DNA of 64,000 nt, taken from positions 52,509,169-52,573,168 of the forward strand of contig OX485806.1 of the NCBI GenBank assembly GCA_950295325.1. The letters run 5' to 3'. The translations under genes and the position numbers were made by a program. The notes under the pieces were generated by a model. The model had not been told where the DNA came from and did no database searches. It saw only the letters and a list, made by a program, of their open reading frames with translations. This document shows, one piece after another, positions 1 through 64,000 of this stretch (position 1 is its first letter; every line of letters starts with the position of its first letter). Source of the DNA: Polytrichum commune (Eukaryota > Streptophyta > Polytrichopsida > Polytrichales > Polytrichaceae).

Positions 1-506
1 CTTCCGCTTAATTGCTACAGAGTCCCAGCAAGCCAACTGCCGGTAACTAGAAATTGCGGAGTCCTAGCAATCCAACGGCTGGGTGCTCGAAAAACAACCT
101 CACCACTCGTTCTCTCAACAAATTTTCCTCTTGCGAAAAAGTGGGGAGGAGAAGGAAGGGACCCTTAGATATCCTTCCTCCCTCTTCTTTCCCCTGTTAC
201 CGTTCGTTTTAACGGAAAACGGTTGCCAACCGTCTTCCGACGGTTTACCAACGGTTTCCCCCAACCGCCACAAGTCCGTTGTAACCGTCGTTACCAGCCG
301 GCTCTCCACTTCCGGACCGTTGGGTAAACGTGGCATAACCGTTACTTGGTCCGGACCAGCGGTCCGGACCATAATCAAACAATCCTCCTAGTCCAATTTG
401 CCGGACTGGTAATAATACCCTTTTTTATCATTTTTATCGTGCGAGGTGGATTTAGAACGCCCTATTTCCTAGTACAATTAATTTACCCTAAGAGACCCTA
501 TTGTCC
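1..506. other. gene-free 3' flank of the transposase-like pseudogene
   Basis: No reading frame here resembles a protein. About 190-370 is relatively GC-rich and repeats short CCGTT/AACGG words on both strands, which makes it locally self-complementary. Further right, at 535-575, the word TTTCCGTATTTCC and its relatives recur inside the degraded tail of the neighbouring gene. No element boundary or terminal repeat could be fixed, so I cannot say whether this is still inside the element. Confidence 0.5.
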
Positions 507-3221
507 TCATACGATTAGGGTAAAATATGGAAAATGGATCCGTATTTCCGTATTTCCATATTTCCGTAGAATATTGGGCTCCCACAGAGCGACACGAGGG
601 CGAGAAAAGTTGATGATGTCGGGGCGGTGGGTTTCATCGTCGTCTCCAATGGGAGTGTCGGGCTTGCATTTTTGCGAGCCGAATATCTCTGCACCCTCGA
701 GGTGGGGACTACGGGTGCAGAATTCGCCCTCGCCGGGCATTTCAAGGAGAACCTTCCGTAGAACAACGGGGTCATTGGTACGTTGAGCACATTGAAGCTT
801 GAGTTCTTCTTTGCTAGGGCCATCACCCCCAACGCTACCCTTCATAAATTGATGGTACGCCACAACTTGGAGGAACACTCGAATGTAGTCATCCACAGTG
901 GCCACGTATAAATCGCCACCTTTGTTGTCGGACACTGGAAGCCATTTGTTGTGAATGGATTCGGCAAGGTTGCAATTGGGCATTTGTGCAAATTCCTCGG
1001 TGGTTATGATTTTCTCCTGCCAATGAAATGGCAGTGTAAGAAATAAATTTTTTTTGGGAAAATTAAATTAAAAACAAAAAACAAGAAGTAATAACAGTAA
1101 AGACGCACCAATTCCATGAAGCCACCCCATTGTCGATATCAAAAGTGCCAGAAGGCAAGCCAAAGTTGGAGGTGTTTCAGTCCATCCTTGGAGGTGCAGT
1201 TAGACGAAGCCCACCAGGCCTTGATGGCGAGGTATCTCGTCTCAGCGTCCTGCATAGAGGATGCGTCGCGATACTGAAGGCAGAGACGCTTGTGTTGGTC
1301 TTGCAAGTCGTGCTTGATATATAGTTTGGTGTGTTTCTCCAAAGACTGGGTCCAATGGAAATAGCAGGTTCTCTCACGCCCATCGATGGGAACCTTTGGA
1401 TCTCCGGACCTGTAAACAATCCTCACGGCATTCCAATTGGCTTGTGCACTGTCCGCCATGAAGCCTTTGAAGTGGGGCTTGGGGATTCCATGGCGGGCCA
1501 TGACGTGGTTGAGGTTCTGCCAGAAAAATACTTGAGCATCTTTGTCCTCGGATTGGAAGTCGTAGCAAGCGATGGTCATGACGCGCTGGTAGGTTCCGTC
1601 GTTTACGTGGCAGGCCATGGTGGTCCACTTGGCGACGCGTTTGACATGGTCGGACATGATCCAAGCATGCTCGAGATCCCCGCCAGGTTGCATGCGCTTA
1701 ACCAAGTCGACCCCACTACCAGGGCCGACCTCGGACATCTTGAAAATGAAAATTTTGTCCGTCTCGTCACCCTGGCCGGGGAATTGATTACGCTGGACGT
1801 AGGCCCAGGTGCTGACACCTCGAAGCTTGGCGATGCCATCCATAACCCCTAACCTACGTAAGTATTTGAAAGTGGTAACCTTGTTTTGGAGGTGGGGGGA
1901 ATTCAACTCCTTGCAACGATAAAAAACGGGCTCAAGTTCTTCCAACGAAAGAAGTTGATGAGGATTACTATCATTGCGGAGGAGGAATTCACCCACAAGG
2001 TCCTTGTTGGCTTCAAGGACAATTTTTCTATGAGTGGCTTGGGGCGTTCGCTTGACGTGCTCCTCGATTAGGGTGTCGATGCGCTGGCGGCTATCTCTGC
2101 AGTTGCCGACCTTGACTGGGTGGCGGTGGTTGCCCAGATGAATGTAGGCACGCTAAGTGGTGTCATTGCCGTGGATGTAGAAGATTTTGGCATGGCATGG
2201 TGCAATGCACGTGGGGGGGTTCCTTACAGATCCTGCACATTAGAGTGGAGCCCAAAGGGAAGGGACCACCAACGGGAAAGGGCTCCTTTGTATAGCCGTC
2301 AAAATCAGTATCATTGACCGGGGAGGTGCGATGAGCACGTTGGAGGTAATTGCAAAGAGGATTTTGGCATTGGAGGTGGCCAACGCAACTGGAGGAGTGA
2401 AAAGCAAGGCCCATGTCATTGGTGATATTGGTGGTCTAGGTTTTGGTCCAAACATGGTTGTCATAGCGTTTGTCCATGTCGTCCATGGATTTGGCCTTCG
2501 TATGAGAGGACAAAACACCTACAGGGGGGAGGACAAACATCCGATTCCCATCAAGGCGAGGCGGCAAGAAATTCACCTCTTCAATTTGTAGGGTGTCATA
2601 ATCCAGCTTCTTGAGGATGTTTTTCTTGCCGGACATGGAGGCAAGAGTACGTAAACATTGAAGAATAGAGATGGGGGGTATGGCAGGGGAAGGAGGAAGA
2701 GGAGACAGAAGAGGCGGGGTAACAAAGGTGGAACGGAAGGAAGATGAGGATGGCTTGTGAATGGGAGTGGATACCGGGGGCTCATCACCATCGGAGGAAT
2801 CGGAAAGATGTATGACAGTGTGCATACCGGGTTCAATTTTAACTTTGACCAGGGGAATAGTGTTGAAAGTGGAAGCAGAGGAATGGGGAGGGGCACGGAT
2901 ATCCGTGGATACATTCGTGCAAGGACCTGGGAGTCCGTACACCATGTATTTACCAGCGCAGAGTTCCCACATTGAAGATCCGTTGTCGGCAACCCTAGGA
3001 TTCTCAAGCATGGTCAATGATAACAAGGAAGTAGCAGTATCATAAATCTCGCGTTCGACCCATATTGTACTATCTTGCAACGAAAACCTGATACCAAGGT
3101 GAAGAGAAGAGACAGATGCAAATTCGTTCGCATCAATGGGGAAAAGAAGGGGGATCCTGATACCATTGGCACGGAGCTCAACCATTTCTGATACACATGG
3201 CATTGTGGATGAGGAAGCCAT
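507..3221 (-). pseudogene. MULE-like transposase gene, broken (left copy)
   Basis: The chosen start is ATG at 3221 (another lies at 3227). An N-terminal region of about 260 residues (3221-2436) is followed by a Cys-rich segment (CQNPLC, then CRICKEPPTC after frame correction, 2370-2190) and an RNase H-like transposase core (1996-1139). The core contains FKGFMADSAQANW and RERTCYFHW, resembling the D and C/H-W landmarks of Mutator-like transposases. A 92-nt GT-AG intron (1108-1017, phase 0) precedes the last exon (1016-507), which carries NCNLAESIHNKW. Breaks: TAG 2436-2438, an extra base in a run of seven G at 2213-2219, TAG 2153-2155 and TGA 1139-1141. Otherwise the frame is continuous, so decay is recent. 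It lies head to head with the ParB-like gene at 3681, and a paralogue of its N-terminus starts at 63253. The assignment rests on family memory; MULE-like is likely, the exact superfamily is not proven. Confidence 0.75.
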
Positions 3222-3227
3222 GGACAA

Positions 3228-3680
3228 AGAGAGGGACGAATAATAGAAAAATCCAAAAAAAGAAAACGAGGCACGGCTACCAAAGAATTGTAAACCCTAA
3301 ACGTTGAACAGTGGTACTATAAAGGTAAGAGAAGGTCGGTGAAGGGTCATTTTGTGAGTGAAGTAAAGGGATGCCCAGATAGTAGAGAACATGAAAGAGA
3401 GGAAGAAAGGGGAACTGGAACGCACACATGAAGGAACCAGACCAAAATACAGTCTCCACAATCGATCCAAGAAAGAAGTGTAAGAAGAGAAAGGGAGGGA
3501 CGAATTTCAGCAATTAGAAACAGAGGAGACGGAGAGAACTAAAAAAAGAAGGAAAAAACGTGCATAGAAGGAAGAGGGACCCCATCAGACTGGCAGAATA
3601 CGTGTACAGTGGACAAGGGAGGGTTGAATTTGCACTCGATAGACGAAGAAGGAGAGGACAGTGGTTCTCAAGCACCATCT
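3228..3680. promoter_or_regulatory. shared 5' region between divergent genes
   Basis: These roughly 450 bases separate the start of the transposase-like gene (minus) from the first candidate ATG of the ParB-like gene (plus). A plus-strand TATA-like word (CTATAAAG, about 3318-3325) and a telo-box-like AAACCCTAA (3292-3300) are visible. The head-to-head layout suggests a bidirectional promoter. Transcription start sites are not determined and the calls are pattern-based only. Confidence 0.35.
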
Positions 3681-3839
3681 ATGGCAGAGAGCGAGCATCG
3701 CAACAATTCCAATCAGAGCGGGTCCCGCGAGGAAAGAATGGACAATTCGATGAATACCGTAAGTTTGTCGTAAAACTTATATACACAAGGGGTCCTTCAA
3801 GATTTAGGTTTCTTGGAATATGACATAGAAATTATAATT

Positions 3840-5290
3840 CTCTAAATATGGAAGAGAACTTGCAAAGAATAGGACCAGATTTTGAATTCAAGGTTGTTTA
3901 TGTTGTATGTGTAGATAGTGTAAACTTGTGTGGACTAGTTCGGTTCATAGTGGCGGGTAGGACATTAGTACCAAATTTTGACTTGAATGCTGTGTATATT
4001 GTTTGTGTAGTTGGGTTCAACTTATTTGGACTGGTTCGGTTTTGATGTTGAAATAGTTGGGTATGGACTAGAGAAGGACCCTCTCGGATCTGAGAGGGTT
4101 TTTAGTTGGAGGGCATTAAGACCAGATTTTGACTTGAGTGTTGGGAAGGTTGAATGTGTAGTTAGTTTCAACTTGTTTGGACTAGTTGGGTTGTGATGTT
4201 GAAATAATTGGGTATGGACTAGAGAAGGACCCTCTCGGATCCGAGAGGGCCTTTTGTTGATGGCATTAAGACCAGATTTTGACTTGAGTGTTGGGAAGGT
4301 TGAATGTGTAGTTAGTTTCAACTTGTTTGGATTAGTTGGGTTGTGATGGTGAAATAGTTGGGTATGGACTAGAGAAGGACCCTCTCGGATCCAAGAGGGT
4401 CTTCACTTGAGGGCTTGAGGACCAGATTTTGAATTCAAGGTTGTTCATGTTGTATGTGTAGATAGTGTAAACTTGTGTGGACTACTTCGGTTCATAGTGT
4501 CGGGTAGGACATGAGGACCAGAATTTGACTTGAATGTTGTGTATGTTGTTTGTGTAGTTGGGTCCAACTTGTTTGGACTAGTTGGGTTGTGATGTTGAAA
4601 TAGTTGGTTATGGACTAGAGAAGGACCCTCTCGGATCCGAGAGGGTCTTTAGTTGGAGGGCATTTAGACCAGATTTTGACTTGAGTGTTGGGAAGGTTGA
4701 ATGTGTAGTTAGTTTCAACTTGATTGGACTAGTTGGATTGTGATGTTGAAATACTTGGGTATGGACTAGAGAGGGTCTTTAGTTGGAGGGCATTAAGACC
4801 AGATTTTGACTTGAGTGTTGGGAAGGTTGAATGTGTAGTTAGTTTCAACTTGTTTGGATTAGTTGGGTTGTGATGGTGAAATAGTTGGGTATGGACTAGA
4901 GAAGGACCCTCTCGGATCTGAGAAGATCTTCTGTTGATGGCATTAAGACCAGATTTTGACTTGAGTGTTGGGAAGGTTTAATGTGTAGTTAGTTTCAACT
5001 TGTTTGGATTAGTTGGGTTTTGATGTTGAAATAGTTTGGTATGGACTAGAGAAGGGACCTCTCGGATCCGAGAGGGTCTTTAATTGGAGGGCATTAAGAC
5101 CAGATTTTGACTTCAAGGTTGGCACTTTATGTGTGTAGTTAGGGTCAACTTGTGTGGAGTAGTTGGGTTGGGATGTTGAAATATTTTGGTGTGGACAAAA
5201 TGACCCTCTTGGATCCGAGAGGGTCTTTTCTTCAAGGCATGTTGACCACATTTGACTGCAAGGTTCTAAAGCTTGAATGTGTTGAATTTT
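3840..5290 (+). repeat. about 150-bp satellite array with TCGGATCCGA palindromes, first intron of copy A
   Basis: Tandem units of about 150 bp share text around GACCAGATTTTGACTT and carry a palindrome whose 20-bp core is CCCTCTCGGATCCGAGAGGG. The central GGATCY hexamers start at 4086, 4237, 4387, 4633, 4914, 5064 and 5211. The spacing is 147-151 bp, except where a unit is expanded or has lost its palindrome (near 4770). The palindrome extends to 24 bp when flanked by GA and TC. Because 150 is a multiple of three, units create long spurious open frames on both strands. The array fills the intron between candidate exons 3681-3758 and 5296-5373. Confidence 0.9.
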
Positions 5291-7080
5291 TGTAGGGATC
5301 CCCATCCATGGATCTCATTCTATCGGAGGAGCCCCCAATAGAGGACCATACTGTTCCATTGGAGGTTCCTGTGGTATGAAATGGGGCATTGCTTCATCTC
5401 TTTTGTCAATAGATGTTTCATTTATTCGAGTTCCCTTCTTCTTTGTTCTTGAAACATCGCCTACGGTTCTTTGTGTTTTAAATAATTTTGGCCGCTGTCT
5501 AATATTTTGGTGGTTACCCTTGTAGAATGATGCACCGGTTGCAACCGACTATTTGCCTCCTCTTGATGAGTCCAACCCAGAGGAGACTGAGCTCTTGATT
5601 CGGAGATCGCAAAAAAAAGACTCTAATGTTGTGATTCATCGGGTTCGAATGAAACCTCTTCATAAGTCGCGTTTCTCTATCCCTTTGTACCGCTTGCGAT
5701 GTCTTCCACTTGTTTGTCCCATCAACGAGGTTGATGTCGCTCGGTTGGAAAATGAATTCATCATGAGTTACCGTGACGGTGATCGAGCCTTGTATGTCTC
5801 TCCCTACAACAACCTCAATGAGGTACTCAATGTCTCCAATGACATCCACAATTCTTGGAGTTCATTATGGCAAGCGGCCAATGAGGAGTTCGACGCCATG
5901 CTCCAAAATGACCATGACCTTGCTCACCTTTCTGGCAAGATGTTTTACGTGTGGTGGGGGGGGGAACCACCGTTTGTCGGCTTGGTGAAAGTACATTAAT
6001 AAACATCATTCGTTGGATAAAGATTGGCATATCTTTGTTGACTGTATTGTCGTGGATCCAAGAAATTGCACCGCTGTCTTCTTGAATGCCATGAATGAAA
6101 TCAATTGGTAAGTTTAGGTTTTTTTCCCTTGTTTCTTTTCCTTTTACGTTTTCCTTTTATGTTTCATTGTTTTTTGGACCCTCATTACTTTGTTTTCTAG
6201 GTCCATGAAGCACGATCATGTTAAAGACAACCTCCCTGCCAAATAGCTTTGCATTCGTACATTTGGAAAAATGAAGCTTGAGGATTTCAAGGACCTCATT
6301 TCGGTTGACGACTATAAGATGTACGAGGCTAAGATGGAGAAGAGTCATATTTGGTATCCCCTCTTATTGGACGTCTTCGTGAAGTTCTTATACAAGGTAA
6401 TATTTCTCCTCGCTCTAGTTTTTTCCTTTCTCATGTTTTGTGCATTTATCCTTATACAAATTTTTGTTTGATTTAGAAAGAGATCTCCAATTCGGCAGAT
6501 ACTGCTGCACGGTTATATCGTGAGGCCACTCCCAAGGCTCTTAGATCTGCTCTTGGGATTTGGGATGCTATGACAAAAGCCCATGATAGATTGATCAAAA
6601 TTATTCGATCTCGGAGCTTTGAAAAGTTTATCTCCGTCGCCTACAAGGACAAGGACAATGACTTCTTTCAAGAGGTACTCTTCAATTTTTGTTTGTTTCC
6701 ACCTTCATGTTTTCCTACTTGTGCTTTATGTATATTCCCTTACATTACACTATTCATTTTTGCATATTGACCGTCATTTCTCCACCTTCCTTGTCCCGGA
6801 TATGACTATTGAGAAACGGCAAAAGGTGGCCACTACACATGTGGATGTTTTCTTTAAGGCTAGATGGCTTCGGTGGTGGAATTCCCCCGCCGAGGTCAAC
6901 ACCAAAAACAAATTCCTCTCTTCTCTTCATCTTCGCGAAAAAACCCTCGATGATTGGCTTCACAAAGCTTCTTTTTGGGCACAGGTGCTCCAATACCTTA
7001 TACTTTTTAATTTGTTCTCTTTCACTCTTTGTCATCTCTAACTGTACGTTTGTTGAGGGTAACATTGCCTCATTTCAACC

Positions 7081-7430
7081 TCAATGGCATTAGGACTACA
7101 TTTTGACCTCAAGGTTGTAAAGATTGTAAGGGTAGATAGGCTCAACTTGGACGAAGTATTTTTTTGATATGTTGCATAAATTGGGTATGCACATGACCTC
7201 GACCCTCTTGGATCCAAGAGAGTCTTCGTTCATAACAATAGGACTAGATTTTGACTTCATGGTTGGGAAGGTTTGATGTATAGATAGGTTCAATTTCAAT
7301 AGACTAGTTTGGTTGATAGTGTGAGAATAGGGCATTAAAACCAGATTTTGGCCTCAAGGTTGTGAAAATTATATGTGTATATAGGGTGAACTTGTTGTGG
7401 ACTAGTTCGGTTGATAGTGTCGGGTAGGAC
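7081..7430 (+). repeat. left part of a second 150-bp satellite array, interrupted by an LTR-like insertion
   Basis: Diverged satellite units of the same family as in the first intron; one palindrome has its GGATCC at 7210-7215, with both CpG sites changed (TTGGATCCAA). The array is cut at 7430 by the element starting at 7431 and resumes at 9301. It lies in the enlarged intron between the sixth and seventh exons of copy A. Confidence 0.8.
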
Positions 7431-7562
7431 TGTGAGGCCAAACCTACCACCCTTAACCGTCCTAGTCCGTGTAATAGGTTTGGAGATCACATGTGTAACA
7501 TAACAATTTGTGGTAACATGGGATGTACGTTCTATCTTGATGAGTTTCTACCTTAATTAAAA

Positions 7563-7751
7563 TCATGACATTTTATTAGTGTGAACCTCGTGCATGGACA
7601 CATCCTTGGCTTTTTCCAGAGTCCACCCCACTGCCTTTGCCACGCATGCCTTCAATGATTTCCCCCTTGTAACTTTGGTTCTGGCTGTCGATTCTTCACT
7701 GGTGCATGACACCTCGCTGAGGCTATGATGTGTTGATTCGATGAGGCACAT
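7563..7751 (-). CDS. short conserved antisense reading frame in LTR-like element (62 codons)
   Basis: The last 34 codons align without gaps to a frame in the related element at 46110-46274, including the stop codon. The best-conserved stretch is CVAKAVGWTLEKAK here against CVAKAAGWTLEKAK there. Most nucleotide differences in that stretch are synonymous, which suggests past protein-level selection. An AATAAA word overlaps the end of the frame. The start codon is uncertain because N-terminal similarity fades. I recognise no family. It could be the tail of a spliced element-encoded protein if the element is read on the minus strand. Confidence 0.4.
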   Translation of the reverse strand: MCLIESTHHSLSEVSCTSEESTARTKVTRGKSLKACVAKAVGWTLEKAKDVSMHEVHTNKMS

Positions 7752-8599
7752 AAGTTTTAATACAAGTGTTGAAAAACACTTATATAACTTAACATTATCT
7801 CCTCTTCCACAAGTCCCTCACAAATCCTTCCCAACTTCATCTCATAATGCAACCACTAAACCAACTAGCCTAACCCTCTAGCCTAATTAATTAGTCTAAT
7901 TAACCATCCTCACTAACTAGTAGTAACTTAATTGTCGATCTAGCTTAGACTCGGAAGTGCACAACTAGTTGGAACTAGATTCCTCCTTAACCCATTCGCT
8001 AAATCTAACTGGCTCTACTTAACCCAGCCGCTAGGCCTAACTAGCCTCCCTCTTCAACCCAGCCGCTAAGCCTAACTGCCTCTCTCTTCAACCCAGCCGC
8101 TAAGCCTAACTGCCTCCAACTTTAAACCAGCAACTAAGTCCGACTGCCTCCAACTTCAAACCAGCAGCTAAGCCAACTGCCTCCAACTTCAAACCAGCAA
8201 CTAAGCTGACTACCTCCAACTTCAAACCAGCAGCTAGCCTAAGTGGCCTCCACCTTAAAGCCTACAAGGTTGAACGCTTTAAATCTAACATGAATCTAGA
8301 TGCTACAATTCTAAATGTCATAATTCTAAACACTATAAATTTAAATGATATAAGTCTAAATTCTATAAGTTGAACACAACGAGCTAAGCTCTAAATGCCT
8401 CAAACCAAAGACTATTCCTAACAAGTGTCAACTAACTTCAAGGCTAATTAGTCTTGGTTCTTCATCTTGAGACCTTGCACACGCACGTGCTCCTTTCTTG
8501 TTTCCCACACACCCACACTCATAACACGTGGGGTGCCAAGGAGCACAAAGGAAAGAGGGAGAGGGAGAAGGGAGAGTGAAGATTATACAGTGAGATGAA

Positions 8600-9040
8600 A
8601 GGCAGTAGGTGAGCACCCCCAAGACTCAAGATAAACCTTTTGATCCTTTCCTATTTTGTAGGTTCTCATCCTATCCTTTAAGCCTTCAAGGGAGTAGGTG
8701 AGCACCCCCAAGGCTCAAGATAAACCTTTTGATCCTTTCCTATTTTGTAGGCTCTCATCCTATCCTTTAAGCCTTCAAGGGAGTAGGTGAGCACCCCCAA
8801 GGCTCAAGATAAACCTTTTGATCATTTCCTATTTTATAGGCTCTCATCCTATCCTTTAAGCCTTCAAGGGAGTAGGTGAGCACCCCTAAGGCTCAAGATA
8901 AACCTTTTGATCCTTTCCTATTTTGTAGGCTCTCATCCTATCCTTTAAGCCTTCAAGGGAGTAGGTGAGCACCCCTAAGGCTCAAGATAAACCTTTTGAT
9001 CATTTCCTACTTTGTAGGCTCTCATCCTATCATTTAAGCC
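8600..9040 (+). repeat. 89-bp minisatellite, five copies
   Basis: The words GGTGAGCACCCC, AAACCTTTTGATC and CTCTCATCCTATC recur about every 89-90 bases, with starts near 8606, 8696, 8785, 8874 and 8963. Copies are nearly identical, so the expansion is recent. It lies wholly inside the LTR-like element 7431-9300 and has no equivalent that I can see in the relative at 45981. Confidence 0.85.
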
Positions 9041-9300
9041 TTCAACTCTTAAACCATTAACATAGATCCTAATTCAAACATTTAATTCAAAGAGCCACCA
9101 TTGGTTCACCACACACTATGCTCACCTAACTAAGGAACTTTCTTCACACCGCTAAACTTCTAATCAACCTAAGGTCTAAACATAACTTCACTCAAGCCTC
9201 ACTCTTTTTATATTTTGTGAATAATCATAAAACATCAAAACATAACTTCTAATAGTTTCAAAGGGTTAAGAGCACATGTGGGCACCATTTTGGGCTCACA

Positions 9301-10130
9301 AGGACATTAAGACCATATTTTGACTTCAAGGTTGGGTACATTGAGTATGTAGTTAGGGTCATGTTGTGTGGATTAGTTCGGTTGTGATGAAATAGTTGGA
9401 TATGCACTAGAGAACGACCCTCTCGGATCCGAGAGGGTCTTTAGTTGAGTGTATTTAGACCAGATTTGATCTCCAAGGTTGGGTACATCAAGTGTATACA
9501 TAGGTTCAACTTGGGTGGCCTAGTTGGGTGTGTTGTTGAAATAGTTTGGTGTGCTCTAGAGGACGACCTTCTCGGATCCGAGAGGGTCTTTTGTTGAGGT
9601 TGTTAAGACTAGATTTTGACTTCAAGGTTGGGTACATGGAGTGTGTATATAGGTTCAACTTGGGTGGCCTAGTTGGGTTGTGTTGTTGAAATAGCTTGGT
9701 GTGCTCTAGAGGACGACCCTCTCGGATCCAAGAGGGTCTTTTGTTGAGTGTGTTAAGACCAAATTTTGACTTCAAGGTTGGGTACATTGAGTGTGTAAAT
9801 AGGTTCAACTTGGGTGGCCTAGTTGGGTTGTGATGTTGAAATAGTCGGGTGTGCACTAGAGAACGACCCTCCCGGATCCGAGAGGGTCTTTAGTTGAGTG
9901 TATTTAGACCAGATTTGGTCTCCAAGGTTAGGTACATCGAGTGTGTACATAGGTTCAACTTGGGTGGCCTAGTTGGGTTGTGTTGTTGAAATAGTTTGGT
10001 GTGCTCTAGAGGACGACCCTCTCAGATCCAAGGGGGTCTTTTGTTGAGGGCATGAGGACCAGATTTTGCCTTCTATGTTGGGTTCTTTGTATGTTTAGTT
10101 AGGCATTACGACCAGATTTTGACCAGATTT
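9301..10130 (+). repeat. right part of the second 150-bp satellite array
   Basis: Five units have their central hexamers at 9425, 9574, 9724, 9874 and 10024, a spacing of 149-150 bp. Palindromes range from perfect (CTCTCGGATCCGAGAG at 9420) to decayed (CTCAGATCCAAGG at 10021). The array runs almost to the seventh exon of copy A at 10157. Confidence 0.88.
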
Positions 10131-10842
10131 CTTACTTCATGTTTGTCTCATCTTAGTTGGAGAAAGATGTTGAGGGTGAGATCGCCTCATTTGAAAATGA
10201 ATGCTCCATCGACATCGACTGGGTTTCTACGAAAGATTTTTTGCAACCTGCTCATTTTGTTGAGCATTGGAGGCTCATTTTTTGGGATAAGGCTTTTCAG
10301 GTGTATTCTTATGACAAGGGAGTCTTGAAATTCACCAAAGGGCTCGATCTCATGGAGTTCGAGGAAGGTCCCATAGCTATCAAGCGCGTTGCTTACTGGA
10401 AATCATATTTGTTTTTCTTTTGTCCTTCATATCTTCGTTTGTTTTCATTTTTTCAACTCCATTTTTTTGTTCTCATGTTCTCCAATGTGTAGGTACATTC
10501 ACCGTGAACTTGTCGTGAAGAATGCTCTTCCTTCTTTGTCCTTGCCATCATTCCTTGATGATTGGATCGATGACAACTCAAATCTTTGTGTGTACACGTC
10601 CGTGCAACTTGCAAAATTTCCACGCGTGCATTTGGTGGCTGGTGGTTGGTACTTGGATTGTTCTCGTGGATTCGTTCCCGACGTAGAAGAACCCCTCAAC
10701 AACAACCTCGCTTCCTCTGCCCCTGAGATAATTGAATTGAAGGAAGAGCCGGAAGAAGATGAGAATCCGGTTCCTCCCACCAATGACAAAAAGGTTGCAC
10801 CGGTGAAGGCCAAAGGCAAAAGCAAGAGGGTGGCCTTCAGCT

Positions 10843-11289
10843 AAGGGAAAATATCTACTTGGCCCCAACTCTTGGAAAAGAGGCAAAAGGTTTCATGACG
10901 GTGGGGTAGGAGCCTTGCCAAATGTCCTAGAGGCCTATATGGGTGAGGCCCGCCCGAGGTCGAATGACACAACTTCTATGGACATTGGCTCAAAATGGGG
11001 TACAATTGCTTAGTATGGTTTGGGTTGTTATAGTGTTGCTCTAGCAACATGATGATCAAATAAAGATTGGACTTCCATGGATGGAAGTCCACATCTTATC
11101 ATTGGTTACCGATTAAGCGGTGAGTCCCGAATGCAAGTGAAGGAGGGTTGGTCCCTTTCCTATGAATAAAGGAGGTCCGCGTTATGGGAGCTAACCAATA
11201 CAATGGGGGATTGCGAGGGTGAACACTTGTGCTTCTTGCTAGAATTGAATAATGACCAAAATAATTAAGGGGTGCTAGCAAGGGTTGCG
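10843..11289 (+). repeat. dispersed repeat of about 450 bp, shared with 59046-59510
   Basis: It starts at the stop codon of copy A (CAGCTAAGGG) and is clearly similar along its length to 59046-59510 in the copy B locus. Shared words include TCTACTTGGCCCCAACTCTT, GACGGTGGGGTAGG, GGTTACCGATTAAG and GCTAGCAAGGGTTGCG. A near-perfect 22-bp palindrome lies at 11069-11090 and is perfect in the other copy. No coding frame is conserved. Its boundary coincides with the truncation of copy A, so it may have replaced the missing methyltransferase end. Confidence 0.75.
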
Positions 11290-11337
11290 GCAGCCAATGG
11301 CTTTAACTTGTAACCCATTGGTCTTGGCGTGTCATTT

Positions 11338-14168
11338 TGTGGTGCTTTTGGGCACCCCCCTCTGAGGGAGCCTAAAAGTACCGCACAAGCCCTTTGGCGA
11401 GGGTGGCTTGCCTTGGCAGGTGCCCAAGCTGAACCCGGGTGTTATGATATTTAATGGGTGTTTTAAGTTTGTAGAGGAATTTGATAATCGCGTCGTATCC
11501 TTCCAATAGGTTGTGCATAGATTTTAAGTGCCTAAGATAATTATCAAGTTCCCTAATCTAATGCCTAATCTATCCTAGTCTACGCGCAGACGAACCAACC
11601 TTGGGATCAAGGCAACCTAATCCTAATGAATGAAATAACCTTACCTTTTATCTTGGGCCACTTCTAATTGTTTACTTATTATATATTAATTTCTCTAAAC
11701 ATGTGGACCTTAATTAAGTCCCACCCTTTCAACCTTCATTTTTAGTTTATGATTGATTGAACAAAACCTTTGTTACTAAGTTCATAATTTATGGTATCAC
11801 CACCTACCTGGTTGATGCATGCCCTAATCCGAACCCTTCAAGGCCCTGTGCGGGTCTCTTGAAGGTTGATAGATACTTATACCCTCCGATTTTTGCCGTT
11901 GGAAGGGTAGTCTCAATCTTCCGAGTTAAGTTTCCGGTTGGTTTTTGCCCACGGGGGTTGTACAAATTTTGTTGGCTATTTATTAGTTAAACACATTTTG
12001 ACCACAAAAATTCAACTTGATGGGACCGGGGAATAAGACAACATGTGTGTTTAACTTGTTACACAATCTTCAAGGGTTGGGACCATCACCTCCAACCTTT
12101 AGGGCTAACAACATGATGGTGGTTTTGTGGGTCATTACTTTTACCTTACCACCTACAAACATACAGAGTGGTCATGCTGGTGTTTAACCCGGCTTCATCG
12201 TACATGAACGAGCTATGAATGGAAAGCTACTACCACAACACTTAACCGAGAGGCTCCGCATATATGAGAGTTGGAATCCCCCTCGGTAGCTGGATGGGAG
12301 ATGCCCCCCTAATCTTACATGGATAGTTGGGTTGGAATGAGAATTTACCTTTGCCGCGCTTTCTTCATCCCTAAATTGAAGGGTGTAGGGTTAAAACGAT
12401 TACCGATTGACTCTCATCTTGACTTGGCGATGGTTGGTACGCAACCCCTACTCCAACGCTCGGCCACCTACAACCCCAACTCGTATCCGCCAACCTTGGA
12501 TGGACGAACCTCTTTTCGTAAGCCAACATACACCCCTTCGCTTAAACAACCACAATTTTTGCTTACAAGCTTCAATTGGAACAATTGTTAGTAATTTCAA
12601 AAGCTTACAACAAGAACTATAACTCTTCCAATTATAAAAGAAAGTGCATGTATTTTCTTAAAGAAATGAGCTTATAAATTTAGCTCTTAGAATTCAATAG
12701 GCAACTGGGATACCTTCATATAAATATCCATAACTTTTGCTTATTAATTTAGATTCTAAGAAGCTTATACTTTCTAGAAACCTTAAAATGAGATCTACAA
12801 CTCCTTTAAATATTTAAACAACTGCATGCTTCTTTTTGCGAGTATGAGCTTACAAAGTCAGCTTCTATATTTTAGAAGGTTGCTGGGATAGCTTTATTCA
12901 AACCTTCATAACTCTCACTTCTTAAATCTGATTGTGACAAACTTATACTTTCTAGAAAACTAACAACAACCGCTATAATACATTTAAATATCAAAGCAAT
13001 TGGATCATTTCTTTTTTAGTTATGTGTTTGCAAAGTGAGTACTTGTATTTTGAGAGGCAGCTAAAACACCTTAATTAAAACATTCATTACTTTCATACAT
13101 CAAATTAAAGTCTAGCACACTTATACATTATAAAAAACTTAAAACAAGATCTATAGTATATTTAAATACCAAAACAACAGAATGACTTGTCTTTTAATTA
13201 CACGCTTGCAAAGTTAGCGCTTGTAATTTAGGAGGCAGCTGAGACACCTTCATTCAAACACTCATAACTTTTGCTTCCTAACTCTGATTCTAACAATCTT
13301 AGGAATTTTGGAAAGCTAACATAAAAGGCTGCATTCATTCAAAATCTGAAGGCTAAATTGTAATTTTTGTATCCATTACACTCGATTGAAAGTGACACCA
13401 ACTACTTAGGGTTTTGTTAAAAAATACACTACCTTCTCTCAAGAGTTCTAACTATAAGAATTCTAATTTATGCCTATATTGAATGATTAAGAATGGTTTT
13501 CTCCTTCTTACTACAATTTTAAAAGGCTTCATCTTGCAAAAAATAAAAAATTAGAGAGATAATTGAAAGGGGAAGAGGGGTTTTTGTCATCCTTCAAATG
13601 AAGGGTTGGACCCCTTCTCTCTTTCGTTTACCGAGGAGTCTCGTTCCTTGAACGATGAGAACCAAACCTTCGGAGGTGAATGGGGGGGAGGGATGCCACC
13701 TCGCACCCTACTTGCTCAAGCCCTTCGAAAGACTTTTTCATTTCCGTTTGAACTTCATTTTTGGTTGGCAAGGGTGACAACATGGCGCCCTTGCCCTAGT
13801 TGGCAATATCCCTTAGGCTCGTAGTTGTCACTTTCTTTTCTTTCTTGGCCGTTTCCGGAAGTACTCGTATTTTTTTGCCATCGTTTGACTTTTGCTTGCT
13901 TGAATCGGTTGTTCCCAAATTAACCTACCTACTTACTAGCCCACTACTTTTACACTTCCGATTCGGGTAAAGGGTAAATTTTCTTTTATCCCTTTGGTTT
14001 CTAATTTCTACTTGCCAAGAATTTTACCCCAAAGGTAAAACACCCTTAGCCAACCACATTAATCTAAATGGTTTTTTCGTTAAATTTCCCTATTATTAAT
14101 CTAATGATTTTGCTAAAACACCTCAATTGTGAGCCAAATTGCCATTGGGGATAATTTTGATGCTCACA
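11338..14168. mobile_element. LTR-like element, 2831 bp, with 5-bp target duplication CATTT
   Basis: It starts TGTGGTGCTTTTGGGCACC and ends GATGCTCACA, with CATTT on both sides (11333-11337 and 14169-14173). The ends resemble those of the element at 7431. It holds no recognisable gag-pol frame. An internal stretch (12560-13330) is a diverged tandem repeat. The last 60 bp recur at 35018-35079, which supports the right edge. This could be a solo LTR or a non-autonomous element. The left edge rests only on the TG start and the duplication. Confidence 0.5.
12560..13330 (+). repeat. diverged tandem repeat of about 175-180 bp
   Basis: Four to five degenerate units are recognisable by recurring phrases: CTTATACTTTCTAGAAA at about 12767 and 12947, CTTATACATTATAAAAAAC at about 13120, and TTTAAATAT/ACC about 45 bases after each. 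The first unit (about 12590) is the most diverged. The array is AT-rich, inside the LTR-like element, with no open frame. Confidence 0.65.
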
Positions 14169-14427
14169 CATTTCCAGGCATTCCCACCGTTAGAGACTTG
14201 GGTGTGGTAGTTGCATTTGCCATAGGGTTGCCATTTCTAATACAAAAAAATAGTGGGAGGAGCGCTTAAAATGCCTTGGAACCGGCAGAGCCAACTCATC
14301 GGAGTCCACCACATCCATTGCATGGCCAAATATTTGTCTTTTATCAACGAAATATTCCATTTTGCTATATTTAGACTCAAAAAATTGAAACTACATTTTC
14401 TTTGTTTTGGACAACTATTTTTTTCCC

Positions 14428-14880
14428 TTACTCATCCCCTACCAATTGGCCAAACATGTTTCTTCTATGTACTCCTTGATTTTTTTTGTAGTCCTTAATC
14501 AAGCCATCCCATTTGTTAGTTATTTGGTTGGCATTCCTAACTTGGGAATCCACCCCACCCATGCACCCTATCATGACTAATTTGCATGCCGTGGTTTTAT
14601 ATACAATCTTGGCAAGAGAAGTTTGATTGGAATTGTGCCTCTTATCCCACTCAATACATTTTTGGCCAATGAACACAAACATCTATGCCTCTGTCCAGTT
14701 TTGCCCTTGAACCTTGTGGGAAAGTGTAGCTTGTGATTGCAATGGAGTCGAAGATGATAGTGTGGTATTTGATCTAAGTCTAGCACATCCACCTCTTCTT
14801 GAAATGGCCGACGTAGAGGAAGCCGACATATGGTTGTCCAAAAATTCTGACCCAAAATCACAATCCACATCAACGGGCAC
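14428..14880 (-). pseudogene. Myb/SANT-like (trihelix type) DNA-binding protein remnant
   Basis: Read on the minus strand, two stretches are in one frame separated by a single TAG (14683-14685): GQNWTEA, stop, MFVFIGQK, then QITNKWDGLIKDYKK. The N-W-T start, the internal basic helix and the N-K-W-x-x-L-x-x-D-Y-K-K signature are typical of Myb/SANT-like domains of plant trihelix factors and of PIF/Harbinger accessory proteins. The stop could derive from GAG or CAG. A Ser-rich stretch precedes the domain. No transposase partner is seen nearby. Likely a fragment of a transposon accessory gene. Confidence 0.5.
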
Positions 14881-14930
14881 TTGAATGGATGGACAATGCG
14901 AGCTCTATGCCAACTCCACGATCTCATCCA

Positions 14931-15789
14931 TCACTCGACAAAGAACCTTATTGATGCACATGGAAAAGGGACAATTGGGACTCCTGCAAAAGTTGAGGTA
15001 CGAAGATATCAAAAAAACAAAAAGTTTGTTGAAATGATCCATGTACCATGAAAGGCTCAACTATGTACGTTCCATATACACATATAGTGGTGTAAGTTGG
15101 AAAATTAATGAATGCTTACAATATCTCATGGATTCAAAGTTAGGGGCGAATAAACATTGTTTCCGATGTGACATTCTTAACAATGCCTATGTACAGTTAT
15201 CCGACTTACAAACATTGCACCTGTAGACAACAATATTAAACCTGACTTGAACATTTTTGGCAGAAATGAACACAGAACAGAGAGCTTCTACTTACATTCT
15301 TAATTTTTTACATTCTTAAATTCTCACAACCGATCTCTTTTTATGGGCTCCTAAATAACAATGATGGTAATTATTGCCTACATAATACAATTCAAAATAC
15401 TCATGAAGAATTGAGAGGAGTCTGGGAAAATCTTTACGTCACCAAAACAGTTCACAAATCAAAGATTTAAGCTGCAATGGCCTTTGATCAAAGTATTCCG
15501 ATAGCATCATAAAGTTTTGACCCTTTCCCTCACAAAGCTACTAAGCAGTTCAGTCGTGAGCAGGAAATCTTATAAAAGACATATCTATCAACGGTGAATC
15601 AAAAATCACCACAAATTACTCTAGACTCCTAGGGGGACATGCATACATATTTGATATCAAACCTGGCTTAATTCAGGCCAGTCATTCTTGGTGACCAAAA
15701 AGGGCCACAAGAACATAGAGCCTCTCCATTATTTAATTCTTAGAATTGCTATCTACTTATGGCCTTCTAAACATATAATACACAAATGA
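14931..15789. other. no recognisable gene
   Basis: AT-rich sequence with many stops on both strands and no repeat that I can match elsewhere in the window. It leads into the three-copy repeat starting near 15790. Confidence 0.4.
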
Positions 15790-17472
15790 CTCACTCCTTG
15801 AGAAGACAAAATACCAGTCCACTCACCAGAACGATTTGCTCCTCAGGATTCCAAGGACCAAGGTGCAGGGCTCTCCTTGGCCAAACTCCCTAATAGAAAC
15901 ATTTGCACTGACCCAAATATTGTTACAAAATCCAGACTTCTTGGTTTCTACAGGGCATAAAGAACAAAGAATAACAATGAGCCTCTCACAGTGCAGGGAG
16001 ATTTTTGGGCATAATTGATCAAGAGCCCAGTGTTTCCAAGCCCAACCAGATAAATCTAATTGGTTGTGTGACGAAGACCCTTGCATTGATCGGTTAGCTT
16101 TCTTTACATGGGAATCCACAAGGTTTTCTAATTTTCTTAGTAGACAATTAGAGCTTACTTCTACACTCCCTACTTTCCTCTGCATTGTTTTTGTGAGTAA
16201 AGAGGAGGGTGAGGCCTCAGTAGTGTGTTCTTTTTAGGAGGCTGTTTGACAACAAGAAGAAGGTGCAGTTCGGTTGAATAAGAAAGCAATAAAGAAGTCA
16301 AGGGGGAGGTTTTAAGTAGCATTTGCATGTAAACTTCCTCTACATAGCAGGTGTTTTGATGTAGGATTGCTTTCTAAGGGCTTTGGGATGATTAAATATT
16401 ATTCCCCACATGACTTTTGAGTTCCTAGATGCTTAGCTGATCCATTTCAGCTTTCAGAGAATGTCAGGTCAGAGGAAGAATTGTGTGTGTTTTGGTCAGA
16501 GCGGGGTTTGCAAGGATTAGCCAATATTTCTCATGGTAACAGGAGGGGTAGTACATATAGTAGTTGCCCCGAAGGCATATGTTGATGAGTTTGACTATGG
16601 AAGCTCTCTAATTTTCTCTATAATCCAACGCCCTTTCAGAGAATTTCTTTTTGCCATGTCCAACTGTTTTATGCAAAAGTCTGCTTGTTTTGTTTGTCTA
16701 TGTCCCAACAGAGTTAATAGTCAATCTCAACAGGTACAAATGTAACTAGAAGTCGATTCTCCCTGTTCATTGGAGCCTGGCCTTAAGAGTAGGAGAAGGA
16801 TCAATCCATACAATAAAAGAGATTACTCACTCCTCAAGACGACGAAAGCATCAGTCCACTCACCGGAACGATTTGCTCCTCCGGTTTTCAAGGACCAAGG
16901 TGCAGGATTTTCCTGGCCAAATTCCCAAATAGAAGCAGAGTCTCCAAAAAAATCTGCACAAGATACATTCACACTGACCCAAATATCGCAAGAAATTCCA
17001 AACTTCTTGGTTTCATGGCACAAAGAACAAAGAAGAACAATGAGCCTCTCATTGGGCATAATTGATCAGGATCTCAGTGTTTCCAAGCCCAACCAGTTAC
17101 ATGTGAACATCTTTTGGGTAATTTTTTTGTGATTTGAAATATATTCTCTAAACTCCTCTACAATGTTTGGCAATTTTCTTGGAGTCTCGAACGTTAACCG
17201 ATTATTTCTCAATCTCAACAGGTTCATCTGTAACTAGAGGTCGGTTCTGTTCATTGGAGCCTGGCCTTAAGAGCAGGAGAAGGATCAATCCATATAATAA
17301 AACAAATTACTCACTCCTCAAGAAGACGAAAGCATCAGTCCACTCACCAGAATGATTTGCTCCTTGGGTTTCCAAGGACCAAGGTGCAGGACTCTCCACG
17401 GCCACATTCCCGAATAGAAGCAGAGTCTCCAAAAAAATATGCACAAGATACATTCACACTGACCCAGATCGG
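15790..17472 (+). repeat. three direct copies of a segment of about 280 bp
   Basis: Copies lie at about 15790-16075, 16818-17098 and 17307-17472 (the last truncated). Shared words include TTTCCAAGGACCAAGGTGCA, TTGGTTTC, AACAATGAGCCTCTCA and CAGTGTTTCCAAGCCCAACC. The second and third copies also share upstream text (GAGCCTGGCCTTAAGAG). The open frames inside are in different phases and show no family similarity, so I treat them as non-coding. This looks like local segmental duplication. Confidence 0.75.
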
Positions 17473-18431
17473 GCCCGAAGTAAGAGCTCACCGATCAAGG
17501 CCGAAGCAAGAGCTCCCGAGTGAAGCAAGCTCGGAAAAAAATTGCAAACCCTGTGTAGTAAGCTCGCGCGAAGCAGGACACAGTCACGCGAAGGAGGATT
17601 GATTCACAGAATTTGTCCATCAAAGCACATTCTCATCCAAGCTCACCCTCAACGTTGCTTGGGATAAGCAGCTCAAAACTTACCTTTTTTTGTGCTTGGC
17701 TCTGTTATTCAGGAGGAACATGCCCTTGGCAGCCTCTGACACAGCTACATGTTGTTTGGTATGGACCTACCAGATGCGAGTTCCAAATATGCTTTAAGTC
17801 CGATTTCTGCACCGGTTTCAGGTTGGCATCCTTCGGGTGTGGCCCTGCCCTTATACTCACATAGAAAAACCTTTGCAAAATTAAATGTACAAAGAGGATG
17901 GTGACACTACATCCTAGCACATTTGTTGCCGGAGGCTACAAATAGAGCAAGCTCACAACAATGTGTCAGAGAGAAGGAGCGAACTAGCACTGCAAATCAA
18001 AAGCCAAAGTAGACTACCGGTAATGAAGGAACAACTCTCCAACAACCATGCACATCTCACATGGGCAGGTGGGAGGCATGTGGTAGCATGGTAGTGAGTA
18101 AGGGGGGTGGGCCAGGAATGGACAAACGCATAGGGGGAAGTTGTGTGTTGTCTTTAGACTAGATCTGCGGGTTGGTTATTATGGTTTTTATTTTAAAATA
18201 TAATTCTTGATTCTTGATTCTTTTTCAATGAAGAGGCCTAAGAGTTACTTCTTACCTACATGTTATAAGGGAATGGCCCTATGTGTAAATTTTCAAATTT
18301 TATCACATTAAAAATGTGCTATAAATATTTACGAAATCGACCAAAGTAATACCCTAAGCTCATGTATATTTTGTAAGCCTATCCCACAATTAATACCCCT
18401 TTTGTCCATTCACGTGATTCCATACGGGATA
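17473..18431. other. no recognisable gene
   Basis: Mixed sequence. The first 120 bases are richer in GC, with repeats of CGAAGYAAGAGCTC (about 17476-17520). The rest is AT-rich, with short open frames without family features. Confidence 0.4.
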
Positions 18432-18731
18432 TTATAGTGCACCCCCTGGCACCCCCATATATGTACATTTAATCCTAATGTTTTGGGGTATAAGACATTT
18501 GTTAGCCACATGGCCTTGCCCTTTACCAGTGTTGCACCAAATATTAGTACGTTTATAAGTAGGTTGGGGGCATCTAGGTGCTCTTTTCATGACCTTAACA
18601 AATAGCTCATATATTTCTTCTATAAGATTTATTATAGCATCTTCATTCTTAGCTATTGTGGGGTATTGATGGGTAGACATTAAGATAACTGGTTTAATAT
18701 ATAAATGAACACCAAAGTATTGGAAGGCCAA
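18432..18731 (-). pseudogene. gag-like fragment with degenerate CCHC zinc knuckle
   Basis: The frame contains a hydrophobic-acidic helix (INLIEEIYELFVKVMK), then IWCNTGKGQGHVANKC. This resembles a retrotransposon gag zinc knuckle (C-x2-C-x4-H-x4-C) in which the second cysteine has been lost. It stops soon after. No protease or reverse transcriptase is visible next to it. Confidence is low because the signature is short and damaged. Confidence 0.35.
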
Positions 18732-21700
18732 GCATCTGTAATGTAATGTTGGTTTTGATTAGTTATGGATAAAATGCCCATGGGGGGAGGACTGGAATTA
18801 TTAGAATAAATATTGTTAGTGTAAATGAATAAATCATTTCTAAACAACATTCTTCCCAAATTCTAGCTCAAACATATGTTTGTGCTTATGTCAGAGGACT
18901 ACCCTATTTTACATAAGTTTTTAAAGTATTTGGGTAAAGTCCATGAATGAAGATACTGATGAGAAATTATTTGAGATTAAATGGGTGCCCATATGTTGTA
19001 AGATGTTTTGCATCCTACCATAATAACTATCAACTTGTTCATTTATACCATCATGATATGCAATTTATTTTTGGACTATAACAAACCTATTGGTTGAAAA
19101 TGGGCTAGGAAAGCATTTTTAATGCATTCCAATCTGCAAAGGGTGGTTGTCATTGCTACTAAGTTGATGAGTTTAGACATATAGATGGGGAAAATGAGAC
19201 AATTTGGCATAACCAACCCACATTTCTTACAAAATGATTTCTCTAGCACAATCATGCTCTTGAGATTCATGTGAGCCCAAGAATGCGCTCACATGAGTTA
19301 TTAGACTAAAAATCAATTGTGATTGCGATGGGAAAAACGATGTAGAATTAATTGACATTAATTTTTTTTTTTAAAATAAACAAATAAAACAAACTAAGGA
19401 TACGATAAGTTGAGAAAGGGCTAAGTGGTGAAAGTTGAGTTAAAAAGCAAGTAAACGTGATGAGAGAAAAATCGAGTGGATTTGTTTTTTTTTTGGGTTG
19501 CCCTAAGAAATGTCAGGCAACAGAGAAAAGGGGAGCAAGAGGGAGGGGTCTGGGGAACGAGAAGAAGTGAGGCTCAAAATCATGTAGGAGGGATAGAACG
19601 GAGAGAGCTCGCGGAAGCCCTATTGCAATGGGCATGGTAGAAGAGAAAAAAAATAAAAAAATGTTGGAGATTTTTGCAAAGGTGTTGTCGAGATGCTGAT
19701 GTTAAAGGGTTTGGGGGTGGAATCTAAAGTTGCAGTATTGCATAGTGAGATTCTAAAGCAGCAAGACGTTGAAGGAGTGGTGAACTTGGATTGGGAATAA
19801 CAAATTCCTGAGATGGGAAGATTAGCTAGTCAAGATCGAAGACAAAAGATTTCTAAGGAAGGGTTCTTTGGATCTTGCGCCACTGGGTCACATAGTGAAT
19901 AATGGGGGGTGGATGAAGGTCACACATCCCACGGTGAACAAGAGTAAGGAAAGAAGGGAAGAGCCAAGCGCGGCATCATGGCGGAGTGTGGGTTGAAGGG
20001 GAGAAGCCTGGATTGAGGCCAGCCTCGGCGCATGCTTGGAGGAGGGACTTCGAGTCATGGGAGGACCAAAAGGCAACGCATAGATTTGCTTCCTTCGCTC
20101 GTCCCTTCCACAATGTTGGTGAGTGGACATTAGATGTGGTAATCAAAAGCGTGACCCTAATTGAAGTTTCCAAACACCTTTCCATTATAATCCGCATTTT
20201 CCTCAAAGTTCACAAGTGTCTCGAAAAATCCTACAGTGCATCGATCAACCCTTAGTCCCCATGCAAGAGTTGTGGGAATAGGAGATTGTGATATTGAAGC
20301 TATACTCCTTGGTGGTGTCATGGGAGCATCACAGGAGCTAGTTTGGTTGTAGTTGAGGTACATAGGGGAGGAAGTTTGTTGTCAATCGTCGCCTCTTTGT
20401 CATCCCGCGCATGAGGAAAGGGTAGGGATCCTCTTGGCTTGTGGGATGGTTGCCCTCCACCGCAAGTTACCACAAACCTCACCACACAAGAAGGTGGAAG
20501 TGAGTGTTCATTCCCTCTCTGCGGAGTCATAATCGACGTTGAATGAATTGGATGCATGCATGAGATCGTTAGAGACATTGCCACTAATAGGTGGCACATG
20601 AGGTACAACCGACTGTCTCAGACTAAGCCAAAGCATGGCCATGAGCCTCCACATTCTAGCAGTCGGCATGCTATGCTGGGTCGTGGTATGTTGTGAGTTC
20701 AAGACTCCGTGAATTTGGGTGAGCACAGTCAAGCTTAGATCCCTGAGCATTGGGGCGCTCCACTGGGTGGAGAAGGTAGGGGAATTTGTAGTCAATGGTT
20801 GTGAACCTGAAGGTCGGACAGTGGGGTTGCATCTATGGGTGCACTAGTCTTGGGCACAATTCCCTTTCTTTTTCTCCTTCTCTAACTGAATGCAGAGTGG
20901 TATGAAGAATGGCCTCCAATGATAGGGGAGGTGGTACGCAGCAGGGTTGGGCAGAACCCAAAAGAGTTATTTCTAGGACCAACTGATTGGTCTTCGGATT
21001 TCTTTTGGGTTGCGGTGTCGCGCGTTGTAGAGGGTGTATTGTAGGTCTTTTGCCGTCCTTCTGGTGATGGTGGGGGAAAGTTAGGCCACGTTCACCAATG
21101 ATCAGGGAGCTTGTTAAGAAAATCACTACCCATAGGAAGAGTCAGAGTGCACTTAGTAAGAAGGAGTAGAAGTGCTGGTGGTTTACCTCCTAATTCTTTA
21201 TTGATTAGGTGTGATGGTCGTCTTGTGAGTGCATTACCTGACTGCATTGTTGAAATTTGGGAGCGGTGGCAGCCTTGCTAACCCTTGGATGAATGAGGGC
21301 ATTGAGGTGTTGTCATCTAGTCTGCAGAGTTCATCTACAGAGTGGCTAGTCATGGTAGTGTTGCAGGAGGAGTGTGTTGTTGTGGTTGTGCCAATGCTGC
21401 AGGTTCCCAAGGCTGGAGCCAAACAAGGAAGTTTCGTGGTTGCATGTGGAAGCCAAGTAACTGGAGGGAAGGAGTAAGATGATAAAGGCAAGGCAACTGC
21501 CCTTGGAATCCCAGGTTTTCAACATCCATCATTCAGAGGGGGATTGGAGTTAGCTACATGGATCCTGGGGAACCATGCGAGCAATTGGAGGAGCCACTAC
21601 TTTGTTGCATGTCCAGTGCATCATGAGCTACTGAGGACCGGCCATGCTATTGCGGGCATGGAAGTAGAAATGGGATGATAGTAGGTGTGGTTGAAGTGTG

Positions 21701-23107
21701 AAGTGATTAGGCTTGGTGGATTTAGTGATAATGTGTGCAATTCAAGTATTTATAAGTGCTTGTATATCTTAATAAATAAAAGTGTTATGTATGCCATTCA
21801 CTCACAATCAAATGGACTAAAAATACATATGTAAGGAGTTGACTAGCAATCGTGACAAAAGGATTCTCCACCTGGACTAGGACGCAATTGAAGGGGGGAG
21901 GATTCTTGCTCACAACTCCTCTTTATTCAATTGGGATTTTTCACCCACACATTCACTTCTAGCTATTAGATTGTTTATGCTCGCATTATAAAATAACCAC
22001 TCCCTTCTCAAATGACCCAAAAATGGCCACACAATTAACTAAGACATTTTCCCTTTACAATCTTCACATGGAATTTAATCTCACAAATTACAATGCTTCA
22101 CACCCTAGAGTCTATTTTATCAATAGTTATTAAAATTTCCACTCAATCAATCCACTATATTTCCAAGAGTCAAAACATTAGTTATACATATATACAATAC
22201 AACTCAACATAACCAATTGTGAATCTAAGAATACAATATCACCAACAACCAAGGATTGTTTATCCAAAAATCTTACTTAGACCATGGCATTTGGCCATAA
22301 TTGCAATAGACAACTTAATCACCTCCCATTCCTTCAAATCTGCCTACAATTGGCTATGGTTATGTTTTACTTCCTACAACTGCACTTTCAAAATGACATT
22401 CTAGATTTGCAGTTGTTCATACTAGTGATGGTTGCTAAATTTATCTTGCAAAAGTTAATCAACCTTTTGCAAATTATCTGCATTTTTCTTTTGCACCTAC
22501 TATAACTTTTTTTTTTTCTCAGCCAATTGTTTTTCCAACTTGATGTGTTCCCATGTACTTGAGCACAAGCCGCCACATTTTGGGAATTCATTAGAATGTG
22601 GGGGGCCGTGGATACAATCCACTAAACTTCCATGCGTCCAGTAAAAATCTTTTACCTACAAGTGTTGGTCTCCGAATGTTTTAAATATTATGACACTATT
22701 GTTGTTGACTAAGTGTCCATAGATCCAACCTCGTCGTGGTATACATAAGATATTACGTTGTCGATGGCGCCCAGTCCTCGGAGGATGGCAACTAGGTGTT
22801 GGTATGATGCCCCATCATCGTAGAGGTGTAAGATATTATATGTATGGCATCTCACCATCTAAGGAGGTGGAGATGATCAAAGACCTACATGGGAACTCGC
22901 TCTTTGGGTAATTGGCACACATCAATCATTCAATATTCTAGGCCATTATTATTAAATCCAACAAAATGACAAAAAAATAGCAATTGGGGCTTTAAACTGT
23001 ACCACATTCTCAATTTCAACTTGCACCCAAAATGCAATCATTTGGCACCAAGGGATACGACGCAAAATCATGGCCTTCTTGAATTTTGGTAGAGGTGTTC
23101 CTGAAAT
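18732..23107. other. long gene-free stretch
   Basis: Several open frames of 60-97 codons occur between 19.9 and 21.5 kb on both strands, overlapping one another. This is what moderately GC-rich non-coding DNA gives, and none shows a motif I recognise. The flanks (18.7-19.5 kb and 21.8-22.6 kb) are AT-rich. No terminal repeats or tandem arrays were seen. Confidence 0.45.
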
Positions 23108-25826
23108 GAGTGCTCAAAATTGAAGTCTTCAGTGCCCTTCATATGGGTTTTGGGACTTCAAAAAATACCTCAAGGAAAATAGCCCTTCAAAACATAATCC
23201 TCATTTGTAAGTGCTCCCGTCACTTGAAGTGTTGGATAAATAGTGCCCTTCAATTATTGTTCATCATAGTGCCCTAACTTTGGGCTCTCAGATCCATATG
23301 GGAAAACTTGAGAATTCCGATTCAGTCTAGTGCAAACTTCAAACTCAAAGTTTCGGTGATCTGGGACGGTGGAACCACTCAGTAGAAGTCACCAGGAGAA
23401 TCGTTGAGTGCCTTGAATTCATCCACATTTGTTGGAAAATTGTTGGCTGGTAATAGTATTTGTGTTTGGAGGAGGAATTTGTGTTTGGAGGAGGAATTTG
23501 TGTTTGCGGATTTTGTAGCCCAATGTTCAAATCTGTCTGCATCTGTTTGCCCAAATTGCTCTGCTAGGTTATTACTCTTCGACATCTGTGTACATGGGTC
23601 AGTCGGCGTTAAACAAGTATGTTTACATATCATGGTTCCAAATGGCCCGATATTTCTTTTGTTTGCTGATTTCTTACTGTGCCGGGTTCAGAGGCAAAGG
23701 AATGAGTTTCAGAAGCACTTTGAGTACCATCGTTGTTGCAGTAGATATGTTGTGTCAGGAATTGGGAACTGGGGCTTCCTAAAATGGTGATGACGCGCTC
23801 AGCAACTGTCAAGTCTCGGAACGAACTAATAGATGCACGAAGATGTTCATCTCATAAGGCAGATTCATACTCTTGGATTGTCTCCTCATCGACAAGTCCA
23901 GTGAATTTACTTTGATGTAGAAGTTGATACTCAAGGCTTTAGGGTTTAAGCTTGCGATGTCAATGGCACTCAAGAGTTTAGGGTTTAAGTTTGCTCTGTC
24001 AATGGCTCTAGAATTCATACTCTAGAATCTAGTCCAGGGTGTAAGATTTGAATTCTGTACAGTAAGCATTTGAAGGGCACTGATGACTTCAATTTTGAGC
24101 ACTGATGATTAGATCAATGCCGGTCTGGTTTTGTCTATTTTTGCTACCATATGGGTATCTTTAACGAGGATTTCACATTTTTCACGCATGTGTCCCACTT
24201 TCAATCTTGGCCACCTGACGGTCTCCTTGCAGAAGTTCCACTGGTCGCTTCCGGATGGTGGAAGTGCAGAAACCCACGACACAGATCATGTTACAATAAT
24301 GTGGGTGGCTTCGATTGCTTGCACGCACTTGCGCTTTTGAAGCTTTCAGAAGATTCTTGAGCTCCACATGAACTACGCAAGCATGTGTCCTCCATGTGTC
24401 TATGCTGCCTTCAATCACTCGTCATCAACTTGAAATTTATCCCATAACATTGTCGTGGAGAAGAGCATGATTGTCTCTGGAGAGGTATGAAAAAGAATTG
24501 TTCAAGCTGATGATTTGACCATCTAAGTTGAAGTCCTCACCCATGTTCACATCTGTTTGCATTGGGGAAGCTTGGGCAGTTCAGTTTGAACCTTCTACGT
24601 CCATCCAGTAAGGTAGATGGATCTTAATGGTTACTATTTTTGACTGGGACATGAAGCACACGATTAGTATAAATGGTTAGCAAATCCTCCTTGAGATCAT
24701 AGCCACTTCATGATTTTTGGAGCTCATATGAATATCTTATATACAATATTGAAGTGAAGATTCTCATGCTCATTGAATGTTCATATAGAGTTCAAAAACC
24801 TATTTCCGTTAACTTAAGCAATTTCGCATAAGTAAATAGTAGTCGGTGTGCTAAATTACCTTTTTTCTGTCTCGTCATGAATATCCAGAGGTTGAGAGAT
24901 TTGAATTTAAACTAGTAGCCAATTTGCTTTCGATCGATTTGCGGCCTGTGCAGATTAAGGTTATCTGTGACTTTCAGAGGTGGCAAGATTTCTTTCGGAG
25001 CAGCATGGGGCATTGAAGCTGGTTTTGCGAAATTTATACAGGGTTGGGCGTCGAAGAAGATGAAGCCTCGGCCGATAACCTACGGGTTATTTGTTTATTG
25101 ATTCGATTATTGTGAATTCGGCGGAATCTCGCCACAGGTATACATGCCATGTCTAAACTCATTTACAGTTGTTATTGGTTTAAAGAATTGGCTTGATTCA
25201 GCACAAGCTAAGTCTTAGGTGGAGCTCAAGTGGAGCTCTGTTCTTGTTGATCAAGCCAATGCGGAGTTGCTCGAATTTGTGGAGATGTTATCTTCAGCTT
25301 GTCAACACCGAAGTATGCATGAAGCTTGGGTTTTTTGTGGCCGTGACCGAGAGTTTAAGATCAATCGGCCAACCCTAATGTCGCTATGGCAAGCCATACT
25401 TGTGATCCCTACTAGCACTGCTGTTTGTGAGCGTGGTTTTTCAAAGCAGAATTGGGTTAAGAGCGAAAGGAGAACATGCCTAAACCTTGACACACTTGAT
25501 GCATTGATGAGGGTTAGCCTAAATAGTTTGGGAGTTGAATTCATGGATTGGAATGGCATTTTTGACACTTGGAAAACCGCTACAGTAACCAACAAGCGTA
25601 GGGCATTGTCACTTCAAGAGGTGGAGTTAGATGGTTGATTCTTCATTATTTCATTGTACTAGAAGCATGTACCATGCAAGTCATGCATAATTTTAATATA
25701 AATTTTATATTTCTTTGAAAATTTTCCATTGACGTCCTAGATTTAGATATGCCCTTCAATTGCAATGCTGAAATTTCAGAGCCCTTCAAAATGAAATTCA
25801 TATGAGGGCTTCAATTTTGAGCACTG
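23108..25826 (+). mobile_element. hAT-like element remnants with AGTGCTCAAAATTGAAG ends
   Basis: The left end (about 23109-23125) reads AGTGCTCAAAATTGAAG. Its reverse complement, CTTCAATTTTGAGCACTG, occurs twice to the right, ending at 24104 and 25826. Sub-terminal words (AGGGCACTGA, TTCATATG) are also shared in inverted form. The outer pair encloses a hAT transposase C-terminus; the inner pair would bound a non-autonomous derivative of about 1 kb. CAGTG-type tips are usual for hAT elements. No exact 8-bp target duplication was found, so boundaries and nesting remain tentative. Confidence 0.5.
25219..25638 (+). pseudogene. hAT transposase C-terminal (dimerisation) fragment
   Basis: An open frame of 139 codons ends at TGA 25636-25638. 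It contains SLWQAILVIPTSTAVCERGF followed by an Lys/Arg-rich turn and LDTLDALMRVSLN, the signature of the hAT C-terminal dimerisation domain (usually L..IPASSAACER.FS). The DDE core and BED finger are absent upstream, where the frame is closed. It is therefore a 5'-truncated remnant, located about 190 bp before the proposed right terminus of the element. Confidence 0.75.
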
Positions 25827-26365
25827 ACTAGTTGTCTTAGAACGCCAAATTGTTTACCATTGCACCTCCACAAGACCTGCACCTTATCCACCCACTATGA
25901 ATCCTTGTCTATTTCATTTAGAATGCTAGTAGCATTTCCACTTAATCCATTGTTTGTGCTTTTCTAAACAAAACCCACTCCATAGTTTGACCTTATATAT
26001 AACAAATTATATCCGCCTAACGATCTTGCTTGGAGATAACTGTTCTGGTTGTTAAATTGTATGCTATGTTTAATTATTGCCAATCTATCGGGAATCTGTC
26101 TATGGATAGGAAGATGTTACCATTGACTTGCGAAAGAAGGGTGAACATGTAAATGGAATGTCCACCAACTTCCCTGGTTGGTACAATCTTCCCAACACCT
26201 TGGTCCACAATCACCTGATTTTTGTCTAGTTAAGTAGGTTCATAATCACAAGATGAGCTTCTTCTTCTTCTATGAATGTGGATAGTTGTAAGTGGTCCAA
26301 GCATAGTAAAAAAATTTACAAAAAAAAGGGTCTGAGCGTTGTAGGAAATTCATGAAAACACTTCT
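25827..26365. other. no recognisable gene
   Basis: AT-rich sequence without an open frame of note and without recognisable repeats. Confidence 0.4.
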
Positions 26366-27110
26366 AGGGGGGGCACTGACAAAAATGTAGAAAACCACGT
26401 GCAAGAAAATGTAGGGTGGATTTTATTCAAGACATATAATTCTCACATTTTTCTTAGACCTGTATAGAATAGCATCCTCTAAATGTGAGTTTGGGAATTA
26501 TATATAATGTACAATGTGGTTTAAGTTGTGGTATTTTTTTTATTTAGGTGTAAAATAGCATAAATAGAATCACGTTTTGATTTTTTATTTATAGGTTCAA
26601 CATAAATCATATGCCATTAGTGGCGTTGGATGAGAAATAGGCAAAATGTATGTGGACATGTGGATGGATGTGTTGAAATGGTTGCCTTTGGATGAAAAAT
26701 ACCGTCATCCGGCAATGAAAGGGTTGGCTAGGTTATTTAGGGTTTCATGGGGGGGGTCAAGAACCATACACAATATGCTAAAGTTTATAGTATGATGGTT
26801 GTATGTGTGTATTGTGTAGAGTAATATTTGCGCAATGTAATGTATGCATAATGTATTGTATGCGTAATATATGTGCAGATTGTTCACACAAAATTTCTTC
26901 TACTTATAAATAAGATAGGGTGATTATAATTATGCGACTCTTAAAATTATATATAATGATAGGGTGTTAGAAAATATCATCCGGTAGAAATTTAACTACT
27001 TATAGGGCGGAAAATATTCAACAATGGAAGTTAAATAATCCCCAATTAAATAGGGGGTTCTCACACGTGTATACATAAATGAAGTGTAGGTGCACCCCTT
27101 GTGAGACACC
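26366..27110. mobile_element. G-run TIR element, diverged copy
   Basis: The left end, CTAGGGGGGGCACTGACAAA, matches the reverse complement of the right end of the better-preserved element at 36055-36903. The right part (ATAGGGGGTTCTCACACGTG, then GTGCACCCCTTGTGAG at about 27090-27105) matches its other end in inverted form. No gene inside. Target duplications are not exact (ACACTTC and ACACCTC at best). Confidence 0.45.
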
Positions 27111-27689
27111 TCAAATAAACAAAGTGTAGGAAACGCAACCCAATGGTGCTTAGAAAATTGGATGCACGTGTTGAGGATAATATGAAGATATTTTTATACT
27201 TGAAAAAAAAATTGGTGAAGTATGAGGTGTACTTTCACTTTGCTTTCATAATAGGCTACAAAAGTCGTTGAGGGAAAATAAGGTATACTAGAGTCTAAGC
27301 AAAGTGGATTGAAAAATAATAATAAATTTTTTTATAGTGCAGTAAATCACCATTTTGTTCATTGGTTTATGTCATTTGAAAGCTTTGGCTTTGAGCAACG
27401 GCCATTCTTGAACAATAATCGTGAATTAAGCAAAATGTATTTTCTAAGGGATTTACATATTTGATTTATGAATACCAAACATGCTTTAAATGTGTCAAGG
27501 GAATGTTTAGTGAAAAGCTTTATAATAAAAACATGTATGAAGTTTCCAATTTTTAGGTTTGCATGTTCTATCAACCTAAAAAGTTAATAACCATTTCATA
27601 AATAGAAAGGTACATGTACAAGTATGTCCTCATGAATTTAGTGTCATGAAGGCTGTTACAATACCCCAATGTCAACTCGAGGCTTGTGA
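27111..27689. other. no recognisable gene
   Basis: AT-rich stretch. A 71-codon minus-strand frame (27359-27574) has no family features. Confidence 0.4.
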
Positions 27690-27925
27690 TGGGGCATGTT
27701 ATAGCTAATTAGTCAAGCCGGAAATGAATGGATGAAACCTAGGACTTTGTTAGCCTACAGCCAAGGATGATGGAAGCTCCAAGTATGTTAACTTGTGGTG
27801 AGGATGGATGAACCTAGCAGTCTGCTCACCCACGGAGAGGGATGAATGAAGCTACAAGACTATTAACCTAATGTGAGGATGGACAAATGTGCAGGTCTGT
27901 TAGCCCGCACGGTGATGGATGAATG
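27690..27925 (+). repeat. minisatellite of about 60 bp, four degenerate copies
   Basis: The words GATGRATG, followed by a GTTAGCCYRC-like word, recur about every 58-65 bases (27727, 27787, 27845 and 27905). Units are clearly related but diverged. No coding potential. Confidence 0.6.
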
Positions 27926-28484
27926 ACGTGTGGTATTGAGGTGGGTAACCTCCTTGAAACCTAAGCCTTCCGACACTAGCCACAGCCGCAACTCGCTTCC
28001 CGCTTCCCCCTCTCACCTTCGCCCGAGTTTTGTCACCTCTGCATGGAAGCTCGTTTTATCTCCAACTTTGTTGTGCATTGGTGGTAGCCAAGGCCATGTG
28101 GAGGTTTCCATGCGCATTTGGGTAAGGTTCAACAACTTTCAAACTTGTTTTTGCTTTGTATATTTTTGGGTGTTTTTTATTTTGGGGTTTTTCCTATTTG
28201 TACAAGATGGAGCTATGGCATTTGCAGTTACATTATGTGGCCTTCTCTTATTTTCTAAATGCCTAATCCTTCCCAATATCATAATCTTGAGGTTGACAGT
28301 TGAGGATATTTTGAGAGTGAGAGGCAAGAAAATAACTTGAAAGGATTGAAAGTAAGAAGCAAAAATAATCTCTAAAGGTAAAGACGGAGAGGTAAATAAA
28401 AATGTTGAAAGGTTGAGAGTGAAAAGCAAGAGAAAAACTTCAAGAGATTGAGAGTGAAAAGCAAAAGAGGGATTGAAGGAAAAT
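27926..28484. other. gene-free, with a short open frame resembling an exon
   Basis: Between 27930 and 28122 an open, Ser/Pro-rich frame is followed by a GTAAGG donor-like word and a T-rich stretch. This could be a decayed first exon, but nothing downstream supports it. The rest (28300-28480) is a purine-rich stretch with repeated GAGAGTGAAAAGCAA words. Confidence 0.3.
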
Positions 28485-29330
28485 AAAAATCTACCCTATC
28501 AATCTTTTTCACAAATGCAATTTGATGGTTTAAAGAAGCATTAGAATACATGTAATTGGACAAATTTGATCCTCAAAAAAAATTGTATAAAGAAGTTGGT
28601 TTAGTGTTTCATTTTTGTTTTGTTTGTGCAACTTTACTTGTTGAGTTTTTGTTTTGGAAGCTTGCAATTGTGACATAGGGTTGGATATCATACTTTGCTC
28701 TTGAGATGTGTGCCATTCTTGGAGGGTGGAGGTGATATGAAAGAGAAACTTTTTCTTGTCAAGATGTTTGAGAGTGTAGAATGATTCAGGGTTCCAAAGA
28801 GATAAAAAAATTTCCATCTTCAATCTTCTCCACAAATGCAAATTTGGTGGTTAGAGTGGAGCTAGAGTTCATGTAGTTGGACAAATTTGATCTTCAAGAA
28901 GTCTTTGTAGAAAGATGTTGGTTAAATTTTTTTTTTCTTATTTTTGTGCAACCTTGCTTGTTGGTTTTTGTCTTGGAAGCTTGCACTTGTCACATAGGAT
29001 TTGAAATCATACTACATTTTTGAGATTTGTGGCATTCTTGAAGGGTAGAGGTGATATGAAAAGAAAACTTATGCTTGTGAAGGTGGTGGAGAGCATGGAG
29101 TGATTTAGGGTTTCAAATTGAGAAAGAATCTACCCTCTTTAATTTTCCTAACAAATTTAAATTTGATCATTGGAATGGACCTAGATTACATGTTGTTGGA
29201 CAAATTTGATCGTTGAAAACTCTTTGTAGAAAGATGTTGGTTTAGTAGTTCATTTTGGTTTTGTTTGTGTAACCTTCCTTGTTGGGTTTTGCATTGAAAG
29301 CTTGCATTTGTGAGATAGTGAATGGTCTAA
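28485..29330 (+). repeat. tandem repeat of about 320-340 bp, 2.6 copies
   Basis: Units start near 28490, 28812 and 29125. Shared phrases include ATCTACCCT/ATTTCCATC, CACAAATGCAA, TTGGACAAATTTGATC, AGAAAGATGTTGGTTTAGT and GGAAGCTTGCA. The last unit is partial and runs into the inverted-repeat element starting near 29330. No coding frame is conserved between units. Confidence 0.75.
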
Positions 29331-29904
29331 TATATTCATTGTGGAATCGTGGATAAATTTTGCAAAAAACGTACATACAATATAGGGGATTTTAGAATAG
29401 TGAAACATGTTTACATGTAAAATACCATCACATATAATGGCTTCTTTTATCTAGTCAATACATATAAAATAGCATGGAAACAATTACTAGGGTGATGAGT
29501 CTAGGGTAGGGTATGTGCTAGTGGACGGAAATAGGTAATTTTTCTGTTGAACAAGCTTGGATGGATGATTTCGCATGTTGGTTGGCTTGAATGTTGTTGA
29601 GCCAACGTATCCAATGTTTAGTTAATGTTCTCTACCTATGTGCCGGGAGGGAAAATTTTAGCGCATTATTTGAATTGCAATCTTCTTTCTAATTCTCTTT
29701 GGTAGTATAAGTAAAATAAGATATTTTAAAATGATTCCCCCAAAACTTATAATTACTGATAGGGTATATTAAAATACAAGCATTTACCTTCATTTTGGAA
29801 AATACCATATCCTATAAAATTTTTTACAAGGTAAATAACCCCCCAATAAATAAATCATGAGCACACGTGTATGCATTAATATAAGAGGGAGTGACCTCCC
29901 CGAG
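29330..29904. mobile_element. G-run TIR element, second diverged copy (inverted relative to 36055)
   Basis: The right end, GTGACCTCCCCGAG, preceded by GCACACGTGTATGCATT, is the reverse complement of the left end of the element at 36055 (CTCGGGGGGGGGCACTCCC). The left part (GCAAAAAACGTACATACAAT, about 29361) matches the other end. The left tip is decayed and no target duplication remains. No gene inside. Confidence 0.5.
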
Positions 29905-31390
29905 ACAAAATCCTTGCATGTTCTAGAAAGAGTATCTCTACTTGTGACTTGGTGTGGACTATGGGTTTAGGGTTTAGTGTAGACTATCTTAAGTATGAAC
30001 TATGATGTGGCTAAACCTTGGAAGCTTAATTTGTAGCATTCTTTTAACTTTTCTTTGTTGTATTTTGTGGCAATTATGGAAAATCACCTATCAATCTCAA
30101 CATAAAGGGTTGTGTGCAAGCCATCCGGCAACATCTTCTTTTAAACCAAGTATTAAAAAAATTAAAAATAATAATAAAAACATTTGGGCAAAAGGGAAAA
30201 TTGTGACCCAAAGGGTGGGGGATAGATTAACTTAAGCCACAATCAGATATGTAAAAACATAATGGGTTGTGGAAAATTGTGCAAAGAACTTGGAGTTGCA
30301 TGCATCTAGTATTGATGCCTGACATGCCATTGATTATGATGTTGTTTCTCGTGAGGAGGTTGTTGCCATTTTGCTCAAACAATGGGACAAGGATGGATAG
30401 CAAAGGTGGGTGAAAGCCTAACACAAGAAAATCGCCATGAATTGGAGTTGTTATACTCTGAGATTTATGCGCATCCGTCTTTCTAAAGAGTAACACAAAT
30501 TGATTGAGACCCTGAGTGGCAAAGATAGTGAAGTCAATTGGGCCATATATGCATATGACACCACTGATGAGTAGATGAGGTGTGTGAAGAGGCCAACTAC
30601 ATGTAGTCTTGCTCCACACCTTGTTGATGTTGCTACAATTGATAGGGATGTCCTTTGGACATAATAGAGTGGCATGGGCTCCTTTTAAAAGCAGTAGACG
30701 TGGAGCTTGATCTGGTGGTGTTAGAGTAGCACAACAACCCCATGCAAGATTTCAAGCCGAAAAATGTATATCTATTAAGAAATTGCTAGCCATTGCTCAA
30801 AGTGAAAAAGAAAAACAATACCCAATGCATTCTCACCTAAAAGCATAGAAATTTGACCTTGAGACGCATGTGATAGCTAAGTGTGGCAGCTAAAGAAAAA
30901 ATCAAGCCATAATGAGGGTGATAAGCTTATTGCTAGCAAAAAACACTATGAGGTCCTTGGAAGATGTTGCAAAATGCCTTTTGACCCTAATTTGGAAAAA
31001 TGTCCAAAAAAATCCTCTATGCATTGATTTATGAAAAACTACAAAGTGCGATGTTTAGTTCCAAGAGTTCCCATAGAGGTAAGAAACTTGAAGGGTGATG
31101 GAGAGTGAGAATGACTTACAAAATGCAAAAGATAAGTTATTGGTTGTCTCCAGTAAGCTTCACCTTTGGAATTTTGATGGTGGATGCCACCTAACATGGT
31201 TATATGGCCTACTACATCAAGTCAAATTGATGTGTAATGGCTTTGGGTTTTTTTTTCTACCTTTGCCTATCAATTAACCCGATAGCCGACCAAAAGGCTA
31301 CCAATGCATTCTAATTATTCCATGTCAAATTTGTGGATTTTTTTTTATGTTCAAAATCATTGTTGTTGGTTCTTGTAGATGCACTTATCA
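29905..31390. other. gene-free stretch with a possible decayed coding remnant at 30430-30620
   Basis: At 30420-30585 plus-strand frames give fragments such as ENRHELELLYSEIYAHPSF and, in another phase, AKIVKSIGPYMHM. These read like broken pieces of one protein, but I cannot name the family. A short run of TTTAGGG-type words lies at 29967-29980. The rest shows nothing. Confidence 0.3.
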
Positions 31391-31398
31391 CCCATTTT

Positions 31399-31894
31399 CA
31401 CAGGTAGATCACTTAGTGCATTTAAAAAATGACGTGCGGCATAATATAGAGAGGATTAAAATCATTTGAAATAAAAATTATAAAGGAATTCCAAATAATG
31501 AAGGGGCCATTAAATGTAGACAATCCCATTATAAGTAAGTTAGATGGACATAAAATGTGGGCCACTATTTTTTTGTAAAATTAATATAGGGGCTGAAGAT
31601 AAGGATCCTAGAAGGTATGTTTAGTATGGTATGTACATGGGTTTAGGAATCACGAGGATGGATGATAATTGGGAGTTCCATCTGTCCAAAATTACTTAAA
31701 AGGAATATAGAGTACAAAAAATTGCAGTGACTTGGACAATATAAGTAATGGAAGGGTGCAAACAAATGGGCCATTTTTGAAATTTAAGTAATTATAGGGA
31801 GGCTTTAATTCAACCCTTGAAGGTAAATAGCCCCCCCAAAAAAAACCCCAGCCGCACGTGGTGCACAAAAATGCCTTAGAGTGATCTACCTGTG
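31399..31894. mobile_element. hAT-type MITE, 496 bp, exact 8-bp target duplication CCCATTTT
   Basis: Terminal inverted repeats start CACAGGTAGATCACT at the left and end AGTGATCTACCTGTG at the right; similarity continues inward through GCATTT and ACGTGCGGC. CCCATTTT flanks both ends (31391-31398 and 31895-31902). The 8-bp duplication and CA-type tips point to the hAT superfamily. No gene inside. Internal words (GGTAAATAGCCCCCCC) are shared with the G-run TIR elements, so the two groups may be related. Confidence 0.8.
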
Positions 31895-34800
31895 CCCATT
31901 TTGTATTGCAATGCAATTTTAAGGGAAGTTTGACATTTATGCTAGTCCCATCACATCTTGTGACAGTGACATGACGTCAAACCCAAAAACATCACATCGA
32001 TTGGGGGTATAAATTCAATAATTGTCACACTATCACACTCAACCCCTTAGTCAATAACGTGATTGATATAGCAATCAATTGCAAAATTTATTTAAAAAAA
32101 CAATTGTTGAGAAATAGGATTGTTAAATCTTGTTGGCTACAAGATTAGATGATCTAGATTTTTTAACATTTTATGATAAAAAACAATTATCAATTGATTG
32201 CAATGATTGAAAAAAATCAATCACCTTGTTAGCTACTCCAAATTGATTGATATAGTGTACTATGAATGGTTCAACTGCTATTAACAATGAATTTCAATGA
32301 AAACCAAAAATAAATTTAGAATTTCCCCAAAATACCTAGATTGTTAGACCTTGCATCACATCACGTCAAAAGGTGTGACATGATGTGATGGCCAAGGGCC
32401 TCATCACATTCATTTGTACATCATTTCATGGCCTACATGTTAATGATATTTTCATAATATTTATCTCAATTATACTAATTCGTCCTTCTGGTCATTTTCA
32501 TCCTACTTATATTACATGAATATGCATTACAATATCTACTTACAGTCTTGATTTGTTGCATCTACTTTCACTTATTCTCAACATGTTTATTTGTGCAACC
32601 ATTTGCTATGTTACTACAAATTTAGAGCTACCAACTGTAACTCTTGTTCCCTTTGCATGACCAAATGCACAGAAAGATGTGCGACGAGTGTGGACATGAA
32701 TGAGGTATAGATTGTAGAGATGCCAACTACCATGATTGTTACCTTGGATGCTCTTACAGCTACAAACCATGGATTTTCTTCTATAGCTAACATAATTTTG
32801 ATTATCAGGGGTGTGGCATCCATTGGAAAATTAATGTTTCAAGTCTTGGCTCTTAAACAAATTCCAGATAAATAAAACTGACCTACTTGTCGCAAGTATT
32901 TGTGGTCCTCTGTGAAGCTCATTCATACAACATGCAATGGCAAAAGCCTTGGTGAGCATAATTTGCTTCGAACTTTATGTGCATCATCGTGTCTCCTCGG
33001 CAAGATTATCCAGTAGATACCATTATTTTCTCTCTTTGTGTACAACCTTGAGGATTGCAACAAGATTCTAGTTTGCAGCATGTGCCAAACATGATCATTT
33101 TTAGATCCCTTATAGATGAGGAAAAGAAAAATAAACTTTGGCCATACATGTCACAAGTGGTAATTTTTTTTGATACTTACATCTTTGCCTTGATTATGTT
33201 CACTAACATCCTTGAAAATCATTGCAAAATAAAAATATTTTTGCAGTGCGTATTGAAACATGATGTGTTTTTTTTTATTCTAAAACAAATGTGAGGAGGA
33301 AAAAATTATAAAGCTACATGTTGCAAATGATTGATTACTTTTGATAGTTACATATTTGTCAAAGAGTTGAACATTGACACTAAATGCTAGAGTAGGAGTT
33401 GCAAAAGGCAATTTTAACACATTGATTTCATAGCGACAACAACTATCATTTTTTTCTTCATGTACAACCTTAAAGATTGCACTACAACCGTGAGTTTGCA
33501 AAATCTACCAATAGGCAAATGTTTCAATTGCATATTTGAACCTTATGCATGTCGCATAAACGTCGTAGCGACGGCGGATCAAGTCGGATGAAGCTCGGGA
33601 TAGCGCCAAATGTTTCATCTCAAGCAGAGGCGTGTGGGGACCCTTTGAATATAAAACAATAAGCTAAAAAAATTATGCCGACAAAGTTTTGACTGTCTAC
33701 ATAATAGCTCCTAGGAGTTCTCTACAATCATTAAATCACCAAGTACACCATGGCCTTACACTCATGACTCATAATATCTATGGGTGGGACGTAACCTGAA
33801 CACGTGGGGCCTTTACCCATACTAGGATCACTTGGGCCCTCTCACATATGGCGCCGCAAATCCCGCGCGTCACTTCGAGGTCCCTCTTGTGCCCATGATG
33901 TTGCGGGCACTCCTCATGGAGAGGTCTACGACACAGCCATTGAGAAAATCCGCTAGGATTGAAAGGCAACGAACACTGGTCAATCTAGAAACAAATGGCA
34001 ACAAGGCGAAGGCATAATTATGAACATAATTTAGTGGGATATGTCATAGATTAAAACCCGTTATGTCATTTTTGTTGGCGATTCTAAGGTGGATCATCTA
34101 TGCAATGTGCGAGCAAAGACTTCCCCCCCACCCTTGATTGCATCTGAATATGGGTGGGGGTTCCACTTCACACAATTGCTAGCTAGTTTCTCACTAACCA
34201 TGCATCCCCTTAGATTCGATATTAATTGGAGAGTGTGTGAATTGCACAATGTTATTATAAATCATACAAGTATTTATATATACTTGAATCACTTGCAACA
34301 TCACTAAAGCACTAACCAAACTACGTCTCACACACCTTCATCTGATTACACTATCCCTACAAACCCAACCATAGTACTGTCATTGATTCATTGAAATCTT
34401 CCGAGTTTTGACTCCTAGTAATCAATCAAACCACTGCAACAACAATGAACAACACCCTATCCAAGTATGTTGCTCTGCCTCTCTTCATTCTGCCACATGC
34501 ACTCCAGCTCTAGCTTCTTGTTCCTAGCCTCTTCCCAATCATTTTTGCAACTCTTTGCAACACTTGCAGCAGTACAAGTGCAAAATTGTGAACAGAATGA
34601 GTGGCATTCATCAACATCCTCCCTTCTTAGGTTGCCTCACCTTTCACCTACCTTAACTTATGGTACTTGCTCAGTGGGCAGTATGCGGCACCATCATCCC
34701 ACACATGGCACCTTCTCAATTACGCAAGATGAATCAAGAGTCACTCAACACACTAGGAACTGGAACGATTGCATACCAACAACAACCTTCCACACGCATC

Positions 34801-35017
34801 TACCTAAGCATGCATGAGACGCTACAAAGTACTGACAAGCCATAACTACCTGCTTGCTTACAACCCACAAGGAGCCGACTGCTGGAGCAAACGCATCACC
34901 ATATGGATAAGGCAACGAGAGCAAGAAGCCTTCTCCCTCACTCCTATAGGTTTGACTCTCGGCCTCAATGTCAAGTCGTCGCAACAGCATCCCCTTCCCC
35001 AAGGATTAGGTTCTCCG

Positions 35018-35079
35018 ATTTTGCTAAAACACCTCAATTGTGAGCCAAATTACCGTTGGGGGCAATTTTGAGGCTCATA
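35018..35079 (+). repeat. 60-bp segment shared with the right end of the LTR-like element at 11338-14168
   Basis: ATTTTGCTAAAACACCTCAA, followed by TTGTGAGCCAAATT and then GGGGGCAATTTTGAGGCTCA, matches 14108-14166 with few differences. Similarity stops close to where that element ends, so this is probably the end of a truncated relative. I could not follow it to the left. Confidence 0.6.
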
Positions 35080-35939
35080 GGCAATATGGACCTTGGTTCC
35101 ACATTTAAAACATGTATGAGTATCTTAAAAATGCGGTCATGTAGATGAAGACTTTGAAAAACGACCCTTCTGTGAAAATTGTGAGGTGGGATTCTTTTTG
35201 CAATGGTGTTCGAATTTCTTTCATCGACTTTGGTTTTCTTTTTAATTTTTGGGATATGAACTGTGTTGTTGGCACATGTGTTGCGTGAATCTACATGGAA
35301 AGCATTCAAGTAGGTCATTCTCCATGCTTCAACAATAGCTCATTTTGTTTCTCAGCAAGTAATAACATTCACATGAGATCTGAATATTTTATAACTCGTA
35401 TGTTTTGATATTGCTGAGCCAATATAATATTGGCAACATGAAATGTGGATATGGTCTTCTTTGTCATCTACGCATCATCAATTGGTTCATCATACAAATA
35501 TATGTCTGATGTTATTTTATACATTGAAGTATTGTACTCGGCTATAGTTAGGTAGTCTTGAATTACAATATGTATCCAATCATAACAATCTTTGGCAAAA
35601 ATAATGTTTGTTAATGATTGAACCAATTTTGAAGTGATACCCACAAAACATGAGTTGATGTATTATATGGTATTACAACCACAATGTTGTGTCCAGATGA
35701 TATTGCATGAAAACTAGTGTTTGAGCATTATAAGGATCTATAGGAATTTCTAGAGATGGTTCGTCTATTTTCTTTGCAAGGTTGCATGCTTGTAGATGTA
35801 GTTTGACATCAAGGGCCCAAATTAAGTAATTATCTCCATCAAGTGTAAGAGGAGATAAACTTAATTTTTCTACGTGCGTAATTTTACCTCTAGAATCACG
35901 ATTCTTTTTTGTATATTATTCTTTTAAAAATTTATTATT

Positions 35940-35965
35940 CTAAACCCTAAACCCTAAAACCCTAG
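35940..35965 (+). repeat. short interstitial telomere-like motif
   Basis: Three and a half units of the plant-type telomere repeat on the C-rich strand (CTAAACCCTAAACCCTAAAA, then CCCTAG). It is too short to be a former telomere and is probably a telo-box cluster or a repair insertion. Confidence 0.7.
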
Positions 35966-36054
35966 TGGTTTCAAAGAGATAACAATTTCTAACCCTAAAT
36001 TCAATGCTACAAATTCTATACGGAAATATCATACATACTCTATATTTCTATACT

Positions 36055-36903
36055 CTCGGGGGGGGCACTCCCTTGTATATTTTGCATACACCTACAATAA
36101 TGACCTATTAAAATGGGGGCTATTTACCTATGAGAAAGGATTATAAGGGATGCTAATTTTTGAAATAATGGTAAATTGTTGTGATTATTTGCACCCTATT
36201 GGTAATTATAAATTCTTGGATGGTTGATTTTATGGTACCCTATATTACTTATATGTAATTTTTTTCCCCTGATTGCCCCCATTCCTTAAAGTGTATGATA
36301 CAGTAGAATTCTCGTTAGAAGCACGTGTACAGAGTAAGAGAAACAAACATTTACTAGGGTTTAGGGTTCAGGGTCACACTGAAGTCCGGGCAAAGAAAAA
36401 CACTAAAAAATAACAACAAAAGATTGCAATTACATGTCATTAAGCAACACGAGCCAACGAATAAAAGTTGTGTTGGATAACACAGCTAGAAACCTTGAGG
36501 TCTTAGGTAGATTTTTCAATTTTTACCCGAGAGTGGGCCTAGAGAGTGCAAAATTTATCGGTTGATAGCCCCCATTTCCTAATGTATTTAGGCAATTAGC
36601 CGGCATTCTTTTTTTCATTTATGCAATTTCCGAAAGGTCTAAAGTGGGGCCGGTTTTATATTTTGGTGGCAAAGTATTTAATTTTTAAAACTATCGTTTT
36701 TTCTCCATGCTATTTTATATGTACCACTTAGGTAATTTAATCATGTTTTGTCAAATGCTATATTACATATAATCATGTTTCACAATTCCAGAGCACTGTA
36801 TACTACATCTAATAATTTTACAAATTTTATGCCAAATTTTTATACAAGACCCTATATTTTATCGCACGTAGTTCCTACGTTTTTCGCCAGTGGCCCCCCC
36901 GAG
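36055..36903. mobile_element. G-run TIR element, 849 bp, exact 8-bp target duplication TCTATACT
   Basis: The left tip CTCGGGGGGGGGCACT and the right tip AGTGGCCCCCCCGAG are inverted copies. TCTATACT flanks both (36047-36054 and 36904-36911). Length and duplication suggest a non-autonomous hAT-like DNA element, although the G-run tip is unusual for that group. Diverged relatives lie at 26366-27110 and 29330-29904. There is no coding frame inside. Confidence 0.75.
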
Positions 36904-36911
36904 TCTATACT

Positions 36912-37439
36912 ATATATCACTACACCTTTCTTTTTTTCATATCACAACACCATATTTGGCTACATTTTTTTTTTACCTCACAACACATAACAAAAATAAT
37001 GTTCAATAAGAATTCACTACACAATCACAACTCCGTTGCTTTGAGCTTCGTGTTGATAACGTGTTACAAAATGGGTGCCAAAATGAATACAAAATTGAAA
37101 AGTACATCAAGCTAGCAAGATTGTATAATTCTTGAGAGTTCAAGATCTTTGATTCCCCCGAGCTTCCTTTTATATTTCCAAATGAACTCCTAGTTTTATC
37201 TTATTTTATCCATAGTATCTAAGAGATACTTTTAGAAATCTTAAGTCTTCACTCTAGTATTATTGTTTTTTACCCATAGTATTTAAGAGATACCTTTAGA
37301 AATGTCAAGTTTTACTTAACTGAGATCCAAGTTTCCTTATCTATGTAAATAAATCATTTCACTCTAAAATGACGAGGTTGGGTCTACGGACACCTAGTCA
37401 TTGATGATAGTGTCATAATATTGAATTTGGTCGAGATGT
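36912..37439. other. no recognisable gene
   Basis: AT-rich. The phrase CCATAGTATYTAAGAGATAC recurs at about 37210 and 37273, a short direct repeat. Nothing else is seen. Confidence 0.4.
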
Positions 37440-38205
37440 CTACATGATTGCAACCTTACATGGACACCCCGGTTTCCGCTTTGTTGGCATAGGTGTCACC
37501 ACATTGTCATCGACCTGCCCGTTTGGCAACTGCATCTCTGCAATGGCGCCACACTGCAATTTTTGCACTCGCGTGTTTGTAACCTTCTCATACGCTTTGT
37601 CACCTTCATTGTCAACTTGCCCTTGTAGGTGATTCGGTATCATCGGATATTATGGAAAATGCTTTGCAAGATCAAAAAATATTTCTTGCCAAACGGTACT
37701 AGCTTCTTCACTTCCAGGTCATTGACAAATGCCACTGGGAGCATGATTGGCAAGGAAATAGCCTTTGAGATTGGTTCCATGCCATGTGTAAATAGGTTAC
37801 GCAAGATTGATCGCCAAATGATGTCCACACTATTTTTCTAGATTTCTGGGTCCTGAACGGTTTTTGTGTCTAGCATCGTAGAGTGGTGGCGCATAGCAAC
37901 ATGACCTTCATTGATCTCAAAAAAATATTGAAGATGTACCTTGTGCACAACTTCTTGATTTATTTCTTGAGATTCACATCCCATCCAATGTAAAGTGGAT
38001 GTTTCTCACTATGATGATCTATAAAGCTGGCCCGCACATAGTTGATGCCATTTACACATTCCACCACCTCTTTCAAAGTGTAGAAAGTTTTGCCCACCAT
38101 GGTATTGCAACACCAAGCTACAACACGATCGACGGTATTGTGGGAATGACCAGGAAGCAAAAACAACAAGATGACCTTACGATAAAATAAGACCGACAAC
38201 ATCGT
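37440..38205 (-). pseudogene. DDE-type transposase-like remnant with GHSH motif
   Basis: On the minus strand the right part reads LLPGHSHNTVDRVVAW, then FIDHHSEKHPLYIGWD. I associate this with a plant transposase-like family in which G-H-S-H corresponds to the GHTHDDID motif of the gene at 40421. Toward 37440 further open pieces in other frames include KRKPGCPCKV, which looks like a damaged AT-hook. The pieces are in different frames with stops between them, so this is a decayed gene. The family name is uncertain. Confidence 0.5.
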
Positions 38206-40420
38206 GACTTGTTTTTACCAACACAATTGTCGTAAATGCCCAACACAGTGTCGAGGAGTTTGCCTGCTCACGCTAGATGGAGATGGAACTCGAACCTAAG
38301 GCTACACATGGCATCTGCATCTTTTTTTTTAGCATTTTTTTTTGCAAAAATTGACGTGGTTGGTGCTACTTGTGATGTCTGCTATGACAAAATTGTTCAC
38401 CATTAGGTTGGAAGGGTGATTGTGCCCATAGTGCAAAATGGCTAAGCTTTCGTCAAAGTTCTCAATCTGGATTTGGACCAAGCGGACTAATCCGATTCTT
38501 GCTCATCAATGATGCTAGGTGGATGTTGCTTAAGGCGTTATTTGTCGTAACAATCTGGAATGACTACGTTAGGAGTAGCTTGCTTATATGCATTATCTTT
38601 TACAAAATGCTTCACAAACTCAGACACCATCTGGAACTGCGTTATAGCTGCATCTAGGTGCATACGCTTCTCAATCTCCAATTGTTCACACTCATTTTCA
38701 AGAAGACCGTTTGTAAAGTAACTAGAAATATTGATGGATGATTGAATATTCTAACCACATGTACTAGTGTGTAAGCAGAAGATGATGGGAGCTAGACAAC
38801 TCCCTGTTGAAGGTGGATGGACTGGAGTTAAACAACCCCATATTGACAACATGTGCACGTGAGTTAGATAGCTCCGCATTTAATGCATTGGAATGAGATC
38901 ATTCCATATTGAGAACATGTGCACATGAGGTAGACAACTCTCGATGAGGTGCACTGGAGTTAGACCACTCCAAATTTGGAAAGGTGAATGCTATTCATTA
39001 GAGAAGAGGTAAAGCGTTTTAATCTGTTCCATTGGATTGAGATTTGGGAAGGGTGGTGAGAGCTCAAGTGCTTAGAACTCTACCATTGTAGTTAGATGTG
39101 GTGATTGTGACTTATGTTTTGGGAAGATGAAATGGAAGATTAATTGGCGTGTTTGTCAACTTTAAACATGCAAAACTCAGGGCTGTGAAGGGTGGCATAA
39201 GTGGTCGATGCACTGTTTGGTTTGGAGATGCATTTTTATATGTGTGTTACTAGTTGGGAAAAGATTTCCAAGTTCACAGAGAACTAGGTTTACTTTGTGA
39301 TGCCATCGGCTCTGATATTATAGAATTCAGTGAAGATCAATGCATCAAAGCAACAATGTAGATATCTAATCCCTAGTCTACACATGATTCGGTAGAAAAT
39401 GTACACCTCCCATGCCAGGTCAACAAATTTAGCAATTGACTCGATTGGATTCATATGGAGAGGGATAGATAGTGGCTTGCGAATGCCAACTTTTGAGAGG
39501 CTTCATTGAGCGTATTCATAAGAGGGTTTAGATCAACTACCCTCTGTCAAAAAGATTGCAGAAAATAGAGGCTTGAAAATCACCACAATATGAAGGATTC
39601 CTTAATTTGTAGGTGTGGGGCAACTGGTTATAGAATAAATCTCTACAACCCATGCAAAGATATACTGACACCCTTGCCGATAGCTTTAGAGTTACAAACT
39701 CGGTCATGGATGAATCACCATAATTTTATTTAGGAAGTGACTCAATTTGACATTGCCCAAACAAGATGAATCTGTAGGTAGAGGATGGGTGATCAAGACA
39801 CCGCCAGGATGTTGTTGCTTTGTAAATGTTGATGAATATTTAACCTGTCGTTTCTTGCACATGGTGATCCTTTAATATTGCGTGGGGTGTCCAATGGACA
39901 AGGTTGTTTGCCCATCTAGTTGCAGGGTAGATGTAGAACTTGACACCATCCAAGCTCGTTCATTATGGGGAGGAGGAGTTAGCCATGGTGAAAAGCATGG
40001 ACAGGATGGAGTAGGAAAAAACTTGAATTGTGGAGGCAATAACACTATATTCGTTAATCGGAGACTTTTGAAAGTCTCAAAATAAAATATGCCCATAGTT
40101 TGGGATGCCAATATTGTGGGCATACGGAATATTGGGAACATCAAGAACATGACGATTTAAAAATTTGCACGTAAAGCATATTCTTATTACTAAAAATAGA
40201 GAATTTCAATTAAAATGAAAACGTGAGTTCCATGTGGAAAATAACAATCGACTCTAAAAAATAAATGGTTTATGTCATCATAGAGTTTGGGGTGCGTATC
40301 CCATAAGTAAGGCTCTTATGAATTTGGATGGCACGTCCCAAACGTATACCACAATGGAATGTGACAAGTCCACTAAGTCTATTAAAAACCAAGTCTACTA
40401 AGCGTCTATGTTTTTCGCCA
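38206..40420. other. gene-free stretch 3' of the transposase-like gene
   Basis: No gene recognised. A diverged repeat of about 70-85 bp (GAGTTARACAACYCC, then CAACATGTGCACRTGAG) lies at 38800-38980. The open frames at 39.87-40.15 kb on both strands overlap and look non-coding. Confidence 0.4.
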
Positions 40421-43400
40421 TTAACTCCCACCTATGTTATGTTTACACATCTCATCTTCCGCTTCATATCCATTCTCGGCGTCATTTTTTGCTGCTGCAA
40501 TACGTGCCAAGTTGTCTTTGGCAAAATCTATATGTTTTTGGGGGATGGTCATTGTTTCTGTTTTGGAACCTTTACGCGGCTTCCAAGCACAAAGTATAGT
40601 ATCCGTGTTTATCCAAACCGGTATGTACGCTGAGTCCATTGTCCACTTAAAATTCTTTTTGGTGTCCCAACCTAAATAAGTGCGTAGCACGTTTTGGTCT
40701 TTAATGCTTGGACGACAATATTCCACGTCAATTTGACGAAAATTGGGGCTAGTTCGAACCAAATTGGATGAAGACAATGCTTTCACCAACCAAATTGGCT
40801 TGGGATGTTCCTCATCCCCTGCTCGTACAAGGACCAAATAACCTTCATGGCAATCAACACCTACACGAAACGACGGTGCCGGTCGATTGCGGGCAGGGCC
40901 AACGTAATGCTCGTCCATTGTGAACTCTTCACGAACGTCTTCATTGCTAAAAAACATGGTGTCAGAATCGACAACCGTTAACCGGTTTTGTGGCCAAAAT
41001 CCTTGTGTTAAAGTTGTACGGGTGTCGCCACCAACTGTCATTAGGGCCGAGCGAATGCGATCCCAATACGCAATTAAAGGTTCATGAGTATCTCTAACAC
41101 GTCTAGTGATGTCCTCCTCACACAACTCTTTCCAATATTCAATGAATCCGGATATGCCTTTGATGATTTCCGGCCCATTCCTCATGGGGTCGGGTTTGCA
41201 AGGCTTTGGATCCCCATCCGGAAGTAAACATTTGCCATCATTGTCTTGACGCCATACAAGTATACCACCATCCGGGCCCCAATTAGGAGATGTGCACAAA
41301 ACCTTGAATTGCATGGCCGGGAGACCATCGTCCCTTATATAGAATCGGAATTGTTGTGCTTTTGTATGCCCCACCAAACGGTCCCCTCCCTTCAACATGT
41401 ATGACTTGATGAAGGCTTTGAAATCTGGTACTTCCTCAATCATGTGCGGAATTACTGGCATATGGTCCAAATCCATATACGATTTCATAAGAAGAGGTAT
41501 GGTTGGAAAATCTTTTTCATGCAACTTCATGCTCCACCGTCCGAATGATGCATCAATGTCGTCGTGTGTATGTCCCACCATCAAGAAAGACACAAATACC
41601 TCTTTGAAAATTCCTTTCGCCACGAGCAATGACCAAAAACAAAATACGTATCGACATTTGTTGTCCTTCGCACAATTATCAACTTGAACGTGGAGAGTTG
41701 GAGGCAATGGTTTTGCACAAATGGGTTCTGCGGGTGGTTCTGGCAATGACGACATACAAACCTCCTTCCCCGCAAGCACTGCCTCATAAAGGGGTGTCGT
41801 TCCACAACCATCAAAAAATGCACGGGAAGAATGTACCGGTGGCTTCTCAAGATCGCGCAAGAGTTTTGCAAATGAACCCACCGTGTGGTTAGCATCCCCA
41901 GGGTAAAAATCCAAACCATAATGGGCATACTTTACGTCCCCATGGCCGTGGGCAATCATACCTAGAAAAAACAAACGATGCGTGAACAAAAATATCAAAT
42001 AACCACTAAACGGATGTATGGAGTTGGACATTTGCCAAATACACCCAAGAAAATTGGATAGACTTTAAACACGTAGTTGTGATTTCATACAAACTTGTGA
42101 CAGCTACAGGCAACTTGAAGAGACCATCCGTGGCCTTTATTTTGCGTGCATAACAAGGGCATGCGATCTTGGCGTGGTCCATTTTATCATGGATGACTGT
42201 TAGAACCTCTGTGGGCCTCATTATGGATAGAGTACGATTCTTATAGTAATCTTGACGGTGTGCCTCTTGATTGTTGACATGCTCAATATATTTTTTCTGG
42301 TGTCTGGAATGAGATTCAGTGCCTATGGGGTGGGCGTCTCGAAGACCTTTGTATTTTTCACACGTCGTACACCTTGCGAATTTGTCCCCAGGTCTGTTCA
42401 GAATGTATTCCGCAAACTGTTGGTTTTTAATCACACTCAACTTGGACAAAGAAATGGGCCCACATCCCGCTATGCAACCCACTTCATTGATGTCCATTAA
42501 GATGTTCTTCCATTTTGTGCCCGTGGGCAACACCATTTGAACAACCTTCTCCCCTGACGACAATGTCCTCGTCTTGTGGGGCATTGCATCGGCCAATGGC
42601 ACTATGATGGTGGATAGTGTCGCGGACGCTTGTAGTGTAGCCTCCCTAGGTTTCTTTGTGTCCGAGTTGCCATGAAATCGAGAGCGGCGACCCAACGATG
42701 AATACTTTCGAAACCTATAAAAGTCAGCCTTAAAGACGGCGTGGATGGTATACCACGCTGTACAACACACATCAACATTCTCAAGTGTCACCACCTTATG
42801 CCCATGGGTATTAATATGCAAATTTATGTGGACCTCGAGTTTCTTAGCCGACCTCATACGAAAATCCGCAAGCCACAACTCTTGACGCAAAGCCCTAATT
42901 TTCTACCTCGGGAAAAATTGGCAACATTTCCTCGCGCAACAATTCTTGCCGGACACTAGACGGATAGATTCGTCCCCCAAAAGCCAATCCCGTCAACGCT
43001 CCTTATCTCCGCGAGGCACACGGTTTGAATCATATCTACGGAGGCCTTTGCGAGGACGTGTTTTGGCCAACAAAGCTAATTGTGTTTGCTTATTCCGCCG
43101 CTCATGATCCCACAAACTCACTTCTTCATGTAGAACTTGACGAAGCGGCCATCGACGCAAGGAAAATCTCCATGTCACCGGGACCTCTAGCGGAAGCAAA
43201 GAGTTCAAGATGCACACGCCAACATCATCGAGACCTAGGGCGTTGGCATCGACACAATCACGGGGATTGGAGTTTCTACATATGCCATCTGCCACCGGGA
43301 CACCAACCTCGTTGAGTAGAACGACATCAAGGCCAACCCATTGCTCCCTCCCGAAACCGGCACACAACGGAATGTCATCATGGTCATCTCCGGAATGTAG

Positions 43401-43451
43401 AGATTGTTCGTGGACATCCAAAGATTCATGGGAGGATGTATCCACAAACAC
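40421..43451 (-). pseudogene. DUF7869-like DDE/RNase H-type transposase-like gene, nearly complete, two stops
   Basis: The minus-strand frame runs from about 43451 through TGA 42993-42995 and TAG 42903-42905 to a donor at 42095 (ACA A, then GTTTGT). A 133-nt GT-AG intron (42094-41962) is followed by an open exon 41961-40421 ending in a natural-looking basic tail. Landmarks in order: a paired-Cys zinc-binding segment (KNCCARKCCQ) just before the second stop, CTTCEKYKGLRDAHP, the intron, AHGHGD, LHVQVDNCAKDNKCRYVFCF, then VGHTHDDIDASFGRW. The last two are the catalytic-looking signatures of proteins I know as DUF7869 transposase-like. The two stops lie only in the N-terminal part, so the core could still be translated from an internal start. 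The array of 24-bp palindromes at 44003-44957 lies 5' of it. The N-terminus is uncertain (frame changes above 43451). Confidence 0.75.
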
Positions 43452-44002
43452 CCCCTCACATTTGGCACACCATTACTACCTGCCGACGGGGAAGACAGTT
43501 CACATTCAGCATCGGATGACGATGCATACGTCGACAACTCCAATGAACTATCTCCCACATGCAACGCCATACTACCTAGACCAACCACCGCCGCAATGCA
43601 TACAAGAGCGGATAGAATATATGTGGAGATACATGGCCAAAAATTGACAAACAAATTTTGGTGCACCATTGGAGAACCTTACGCACAAAGACGAACGCGC
43701 GTCCAAAAAAAACGTCTTAAGCATACGTCTAGGAGCCTCACGAATCCTATGGATGGAAGAAAACATACTCGACTGCACAAACCAATAATTCTATTGATAA
43801 AGGGAACGATAAAGAGAGCAGAAGAAGGTCAATGATTGAGGGTTGTGCGTACACCCCCACGTATGATTGAGGACCGTATGTAAACAATACATGGACAAAG
43901 AGGAGAACAATCGTTAGTCGTCCAGGAGGGCCCTGCTGTTCAGACCAGCGCCTGTGCCCATACAACCAAAGACGAAATCACAAATCCGAGAACGCCACAT
44001 AC

Positions 44003-44957
44003 ATTTACGAACGCGCGTTCGTGACCTCACTAACTTCTCCATGTGCATCCGGCGGCCTTCGAGATCCCTCATCTGAAAGCACCATCATGAATATCGGTTT
44101 TGTAGGTCAAGGTACCATGTTGACTTAGGAACCTGTGTGATATAATATCACAAGAGAACACTTGTCCATACGCACAAAAGTAGTAAATTTGCAGATGATG
44201 CCTGAATGAACTACAACAACATTTTGTACACTGAGCCCCTTCATATTGTGAATTTGATTCTATTGACTTTTGCGTACCTATACATTCACGAACGGACGTT
44301 CGTTAATGGGTGCGACCCCGTGTTCACATCCTTCACGGACGAGCGTCCGTTAATGATGACCATCGCCTCCCTCAGCAACGAACGCTCGTTCGTAAGTATG
44401 CGATGAGCATATTTTTCTTGCTATTCTGTGTTTGTATATAACTGCCATACTGATGTGTATGAATGAAGATGTGTTGCTGGATGCGTAGACAATAATGACA
44501 TGTATTTACGAATGCACGTTCGTAAATTACTGACCATCAGGTACCAATAGATACGGGTCAAATAAGTCTCTATGATCCTCGAAGGCATATTTACGAACGC
44601 ACGTTCGTAAATGACTGTCATGGATTATGTGCATGTGACTAACCATATGAGTAGCTCAATCCAGAACATGCTCTCATGTGAGATTTACGAACGTCCGTTC
44701 GTAAATTACCGACCATCAGGTACCAATAGATACGGGTCAAATAAGTCTCTATGATCCTCGAAGGCATATTTACGAACGCACGTTCGTAAATGACTGTCAT
44801 TGATTATGTGCATGTGACTAACCATATGAGTAGCTCAATCCAGAACATGCTCTCATGTGGGATTTACGAACGCACGTTCGTAAATCCTTGCAATGTACAG
44901 GTCCGAATCATTTGTCTAAACCTGAAGCTCCTCATCTTTACGAACGTGCGTTTGTAA
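44003..44957 (+). repeat. array of ten 24-bp palindromes, core ACGAACG-NN-CGTTCGT
   Basis: Copies lie at about 44003, 44286, 44334, 44376, 44503, 44589, 44683, 44768, 44862 and 44937. The best 20-bp core is TTACGAACGCACGTTCGTAA; the two central bases vary (CA, TC, GC, CG). From 44503 to 44861 they sit in two copies of a unit of about 180 bp, each holding two palindromes. Outside that unit the flanks are unrelated while the palindromes persist, which suggests selection or targeted insertion rather than simple unit duplication. Another copy is alone at 52086. The array is upstream of the transposase-like gene at 40421-43451. Confidence 0.9.
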
Positions 44958-45980
44958 AGTTCCGATATTTACGGCGGTATATGCGGTAGGTACAGCCTGT
45001 ACTGTACCTGGGTGATGTACTGTACCGAAATGGCTTGAGCGCGTTCGGTGTGGTCTGTAGAGCGCACACTTGCATGTGCCGCTAAAAAGAGCTTTGTTGT
45101 GGGGGGAAGAGCTTTAAGTACTTCACCCCGCTGGTTCAAAATCCCTTGGATGCTCTTTAAAAAGCAGATTCCCGCCGCCTTCTTTGACCTAACAATCTCC
45201 CATTCCATCCATGCGGAATTATATAAATAGCACTGTCATGTATGGAACATGCCTTGCATGCACGCCAACATATTGAAAATATATAAATCGGTTGCACACC
45301 TTAGTTGTGACCAAGGTCTCATCGAAATATATGTATAAGACAGTATGTGTATATATATATATGTAAAATATGGAGATGGTTAACATTGAATATTTAATGA
45401 TTTGCGACTAAGGTATGAAGTCCAAGTTAATTGACAATTGATGCCTAGTAAAGTTATGAATGTCAAAGTCATATATATATATATATATCTATATATCTAT
45501 ATCTATACACACACACACACACACAATGAGGTAAGAATGGCTAAGAACATGTTGCGGACGCCCCTAAAATTATAGGTATCATATGTTTCACATCAAAAAA
45601 TGACCGTAATATGGTCACCAAGTGCATGAATACAACTAAAAAATCGGGTTAATCCATAATGGCTTGCACTAGGGTAGATTGAGGACATTGTGAACTAATT
45701 ATACCTAATAATATATGTAAGTTAGGTCTTCTTTCAAATGGTATCTAGGTGTGAAAATAAGGAATTAAAATGGCATGAGTAGGAAGGATTAATCAATTTG
45801 TAATGCTGCATAGTATGATAGTGTAATGATCATTGAGACTTGAAACCATAGCTACCGTAACGTTGAATCATAGTTATAATTATTATGTGTTTGACGTCCT
45901 ATTGGAAATTGAATTTTCCTCCACTTGTTGTAAGGGTATGGATACACATTGGTTAAACGTTTATTAGATCATTGGTGATA
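44958..45980. other. gene-free stretch with AT/AC microsatellite
   Basis: A compound microsatellite, (TA)n then (AC)n, lies at 45471-45526, and a shorter (AT)n at about 45348-45364. The 45000-45210 part is GC-richer with a minus-strand frame of 79 codons that I do not recognise. The rest is AT-rich. Confidence 0.5.
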
Positions 45981-48900
45981 TGTGAGGCCAAACCCACCAC
46001 CCTTAAGCGTCCTAGTCCGGATGATGGGTTTGTGAATCACATGTGTAGTATCAAATTTCAATGATATAATAAGTATCCTTCATATCAGTGAACCTTCTGG
46101 TTCTAAAGTTCATGATGTTTTATTAATACTTGTTTCCTGAACAAATGAGGCCTTAGCCTTCTCCAAAGTCCATCCCGCGGCTTTGGCCACGCATCCTCGT
46201 AAAGACATCCCCCTAGCACCATTAATCTTTACTTCCTTTGCCTTGCCATTGCTAGGATCAACCACATTCCCCATTCTTGAACAAGTAACTTATTTTGACC
46301 AATAAGATGTAAGTGTTTAAAAACACTGTCCTTGATGATCCACCCCAATCACATTCACTAGCAAGCCACACCTCACGCTAACTAGCCTAATAAACCTAAT
46401 ACGTACATACGTGCTAGAATAATCTAAAATGCATAATTTAACCTATGCTTAGTTTTAAGCCCTTAAGCTGCTCCAATAGCCTAATTTGGTTCGTCCCAGC
46501 TGCTTAGTAGCACTAACTCAGTTGTCTCGGCTGCTCCAGTAGCCCTCCTTCAGTTGTCTCGGCTGCTTAGTAGCCTAATTCAGTTGTCTCGGCTGCTCCA
46601 GTAGCCCTCCTTCAGTTGTCTCGGCTGCTTAGTAGCCTAATTCAGTTCGGCCCAGCTATGGTTGATGTAGATAGGTTTTTAGATTGGGTTCCAATTAAGA
46701 AAACCACACAGGGAAGGCCAAATGAGTATCAGGGGTTGCATCTAGGGATCACCATTGAGTTAATTGATAGATTACAAGAGAATTAAGATGTATTTAGGAC
46801 AACAAACACAGGGAAAAAGACTTCTAGAGTGAGTTTTAGGATTGATTTAATTAAGGTTGAGGGTCACTCACAGCAGTACATGCAATTGATCAGTCACTCC
46901 CTCACAACCCACTCTCATCAGTAACATCACTCTTATAATGTGTTTTGCAATTCAGGGAGTCACAGCTCAGCCATAGACATTTAAGTACGCCATAGTCTCA
47001 GAAACCCAAGGCAAAAACTCCTTGAGGTGAACCATAGTCTCTTCAGTAAAGTAGCCAAGTATCAAAAGGCCACACCACAGTTAGTAAGGATATCATGTTC
47101 CCAATTGACTCCTCCTATGGTTAAGTGATGGATTTAATTAAATTAGATATAGACCACAGTAATGAATTATTTCCTTAGTCAGTTTTAGACTTAACACTAT
47201 CTCAGTGGAATTGAATGCATTAAAATAAATTATTAAAATTAACAAAAGTCTAACGTGTGACAGTAACCTAGTGACCGAGGCTAGAACCGAACCGAACAGA
47301 GCCAGGACCGTAAGAGTCTAATCGCAGGACCATAGTCTACACAGCACGGCCATAGTCTGAGTAACCAGTAACCAGTAACCAGTAGCCAATCACCAGTAAC
47401 CAGTCAGCGTCTTGTTCTCGGACTTGGAGGTGGCTGCTTTTCCTTATATGCTTGCCTTCCTCTTCTCACCCAAACGATATGGGTTAAAGGGCAGCTTAGT
47501 TCCCTCTCGCGCGACTCCTTCTTCGTCTACACCCGGCTTCTTCTTTTTCTCTGCCAGGCTCCTTCCTTCACAGACTCCTCGCGATTGCTTCGACGTTCCT
47601 CAGCTCTGCATTCCCTGACAACGATTCACAAATCCTCTGACTCGCTGTCACACCTCCTACTATGTTTCGGATTTGAACGGGAATTTAACATCGCTCCTCC
47701 TCAATCAATTGAAGCAAAAACTACATAACAGAATTACTTGCGGAAATCATCAGTTTGAGTCTCCATAGAATTTCTGCAATCTCTCTCGAGGTCTGGATTA
47801 CACGGAGAAGACCATCTTCCTCGCTGAAATTCGAGCCAAGCTCTAAACCAAATACTACAAGATTCCTTTTCGGAACTCCGAATACAAAAAAAAATAAAAT
47901 TACAGGTGCTTTCTGCTTTTGGATCAAGCCACGTGAGAGCAAATCATTACTGGTTGGCTTCCCGAGCTCTCGGACACTCCTCGGATTGAACTCTTATAGG
48001 TGGAATTATTCGCCGGGGGGATTTCACATGTCATTCCCCCTTACACCTCACTATCAGAAAGCGACGGGTGAAATTTCATCTTCTTTCCCTGATGTCAGTT
48101 TCGACTCCTAATCGTATCAATCTCAAAACATAGGAGAATTCAAACCTGTACTAATTCATACAAGGACGTATCAGCCCAGAAATCCTTACATAACTCCTCT
48201 CATATGGATATACACTATTCTCGCTCTCTCTTTTATCCACAGAGTTGTGCCACCGGATGCTTACTCAGATTGAATTTGGTAGAACTGGGACATAAAATTA
48301 TCCTCGTGGAATTTCACATTCCTCATTCCTCACGAACATAAGTAATCTCAGGGAAATTGTGAGGTTTAAACTATTTCCCACAGTATTGCCTCAGACAATC
48401 CTCAGATAAGGATACAGGGAATTAGCTCCTGTCACAAATGTTCAATTTCAACTTGCACCTTTATACAAATTTTCAAAGAGATGACAAAGTGTCTCTCCAT
48501 CGTCCATCATGAAGTCACATTAGATAGATTAAAACTAATCCAACCATTTCACATGGTCGAATCCACACTGAAGAGATGAATTTCACATTCACCCGATTTT
48601 GACTTAATAAGTTTCCGCTTTGGACTTACATTCCAATTACAGGTTTCACACCCCCAAATTTACTTGTCCCTCATCCAGGGTAAATGCACATCAATTCACA
48701 AGAGAGATTAATACTTCGATGTTCCGATATTAATTAATAAAACATGATGTGCACAATTCAAAGGCTTCACGCCAAAGGTGATTATCTCAGAGAGACTTTT
48801 AGCCACTGTAAATTATTTATCGCTCCCTTTCTCGAGAGGACTCCTGTACTTTAGTCACGGTAGAACTTCACATTCAAACTCGGTGACTTATAAACTTTCA

Positions 48901-50170
48901 CGATTAAGTTCGCACAACGAACAACTTACTTCTTTCACAGAAGGAAGATGACACAAATTTCCTGGACTTTTCTCAAGCCAGAAAGAGACACTTTGAATCA
49001 ACAAATTCTCAACGAACACAAGTACAATCGGATTCACTCTTCACACATAGAATTGGTAAAATAGCTTCACGCTGATATATTATGTAAAGTGAGATATACA
49101 CACAAAAGGGCTTCACACCCAAGCTTAGGAGCGCTGAAAAGTATGCACCCACATGAGACTCTCTTCTCGAGAAGACTCTCCTTTCCCCTCTCCTTCTTCT
49201 TCTCTATACCCCCTGAGCTAACTTCCTTGTCTCTTGGGGCCAGATTTCATGAGGCTCTTCGATTTGGTCACATGTCTATTGCCCTGCCCAAAAGACTCTT
49301 CCTCTTGGGATCTATTTCATATGAACTAAATGTTTCACCCTTAGCTCATTTCGGATAATTGGTCACTAATGACTTACTTTAACGTCCATTTCACATTCTG
49401 AGTGCCAATATGAATTCACATCCTATCAAAATTCTAAAATGACTATTCTGAGACCAAAAATTGTACCACAGTTGAACAGAAATTTAATCAATCCTACAAC
49501 CATTCTCAACTCCTAGTAGTGAATCTAACATTCCTCTAATCTATTAACTAATACTTAATCTATCCTATTAATTTCCTCAAGTTAACCCCCAATCACACGT
49601 GTCTATCTAGTAATTCTAAAGGGTCCCTCCACGTGAGAGAGATTGAAAGAGAGAGCTTAACTAACTACCTTCACTACAACTAATAACCCACCTACGTGGC
49701 TCGAGCTCTTAAGAGCTTGCTCTCTTGAGAGCGCTTGATGGAGAGAGAGGATAATGAGAGAGAAACCACCTTAAGTAGCAAAGAGGGAGAGAGGGAGAGA
49801 GGGAGAGAGAGGTGAGCATAGGGTGAGAGGATTAGCACCTCCAATCACAATCCCTTAACCTTCACCTCTAAAGTAGGGACTAATCCCCTTCCACCAAGCT
49901 TCCTTCTTCCTAAACTAACAAGGTGGATCCAAAAGTGGGCATTTAACCCGCGGAGCTCGCCTTGCCTCACCTTACCCCTTACTCACATAATCAAGGCATT
50001 TTCCTATTGAAATCAAACCTTGGAATAATCACACAACACCACTTAATGCCTAAAGTTAAATCCACACCACACTTCACTCTTTTTATGTTTTGTGAATAAT
50101 CATAATACCTCAAAGTCAAACTAAAATTGGTTTCGAAGAGTTAATCACCACATGTGGGCACCATTTGAAA
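45981..50170. mobile_element. larger relative of the LTR-like element at 7431-9300
   Basis: The left end, TGTGAGGCCAAACC, and the following 300 bases match 7431 onward. Near the right end, TTTTGTGAATAATCATAA and CACATGTGGGCACCATTT match 9218-9291. Between them the element is about 2.3 kb longer. It contains a GCTGCTTAGTAGCC repeat cluster (46490-46650) in the place of the GCCTAACTGCC cluster of the shorter copy, and a CCAGTAACCAGTAACC stretch (47360-47402). The 3' edge is blurred and no target duplication was found. No gag-pol frame. It could be one LTR of a dismantled element or a long non-autonomous relative. Confidence 0.6.
46110..46274 (-). CDS. short conserved antisense reading frame in LTR-like element (54 codons)
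   Basis: The frame runs from ATG 46272-46274 to TGA 46110-46112 and contains LRGCVAKAAGWTLEKAK. It aligns without gaps over its last 34 codons with the frame at 7563-7751, stop included. In the conserved core about ten differing codons are synonymous and only about three or four are not. The function is unknown. Conservation across two elements of quite different length argues that it is a real peptide or a C-terminal exon of an element protein. Confidence 0.45.
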   Translation of the reverse strand: MGNVVDPSNGKAKEVKINGARGMSLRGCVAKAAGWTLEKAKASFVQETSINKTS

Positions 50171-51030
50171 TTTCACTTATCAACTAAACCAAAGTTTTAT
50201 CTCAAATCTATTAATTTTGAATGTGAAAATGACAATTGGCATCATTATCAATTATTATAGTTGTTATGAACGGAATTAAGCATTCTCCATTCAACCAACA
50301 TTGGTAGACCAATTTGACCTGCCCTCAGACAACAACATGGCCACATATAAGAAAGGTTGGTAAGATAAAAAGATGCAGGGATGTAGGGTTTACGGTTTGC
50401 GGTTAGGGTTTACGGTTAGGGTTTGGGGGCAAGGTTTAGGGGTTTAGGGTTTGTGGAAGTTGTGTATGTGGTATTTGGGTTTAGGTTCTAGATTGTTACT
50501 AGGATACATTACACACACAAACAATATTGACTCCTCAAAAACCCTTGTAATTGCACTAACTTCATTCATCACAAACTCGTAGTTGATGCTTGGAAAATAG
50601 TCGACCACTCCAGAAATGCATTAGTTCAAGCTAATACCTATTGGAACTTGAATTGACATCCTATCGTATAGCAACTCTCCGCAATCTCATATTATGAATT
50701 CCTTTTTGCTTGTAATATTTATTTGAGGAACCATCGAACTAATTGAAAGATATCTAGCTCTTACATAAACTATATTTTAAAACACCATTTACATATCTTT
50801 GGGTGTGGATTCTACATTGACAGCCTAGGAAATGACATGCATTGTTTATTACGAATTAACTGAGCATACTTTTCTAAAATATGTTTACAAGGAATCCAAA
50901 TGTAAAGGTACTAAGGAAATTGAACGAGTAAAATTCATGTATTTGAACTAAGCTTTTCAAGTTAATGCCCTAAACGCGTCCATTACATATAAATATGTCA
51001 AAGCATGAGTATAACATGAAGGGTTACAAT
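50171..51030. other. gene-free stretch with telomere-like motifs
   Basis: At 50385-50460 degenerate TTTAGGG-type units alternate with TTTACGG variants (GGGTTTACGGTTAGGGTTTG and similar). The rest is AT-rich without genes. Confidence 0.6.
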
Positions 51031-51039
51031 ATACAATCA

Positions 51040-51130
51040 TCTCCCATCTCCCATCGCATCCCATCCCATCCCATCCCATCCCATCCCATCCCATCACCTC
51101 CCATACTATCCCATCCCATCTCCCTCCCAA
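51040..51130 (+). repeat. (CCCAT)n pentanucleotide microsatellite
   Basis: About a dozen CCCAT/CCCATCTC units, purest at 51059-51095. It lies just before a short GC-rich segment (51130-51250) that precedes a purine-rich minisatellite. Confidence 0.9.
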
Positions 51131-51299
51131 CCCTAGCCAGTGGAGTTGCGCCACGTGGCATGTGCTGGGAAACCCTAGCGGCGCACCTACCTCCCCGCGC
51201 CCCTTCCTCTTCTGCTCATTTGTCATTTCGAGGAGAGGATGAGGGGAGCGCTTAGAGAGTGAAGCTCTTGCTTTTTTTAGTCTTGAAGTTTTAAATTAA

Positions 51300-51620
51300 T
51301 TTTGTTGCAAGTTTTGAGAGATTGGGAAGCTTGAGTGTGAAAGCTTGAGAGTTTTACAAGCTTGAGAGTGAAAGCTTGTGAGATTCACAAGCTTGAGAGC
51401 TTCAGTAGGAAAGCTTGAGAGTTTAAGATTGAGAGCTTGAGGGTGACTTTTAGAAGCTCGAGAGTTTCAGATTGAGAGCTTGAGGGTGTGTTTTAGGAGC
51501 TTCAGAGTTTAAGGAAGCTTCAGTGTTGAAGCTTCAAAGTTTAGGGAAACTTCAAAGTTTAGGGAAGCTTGAGAGTTTAGGGTTTGCTTAAGAGTTCAAA
51601 AACTTAAGAGCTACAAGCTT
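51300..51620 (+). repeat. AAGCTTGAGAGT-type minisatellite
   Basis: Degenerate units of 10-20 bases built from GCTTGAGAGT, AAGCTTCAAAGTTTA and similar words fill about 300 bases. The purine bias is strong on the plus strand. No coding frame is maintained. Confidence 0.75.
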
Positions 51621-52085
51621 GTGAGTTTTCTGTACATGGGAGTATGCTAGGGTTTTTATATAAGCTCTGAAGGCTTGAGGTCTGCATTAGAGAGGTAACT
51701 GAGTGCATTTCAAAGGCAATTGAGTGTGCAGTTGTGAGGATTTCTGGGATTTTCAGAAAGAGAAGAAGCAGGGTTTAAAGTGTGCAGCATTTCAATGTAA
51801 TTAGCTATCCTTTCCAACTCCTCTCACATTCTGAAAATGTTGCTTCTTGAATTCAATTTGTTTTGTTACATGCAATGTGAATTATCACTTTCTTCTTCAT
51901 TATTCATTCTCAATCTCATTATGCATCTCAATTGCGTTCTCATTCAAGATTTGCATCATTCTGACCAAGATTTGCAGGCACGGCTGCAAGTAGAGTTGCT
52001 AATAAATGAGTCATATACATATCTAGACGTATTCTTATATATATGAATACGTATATGTACGGACAGGGGATCCCAAAACCATCAC

Positions 52086-52109
52086 ATTTACGAACGCTCG
52101 TTCGTAAAT
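52086..52109 (+). repeat. isolated 24-bp ACGAACG palindrome
   Basis: TTTACGAACGCTCGTTCGTAAA is the inner 22 bp here; the core ACGAACG, two variable bases and CGTTCGT are as in the array at 44003-44957. The surrounding sequence is unrelated to that array. It lies about 1.2 kb beyond the 3' end of copy B. Confidence 0.85.
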
Positions 52110-52507
52110 GGACAGGGGAAAGTTAGTATGCGAGCGGAGAGCGGAGAGCGGAAAGCGGAGAGCGAAGACCGAAGAGCGGAGAACTCAATTTGAGACATGA
52201 AATGAGAGAGAAATTGCACCTATAACCGCGGGATTGAGGGAAAAATGTTGAACTATTTTTAGAAACTTTGGAGAGTTATGGACTCTATAACCGTGGAAAT
52301 AAAGTAACATTTCCCTATTCATAAAGTTAATAGATTTTTGAAACATAGAAATATTAAAATAAAATACAAAATTAGGGCTTACATCACTATGACGTCACAA
52401 TTATAATTACCAAAATGGTGTACTATATTTTATATTACGGTAAATTAAATAATATTTACTATTTGAACGTGACACGAAGGAGGTTGGCGAAAAAAATTCT
52501 CCACATA

Positions 52508-52945
52508 CAGTCCACCCTCTATTACTGTTACACCTATAAGTGTTAACCATTTCCAAACGTTCACTTTATTCTACTCCCTACATATTGCACACTATAAATG
52601 TTAAACCTGTTAATTGTTAACAAAACGGTGTTCCCTTCTTTGTAAATTTGACTCTATAAATGTTAACGACTGAAATACATTCATAATTCACCCATGATTT
52701 GTAAACTTGATATTGAATAAAGTTTTGATTGGGTTTGCAATTTTGTGTATGATATTCTCTCACAATTACTCTTCACAATTGCTTATAGTTAGGACATGTT
52801 AAGATTTGCATATTGTTCAAAGAAGTAATTTTATAATTGTTAACTGTTAACACCTTTATACATGTAAAGTTCGATCCACTCCCGAGGGTTAACATTTATA
52901 GAGGGTGAACATTTGAGGGTGAACATTATAGATGGTGAACAAAAA
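52508..52945. mobile_element. possible MITE with CACCCTCTAT inverted ends
   Basis: CCACCCTCTATTACTGTTAC near the left edge is mirrored on the right by GTTAACATTTATAGAGGGTG. The words CTATAAATGTTAAC (left half, several copies) and GTTAACATTTATAG (right half) face each other. No exact target duplication was found, so the edges are approximate. Confidence 0.4.
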
Positions 52946-53284
52946 TGAAGAATGCAATGCGGGTAGTATGAATTGGAGTGTGTTGGGTGGTGTGCAACAA
53001 GTATTATTGAATACTTATGATTCAAGGAAACAAGGAGGAGGTGTGTGAGGCAACAACTTTTTATTGGAGTGGGTGGATGCTACATTGTTTTGTGACTAGC
53101 GGTTAAGATTGTGAGAAGATGGTGGACTAAATTCTCTTTGGAGTATGACGACCACCAAGTGAAGCGTGATTTGAGAACAACGAAAAGATGCATTCAATGA
53201 GATAATTGGAATATTGAAATCCACACAACACTTTATAAATCCAAATACCGATAAATCAAACCAACAAATCAATCAAACCCAAAA

Positions 53285-56200
53285 TCAATCAACCATGAGG
53301 TCGTCACTACTAGATTCCCTACTTCCAAAGATACTACCCTCATGGCCGCCCTCATCTGAAGTGGAATCTAAGCTATGGCACTCATTATCCACCTCCGCAG
53401 AATGCTCGAAGAAGTCTAAGGCACGGGGGTCATAACGTGGAGACGGGGAACTAGCTTCGGTAGGAGAAGGTTGTGCCGCTAGTACCATCGCCATATCATG
53501 GGCATAGATAGGCAATGTGAATCCCATGGTGGGAGTACCCAACACATCCGCTCCAACGCCAAGTCTGAAAAAAAACACGATAAATGTAAGAAAGAGGATG
53601 GAAAGTGTAAAAGCTGAATGGACAAAGAAAATAAGCGAAGAAGGTCATCATACTCACTTACTGCGAGGGCTCTGGCCTCGATCGCTTCAAGGCCGGCGGC
53701 CTCTTCTGCGTGCCTTGTGAAGCCTGCGTGGAAGCAACAACAATGGATGGAGCCTTCACCGTAGGCTGAACACTCTTAAGTGGCTTAAGGACACGGTTGA
53801 AGGTGTCCTCGTCCTCCTCAAGAGCAACGATATGGCGCCCAAGCTGCCTGCATGCATGGATAGAAGTCCCTGTTGCGGAGGAAAGGTTAGCAAAGGAAAA
53901 AAAAACAAACTTAGAAATTGAAAACTAGGATATGTTGGCAAGTGAATTAGGACATACCAACGCCTGCATTAATGTCCACCACAACCTGTCCAATGTCCGT
54001 AGTGGCCATGATCAAGGAGGACATGAAAGAAATATCTTTCTCCCGGGGACCACGCCAAGCTTTGGAGCCGTCCATGAGAGGAGTTGCGGTATAATTCATA
54101 ATCGCATCATCCATGTCGAGCTCAATGCCAAGAGCCTTGAGCTCATTGGCATCGCGAAGGCGAAATGACGAGTGCCGGGGCCGCTTATCAAGGTCAGATC
54201 CAATTGTTTTGGTGGCACGAACAAGTAGTACAACTTGGAAGAGGTTGGTGGTCTTGTCCTTATGCTTAGCTGAATGTAGGCGAAGACGGTTGACTCCCAG
54301 CCACTCCTTGAAGATCGTGAACCCAAAAGCAGCGAAGTGGTCTTCAATGCTCTCCCTGAAATCACCATTGTCATCTGGATGAAAGAGGAGGAGAGCTCCA
54401 TCGTCATGCAGGATCTCGTCCGCGAAATCGAAGAGTTCACCAATAAAATCGGAATCCAATGCATTCCAGGAAGGCACACTATAGGAAGGATCGGAGACAT
54501 TGGGTACCGGCAGGTTCTCCGGGAGGTCGGCAATGACAAGATCAGCCATGCCCACATCTGACCTCGCAACGCCTAGAGCTCTCCGCGGATAGGAGGGTGG
54601 AAGAGAAAGAATGAAGTTGGAAACATCCTGAAAATGACGACGTTGATGAAGAATAGAGGCATTCAAGATGCATTCTGAAACAACTAGAGGACGCCTAGCA
54701 GATGAAAGAACGGGCGGAGGAGGCGGCCTGGAAAGAGTAGGAACTTGACTAAGAGTTGCAGTGGATGCAACTGCCGCCTCAGGTGAAGCAGGGGGATCAT
54801 CCTCCACAGTCTTCAGCTTCCTCGCGCGCTTCTTTAGTGAAGACTCGTCTTGAGTCGCACGCTTCCTCCTCTTGGACTTCTGAGTGTTGGGCTCATCGAG
54901 AGTCGCAACAACCTCATCCGCCTCCGGAAGCTGACTCTCTAGAAGAACAACCTCATCGCTTTGAGAAGGTGGCTCTCCACCGGAGAGCCGAATCTTCAAG
55001 GCCGCCTCCTCATCCGGCTGCCACGTCCTCTTACACTCCAAGTACCAGCAACACTCGCGGAGATGCGGGAGGGAGAAGTTGCGCTTTTGAGCCGGGGAAA
55101 AAATGAAGGTGGGCGAAGAGGAATCCGACCATGCATCCAGAAATGGAGGAAGCTTCTTCAAAGCCTTCTTCTTGAAAAGCTCGTGCTTGATGTACCTTCA
55201 CAACCAAGGAGTGAGGCCAATAAGCAACTTAGAAAACAACTAGTTTGATATAAATGAGAACAAAAGATGGCCCAACTAACTTACCGGAAAATTAAGCGCT
55301 TGACAATGTTGTCAGCGCCTTTGACATCCTTCCACCACGTCCCCTTTCCATAGATATCTGACCCTGAGAAGTGACCAATGAACGCCTTATCCCAAAGGCA
55401 AATTCGCCACTTCTCCAAGTAATCCGGCAACGAATCAACTTCCACGTCTCCGTCAAGCCCACCCAATGCACTTAGTATATCCGGTAACTCCTTGACCGCA
55501 GCATCCTCTAGCTGTGAAGGAATTCAAGGCGAACATGAGAATTGGCACAAAATGAAGAATTGAAAGGGAAGCAAAGAAAATAGGATAGACGTACCCCTGC
55601 CCAGAACGCTGCTTTATTGAGCCAAGATTTCAAGTTGTCCTCGCTTGCAGGACTTTTGGGAAACCGGATAGCTTCACGATTGAAACTTCCACTGTTCCAC
55701 CACTTAAGCCAACGGGCTTTATACTCTGGCTCGACAGCGGCAGTGGCAATAAGTTGCAATTTCTCCAATGTCATCTCAATCTTTTGAGAATGGTGGGCGC
55801 TATAATGCCTAGTAATCTGAAACAAATGCAATCAAAATAGAAGGCCAAGTAAATTTTAGAATGTTTACTGAAAAAATGCTGCAAAGAATGCAAGCAATAC
55901 GAAAAGCATAATTCCAAATTGGATGACAAGGAAATTACCTCATCTAGGAACTGTTTTCCAAGGGCAGGGTTTGCGATCGACTGTTGTTTGTTGAACTTGT
56001 GCCCAAGTTCCTCAGACGTCTTCTTAATTACAGCGTCCAATACATCACTCAACCCCTTCCCTGACTGCTCATCTAGAGGCACTTCCTCCTTGAAGATTTG
56101 GGCCGCCTCATCTACCGCATCGGCTATCTCTTGCTGGACATGTATTCTAAATTGTTAGACCATGACTAAAAGTAATGAATGCGAAGTAGGAGCTTGATGA

Positions 56201-57228
56201 ATTTGGAGTGACTTACATTGAAAATGAAGGACACCATAAGATCCTGGGTCAGCGGGTACCAAGGGCTCTTGGGGCCTCTGCTCTTGCACGCTTGGAATTG
56301 CTCCTCGGTCAACAATGGCTGGTAGTAGCTAAGATCATACGAACCGTATTTTTGGATGCGGTGTAGAGTGTGAACAAGGCTAGTCTTAACGTGCGCAGTC
56401 TGGTTAGCCCTGTTGCGGTTGAGATAAATGGCATTAGATGAAAATAAAAAAATGAAGGAAAAAATGTTCAAAAAAATAACAAACTTACTTGTTTATGTCG
56501 TGCATTGCATTAAGGACGTCTCCACGCCCACCCGTTGTGTCGAGGATGACACATTCTGGGCAACCATGTTTCTCATACCAAAGTGCATCGTCCTTGTGAT
56601 CTGTTTCAATACACTCCTTCCACGCTAGCAAGCGGTGGTTACCATCATACACAAAGAACATGCATCCACTAAGGCTCATCAAGTACTTATCCGAGCGCAA
56701 AAAAAACTCAAACTTATCATTTTCTGCATTCCATAGCTCTCCCCATTCACGCTTGTCTTTGGCAGAAATGAATCGATTCTCTCCACTCTCATTTGCAGTA
56801 GACACATAAAAAGTGGCAGACCCAGCTCGGTATCCAAATTGAAATGCTGCCATGAGCTTTGTAACGTCGCTGCGGAGAGTTGGCCGAACCAATGGCATGT
56901 GAATCAACCTGCAGAGAGGGATTCTCATAGAGGACTTTTCGACCGGTTGTATCCTCATGCCCTCAACAACTGAAAAACTATCTTTTTTTAAATTGTGGCG
57001 AATCCGATACTCCATTACACGAACACCCACATCCGATTCTGGTGGTGAGCCGGTGAGTGTCATCCCGGGTGTCTGCGGTTCGCCACTACCAGGTGTAAGC
57101 CCAGTAGGTTCAGCACATGACAACGGAGACCCTTGCTCCATATGCTCCTCTACACTAAGGGATGACCCAGCACCAATGCGAACCCCAACATCCAATGACT
57201 CTCCATCCGCAACCATCTCAACAATCTC
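53285..57228 (-). CDS. ParB/sulfiredoxin-like plus beta-class amino-methyltransferase-like protein (copy B, intact)
   Basis: Eight exons (57228-56489, 56409-56217, 56133-55939, 55816-55595, 55511-55285, 55195-53958, 53869-53662, 53564-53285) have GT-AG introns and matching phases and join to 1101 codons with no stop before TGA 53285-53287. Residues counted from 57228: ParB-like motif FFVYDGNHRLLAW with DGNHR at 195-199; a central part of unknown fold (KARWLKWWNS); two basic NLS-like clusters (KSKRRKR near 632, KKRARKLK near 647); methyltransferase motif IV position DLVIADLPE (DLPE 749-752); NRLRLHSAK; then the SAM-site-like DINAGVG at 933-939, split by an intron, followed by GRHIVALEED; and an acidic Ser-rich tail. 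The order IV before I is that of beta-class DNA amino-methyltransferases. Known members have (D/N/S)PP(Y/F/W); DLPE departs from this, so activity is uncertain. Copy A (3681-10844) is a paralogue. An upstream first exon is missing from this span; see 61599-61898. Confidence 0.8.
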
Positions 57229-57299
57229 CTGAGAATCAATTACTTACCAACATAAGAACCAATAGAATGAACAATGCCACCCAATATTTACATGATAAT

Positions 57300-58440
57300 A
57301 CAACCAAACTCACCTCAGCCTCATTGGGAGCTTTCGGCCATCCACAAAATCCACCTACCTCTAACCTTAGCCTTCTTGTGAGCTTTCAGCTACCCCCAAA
57401 ATCCACCCGAAATCAGATTATATGCTAGCAAATATGCCATGTTTCTTTCAAATATAATCTGACCTCTAAATCCCCCCCTAGCTATCAATTCGAACCACAC
57501 TAAGAGCATCTAAACATGACTAAACCCTCACTAACGTGCACAATCCCCCAACTAATACCTGCCCGAATGAGCATCTGGCCTACCAAAAAGTCCAACAAAA
57601 ATCAAATTTTGGGTGCACATTTCTGCCCCTAGGGGACTGTCGGATCCGACAGTGCCCCTGGGCTTCCATATCATACCTCACAAGCTAAAGCCAGCCACAA
57701 ATATTCAGGTGCTAACAAACACATTTCAGACCCCTACCTCTAACCTTAGCCTCATTGGGAGCTTTCGGCCACCCACATAATCTACCATAATTCACATAAT
57801 ATGCTAGCAAATCTGCCCTGTTTCTCTCCACTATAATCTGACCTCTAGTTTGTGCCCCTCCTAGCTATCAAATCGAACCACATTAAGAGCATCCCAAACC
57901 CTTAAAGGCCAAACAAATTATAGAGCACCTCTAAATCCCCCCCTAGCTATCAATTCGAACCACACTAAGAGCATCTAAACATGACTAAACCCTCACTAAC
58001 GTGCATTAACCCCCAACTAATACCTGTCCAAATGAGCATCTGGCCTACCAAAAAGTCCAATAAAAATAAAAAATTCGGGTGCACATTTCTGCCCCAAGGG
58101 GACTGTCGGATCCGACAATGCCCCTAGCTCTCACCTCTAACCTCACAAGGACCATCCAGCCACCCTAAACCTCCACCCCCAGCTCTCACCCTAAACCTCC
58201 CGAAAATCAAAAGCGAGGTGCCCATATCTGTCAGTAGGGGTCTGTCGGATCCGACAGTGCCCCTAGCTCTCACCTCTAACCTCACAAGGACCATCCAGCC
58301 ACCCTAAACCTCCACCCCCCAGCTCTCACCCTAAACATCCCGAAAATAAAAAGCGAGGTGCCCATATCTGCCAATAGGAGTAGGGGTCTGTCGGATCCGA
58401 CAGTGCCCTTAACGCTCACCTCTAACCTTACTAAGGACGA
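57300..58440 (+). repeat. irregular satellite with TCGGATCCGA palindromes, about 430-465-bp higher-order unit
   Basis: Two long copies (57316 and 57746 onward) share GGGAGCTTTCGGCCA and CTAGCTATCAATTCGAACC-like text. Palindromes with core ACTGTCGGATCCGACAGT lie at about 57636, 58101, 58241 and 58387. Each is preceded by a CCCCTAGGGG-type word and followed by GCCCCTAG. The array is 5' of the first mapped exon of copy B and is presumably inside its first intron. Confidence 0.85.
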
Positions 58441-58465
58441 TGAAAAAGAAAGCAGAAGAAACGCA

Positions 58466-58572
58466 CCTTCACCTTCACCTTCACCTTCACCTTCACCTTC
58501 ACCTTCACCTTCACCTTCACCTTCACCTTCTCCTTCTCCTTCTCCTTCTCCTTCTCCTTCTCCTTCTCCTTC
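58466..58572 (+). repeat. (CACCTT)n/(CTCCTT)n hexanucleotide microsatellite
   Basis: About ten CACCTT units pass into about eight CTCCTT units, giving open Ser-Pro or Leu-His frames that I regard as spurious. It follows a satellite unit at the phrase GAAAAAGAAAGCAGAAGAA, the same phrase that precedes the microsatellite at 60983. Confidence 0.95.
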
Positions 58573-59045
58573 GTCTTTTTCTTTCTTTAAGGATGCCTAG
58601 TGGGTTTGAAGCAAGGGTTATGGGTTCGCCGCTCACATACTTCGCCGCTCCGCTCACACAGACTTCGCAGCCTAAAGACGCCGCTCACCCTCGGAGACTA
58701 GGAGGCACAAGACTAAGGCCATGAGCTATGCGTAGCTCATGGCGTGGTGATTCTAGAAAGCTGAAGAACACCTCAATCGGAGGTGTGAGCTAGGAGTTAT
58801 GGCCATTTGAGTGGGGCGCTGTCGCGGGACAGCGCCCTGGTCGAGCATTGCCTGGGAGTCATTCCCGGGACTGCCAAGGTTCAAACAGGCATAACGTCGT
58901 CAATACTTGCATGAATGGGTCAAGTGAGGGGTCCATCGGCATCTACGTGAAGCGTAGATGAAGATGGAGTGGTTGGTTGTTGGAATCAAAAATCATACAA
59001 GAAAGTTATGGTGGTCTGAAGCTGTTGGGGGCTTCTAGGCCCAGC
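58573..59045. other. gene-free spacer between microsatellite and shared repeat
   Basis: GC-richer unique sequence containing short hairpins, for example CATGAGCTATGCGTAGCTCATG (58720-58741). No coding frame recognised. Confidence 0.45.
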
Positions 59046-59510
59046 AGCTAAAGGAAAATGTCTACTTGGCCCCAACTCTTGGTAGAGAGACAACAGGTTG
59101 GTTGACGGTGGGGTAGGGGCCCCTCGTAGAGTCCTAGAGGCTTATATGGCTGAGGTGGTGTGGCCTCACCCACCCGAGGCCGAACGGCACGGCCTCATTG
59201 GGCTTTGGCCCATTGTGAGGCCATAGTTGCATAGTATGGTTCGGGTTGTTGTAGTGTTGCTCCGGCAACGCGATGATCAACATGGGATTGGACTTCCATC
59301 GATGGAAGTCCACATTTGGGAATGGGTTACCGATTAAGGGGTGAGTCCCGAAAGCAAAGTAGGAAGGTTGGTTCCCCTCCTATGAACTAACCGGTCCGGG
59401 TAGGAGGAGCTAACCATTAGCTTGGCGGTATGCGAAGGGTTAGTACTCGTAACCTATGCTAGAAATGCGAATTGGCAAGATTTTTAAGGGGACTAGCAAG
59501 GGTTGCGACA
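59046..59510 (+). repeat. dispersed repeat of about 465 bp, shared with 10843-11289
   Basis: It matches the block that truncates copy A throughout its length. A perfect 22-bp palindrome lies at 59290-59311 (inner 20 bp GACTTCCATCGATGGAAGTC), and a GTTGCTCCGGCAAC hairpin lies just before it. The right end (CTAGCAAGGGTTGCG) joins the satellite directly. Its presence at both ParB-methyltransferase loci may be chance or may mark it as part of the element. Confidence 0.75.
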
Positions 59511-59512
59511 AT

Positions 59513-60955
59513 CTAGCCACCCTAGAAAGCCACCAAAAATCAGATAATAACCTTGCATTTCTGCCCCAGCTCTCACCTCTAACCTCCCGAAAATAAAAAA
59601 CGAGGTGCCCATATCTGCCCCTAGGGGTCTATCGGATCCGACAGTGCCCTTAGCTCTAACTTCTAACCTCACTAAGGACCATCCAGCCACACTAGGCTGC
59701 CACCAAAAATCAGATAATAACCTTACATTTCTGCCCCAACTCTCACCTTGACCCTCCCGAAAATCAAAACCGAGGTGCTCATGTCTGCCCCTAGGGGTCT
59801 GTCGGATCCGACAGTACCCCTAGCTCTAACTTCTAACCTCACTAAGGACCATCCAACCACACTAGGCTGCCACCAAAAATCAGAGAATAACCTCACATTT
59901 CTGCCCCCAGCTTTCACCTTGAACCTCCCGAAAATCAAAAGCGAGGTGTCCATATCTGCCCCTAGGGGTCTGTCGGATCCGACAGTGCCCCTAGCTCTAA
60001 CTTCTAACTTCACTAAGGACCATCCAGCCACACTAGGCTGCACCAAAAATCAGATAATAACCTTACATTTCTGCCCCAACTCTCACCTTGAACCTCCCGA
60101 AAATCAAAAGCGATGTGCCCTTATCTGCCCCTAGGGGTCTGTCGGATCCGACAGTGCCCCTAGCTCAAACTTCTAACCTCACTAAGGACCATCCAACCAC
60201 CCTAGAAAGCCATCAAAAATCAGATAATAACCTCGCATTTCTGCCCCTAGCTCTCACCTCTAACCTCCCGAAAATAAAAAGCGAGGTGCCCATATCTGCC
60301 CTTAGGGGTCTGTCGGATCCGACAGTGCCCCTAGTTCTAACTTCTAACTTCACTAAGGACTATCCAACCACCCTAGGAAGCCATCAAAAATCAGATAATA
60401 ACCTCGCATTTCTGCCCCTAGCTCTCACCTCTAACCTCCTGAAAATCAAAAGCGAGGTGCCCATATCTGCCCCTAGGGGTCTGTCAGATCCAACAATGCC
60501 CTAGCTCTAACTTCTAACCTCACTAAAGACTATCCAGCCACACTAGGAAACCACCAAAAATCAGATAATAACCTTACATTTCTGCCCCCAGCTCTCACCT
60601 TGAACCTCCCGAAAATCAAAAGCGAGGTGTCCATATCTGCCCCTAGGGGTCTGTCGGATCCGACAGTGCCCCTAGCTCAAACTTCTAACCTCACTAAGGA
60701 CCATCCAACCACCCTAGAAAGCCATCAAAAATCAGATAATAACCTCGCATTTCTGCCCCTAGCTCTCACCTCTAACCTCCCGAAAATAAAAAGCGAGGTG
60801 CGCATATCTGCCCCTAGGGGTCTGTCGGATCCGACAGTGCCCTTAGCTCTAACTTCTAACCTCACTAAGGACCATCCACCATCCTAGGAAGCCACCAAAA
60901 ATCAGATAATAACCTTACATTTCTGCCCCAGCTCTCACCTCTAACCTCACTAAGG
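59513..60955 (+). repeat. about 170-bp satellite array with TCGGATCCGA palindromes, 5' of copy B
   Basis: Eight regular units: TCGGATCCGA or its variant begins at 59632, 59802, 59973, 60142, 60313, about 60484, 60654 and 60825, a spacing of 169-171 bp. Core palindrome ACTGTCGGATCCGACAGT, flanked by CCCCTAGGGG and GCCCCTAG. One unit (60484) has lost both CpG sites (TCAGATCCAA). A unit length near 171 keeps one frame open and creates long spurious repeats of translated protein on both strands. Confidence 0.92.
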
Positions 60956-60982
60956 ATGCTGAAAAAGAAAGCTGAAGAATGA

Positions 60983-61040
60983 AAGAAACGAAACGAAACG
61001 AACGAACGAACGAACCGAACCGAACCGCACCGCACCGCCC
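60983..61040 (+). repeat. evolving (ACGAA)/(CCGAA)/(CCGCA) microsatellite
   Basis: The motif drifts in order from GAAAC through GAAC and CGAAC to CCGAAC and CCGCAC within 60 bases. It begins after GAAAAAGAAAGCTGAAGAA, the same satellite phrase that precedes the hexanucleotide repeat at 58466. Confidence 0.9.
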
Positions 61041-61486
61041 GCTTCAACTTCCACTTCGAACCTCACTATGACCATCCAGCCACCGAAATTCATATGATCA
61101 CCTCTCATCTCTGGCCCCTAAGCTATCACATCGAACCACACTAAGAGCATCCAGCCACCCTACAAAGCCACCAAAATTTCTGCCGCCCCAGCTCTCACCT
61201 TGAACCTTACTAAGGATCATCCAGCTCTCACCTCATACCTCACTAAGGAGCCCTTTGCCAACCCTAAACCAGCCATCTAAAGTCATTTGCGAGGTTCAAA
61301 TTTCATCCCCCAGGGCTCTCACCTCAAACCTCTCCACGGGGCGACCACTGCCCTTCCCTCGAGTCACTCCCCCGCTCCAAATCGTGGCTGCAACCCTGCA
61401 AGCCTAGTTCAGAGGTCCGTTGTAATGCGGGGAACGATGGTAGGCTACTGCCGCGGCAGTCTTGTTCCCTTCCACTTGTGACGGTC
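61041..61486. other. degenerate satellite, then unique sequence
   Basis: Fragments of the copy B satellite (CACTAAGGACCATCCAGC-like phrases) continue to about 61250 without further TCGGATCCGA palindromes. After that the sequence is GC-richer, with an ACTGCCGCGGCAGT palindrome (61448-61461). No gene recognised. Confidence 0.5.
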
Positions 61487-61598
61487 TCATTGTGATGTCG
61501 AGTGCTTCAACGGGCCCACACTTGTTGCCTTCTCTAGCTCACGAATACAACCCCTAATTTCTAGTGCATATATGTTAACATCGACTTGAGGTTCATAC

Positions 61599-61898
61599 CT
61601 GGGTCTCGCAAATTCTCGATAGATCATGTGATATCTCCACTTGTCTGGTCGTACCCACTCCAGCTTCCTTGCTAGCAATGTCTTCACCACTGTGAGTCTG
61701 GCTTCTCCGTATACGAGACCTTGACCGTGTGCGGTCTGGGGAGAATTCCAATGCCTTGACTGTGCTGTTTAAGCTATCATATCGTTGTTTCGGTTGTCTC
61801 ATCCTAGATGCCCTTAATTGCTTCCTGCTTGAGAAAAATGCCTTCCTCCTCCTCTTCGCCTTTGGTTTCACTAACTCTATCGGCGAGGACCCTGTCAT
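61599..61898 (-). CDS. candidate first exon of copy B (NLS-like N-terminus)
   Basis: An ATG-initiated frame of 100 codons ends exactly in phase 0 at a good donor (CAG, then GTATGA at 61598). The first mapped exon of copy B begins in phase 0 at 57228, so the two join without a stop, across a 4.37-kb intron filled by the palindromic satellite. The peptide is hydrophilic and has a KPKAKRRRK nuclear-localisation-like cluster near its start. Copy A has a comparable layout (hydrophilic first exon, then satellite-filled intron), but the sequences are not similar. The same region is open in another frame (61487-61690, with KLEWVRPDKWRYHMIYREF), so the assignment is tentative. Confidence 0.35.
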
Positions 61899-62502
61899 GT
61901 AACTGAACCGGCTTCACAAATTCTACACTTCCCTCCTATGTGAACATCACTCTATCAATGTATGTGTCTCGCCTGTATTACATCCACACTAATATTCCAT
62001 CCCATAATCTTTTTCACATAATGTCGATATGTTTTGATTACAGTCAAGTTGCTATAAACATATAAGGAATCATAAAAATGAACATTAAAAGAATGGACAC
62101 GGATGTCTAATAACATTTATAGAAATAATTCAGAAGTAATCTAAAAATGAAGAATATCATGTTTTATAAAAATAAAAATGATAGTACAAATGATAATACA
62201 TAATTCAAACTAAACTAATTAGAAGAAATATTCTGTATAGCCATACCTTGACGATACTCTTCCAACTAAACTAACTTATTCTAGCTTCTCCTTAAAGGTT
62301 AATGCTCTTCCCTTGCCCATTTCAATCTTCCACTCCAAAAGAAACACTTTACTTTAGGGTGTCCCTTATATCCACTAAATGGTTCACGTGGTCTCTGGTG
62401 TATTTATAAGTACGTCACTCGGCATCCAGCCTCATGTTTGTTATTAATATATCTAATTTGGATTGGCATATGATCATGACTAACTTAAGTAACTGCTCCA
62501 CT
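61899..62502. other. no recognisable gene
   Basis: AT-rich sequence that could hold the 5' region of copy B. No repeat, no palindrome and no open frame of note. Confidence 0.4.
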
Positions 62503-62580
62503 GCATTTTCAATTTTAATTCAAATTGACCCTTACCTTACACACCTTTCTGGCAAGATGTTCTACGTTTGGGAGGGAAAC
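62503..62580 (+). pseudogene. ParB-like exon fragment (third copy)
   Basis: Twenty-six codons on the plus strand, ending LTHLSGKMFYVWEGN, align with the ParB-like exon of copy A (LAHLSGKMFYVW) and of copy B (LMSLSGCMFFVYDGN). Similarity stops right after EGN, before the His-Arg of the motif. The sequence after it is T-rich and intron-like. It is about 670 bp upstream of the transposase N-terminus at 63253, on the same strand. Confidence 0.6.
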
Positions 62581-63252
62581 TTTGTTAATTCCATTTGTCT
62601 CGTATCTTTCGTGTTGTGCCTTCTTCCTTCCCATTCTACTTGTCTTCAATGCCTTAGTGCTACTGAAATACAACTTCCCTCTTTTTTTCCTTCTCTTGAT
62701 ATGATTTTGCATGTCAGGTATCACCCTTCCAGAGCATGTCTACTCCAACATTCCCAAAATCCTCCCTTGAACCGAACACATCTTACGGCACTCGAGAGTC
62801 CATAACTTATGATTCTAAAACAAAGGAGTTGAGTATCACGAGATCTTATACAAGTGTTCGCACGAGGGACAGTCCTATATTTAATGCCCAATTGGGTCTT
62901 TGTCATTCGTTCTATTCCTGTCTTGAAACGTCAAGTCTATCTCTAGACCTAGTTATGATACATGCTTTAAGTCGGCGCCAAATAATCAAATTTAATTGCT
63001 TGTCGAGTAGAATGTCTACCATGACTTGCACGCTGTACTTATATATATCGTGACAGCGTTACCCATCACTTTTAGACCCAAGGGCGGCTGTTTCCATATT
63101 GAAAATATTAGTGAAGCTTTCATTCAGAGTTCATCCATCATGTGGATCATGTCGTTGTCGTTGGCAGCCCATTTGTAATATATAGATGGCCCACAATGTT
63201 TAGAATCCTCTTTCATATTTCCATCTTGCCGCAAGGGCTCATTCCCCTTATC
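62581..63252. other. upstream region of the right transposase copy
   Basis: T-rich after the ParB-like fragment, then mixed sequence. A TATATATCGTGA stretch lies at 63041-63052. No further exon of the ParB-like family was recognised on either strand. Confidence 0.4.
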
Positions 63253-64000
63253 ATGGCTCATATTCCTGCTATTGGAGACTTGGGGTTGGCTGTCCTCTAT
63301 GCAGATGGTGTGAGAGTCCCAGTTACCTTTCGGATGCAAGAGGACGGTCTAGCTTACGTGACGTCCCAACGTCTGAGTATTCGGTTCGGCTTCAGAGAGG
63401 ATACTATTATTGTTGACGAGGATATTTTTGATGTTGTCACGTCAGAACTTACATACACCCTTGGTCGGGTATCGCAGCGAGATGAGAACAATAACTTGTT
63501 TTGGAGTCTTCCTCCAGGTAGTTACCGAGTGTATGGCCTCACTGATTCTCAGATGGCTGCGTCTACTGAGATCCTCACTCCTCGTAATTCCTCTACGTGC
63601 ACCATTCAAACTCCTTTGCCACGTGATGTGATGGTCAAGCTCGAGCCCGGTCTCGACACGCCAATTGTAGAAAACGTTAGAGTTCAGTCTGTAATTACAC
63701 TTTCTTCAGATGAAGAGGGCAGTCCCACCAAGCCCCCGCCTCAGGTTATAGTTAGTGGGAATGCTCCTAAAGTATATCCTTTGTCCCAAGAGACTGTTAG
63801 CATATTTCCATTGCTAAAACAACTTGCAGGAAGGCCGGGAAAAAAAATATTCTAAAAAAATTAGATTACTCAGTGATTAGACACGAGAGAGTAGAGTACC
63901 TTCCTGCTGAGTTCGATGGTGTCGTCATATTTGAGTTGCCACCCGCTAGTGACACGGCCGCACGGTCACAGGCCAAGTCAATGCAGGGAATGGACAAGCG
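63253..64000 (+). pseudogene. MULE-like transposase N-terminus, right copy, cut by window edge
   Basis: From ATG 63253 the protein aligns with residues 1-260 of the left copy. Matches include GVRVPV against GIRIPL, YRVYGL against YMVYGL, VKLEPG against VKIEPG, VITLSSDEEG against VIHLSDSSDG, then after a frame shift NILKKLDY against NILKKLDY and AKSMQGMDK against AKSMDDMDK at the window edge. A run of eight A (63840-63847) is one base out of frame, producing TAA at 63853-63855; otherwise the frame is open. An upstream ATG at 63142 is in frame, but 63253 agrees with the left copy. The Cys-rich and catalytic parts would lie beyond 64000. Confidence 0.75.

Follow-up and report, generated by a model that had tools for sequence, protein, structure and literature searches.

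A MULE-like transposon of Polytrichum commune carries an accessory gene with a methyltransferase-like domain and arrays of palindromes

We analysed a 64,000-nucleotide stretch of the Polytrichum commune genome (the window) and found that the accessory gene at 53285..57216 is, with hardly any room for doubt, an integral gene of a transposon. The element is 14.8–17 kb long and has multiplied recently in the host genome, and the gene is under purifying selection across subfamilies. Its predicted product carries a domain in which the fold of an aminomethyltransferase has probably been kept and the usual catalytic residues have not. Our best reading, for which we would give about even chances and which rests on analogy, is that of an accessory protein of a MULE-like element that would act like VANC on motif arrays.

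Results

The gene lies within a transposon with a second, transposase-like gene

The copy of the element in the window (copy B) was delimited as follows.

52115..64000, minus strand: MULE-like transposon copy (copy B), 15,392 bp in all, continuing past the window to C4:52576674 (end common to three other copies; far end read)
52105..52114: target site duplication TAAATGGACA, 10 bp, adjoining the element and found on both sides of copy B (both ends read)
52115..52180: terminal inverted repeat GGGGAAAGTTAGTATGCGAGCGG, followed by GAGCGGA-type subterminal repeats (end comparison)
63115..63852, plus strand: copy B's divergent transposase-like gene, first frame; copy c7 has a longer one (open reading frames)

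Near-identical copies have an exact common right end (...CATACTAACTTTCCCC, in the direction of the gene) and an exact common left end (GGACGAGACTTG...). Their flanks differ, and a perfect 10-bp target duplication was present in all four copies of which both ends were read, those of the three other copies being GTTTGGTAGT, AGGTCCAAGG, and TTGTCATCAT. The four elements measure ~17.0, 16.4, 14.8, and 15.4 kb. Their terminal inverted repeats are imperfect, with the outer 70 bases aligning with several mismatches and gaps. Target duplications in the Mutator superfamily are about 8–11 bp long, and the 10-bp duplication together with the terminal inverted repeats agrees with what defines a Mutator-superfamily element (MULE). 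PMC5225508 describes duplications of 8–9 bp for one MULE. As a separate observation, the stretch of family F3 (L060) holds sequence that by eye resembles the element end.

The transposase-like gene is divergent from the accessory gene and has open frames of 762 and 548 amino acids in copy c7. The first frame is interrupted in copy c4 and copy B, while the second is shorter in copy c1. The gene encodes a CQFH (CxxH) motif, of a type common to MULE and hAT according to PMC5225508, and a SWIM-like CTC...CKH (CxC...CxH) end; the acidic residues were assigned by eye. SWIM at E=0.12 was the sole report against Pfam, and the Pfam MULE model gave no match to these frames up to E=1. The gene probably codes for a transposase of the Mutator superfamily, and we assign the element there with some reserve. 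An earlier reading of the window made from the sequence alone (the sequence-only reading) had proposed that the accessory gene was captured by a eukaryotic mobile element or by the host and then multiplied; the element ends, the target duplications, the second gene, and the many relatives make this case stronger than it was put.

A second divergent pair, again one accessory and one transposase-like gene, lies in the left part of the window; we call it element A and did not find its ends. A further fragment lies within the bounds of copy B.

510..3296, minus strand: transposase-like gene in pieces, assigned to the older element A (61% identity with its B-type counterpart across 337 amino acids)
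3869..10178: repeats of 150 bp that carry palindrome GACCCTCTCGGATCCGAGAGGGTC, lying upstream of paralogue A and within it (repeat analysis)
5556..10844, plus strand: decayed paralogue A of the accessory gene (protein comparison)
62506..62580, plus strand: short fragment similar to another family's N-terminal module (KMFYVWEGN; weak, E=0.021)

The pieces of paralogue A, within 5556–10763 of the plus strand, are 25–57% identical to B, mostly ~38%. The further copies that had been reported are thus present, that of the fragment resting on its weak match.

Eight exons are conserved in order and under purifying selection

53285..57216, minus strand: accessory gene, eight predicted exons, 1096 codons (in-phase joining; subfamily copies)

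The predicted exons lie on the minus strand at 57216–56489, 56409–56217, 56133–55939, 55816–55595, 55511–55285, 55195–53958, 53869–53662, and 53564–53285. All introns are GT...AG, and the exons join in phase into 1096 codons and a stop. The boundaries were picked by hand, guided by the sequence-only reading, and the last coordinate was computed from the codon count. The eight in-phase exons described there hold up; the count of 1101 codons given for them probably includes codons upstream of the ATG. Its motifs were recovered at an offset of four to seven residues, with DGNHR at residue 191 (given as ~195), the motif IV slot ADLPEN at 744 (given as 749), and the motif I region VVVDINAGVG at 926 (given as 933).

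All eight exons were found in order in three subfamily copies (L043, L044, and L045). Exon identity is 89–97% and intron identity 82–94%. Most splice sites are kept, and some mapped junctions differ, e.g., one L043 intron ending in CAT. The dN/dS values of B against the three copies, the comparison that had been called for, are 0.235, 0.233, and 0.207 (1092–1094 codons), indicating purifying selection. Because the same exons recur in the same order at such values, the exon model is supported beyond chance. In the part of the N-terminal exon examined, L043 and the B-type copy L023 carry stops, as is expected for individual transposon copies.

Other pairs gave dN/dS of 0.21–0.39, with the exception of the youngest copies, whose pairs differ by 1, 3, and 7 changes, too few for dN/dS (the 7-change pair gives 1.7). 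In some pairs the methyltransferase part is under weaker constraint than the remainder of the protein (0.17–0.46). Between B and A, synonymous changes have reached saturation.

The gene is present in many copies. Gene B used as query yielded at least 40 long and 2 partial exon-6 matches on the seven large contigs (42 of 3528 candidates scored). These large contigs and an rbcL match on contig C8 suggest a plant genome. Exon queries from paralogue A and from L075 each returned at least 150 relatives (150 of 1089 and 150 of 1280 candidates scored and matched, respectively); the two lists overlap and the counts are lower bounds. By our own count, 114 of the 150 L075 relatives have no internal stop. 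We fetched 30 loci. A gap-free alignment to the B coding sequence over residues 172–1096 was obtained for 19 of them, at ≥97.7%, and 13 of these are free of stops over that range; the remaining 11 gave no clean alignment there and were left out of stop scoring. A single captured host gene was rejected as an account of the gene, given the many families and copies.

A permuted methyltransferase-like domain with an altered catalytic slot

53717..54555, minus strand: permuted aminomethyltransferase-like domain, residues ~736–985, exons 6 and 7; motif IV slot DLPEN, motif I VDINAGVGTS (profile matches and alignments)

The C-terminal part of the protein matched methyltransferases in four collections: N6_N4_Mtase in Pfam at E=2.2e-5 (25 bits, just under the cut-off of 26.7), DNA methyltransferases in the PDB at E ~1e-4, CcrM in NCBIfam at 1.3e-6 but far below that model's cut-off, and PHROGs phage DNA methyltransferases at 1e-7. 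When a profile of nine family rows was compared with one of seven phage methyltransferases, the match reached a probability of 93 and E=2.5e-7 (a single comparison) over columns 5–235. It spans the whole permuted domain in the order of motifs IV to I, and the DLPEN slot stands opposite DPPY. The proposal of a permuted, bacterial-type aminomethyltransferase-like domain in an intron-bearing gene is thus borne out by the near-cut-off Pfam match and the whole-domain phage match.

The catalytic consensus of aminomethyltransferases is [DNS]PP[YFW]. It had no match in any of the 12 rows examined, all of which carry D[LIV]P[ED], or once DISE, instead of DPPY. The ten B-type rows read DLPE or DIPE, once DISE; the other families read DVPD (F2, L059) and DIPE (F3, L060). 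The SAM motif I (D-x-x-x-G-x-G type) is VD[IV]NAGVGTS in nine of the ten B-type rows, the remaining row having a gap, and two other families have DWQCG[TV]G at this place. Among B-type rows, the glycine-rich SAM motif and the acidic residue after it are conserved. The phage-profile match and the slot readings across rows together underlie the view that the fold, and not the usual catalytic residues, has probably been kept.

The suggestion that copy B is still functional, or was recently, stands in one part: the gene is conserved and under purifying selection, but a functional methyltransferase is doubtful because the catalytic motif is altered in all 12 rows. A search of viral_contigs for relatives with the methyltransferase alignment (A2) gave 41 pattern matches, none of them confirmed; a search that starts from short peptide patterns may overlook distant ones.

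The N-terminal module is conserved and ParB-like by motif only

56488..56965, minus strand: conserved N-terminal module with DGNHRLLAW motif, residues ~85–243; ParB-like by motif only (alignment)

The module is conserved across 20 aligned rows, 19 of which were drawn from loci picked for [DEN]GNHRL and one from the window, so that the invariance is partly by choice. An open frame of at least 120 amino acids with [DEN]GNHRL was present in 26 of 32 loci scanned, and the decayed copy L023 has DDNHRL in place of the GNHRL motif.

The sequence-only reading had taken the module for a ParB/sulfiredoxin domain. The GNHRL motif speaks for this, but neither Pfam nor the PDB profile search returned a ParB match to the module, and profile comparison with ten phage ParB sequences detected no ParB similarity. 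When a ParB model was applied to the family, real members scored no better than shuffled sequences, and the match to phrog_1033 (ParB-like) was weak (E=0.28). A cross pair of the N-terminal module with the phage methyltransferases gave a probability of 21 and E=0.001 (the other cross pair gave 0.8), so single-pair profile E-values of ~0.001 are to be read as noise. Because the sequence tests were negative, we label the module ParB-like by motif only, and the identification as a ParB domain was not upheld. Three ParB_N matches in the genome are on the small contigs C12 and C23, outside the elements seen. The N-terminal alignment (A1) gave 30 pattern matches in viral_contigs and 19 in genome_contigs, none confirmed, under the same limit of a short-peptide-pattern start. 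A bacterial ParB-methyltransferase fusion is at most a possible ancestor of the gene.

Palindrome arrays accompany the element

57597..60844: tandem repeats in mostly ~171-bp units that carry palindrome CTGTCGGATCCGACAG; they separate the two divergent genes of copy B (repeat analysis)

Family-specific motif arrays are present in noncoding parts of the element, clearly for the B type and with a partial association for the A type. In 59 B-type units from four copies, picked with up to three mismatches to CTGTCGGATCCGACAG, the 16 central bases pair symmetrically at 88–100%, the next two positions at 14% and 2%, and some positions farther out are symmetric again. The element A units with GACCCTCTCGGATCCGAGAGGGTC are 69–100% symmetric over 12 pairs (13 units). 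As the units were chosen by likeness to the palindrome (up to three or four mismatches), these figures are inflated. Stretches L028, L031, and L045 hold AAAGAGGCCTCGGATCCGAGGCCTCTTT, and the array cores found contain GGATCC. The palindrome arms differ between families yet remain symmetric, which suggests that a DNA-binding protein reads them as a dimer.

Genome-wide, the core TCGGATCCGA occurs 4345 times and its reversed control 233 times. The arrays at C1:2252702–2257757 and C1:12941367–12941759 lie ~0.4 kb upstream of accessory genes that belong to further families. The 6-kb gene stretches of L059 and L060, from two other families, contain no core palindrome. The B-type word has 252 sites versus 0 for the control. 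Among 100 B-type sites listed, 98 are within ~15 kb upstream of a B-family copy, as read against the copy list, and 2 have no B-family copy nearby. The A-type word has 85 sites, 67 of them on C4 and 18 on other contigs. The association test covered the 67 sites on C4 and 68 gene positions. Of these sites, 33 have a listed gene copy no more than 10 kb away, whereas 1000 circular shifts averaged 4.5 and never produced as many as 33; the other 34 have no listed copy at this distance, in a gene list that is incomplete.

Discussion

According to PMC5735166 and PMC10398659, the targets of VANC are motif arrays in introns and upstream regions that differ between families. By analogy with VANC, the accessory protein is the natural candidate binder of the palindromes, and that it acts on the arrays seems to us an evenly balanced proposition; what binds the palindromes could also be the transposase or a host factor. 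The protein would be a sequence-specific DNA-binding factor of the element, which as a dimer would recognise the palindromes between the two genes and, in some families, inside gene stretches. Once bound, it might shield the element promoters from host silencing or aid assembly of the transposition complex, and the methyltransferase-like domain would act not as an enzyme but as a scaffold that binds SAM or DNA. An anti-silencing effect is a tentative part of this proposal, somewhat below even odds.

The arrays could instead be targets of the transposase, with the accessory protein serving another purpose, e.g., nuclear import or the choice of target. Subterminal repeats are reported to matter for the hAT-derived Kat1, but the arrays of copy B sit between genes, kilobases from the element ends, and we rate this at perhaps one chance in a few. 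A little lower stands a ParB-like clamp, in which a true ParB/Srx module would bind nucleotide, load on the palindromes as on parS, and aid synapsis or maintenance of the element. The conserved module does have the GNHRL motif by which its rows were picked, its strand and helix order fits ParB by eye, and the arrays resemble parS clusters; the ParB searches described above, down to the shuffled control and the weak phrog_1033 match, argue against it.

An active DNA amino-methyltransferase (6mA or 4mC) that self-marks element DNA, e.g., at the GGATCC of the palindrome cores, would account for the similarity across the whole permuted domain and for the conserved SAM motif with its acidic residue. 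Given the altered slot in the B-type rows and both other families, and a Pfam score below the gathering cut-off, we consider this improbable. Least probable of all, and rather remote, is a passenger captured from the host in Pack-MULE style and without a role in the transposon life cycle. Capture of host genes is frequent in MULEs (PMC6446971), but the gene stands beside a transposase-like gene in two families, in which the accessory proteins are ~38% and the transposases 61% identical (the latter in 337 amino acids), and it has at least 150 relatives and is under purifying selection across subfamilies.

The VANC-like reading, if true, describes a second, independent solution to the VANC problem, in which a transposon identifies copies of itself by a DNA word that diverges. 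Many families with different palindrome arms in one genome would make coevolution of protein and site directly testable. It would also place a bacterial-type aminomethyltransferase fold, apparently turned non-enzymatic, inside a recently active eukaryotic transposon. In its fullest form the idea is a speculative one that we think unlikely as a whole: an undescribed class of plant transposon with self-recognition, whose ParB-like, SAM-binding pseudo-methyltransferase would read element-specific palindrome arrays, load as a dimer or clamp, and keep the element open to transcription, with arms and protein coevolving by family. Nothing like this element was found in the published literature searched; an earlier description of the family, perhaps in a 2016 BioEssays review of eukaryotic adenine methylation, is possible.

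Among known systems, Arabidopsis VANDAL21 and VANDAL6, with their anti-silencing VANC, are alike in joining a Mutator-type element to one or more extra genes and in having noncoding tandem repeats with short motifs that differ between families (PMC5735166 and PMC10398659). Unlike them, the motif here is a long palindrome, whereas the YAGTATTAY of VANC21 is not palindromic, and the accessory protein has a methyltransferase-like domain; the likeness described here is one of array and gene layout. MuDR (mudrA/mudrB) and other MULEs with additional ORFs likewise pair a transposase with an additional gene (as in PMC6446971), but here that gene is of another kind and the terminal repeats are imperfect, with short GAGCGGA repeats. 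Fusions of ParB and methyltransferase are known from phages and bacteria, with Bce_0392 mentioned as one in PMC5512222. Those compared here, gene L001 of a phage-like contig and WBK39746.1 of a Desulfofustis phage, have the same order of motif types, a GxxR-type N-terminal module followed by a permuted aminomethyltransferase. The protein described here differs in the ~500 residues between its modules, in having no detectable ParB sequence similarity, and in the replacement of DPPY. METTL14 is a catalytically altered methyltransferase subunit in which the fold is kept and the catalytic motif changed. The accessory protein probably resembles it in both respects but belongs to a different family, and any active partner would be a different one.

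Repeats and possible mobile-element sequences in the window

Two repeated sequences, one further gene and one domain remnant were found in the window, at the following positions:

44504-44885 and ~52085-52109: repeats of 179 bp with a palindrome-like ATTTACGAACG..CGTTCGTAAAT
10838-10948 (paralogue A region) and 59045-59155 (array region of element B): 111-bp shared sequence, 83%
40424-42064: DUF7869 gene (Pfam E=6.9e-40)
25219-25635: remnant of a hAT family dimerisation domain (Pfam E=7.6e-8)

The insertion point of copy B, the MULE-like transposon, immediately adjoins one ATTTACGAACG..CGTTCGTAAAT palindrome, and a second occurrence of CATTTACGAA is found close by, past the opposite end of the element. 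The DUF7869 gene may belong to a mobile element of another type.

Clustering of A-type sequences

A-type palindromes, a word from the repeats of element A, are concentrated at ~42-59 Mb of contig C4, which holds 67 of the 85 genome-wide sites. Among the matches listed, many A-type gene copies, the relatives found with the paralogue A exon, also map to this interval, which is perhaps a non-recombining region. The window itself falls inside this stretch rich in both palindromes and gene copies.

Plastid-like and phage-like sequences elsewhere in the assembly

Features on other contigs were as follows:

C3:14137891-14138196: rbcL, partial match
C2:70106055-70106189: rbcL, partial match
C12 (61 kb), locus L001, 1468-2799: ParB + DNA methyltransferase fusion, 443 aa

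Both rbcL matches lie outside contig C8 and might represent nuclear insertions of plastid DNA. The small contig C12 is probably a phage or bacterial contaminant. The ParB/methyltransferase fusion that it carries contains DPPY and resembles phage genes.
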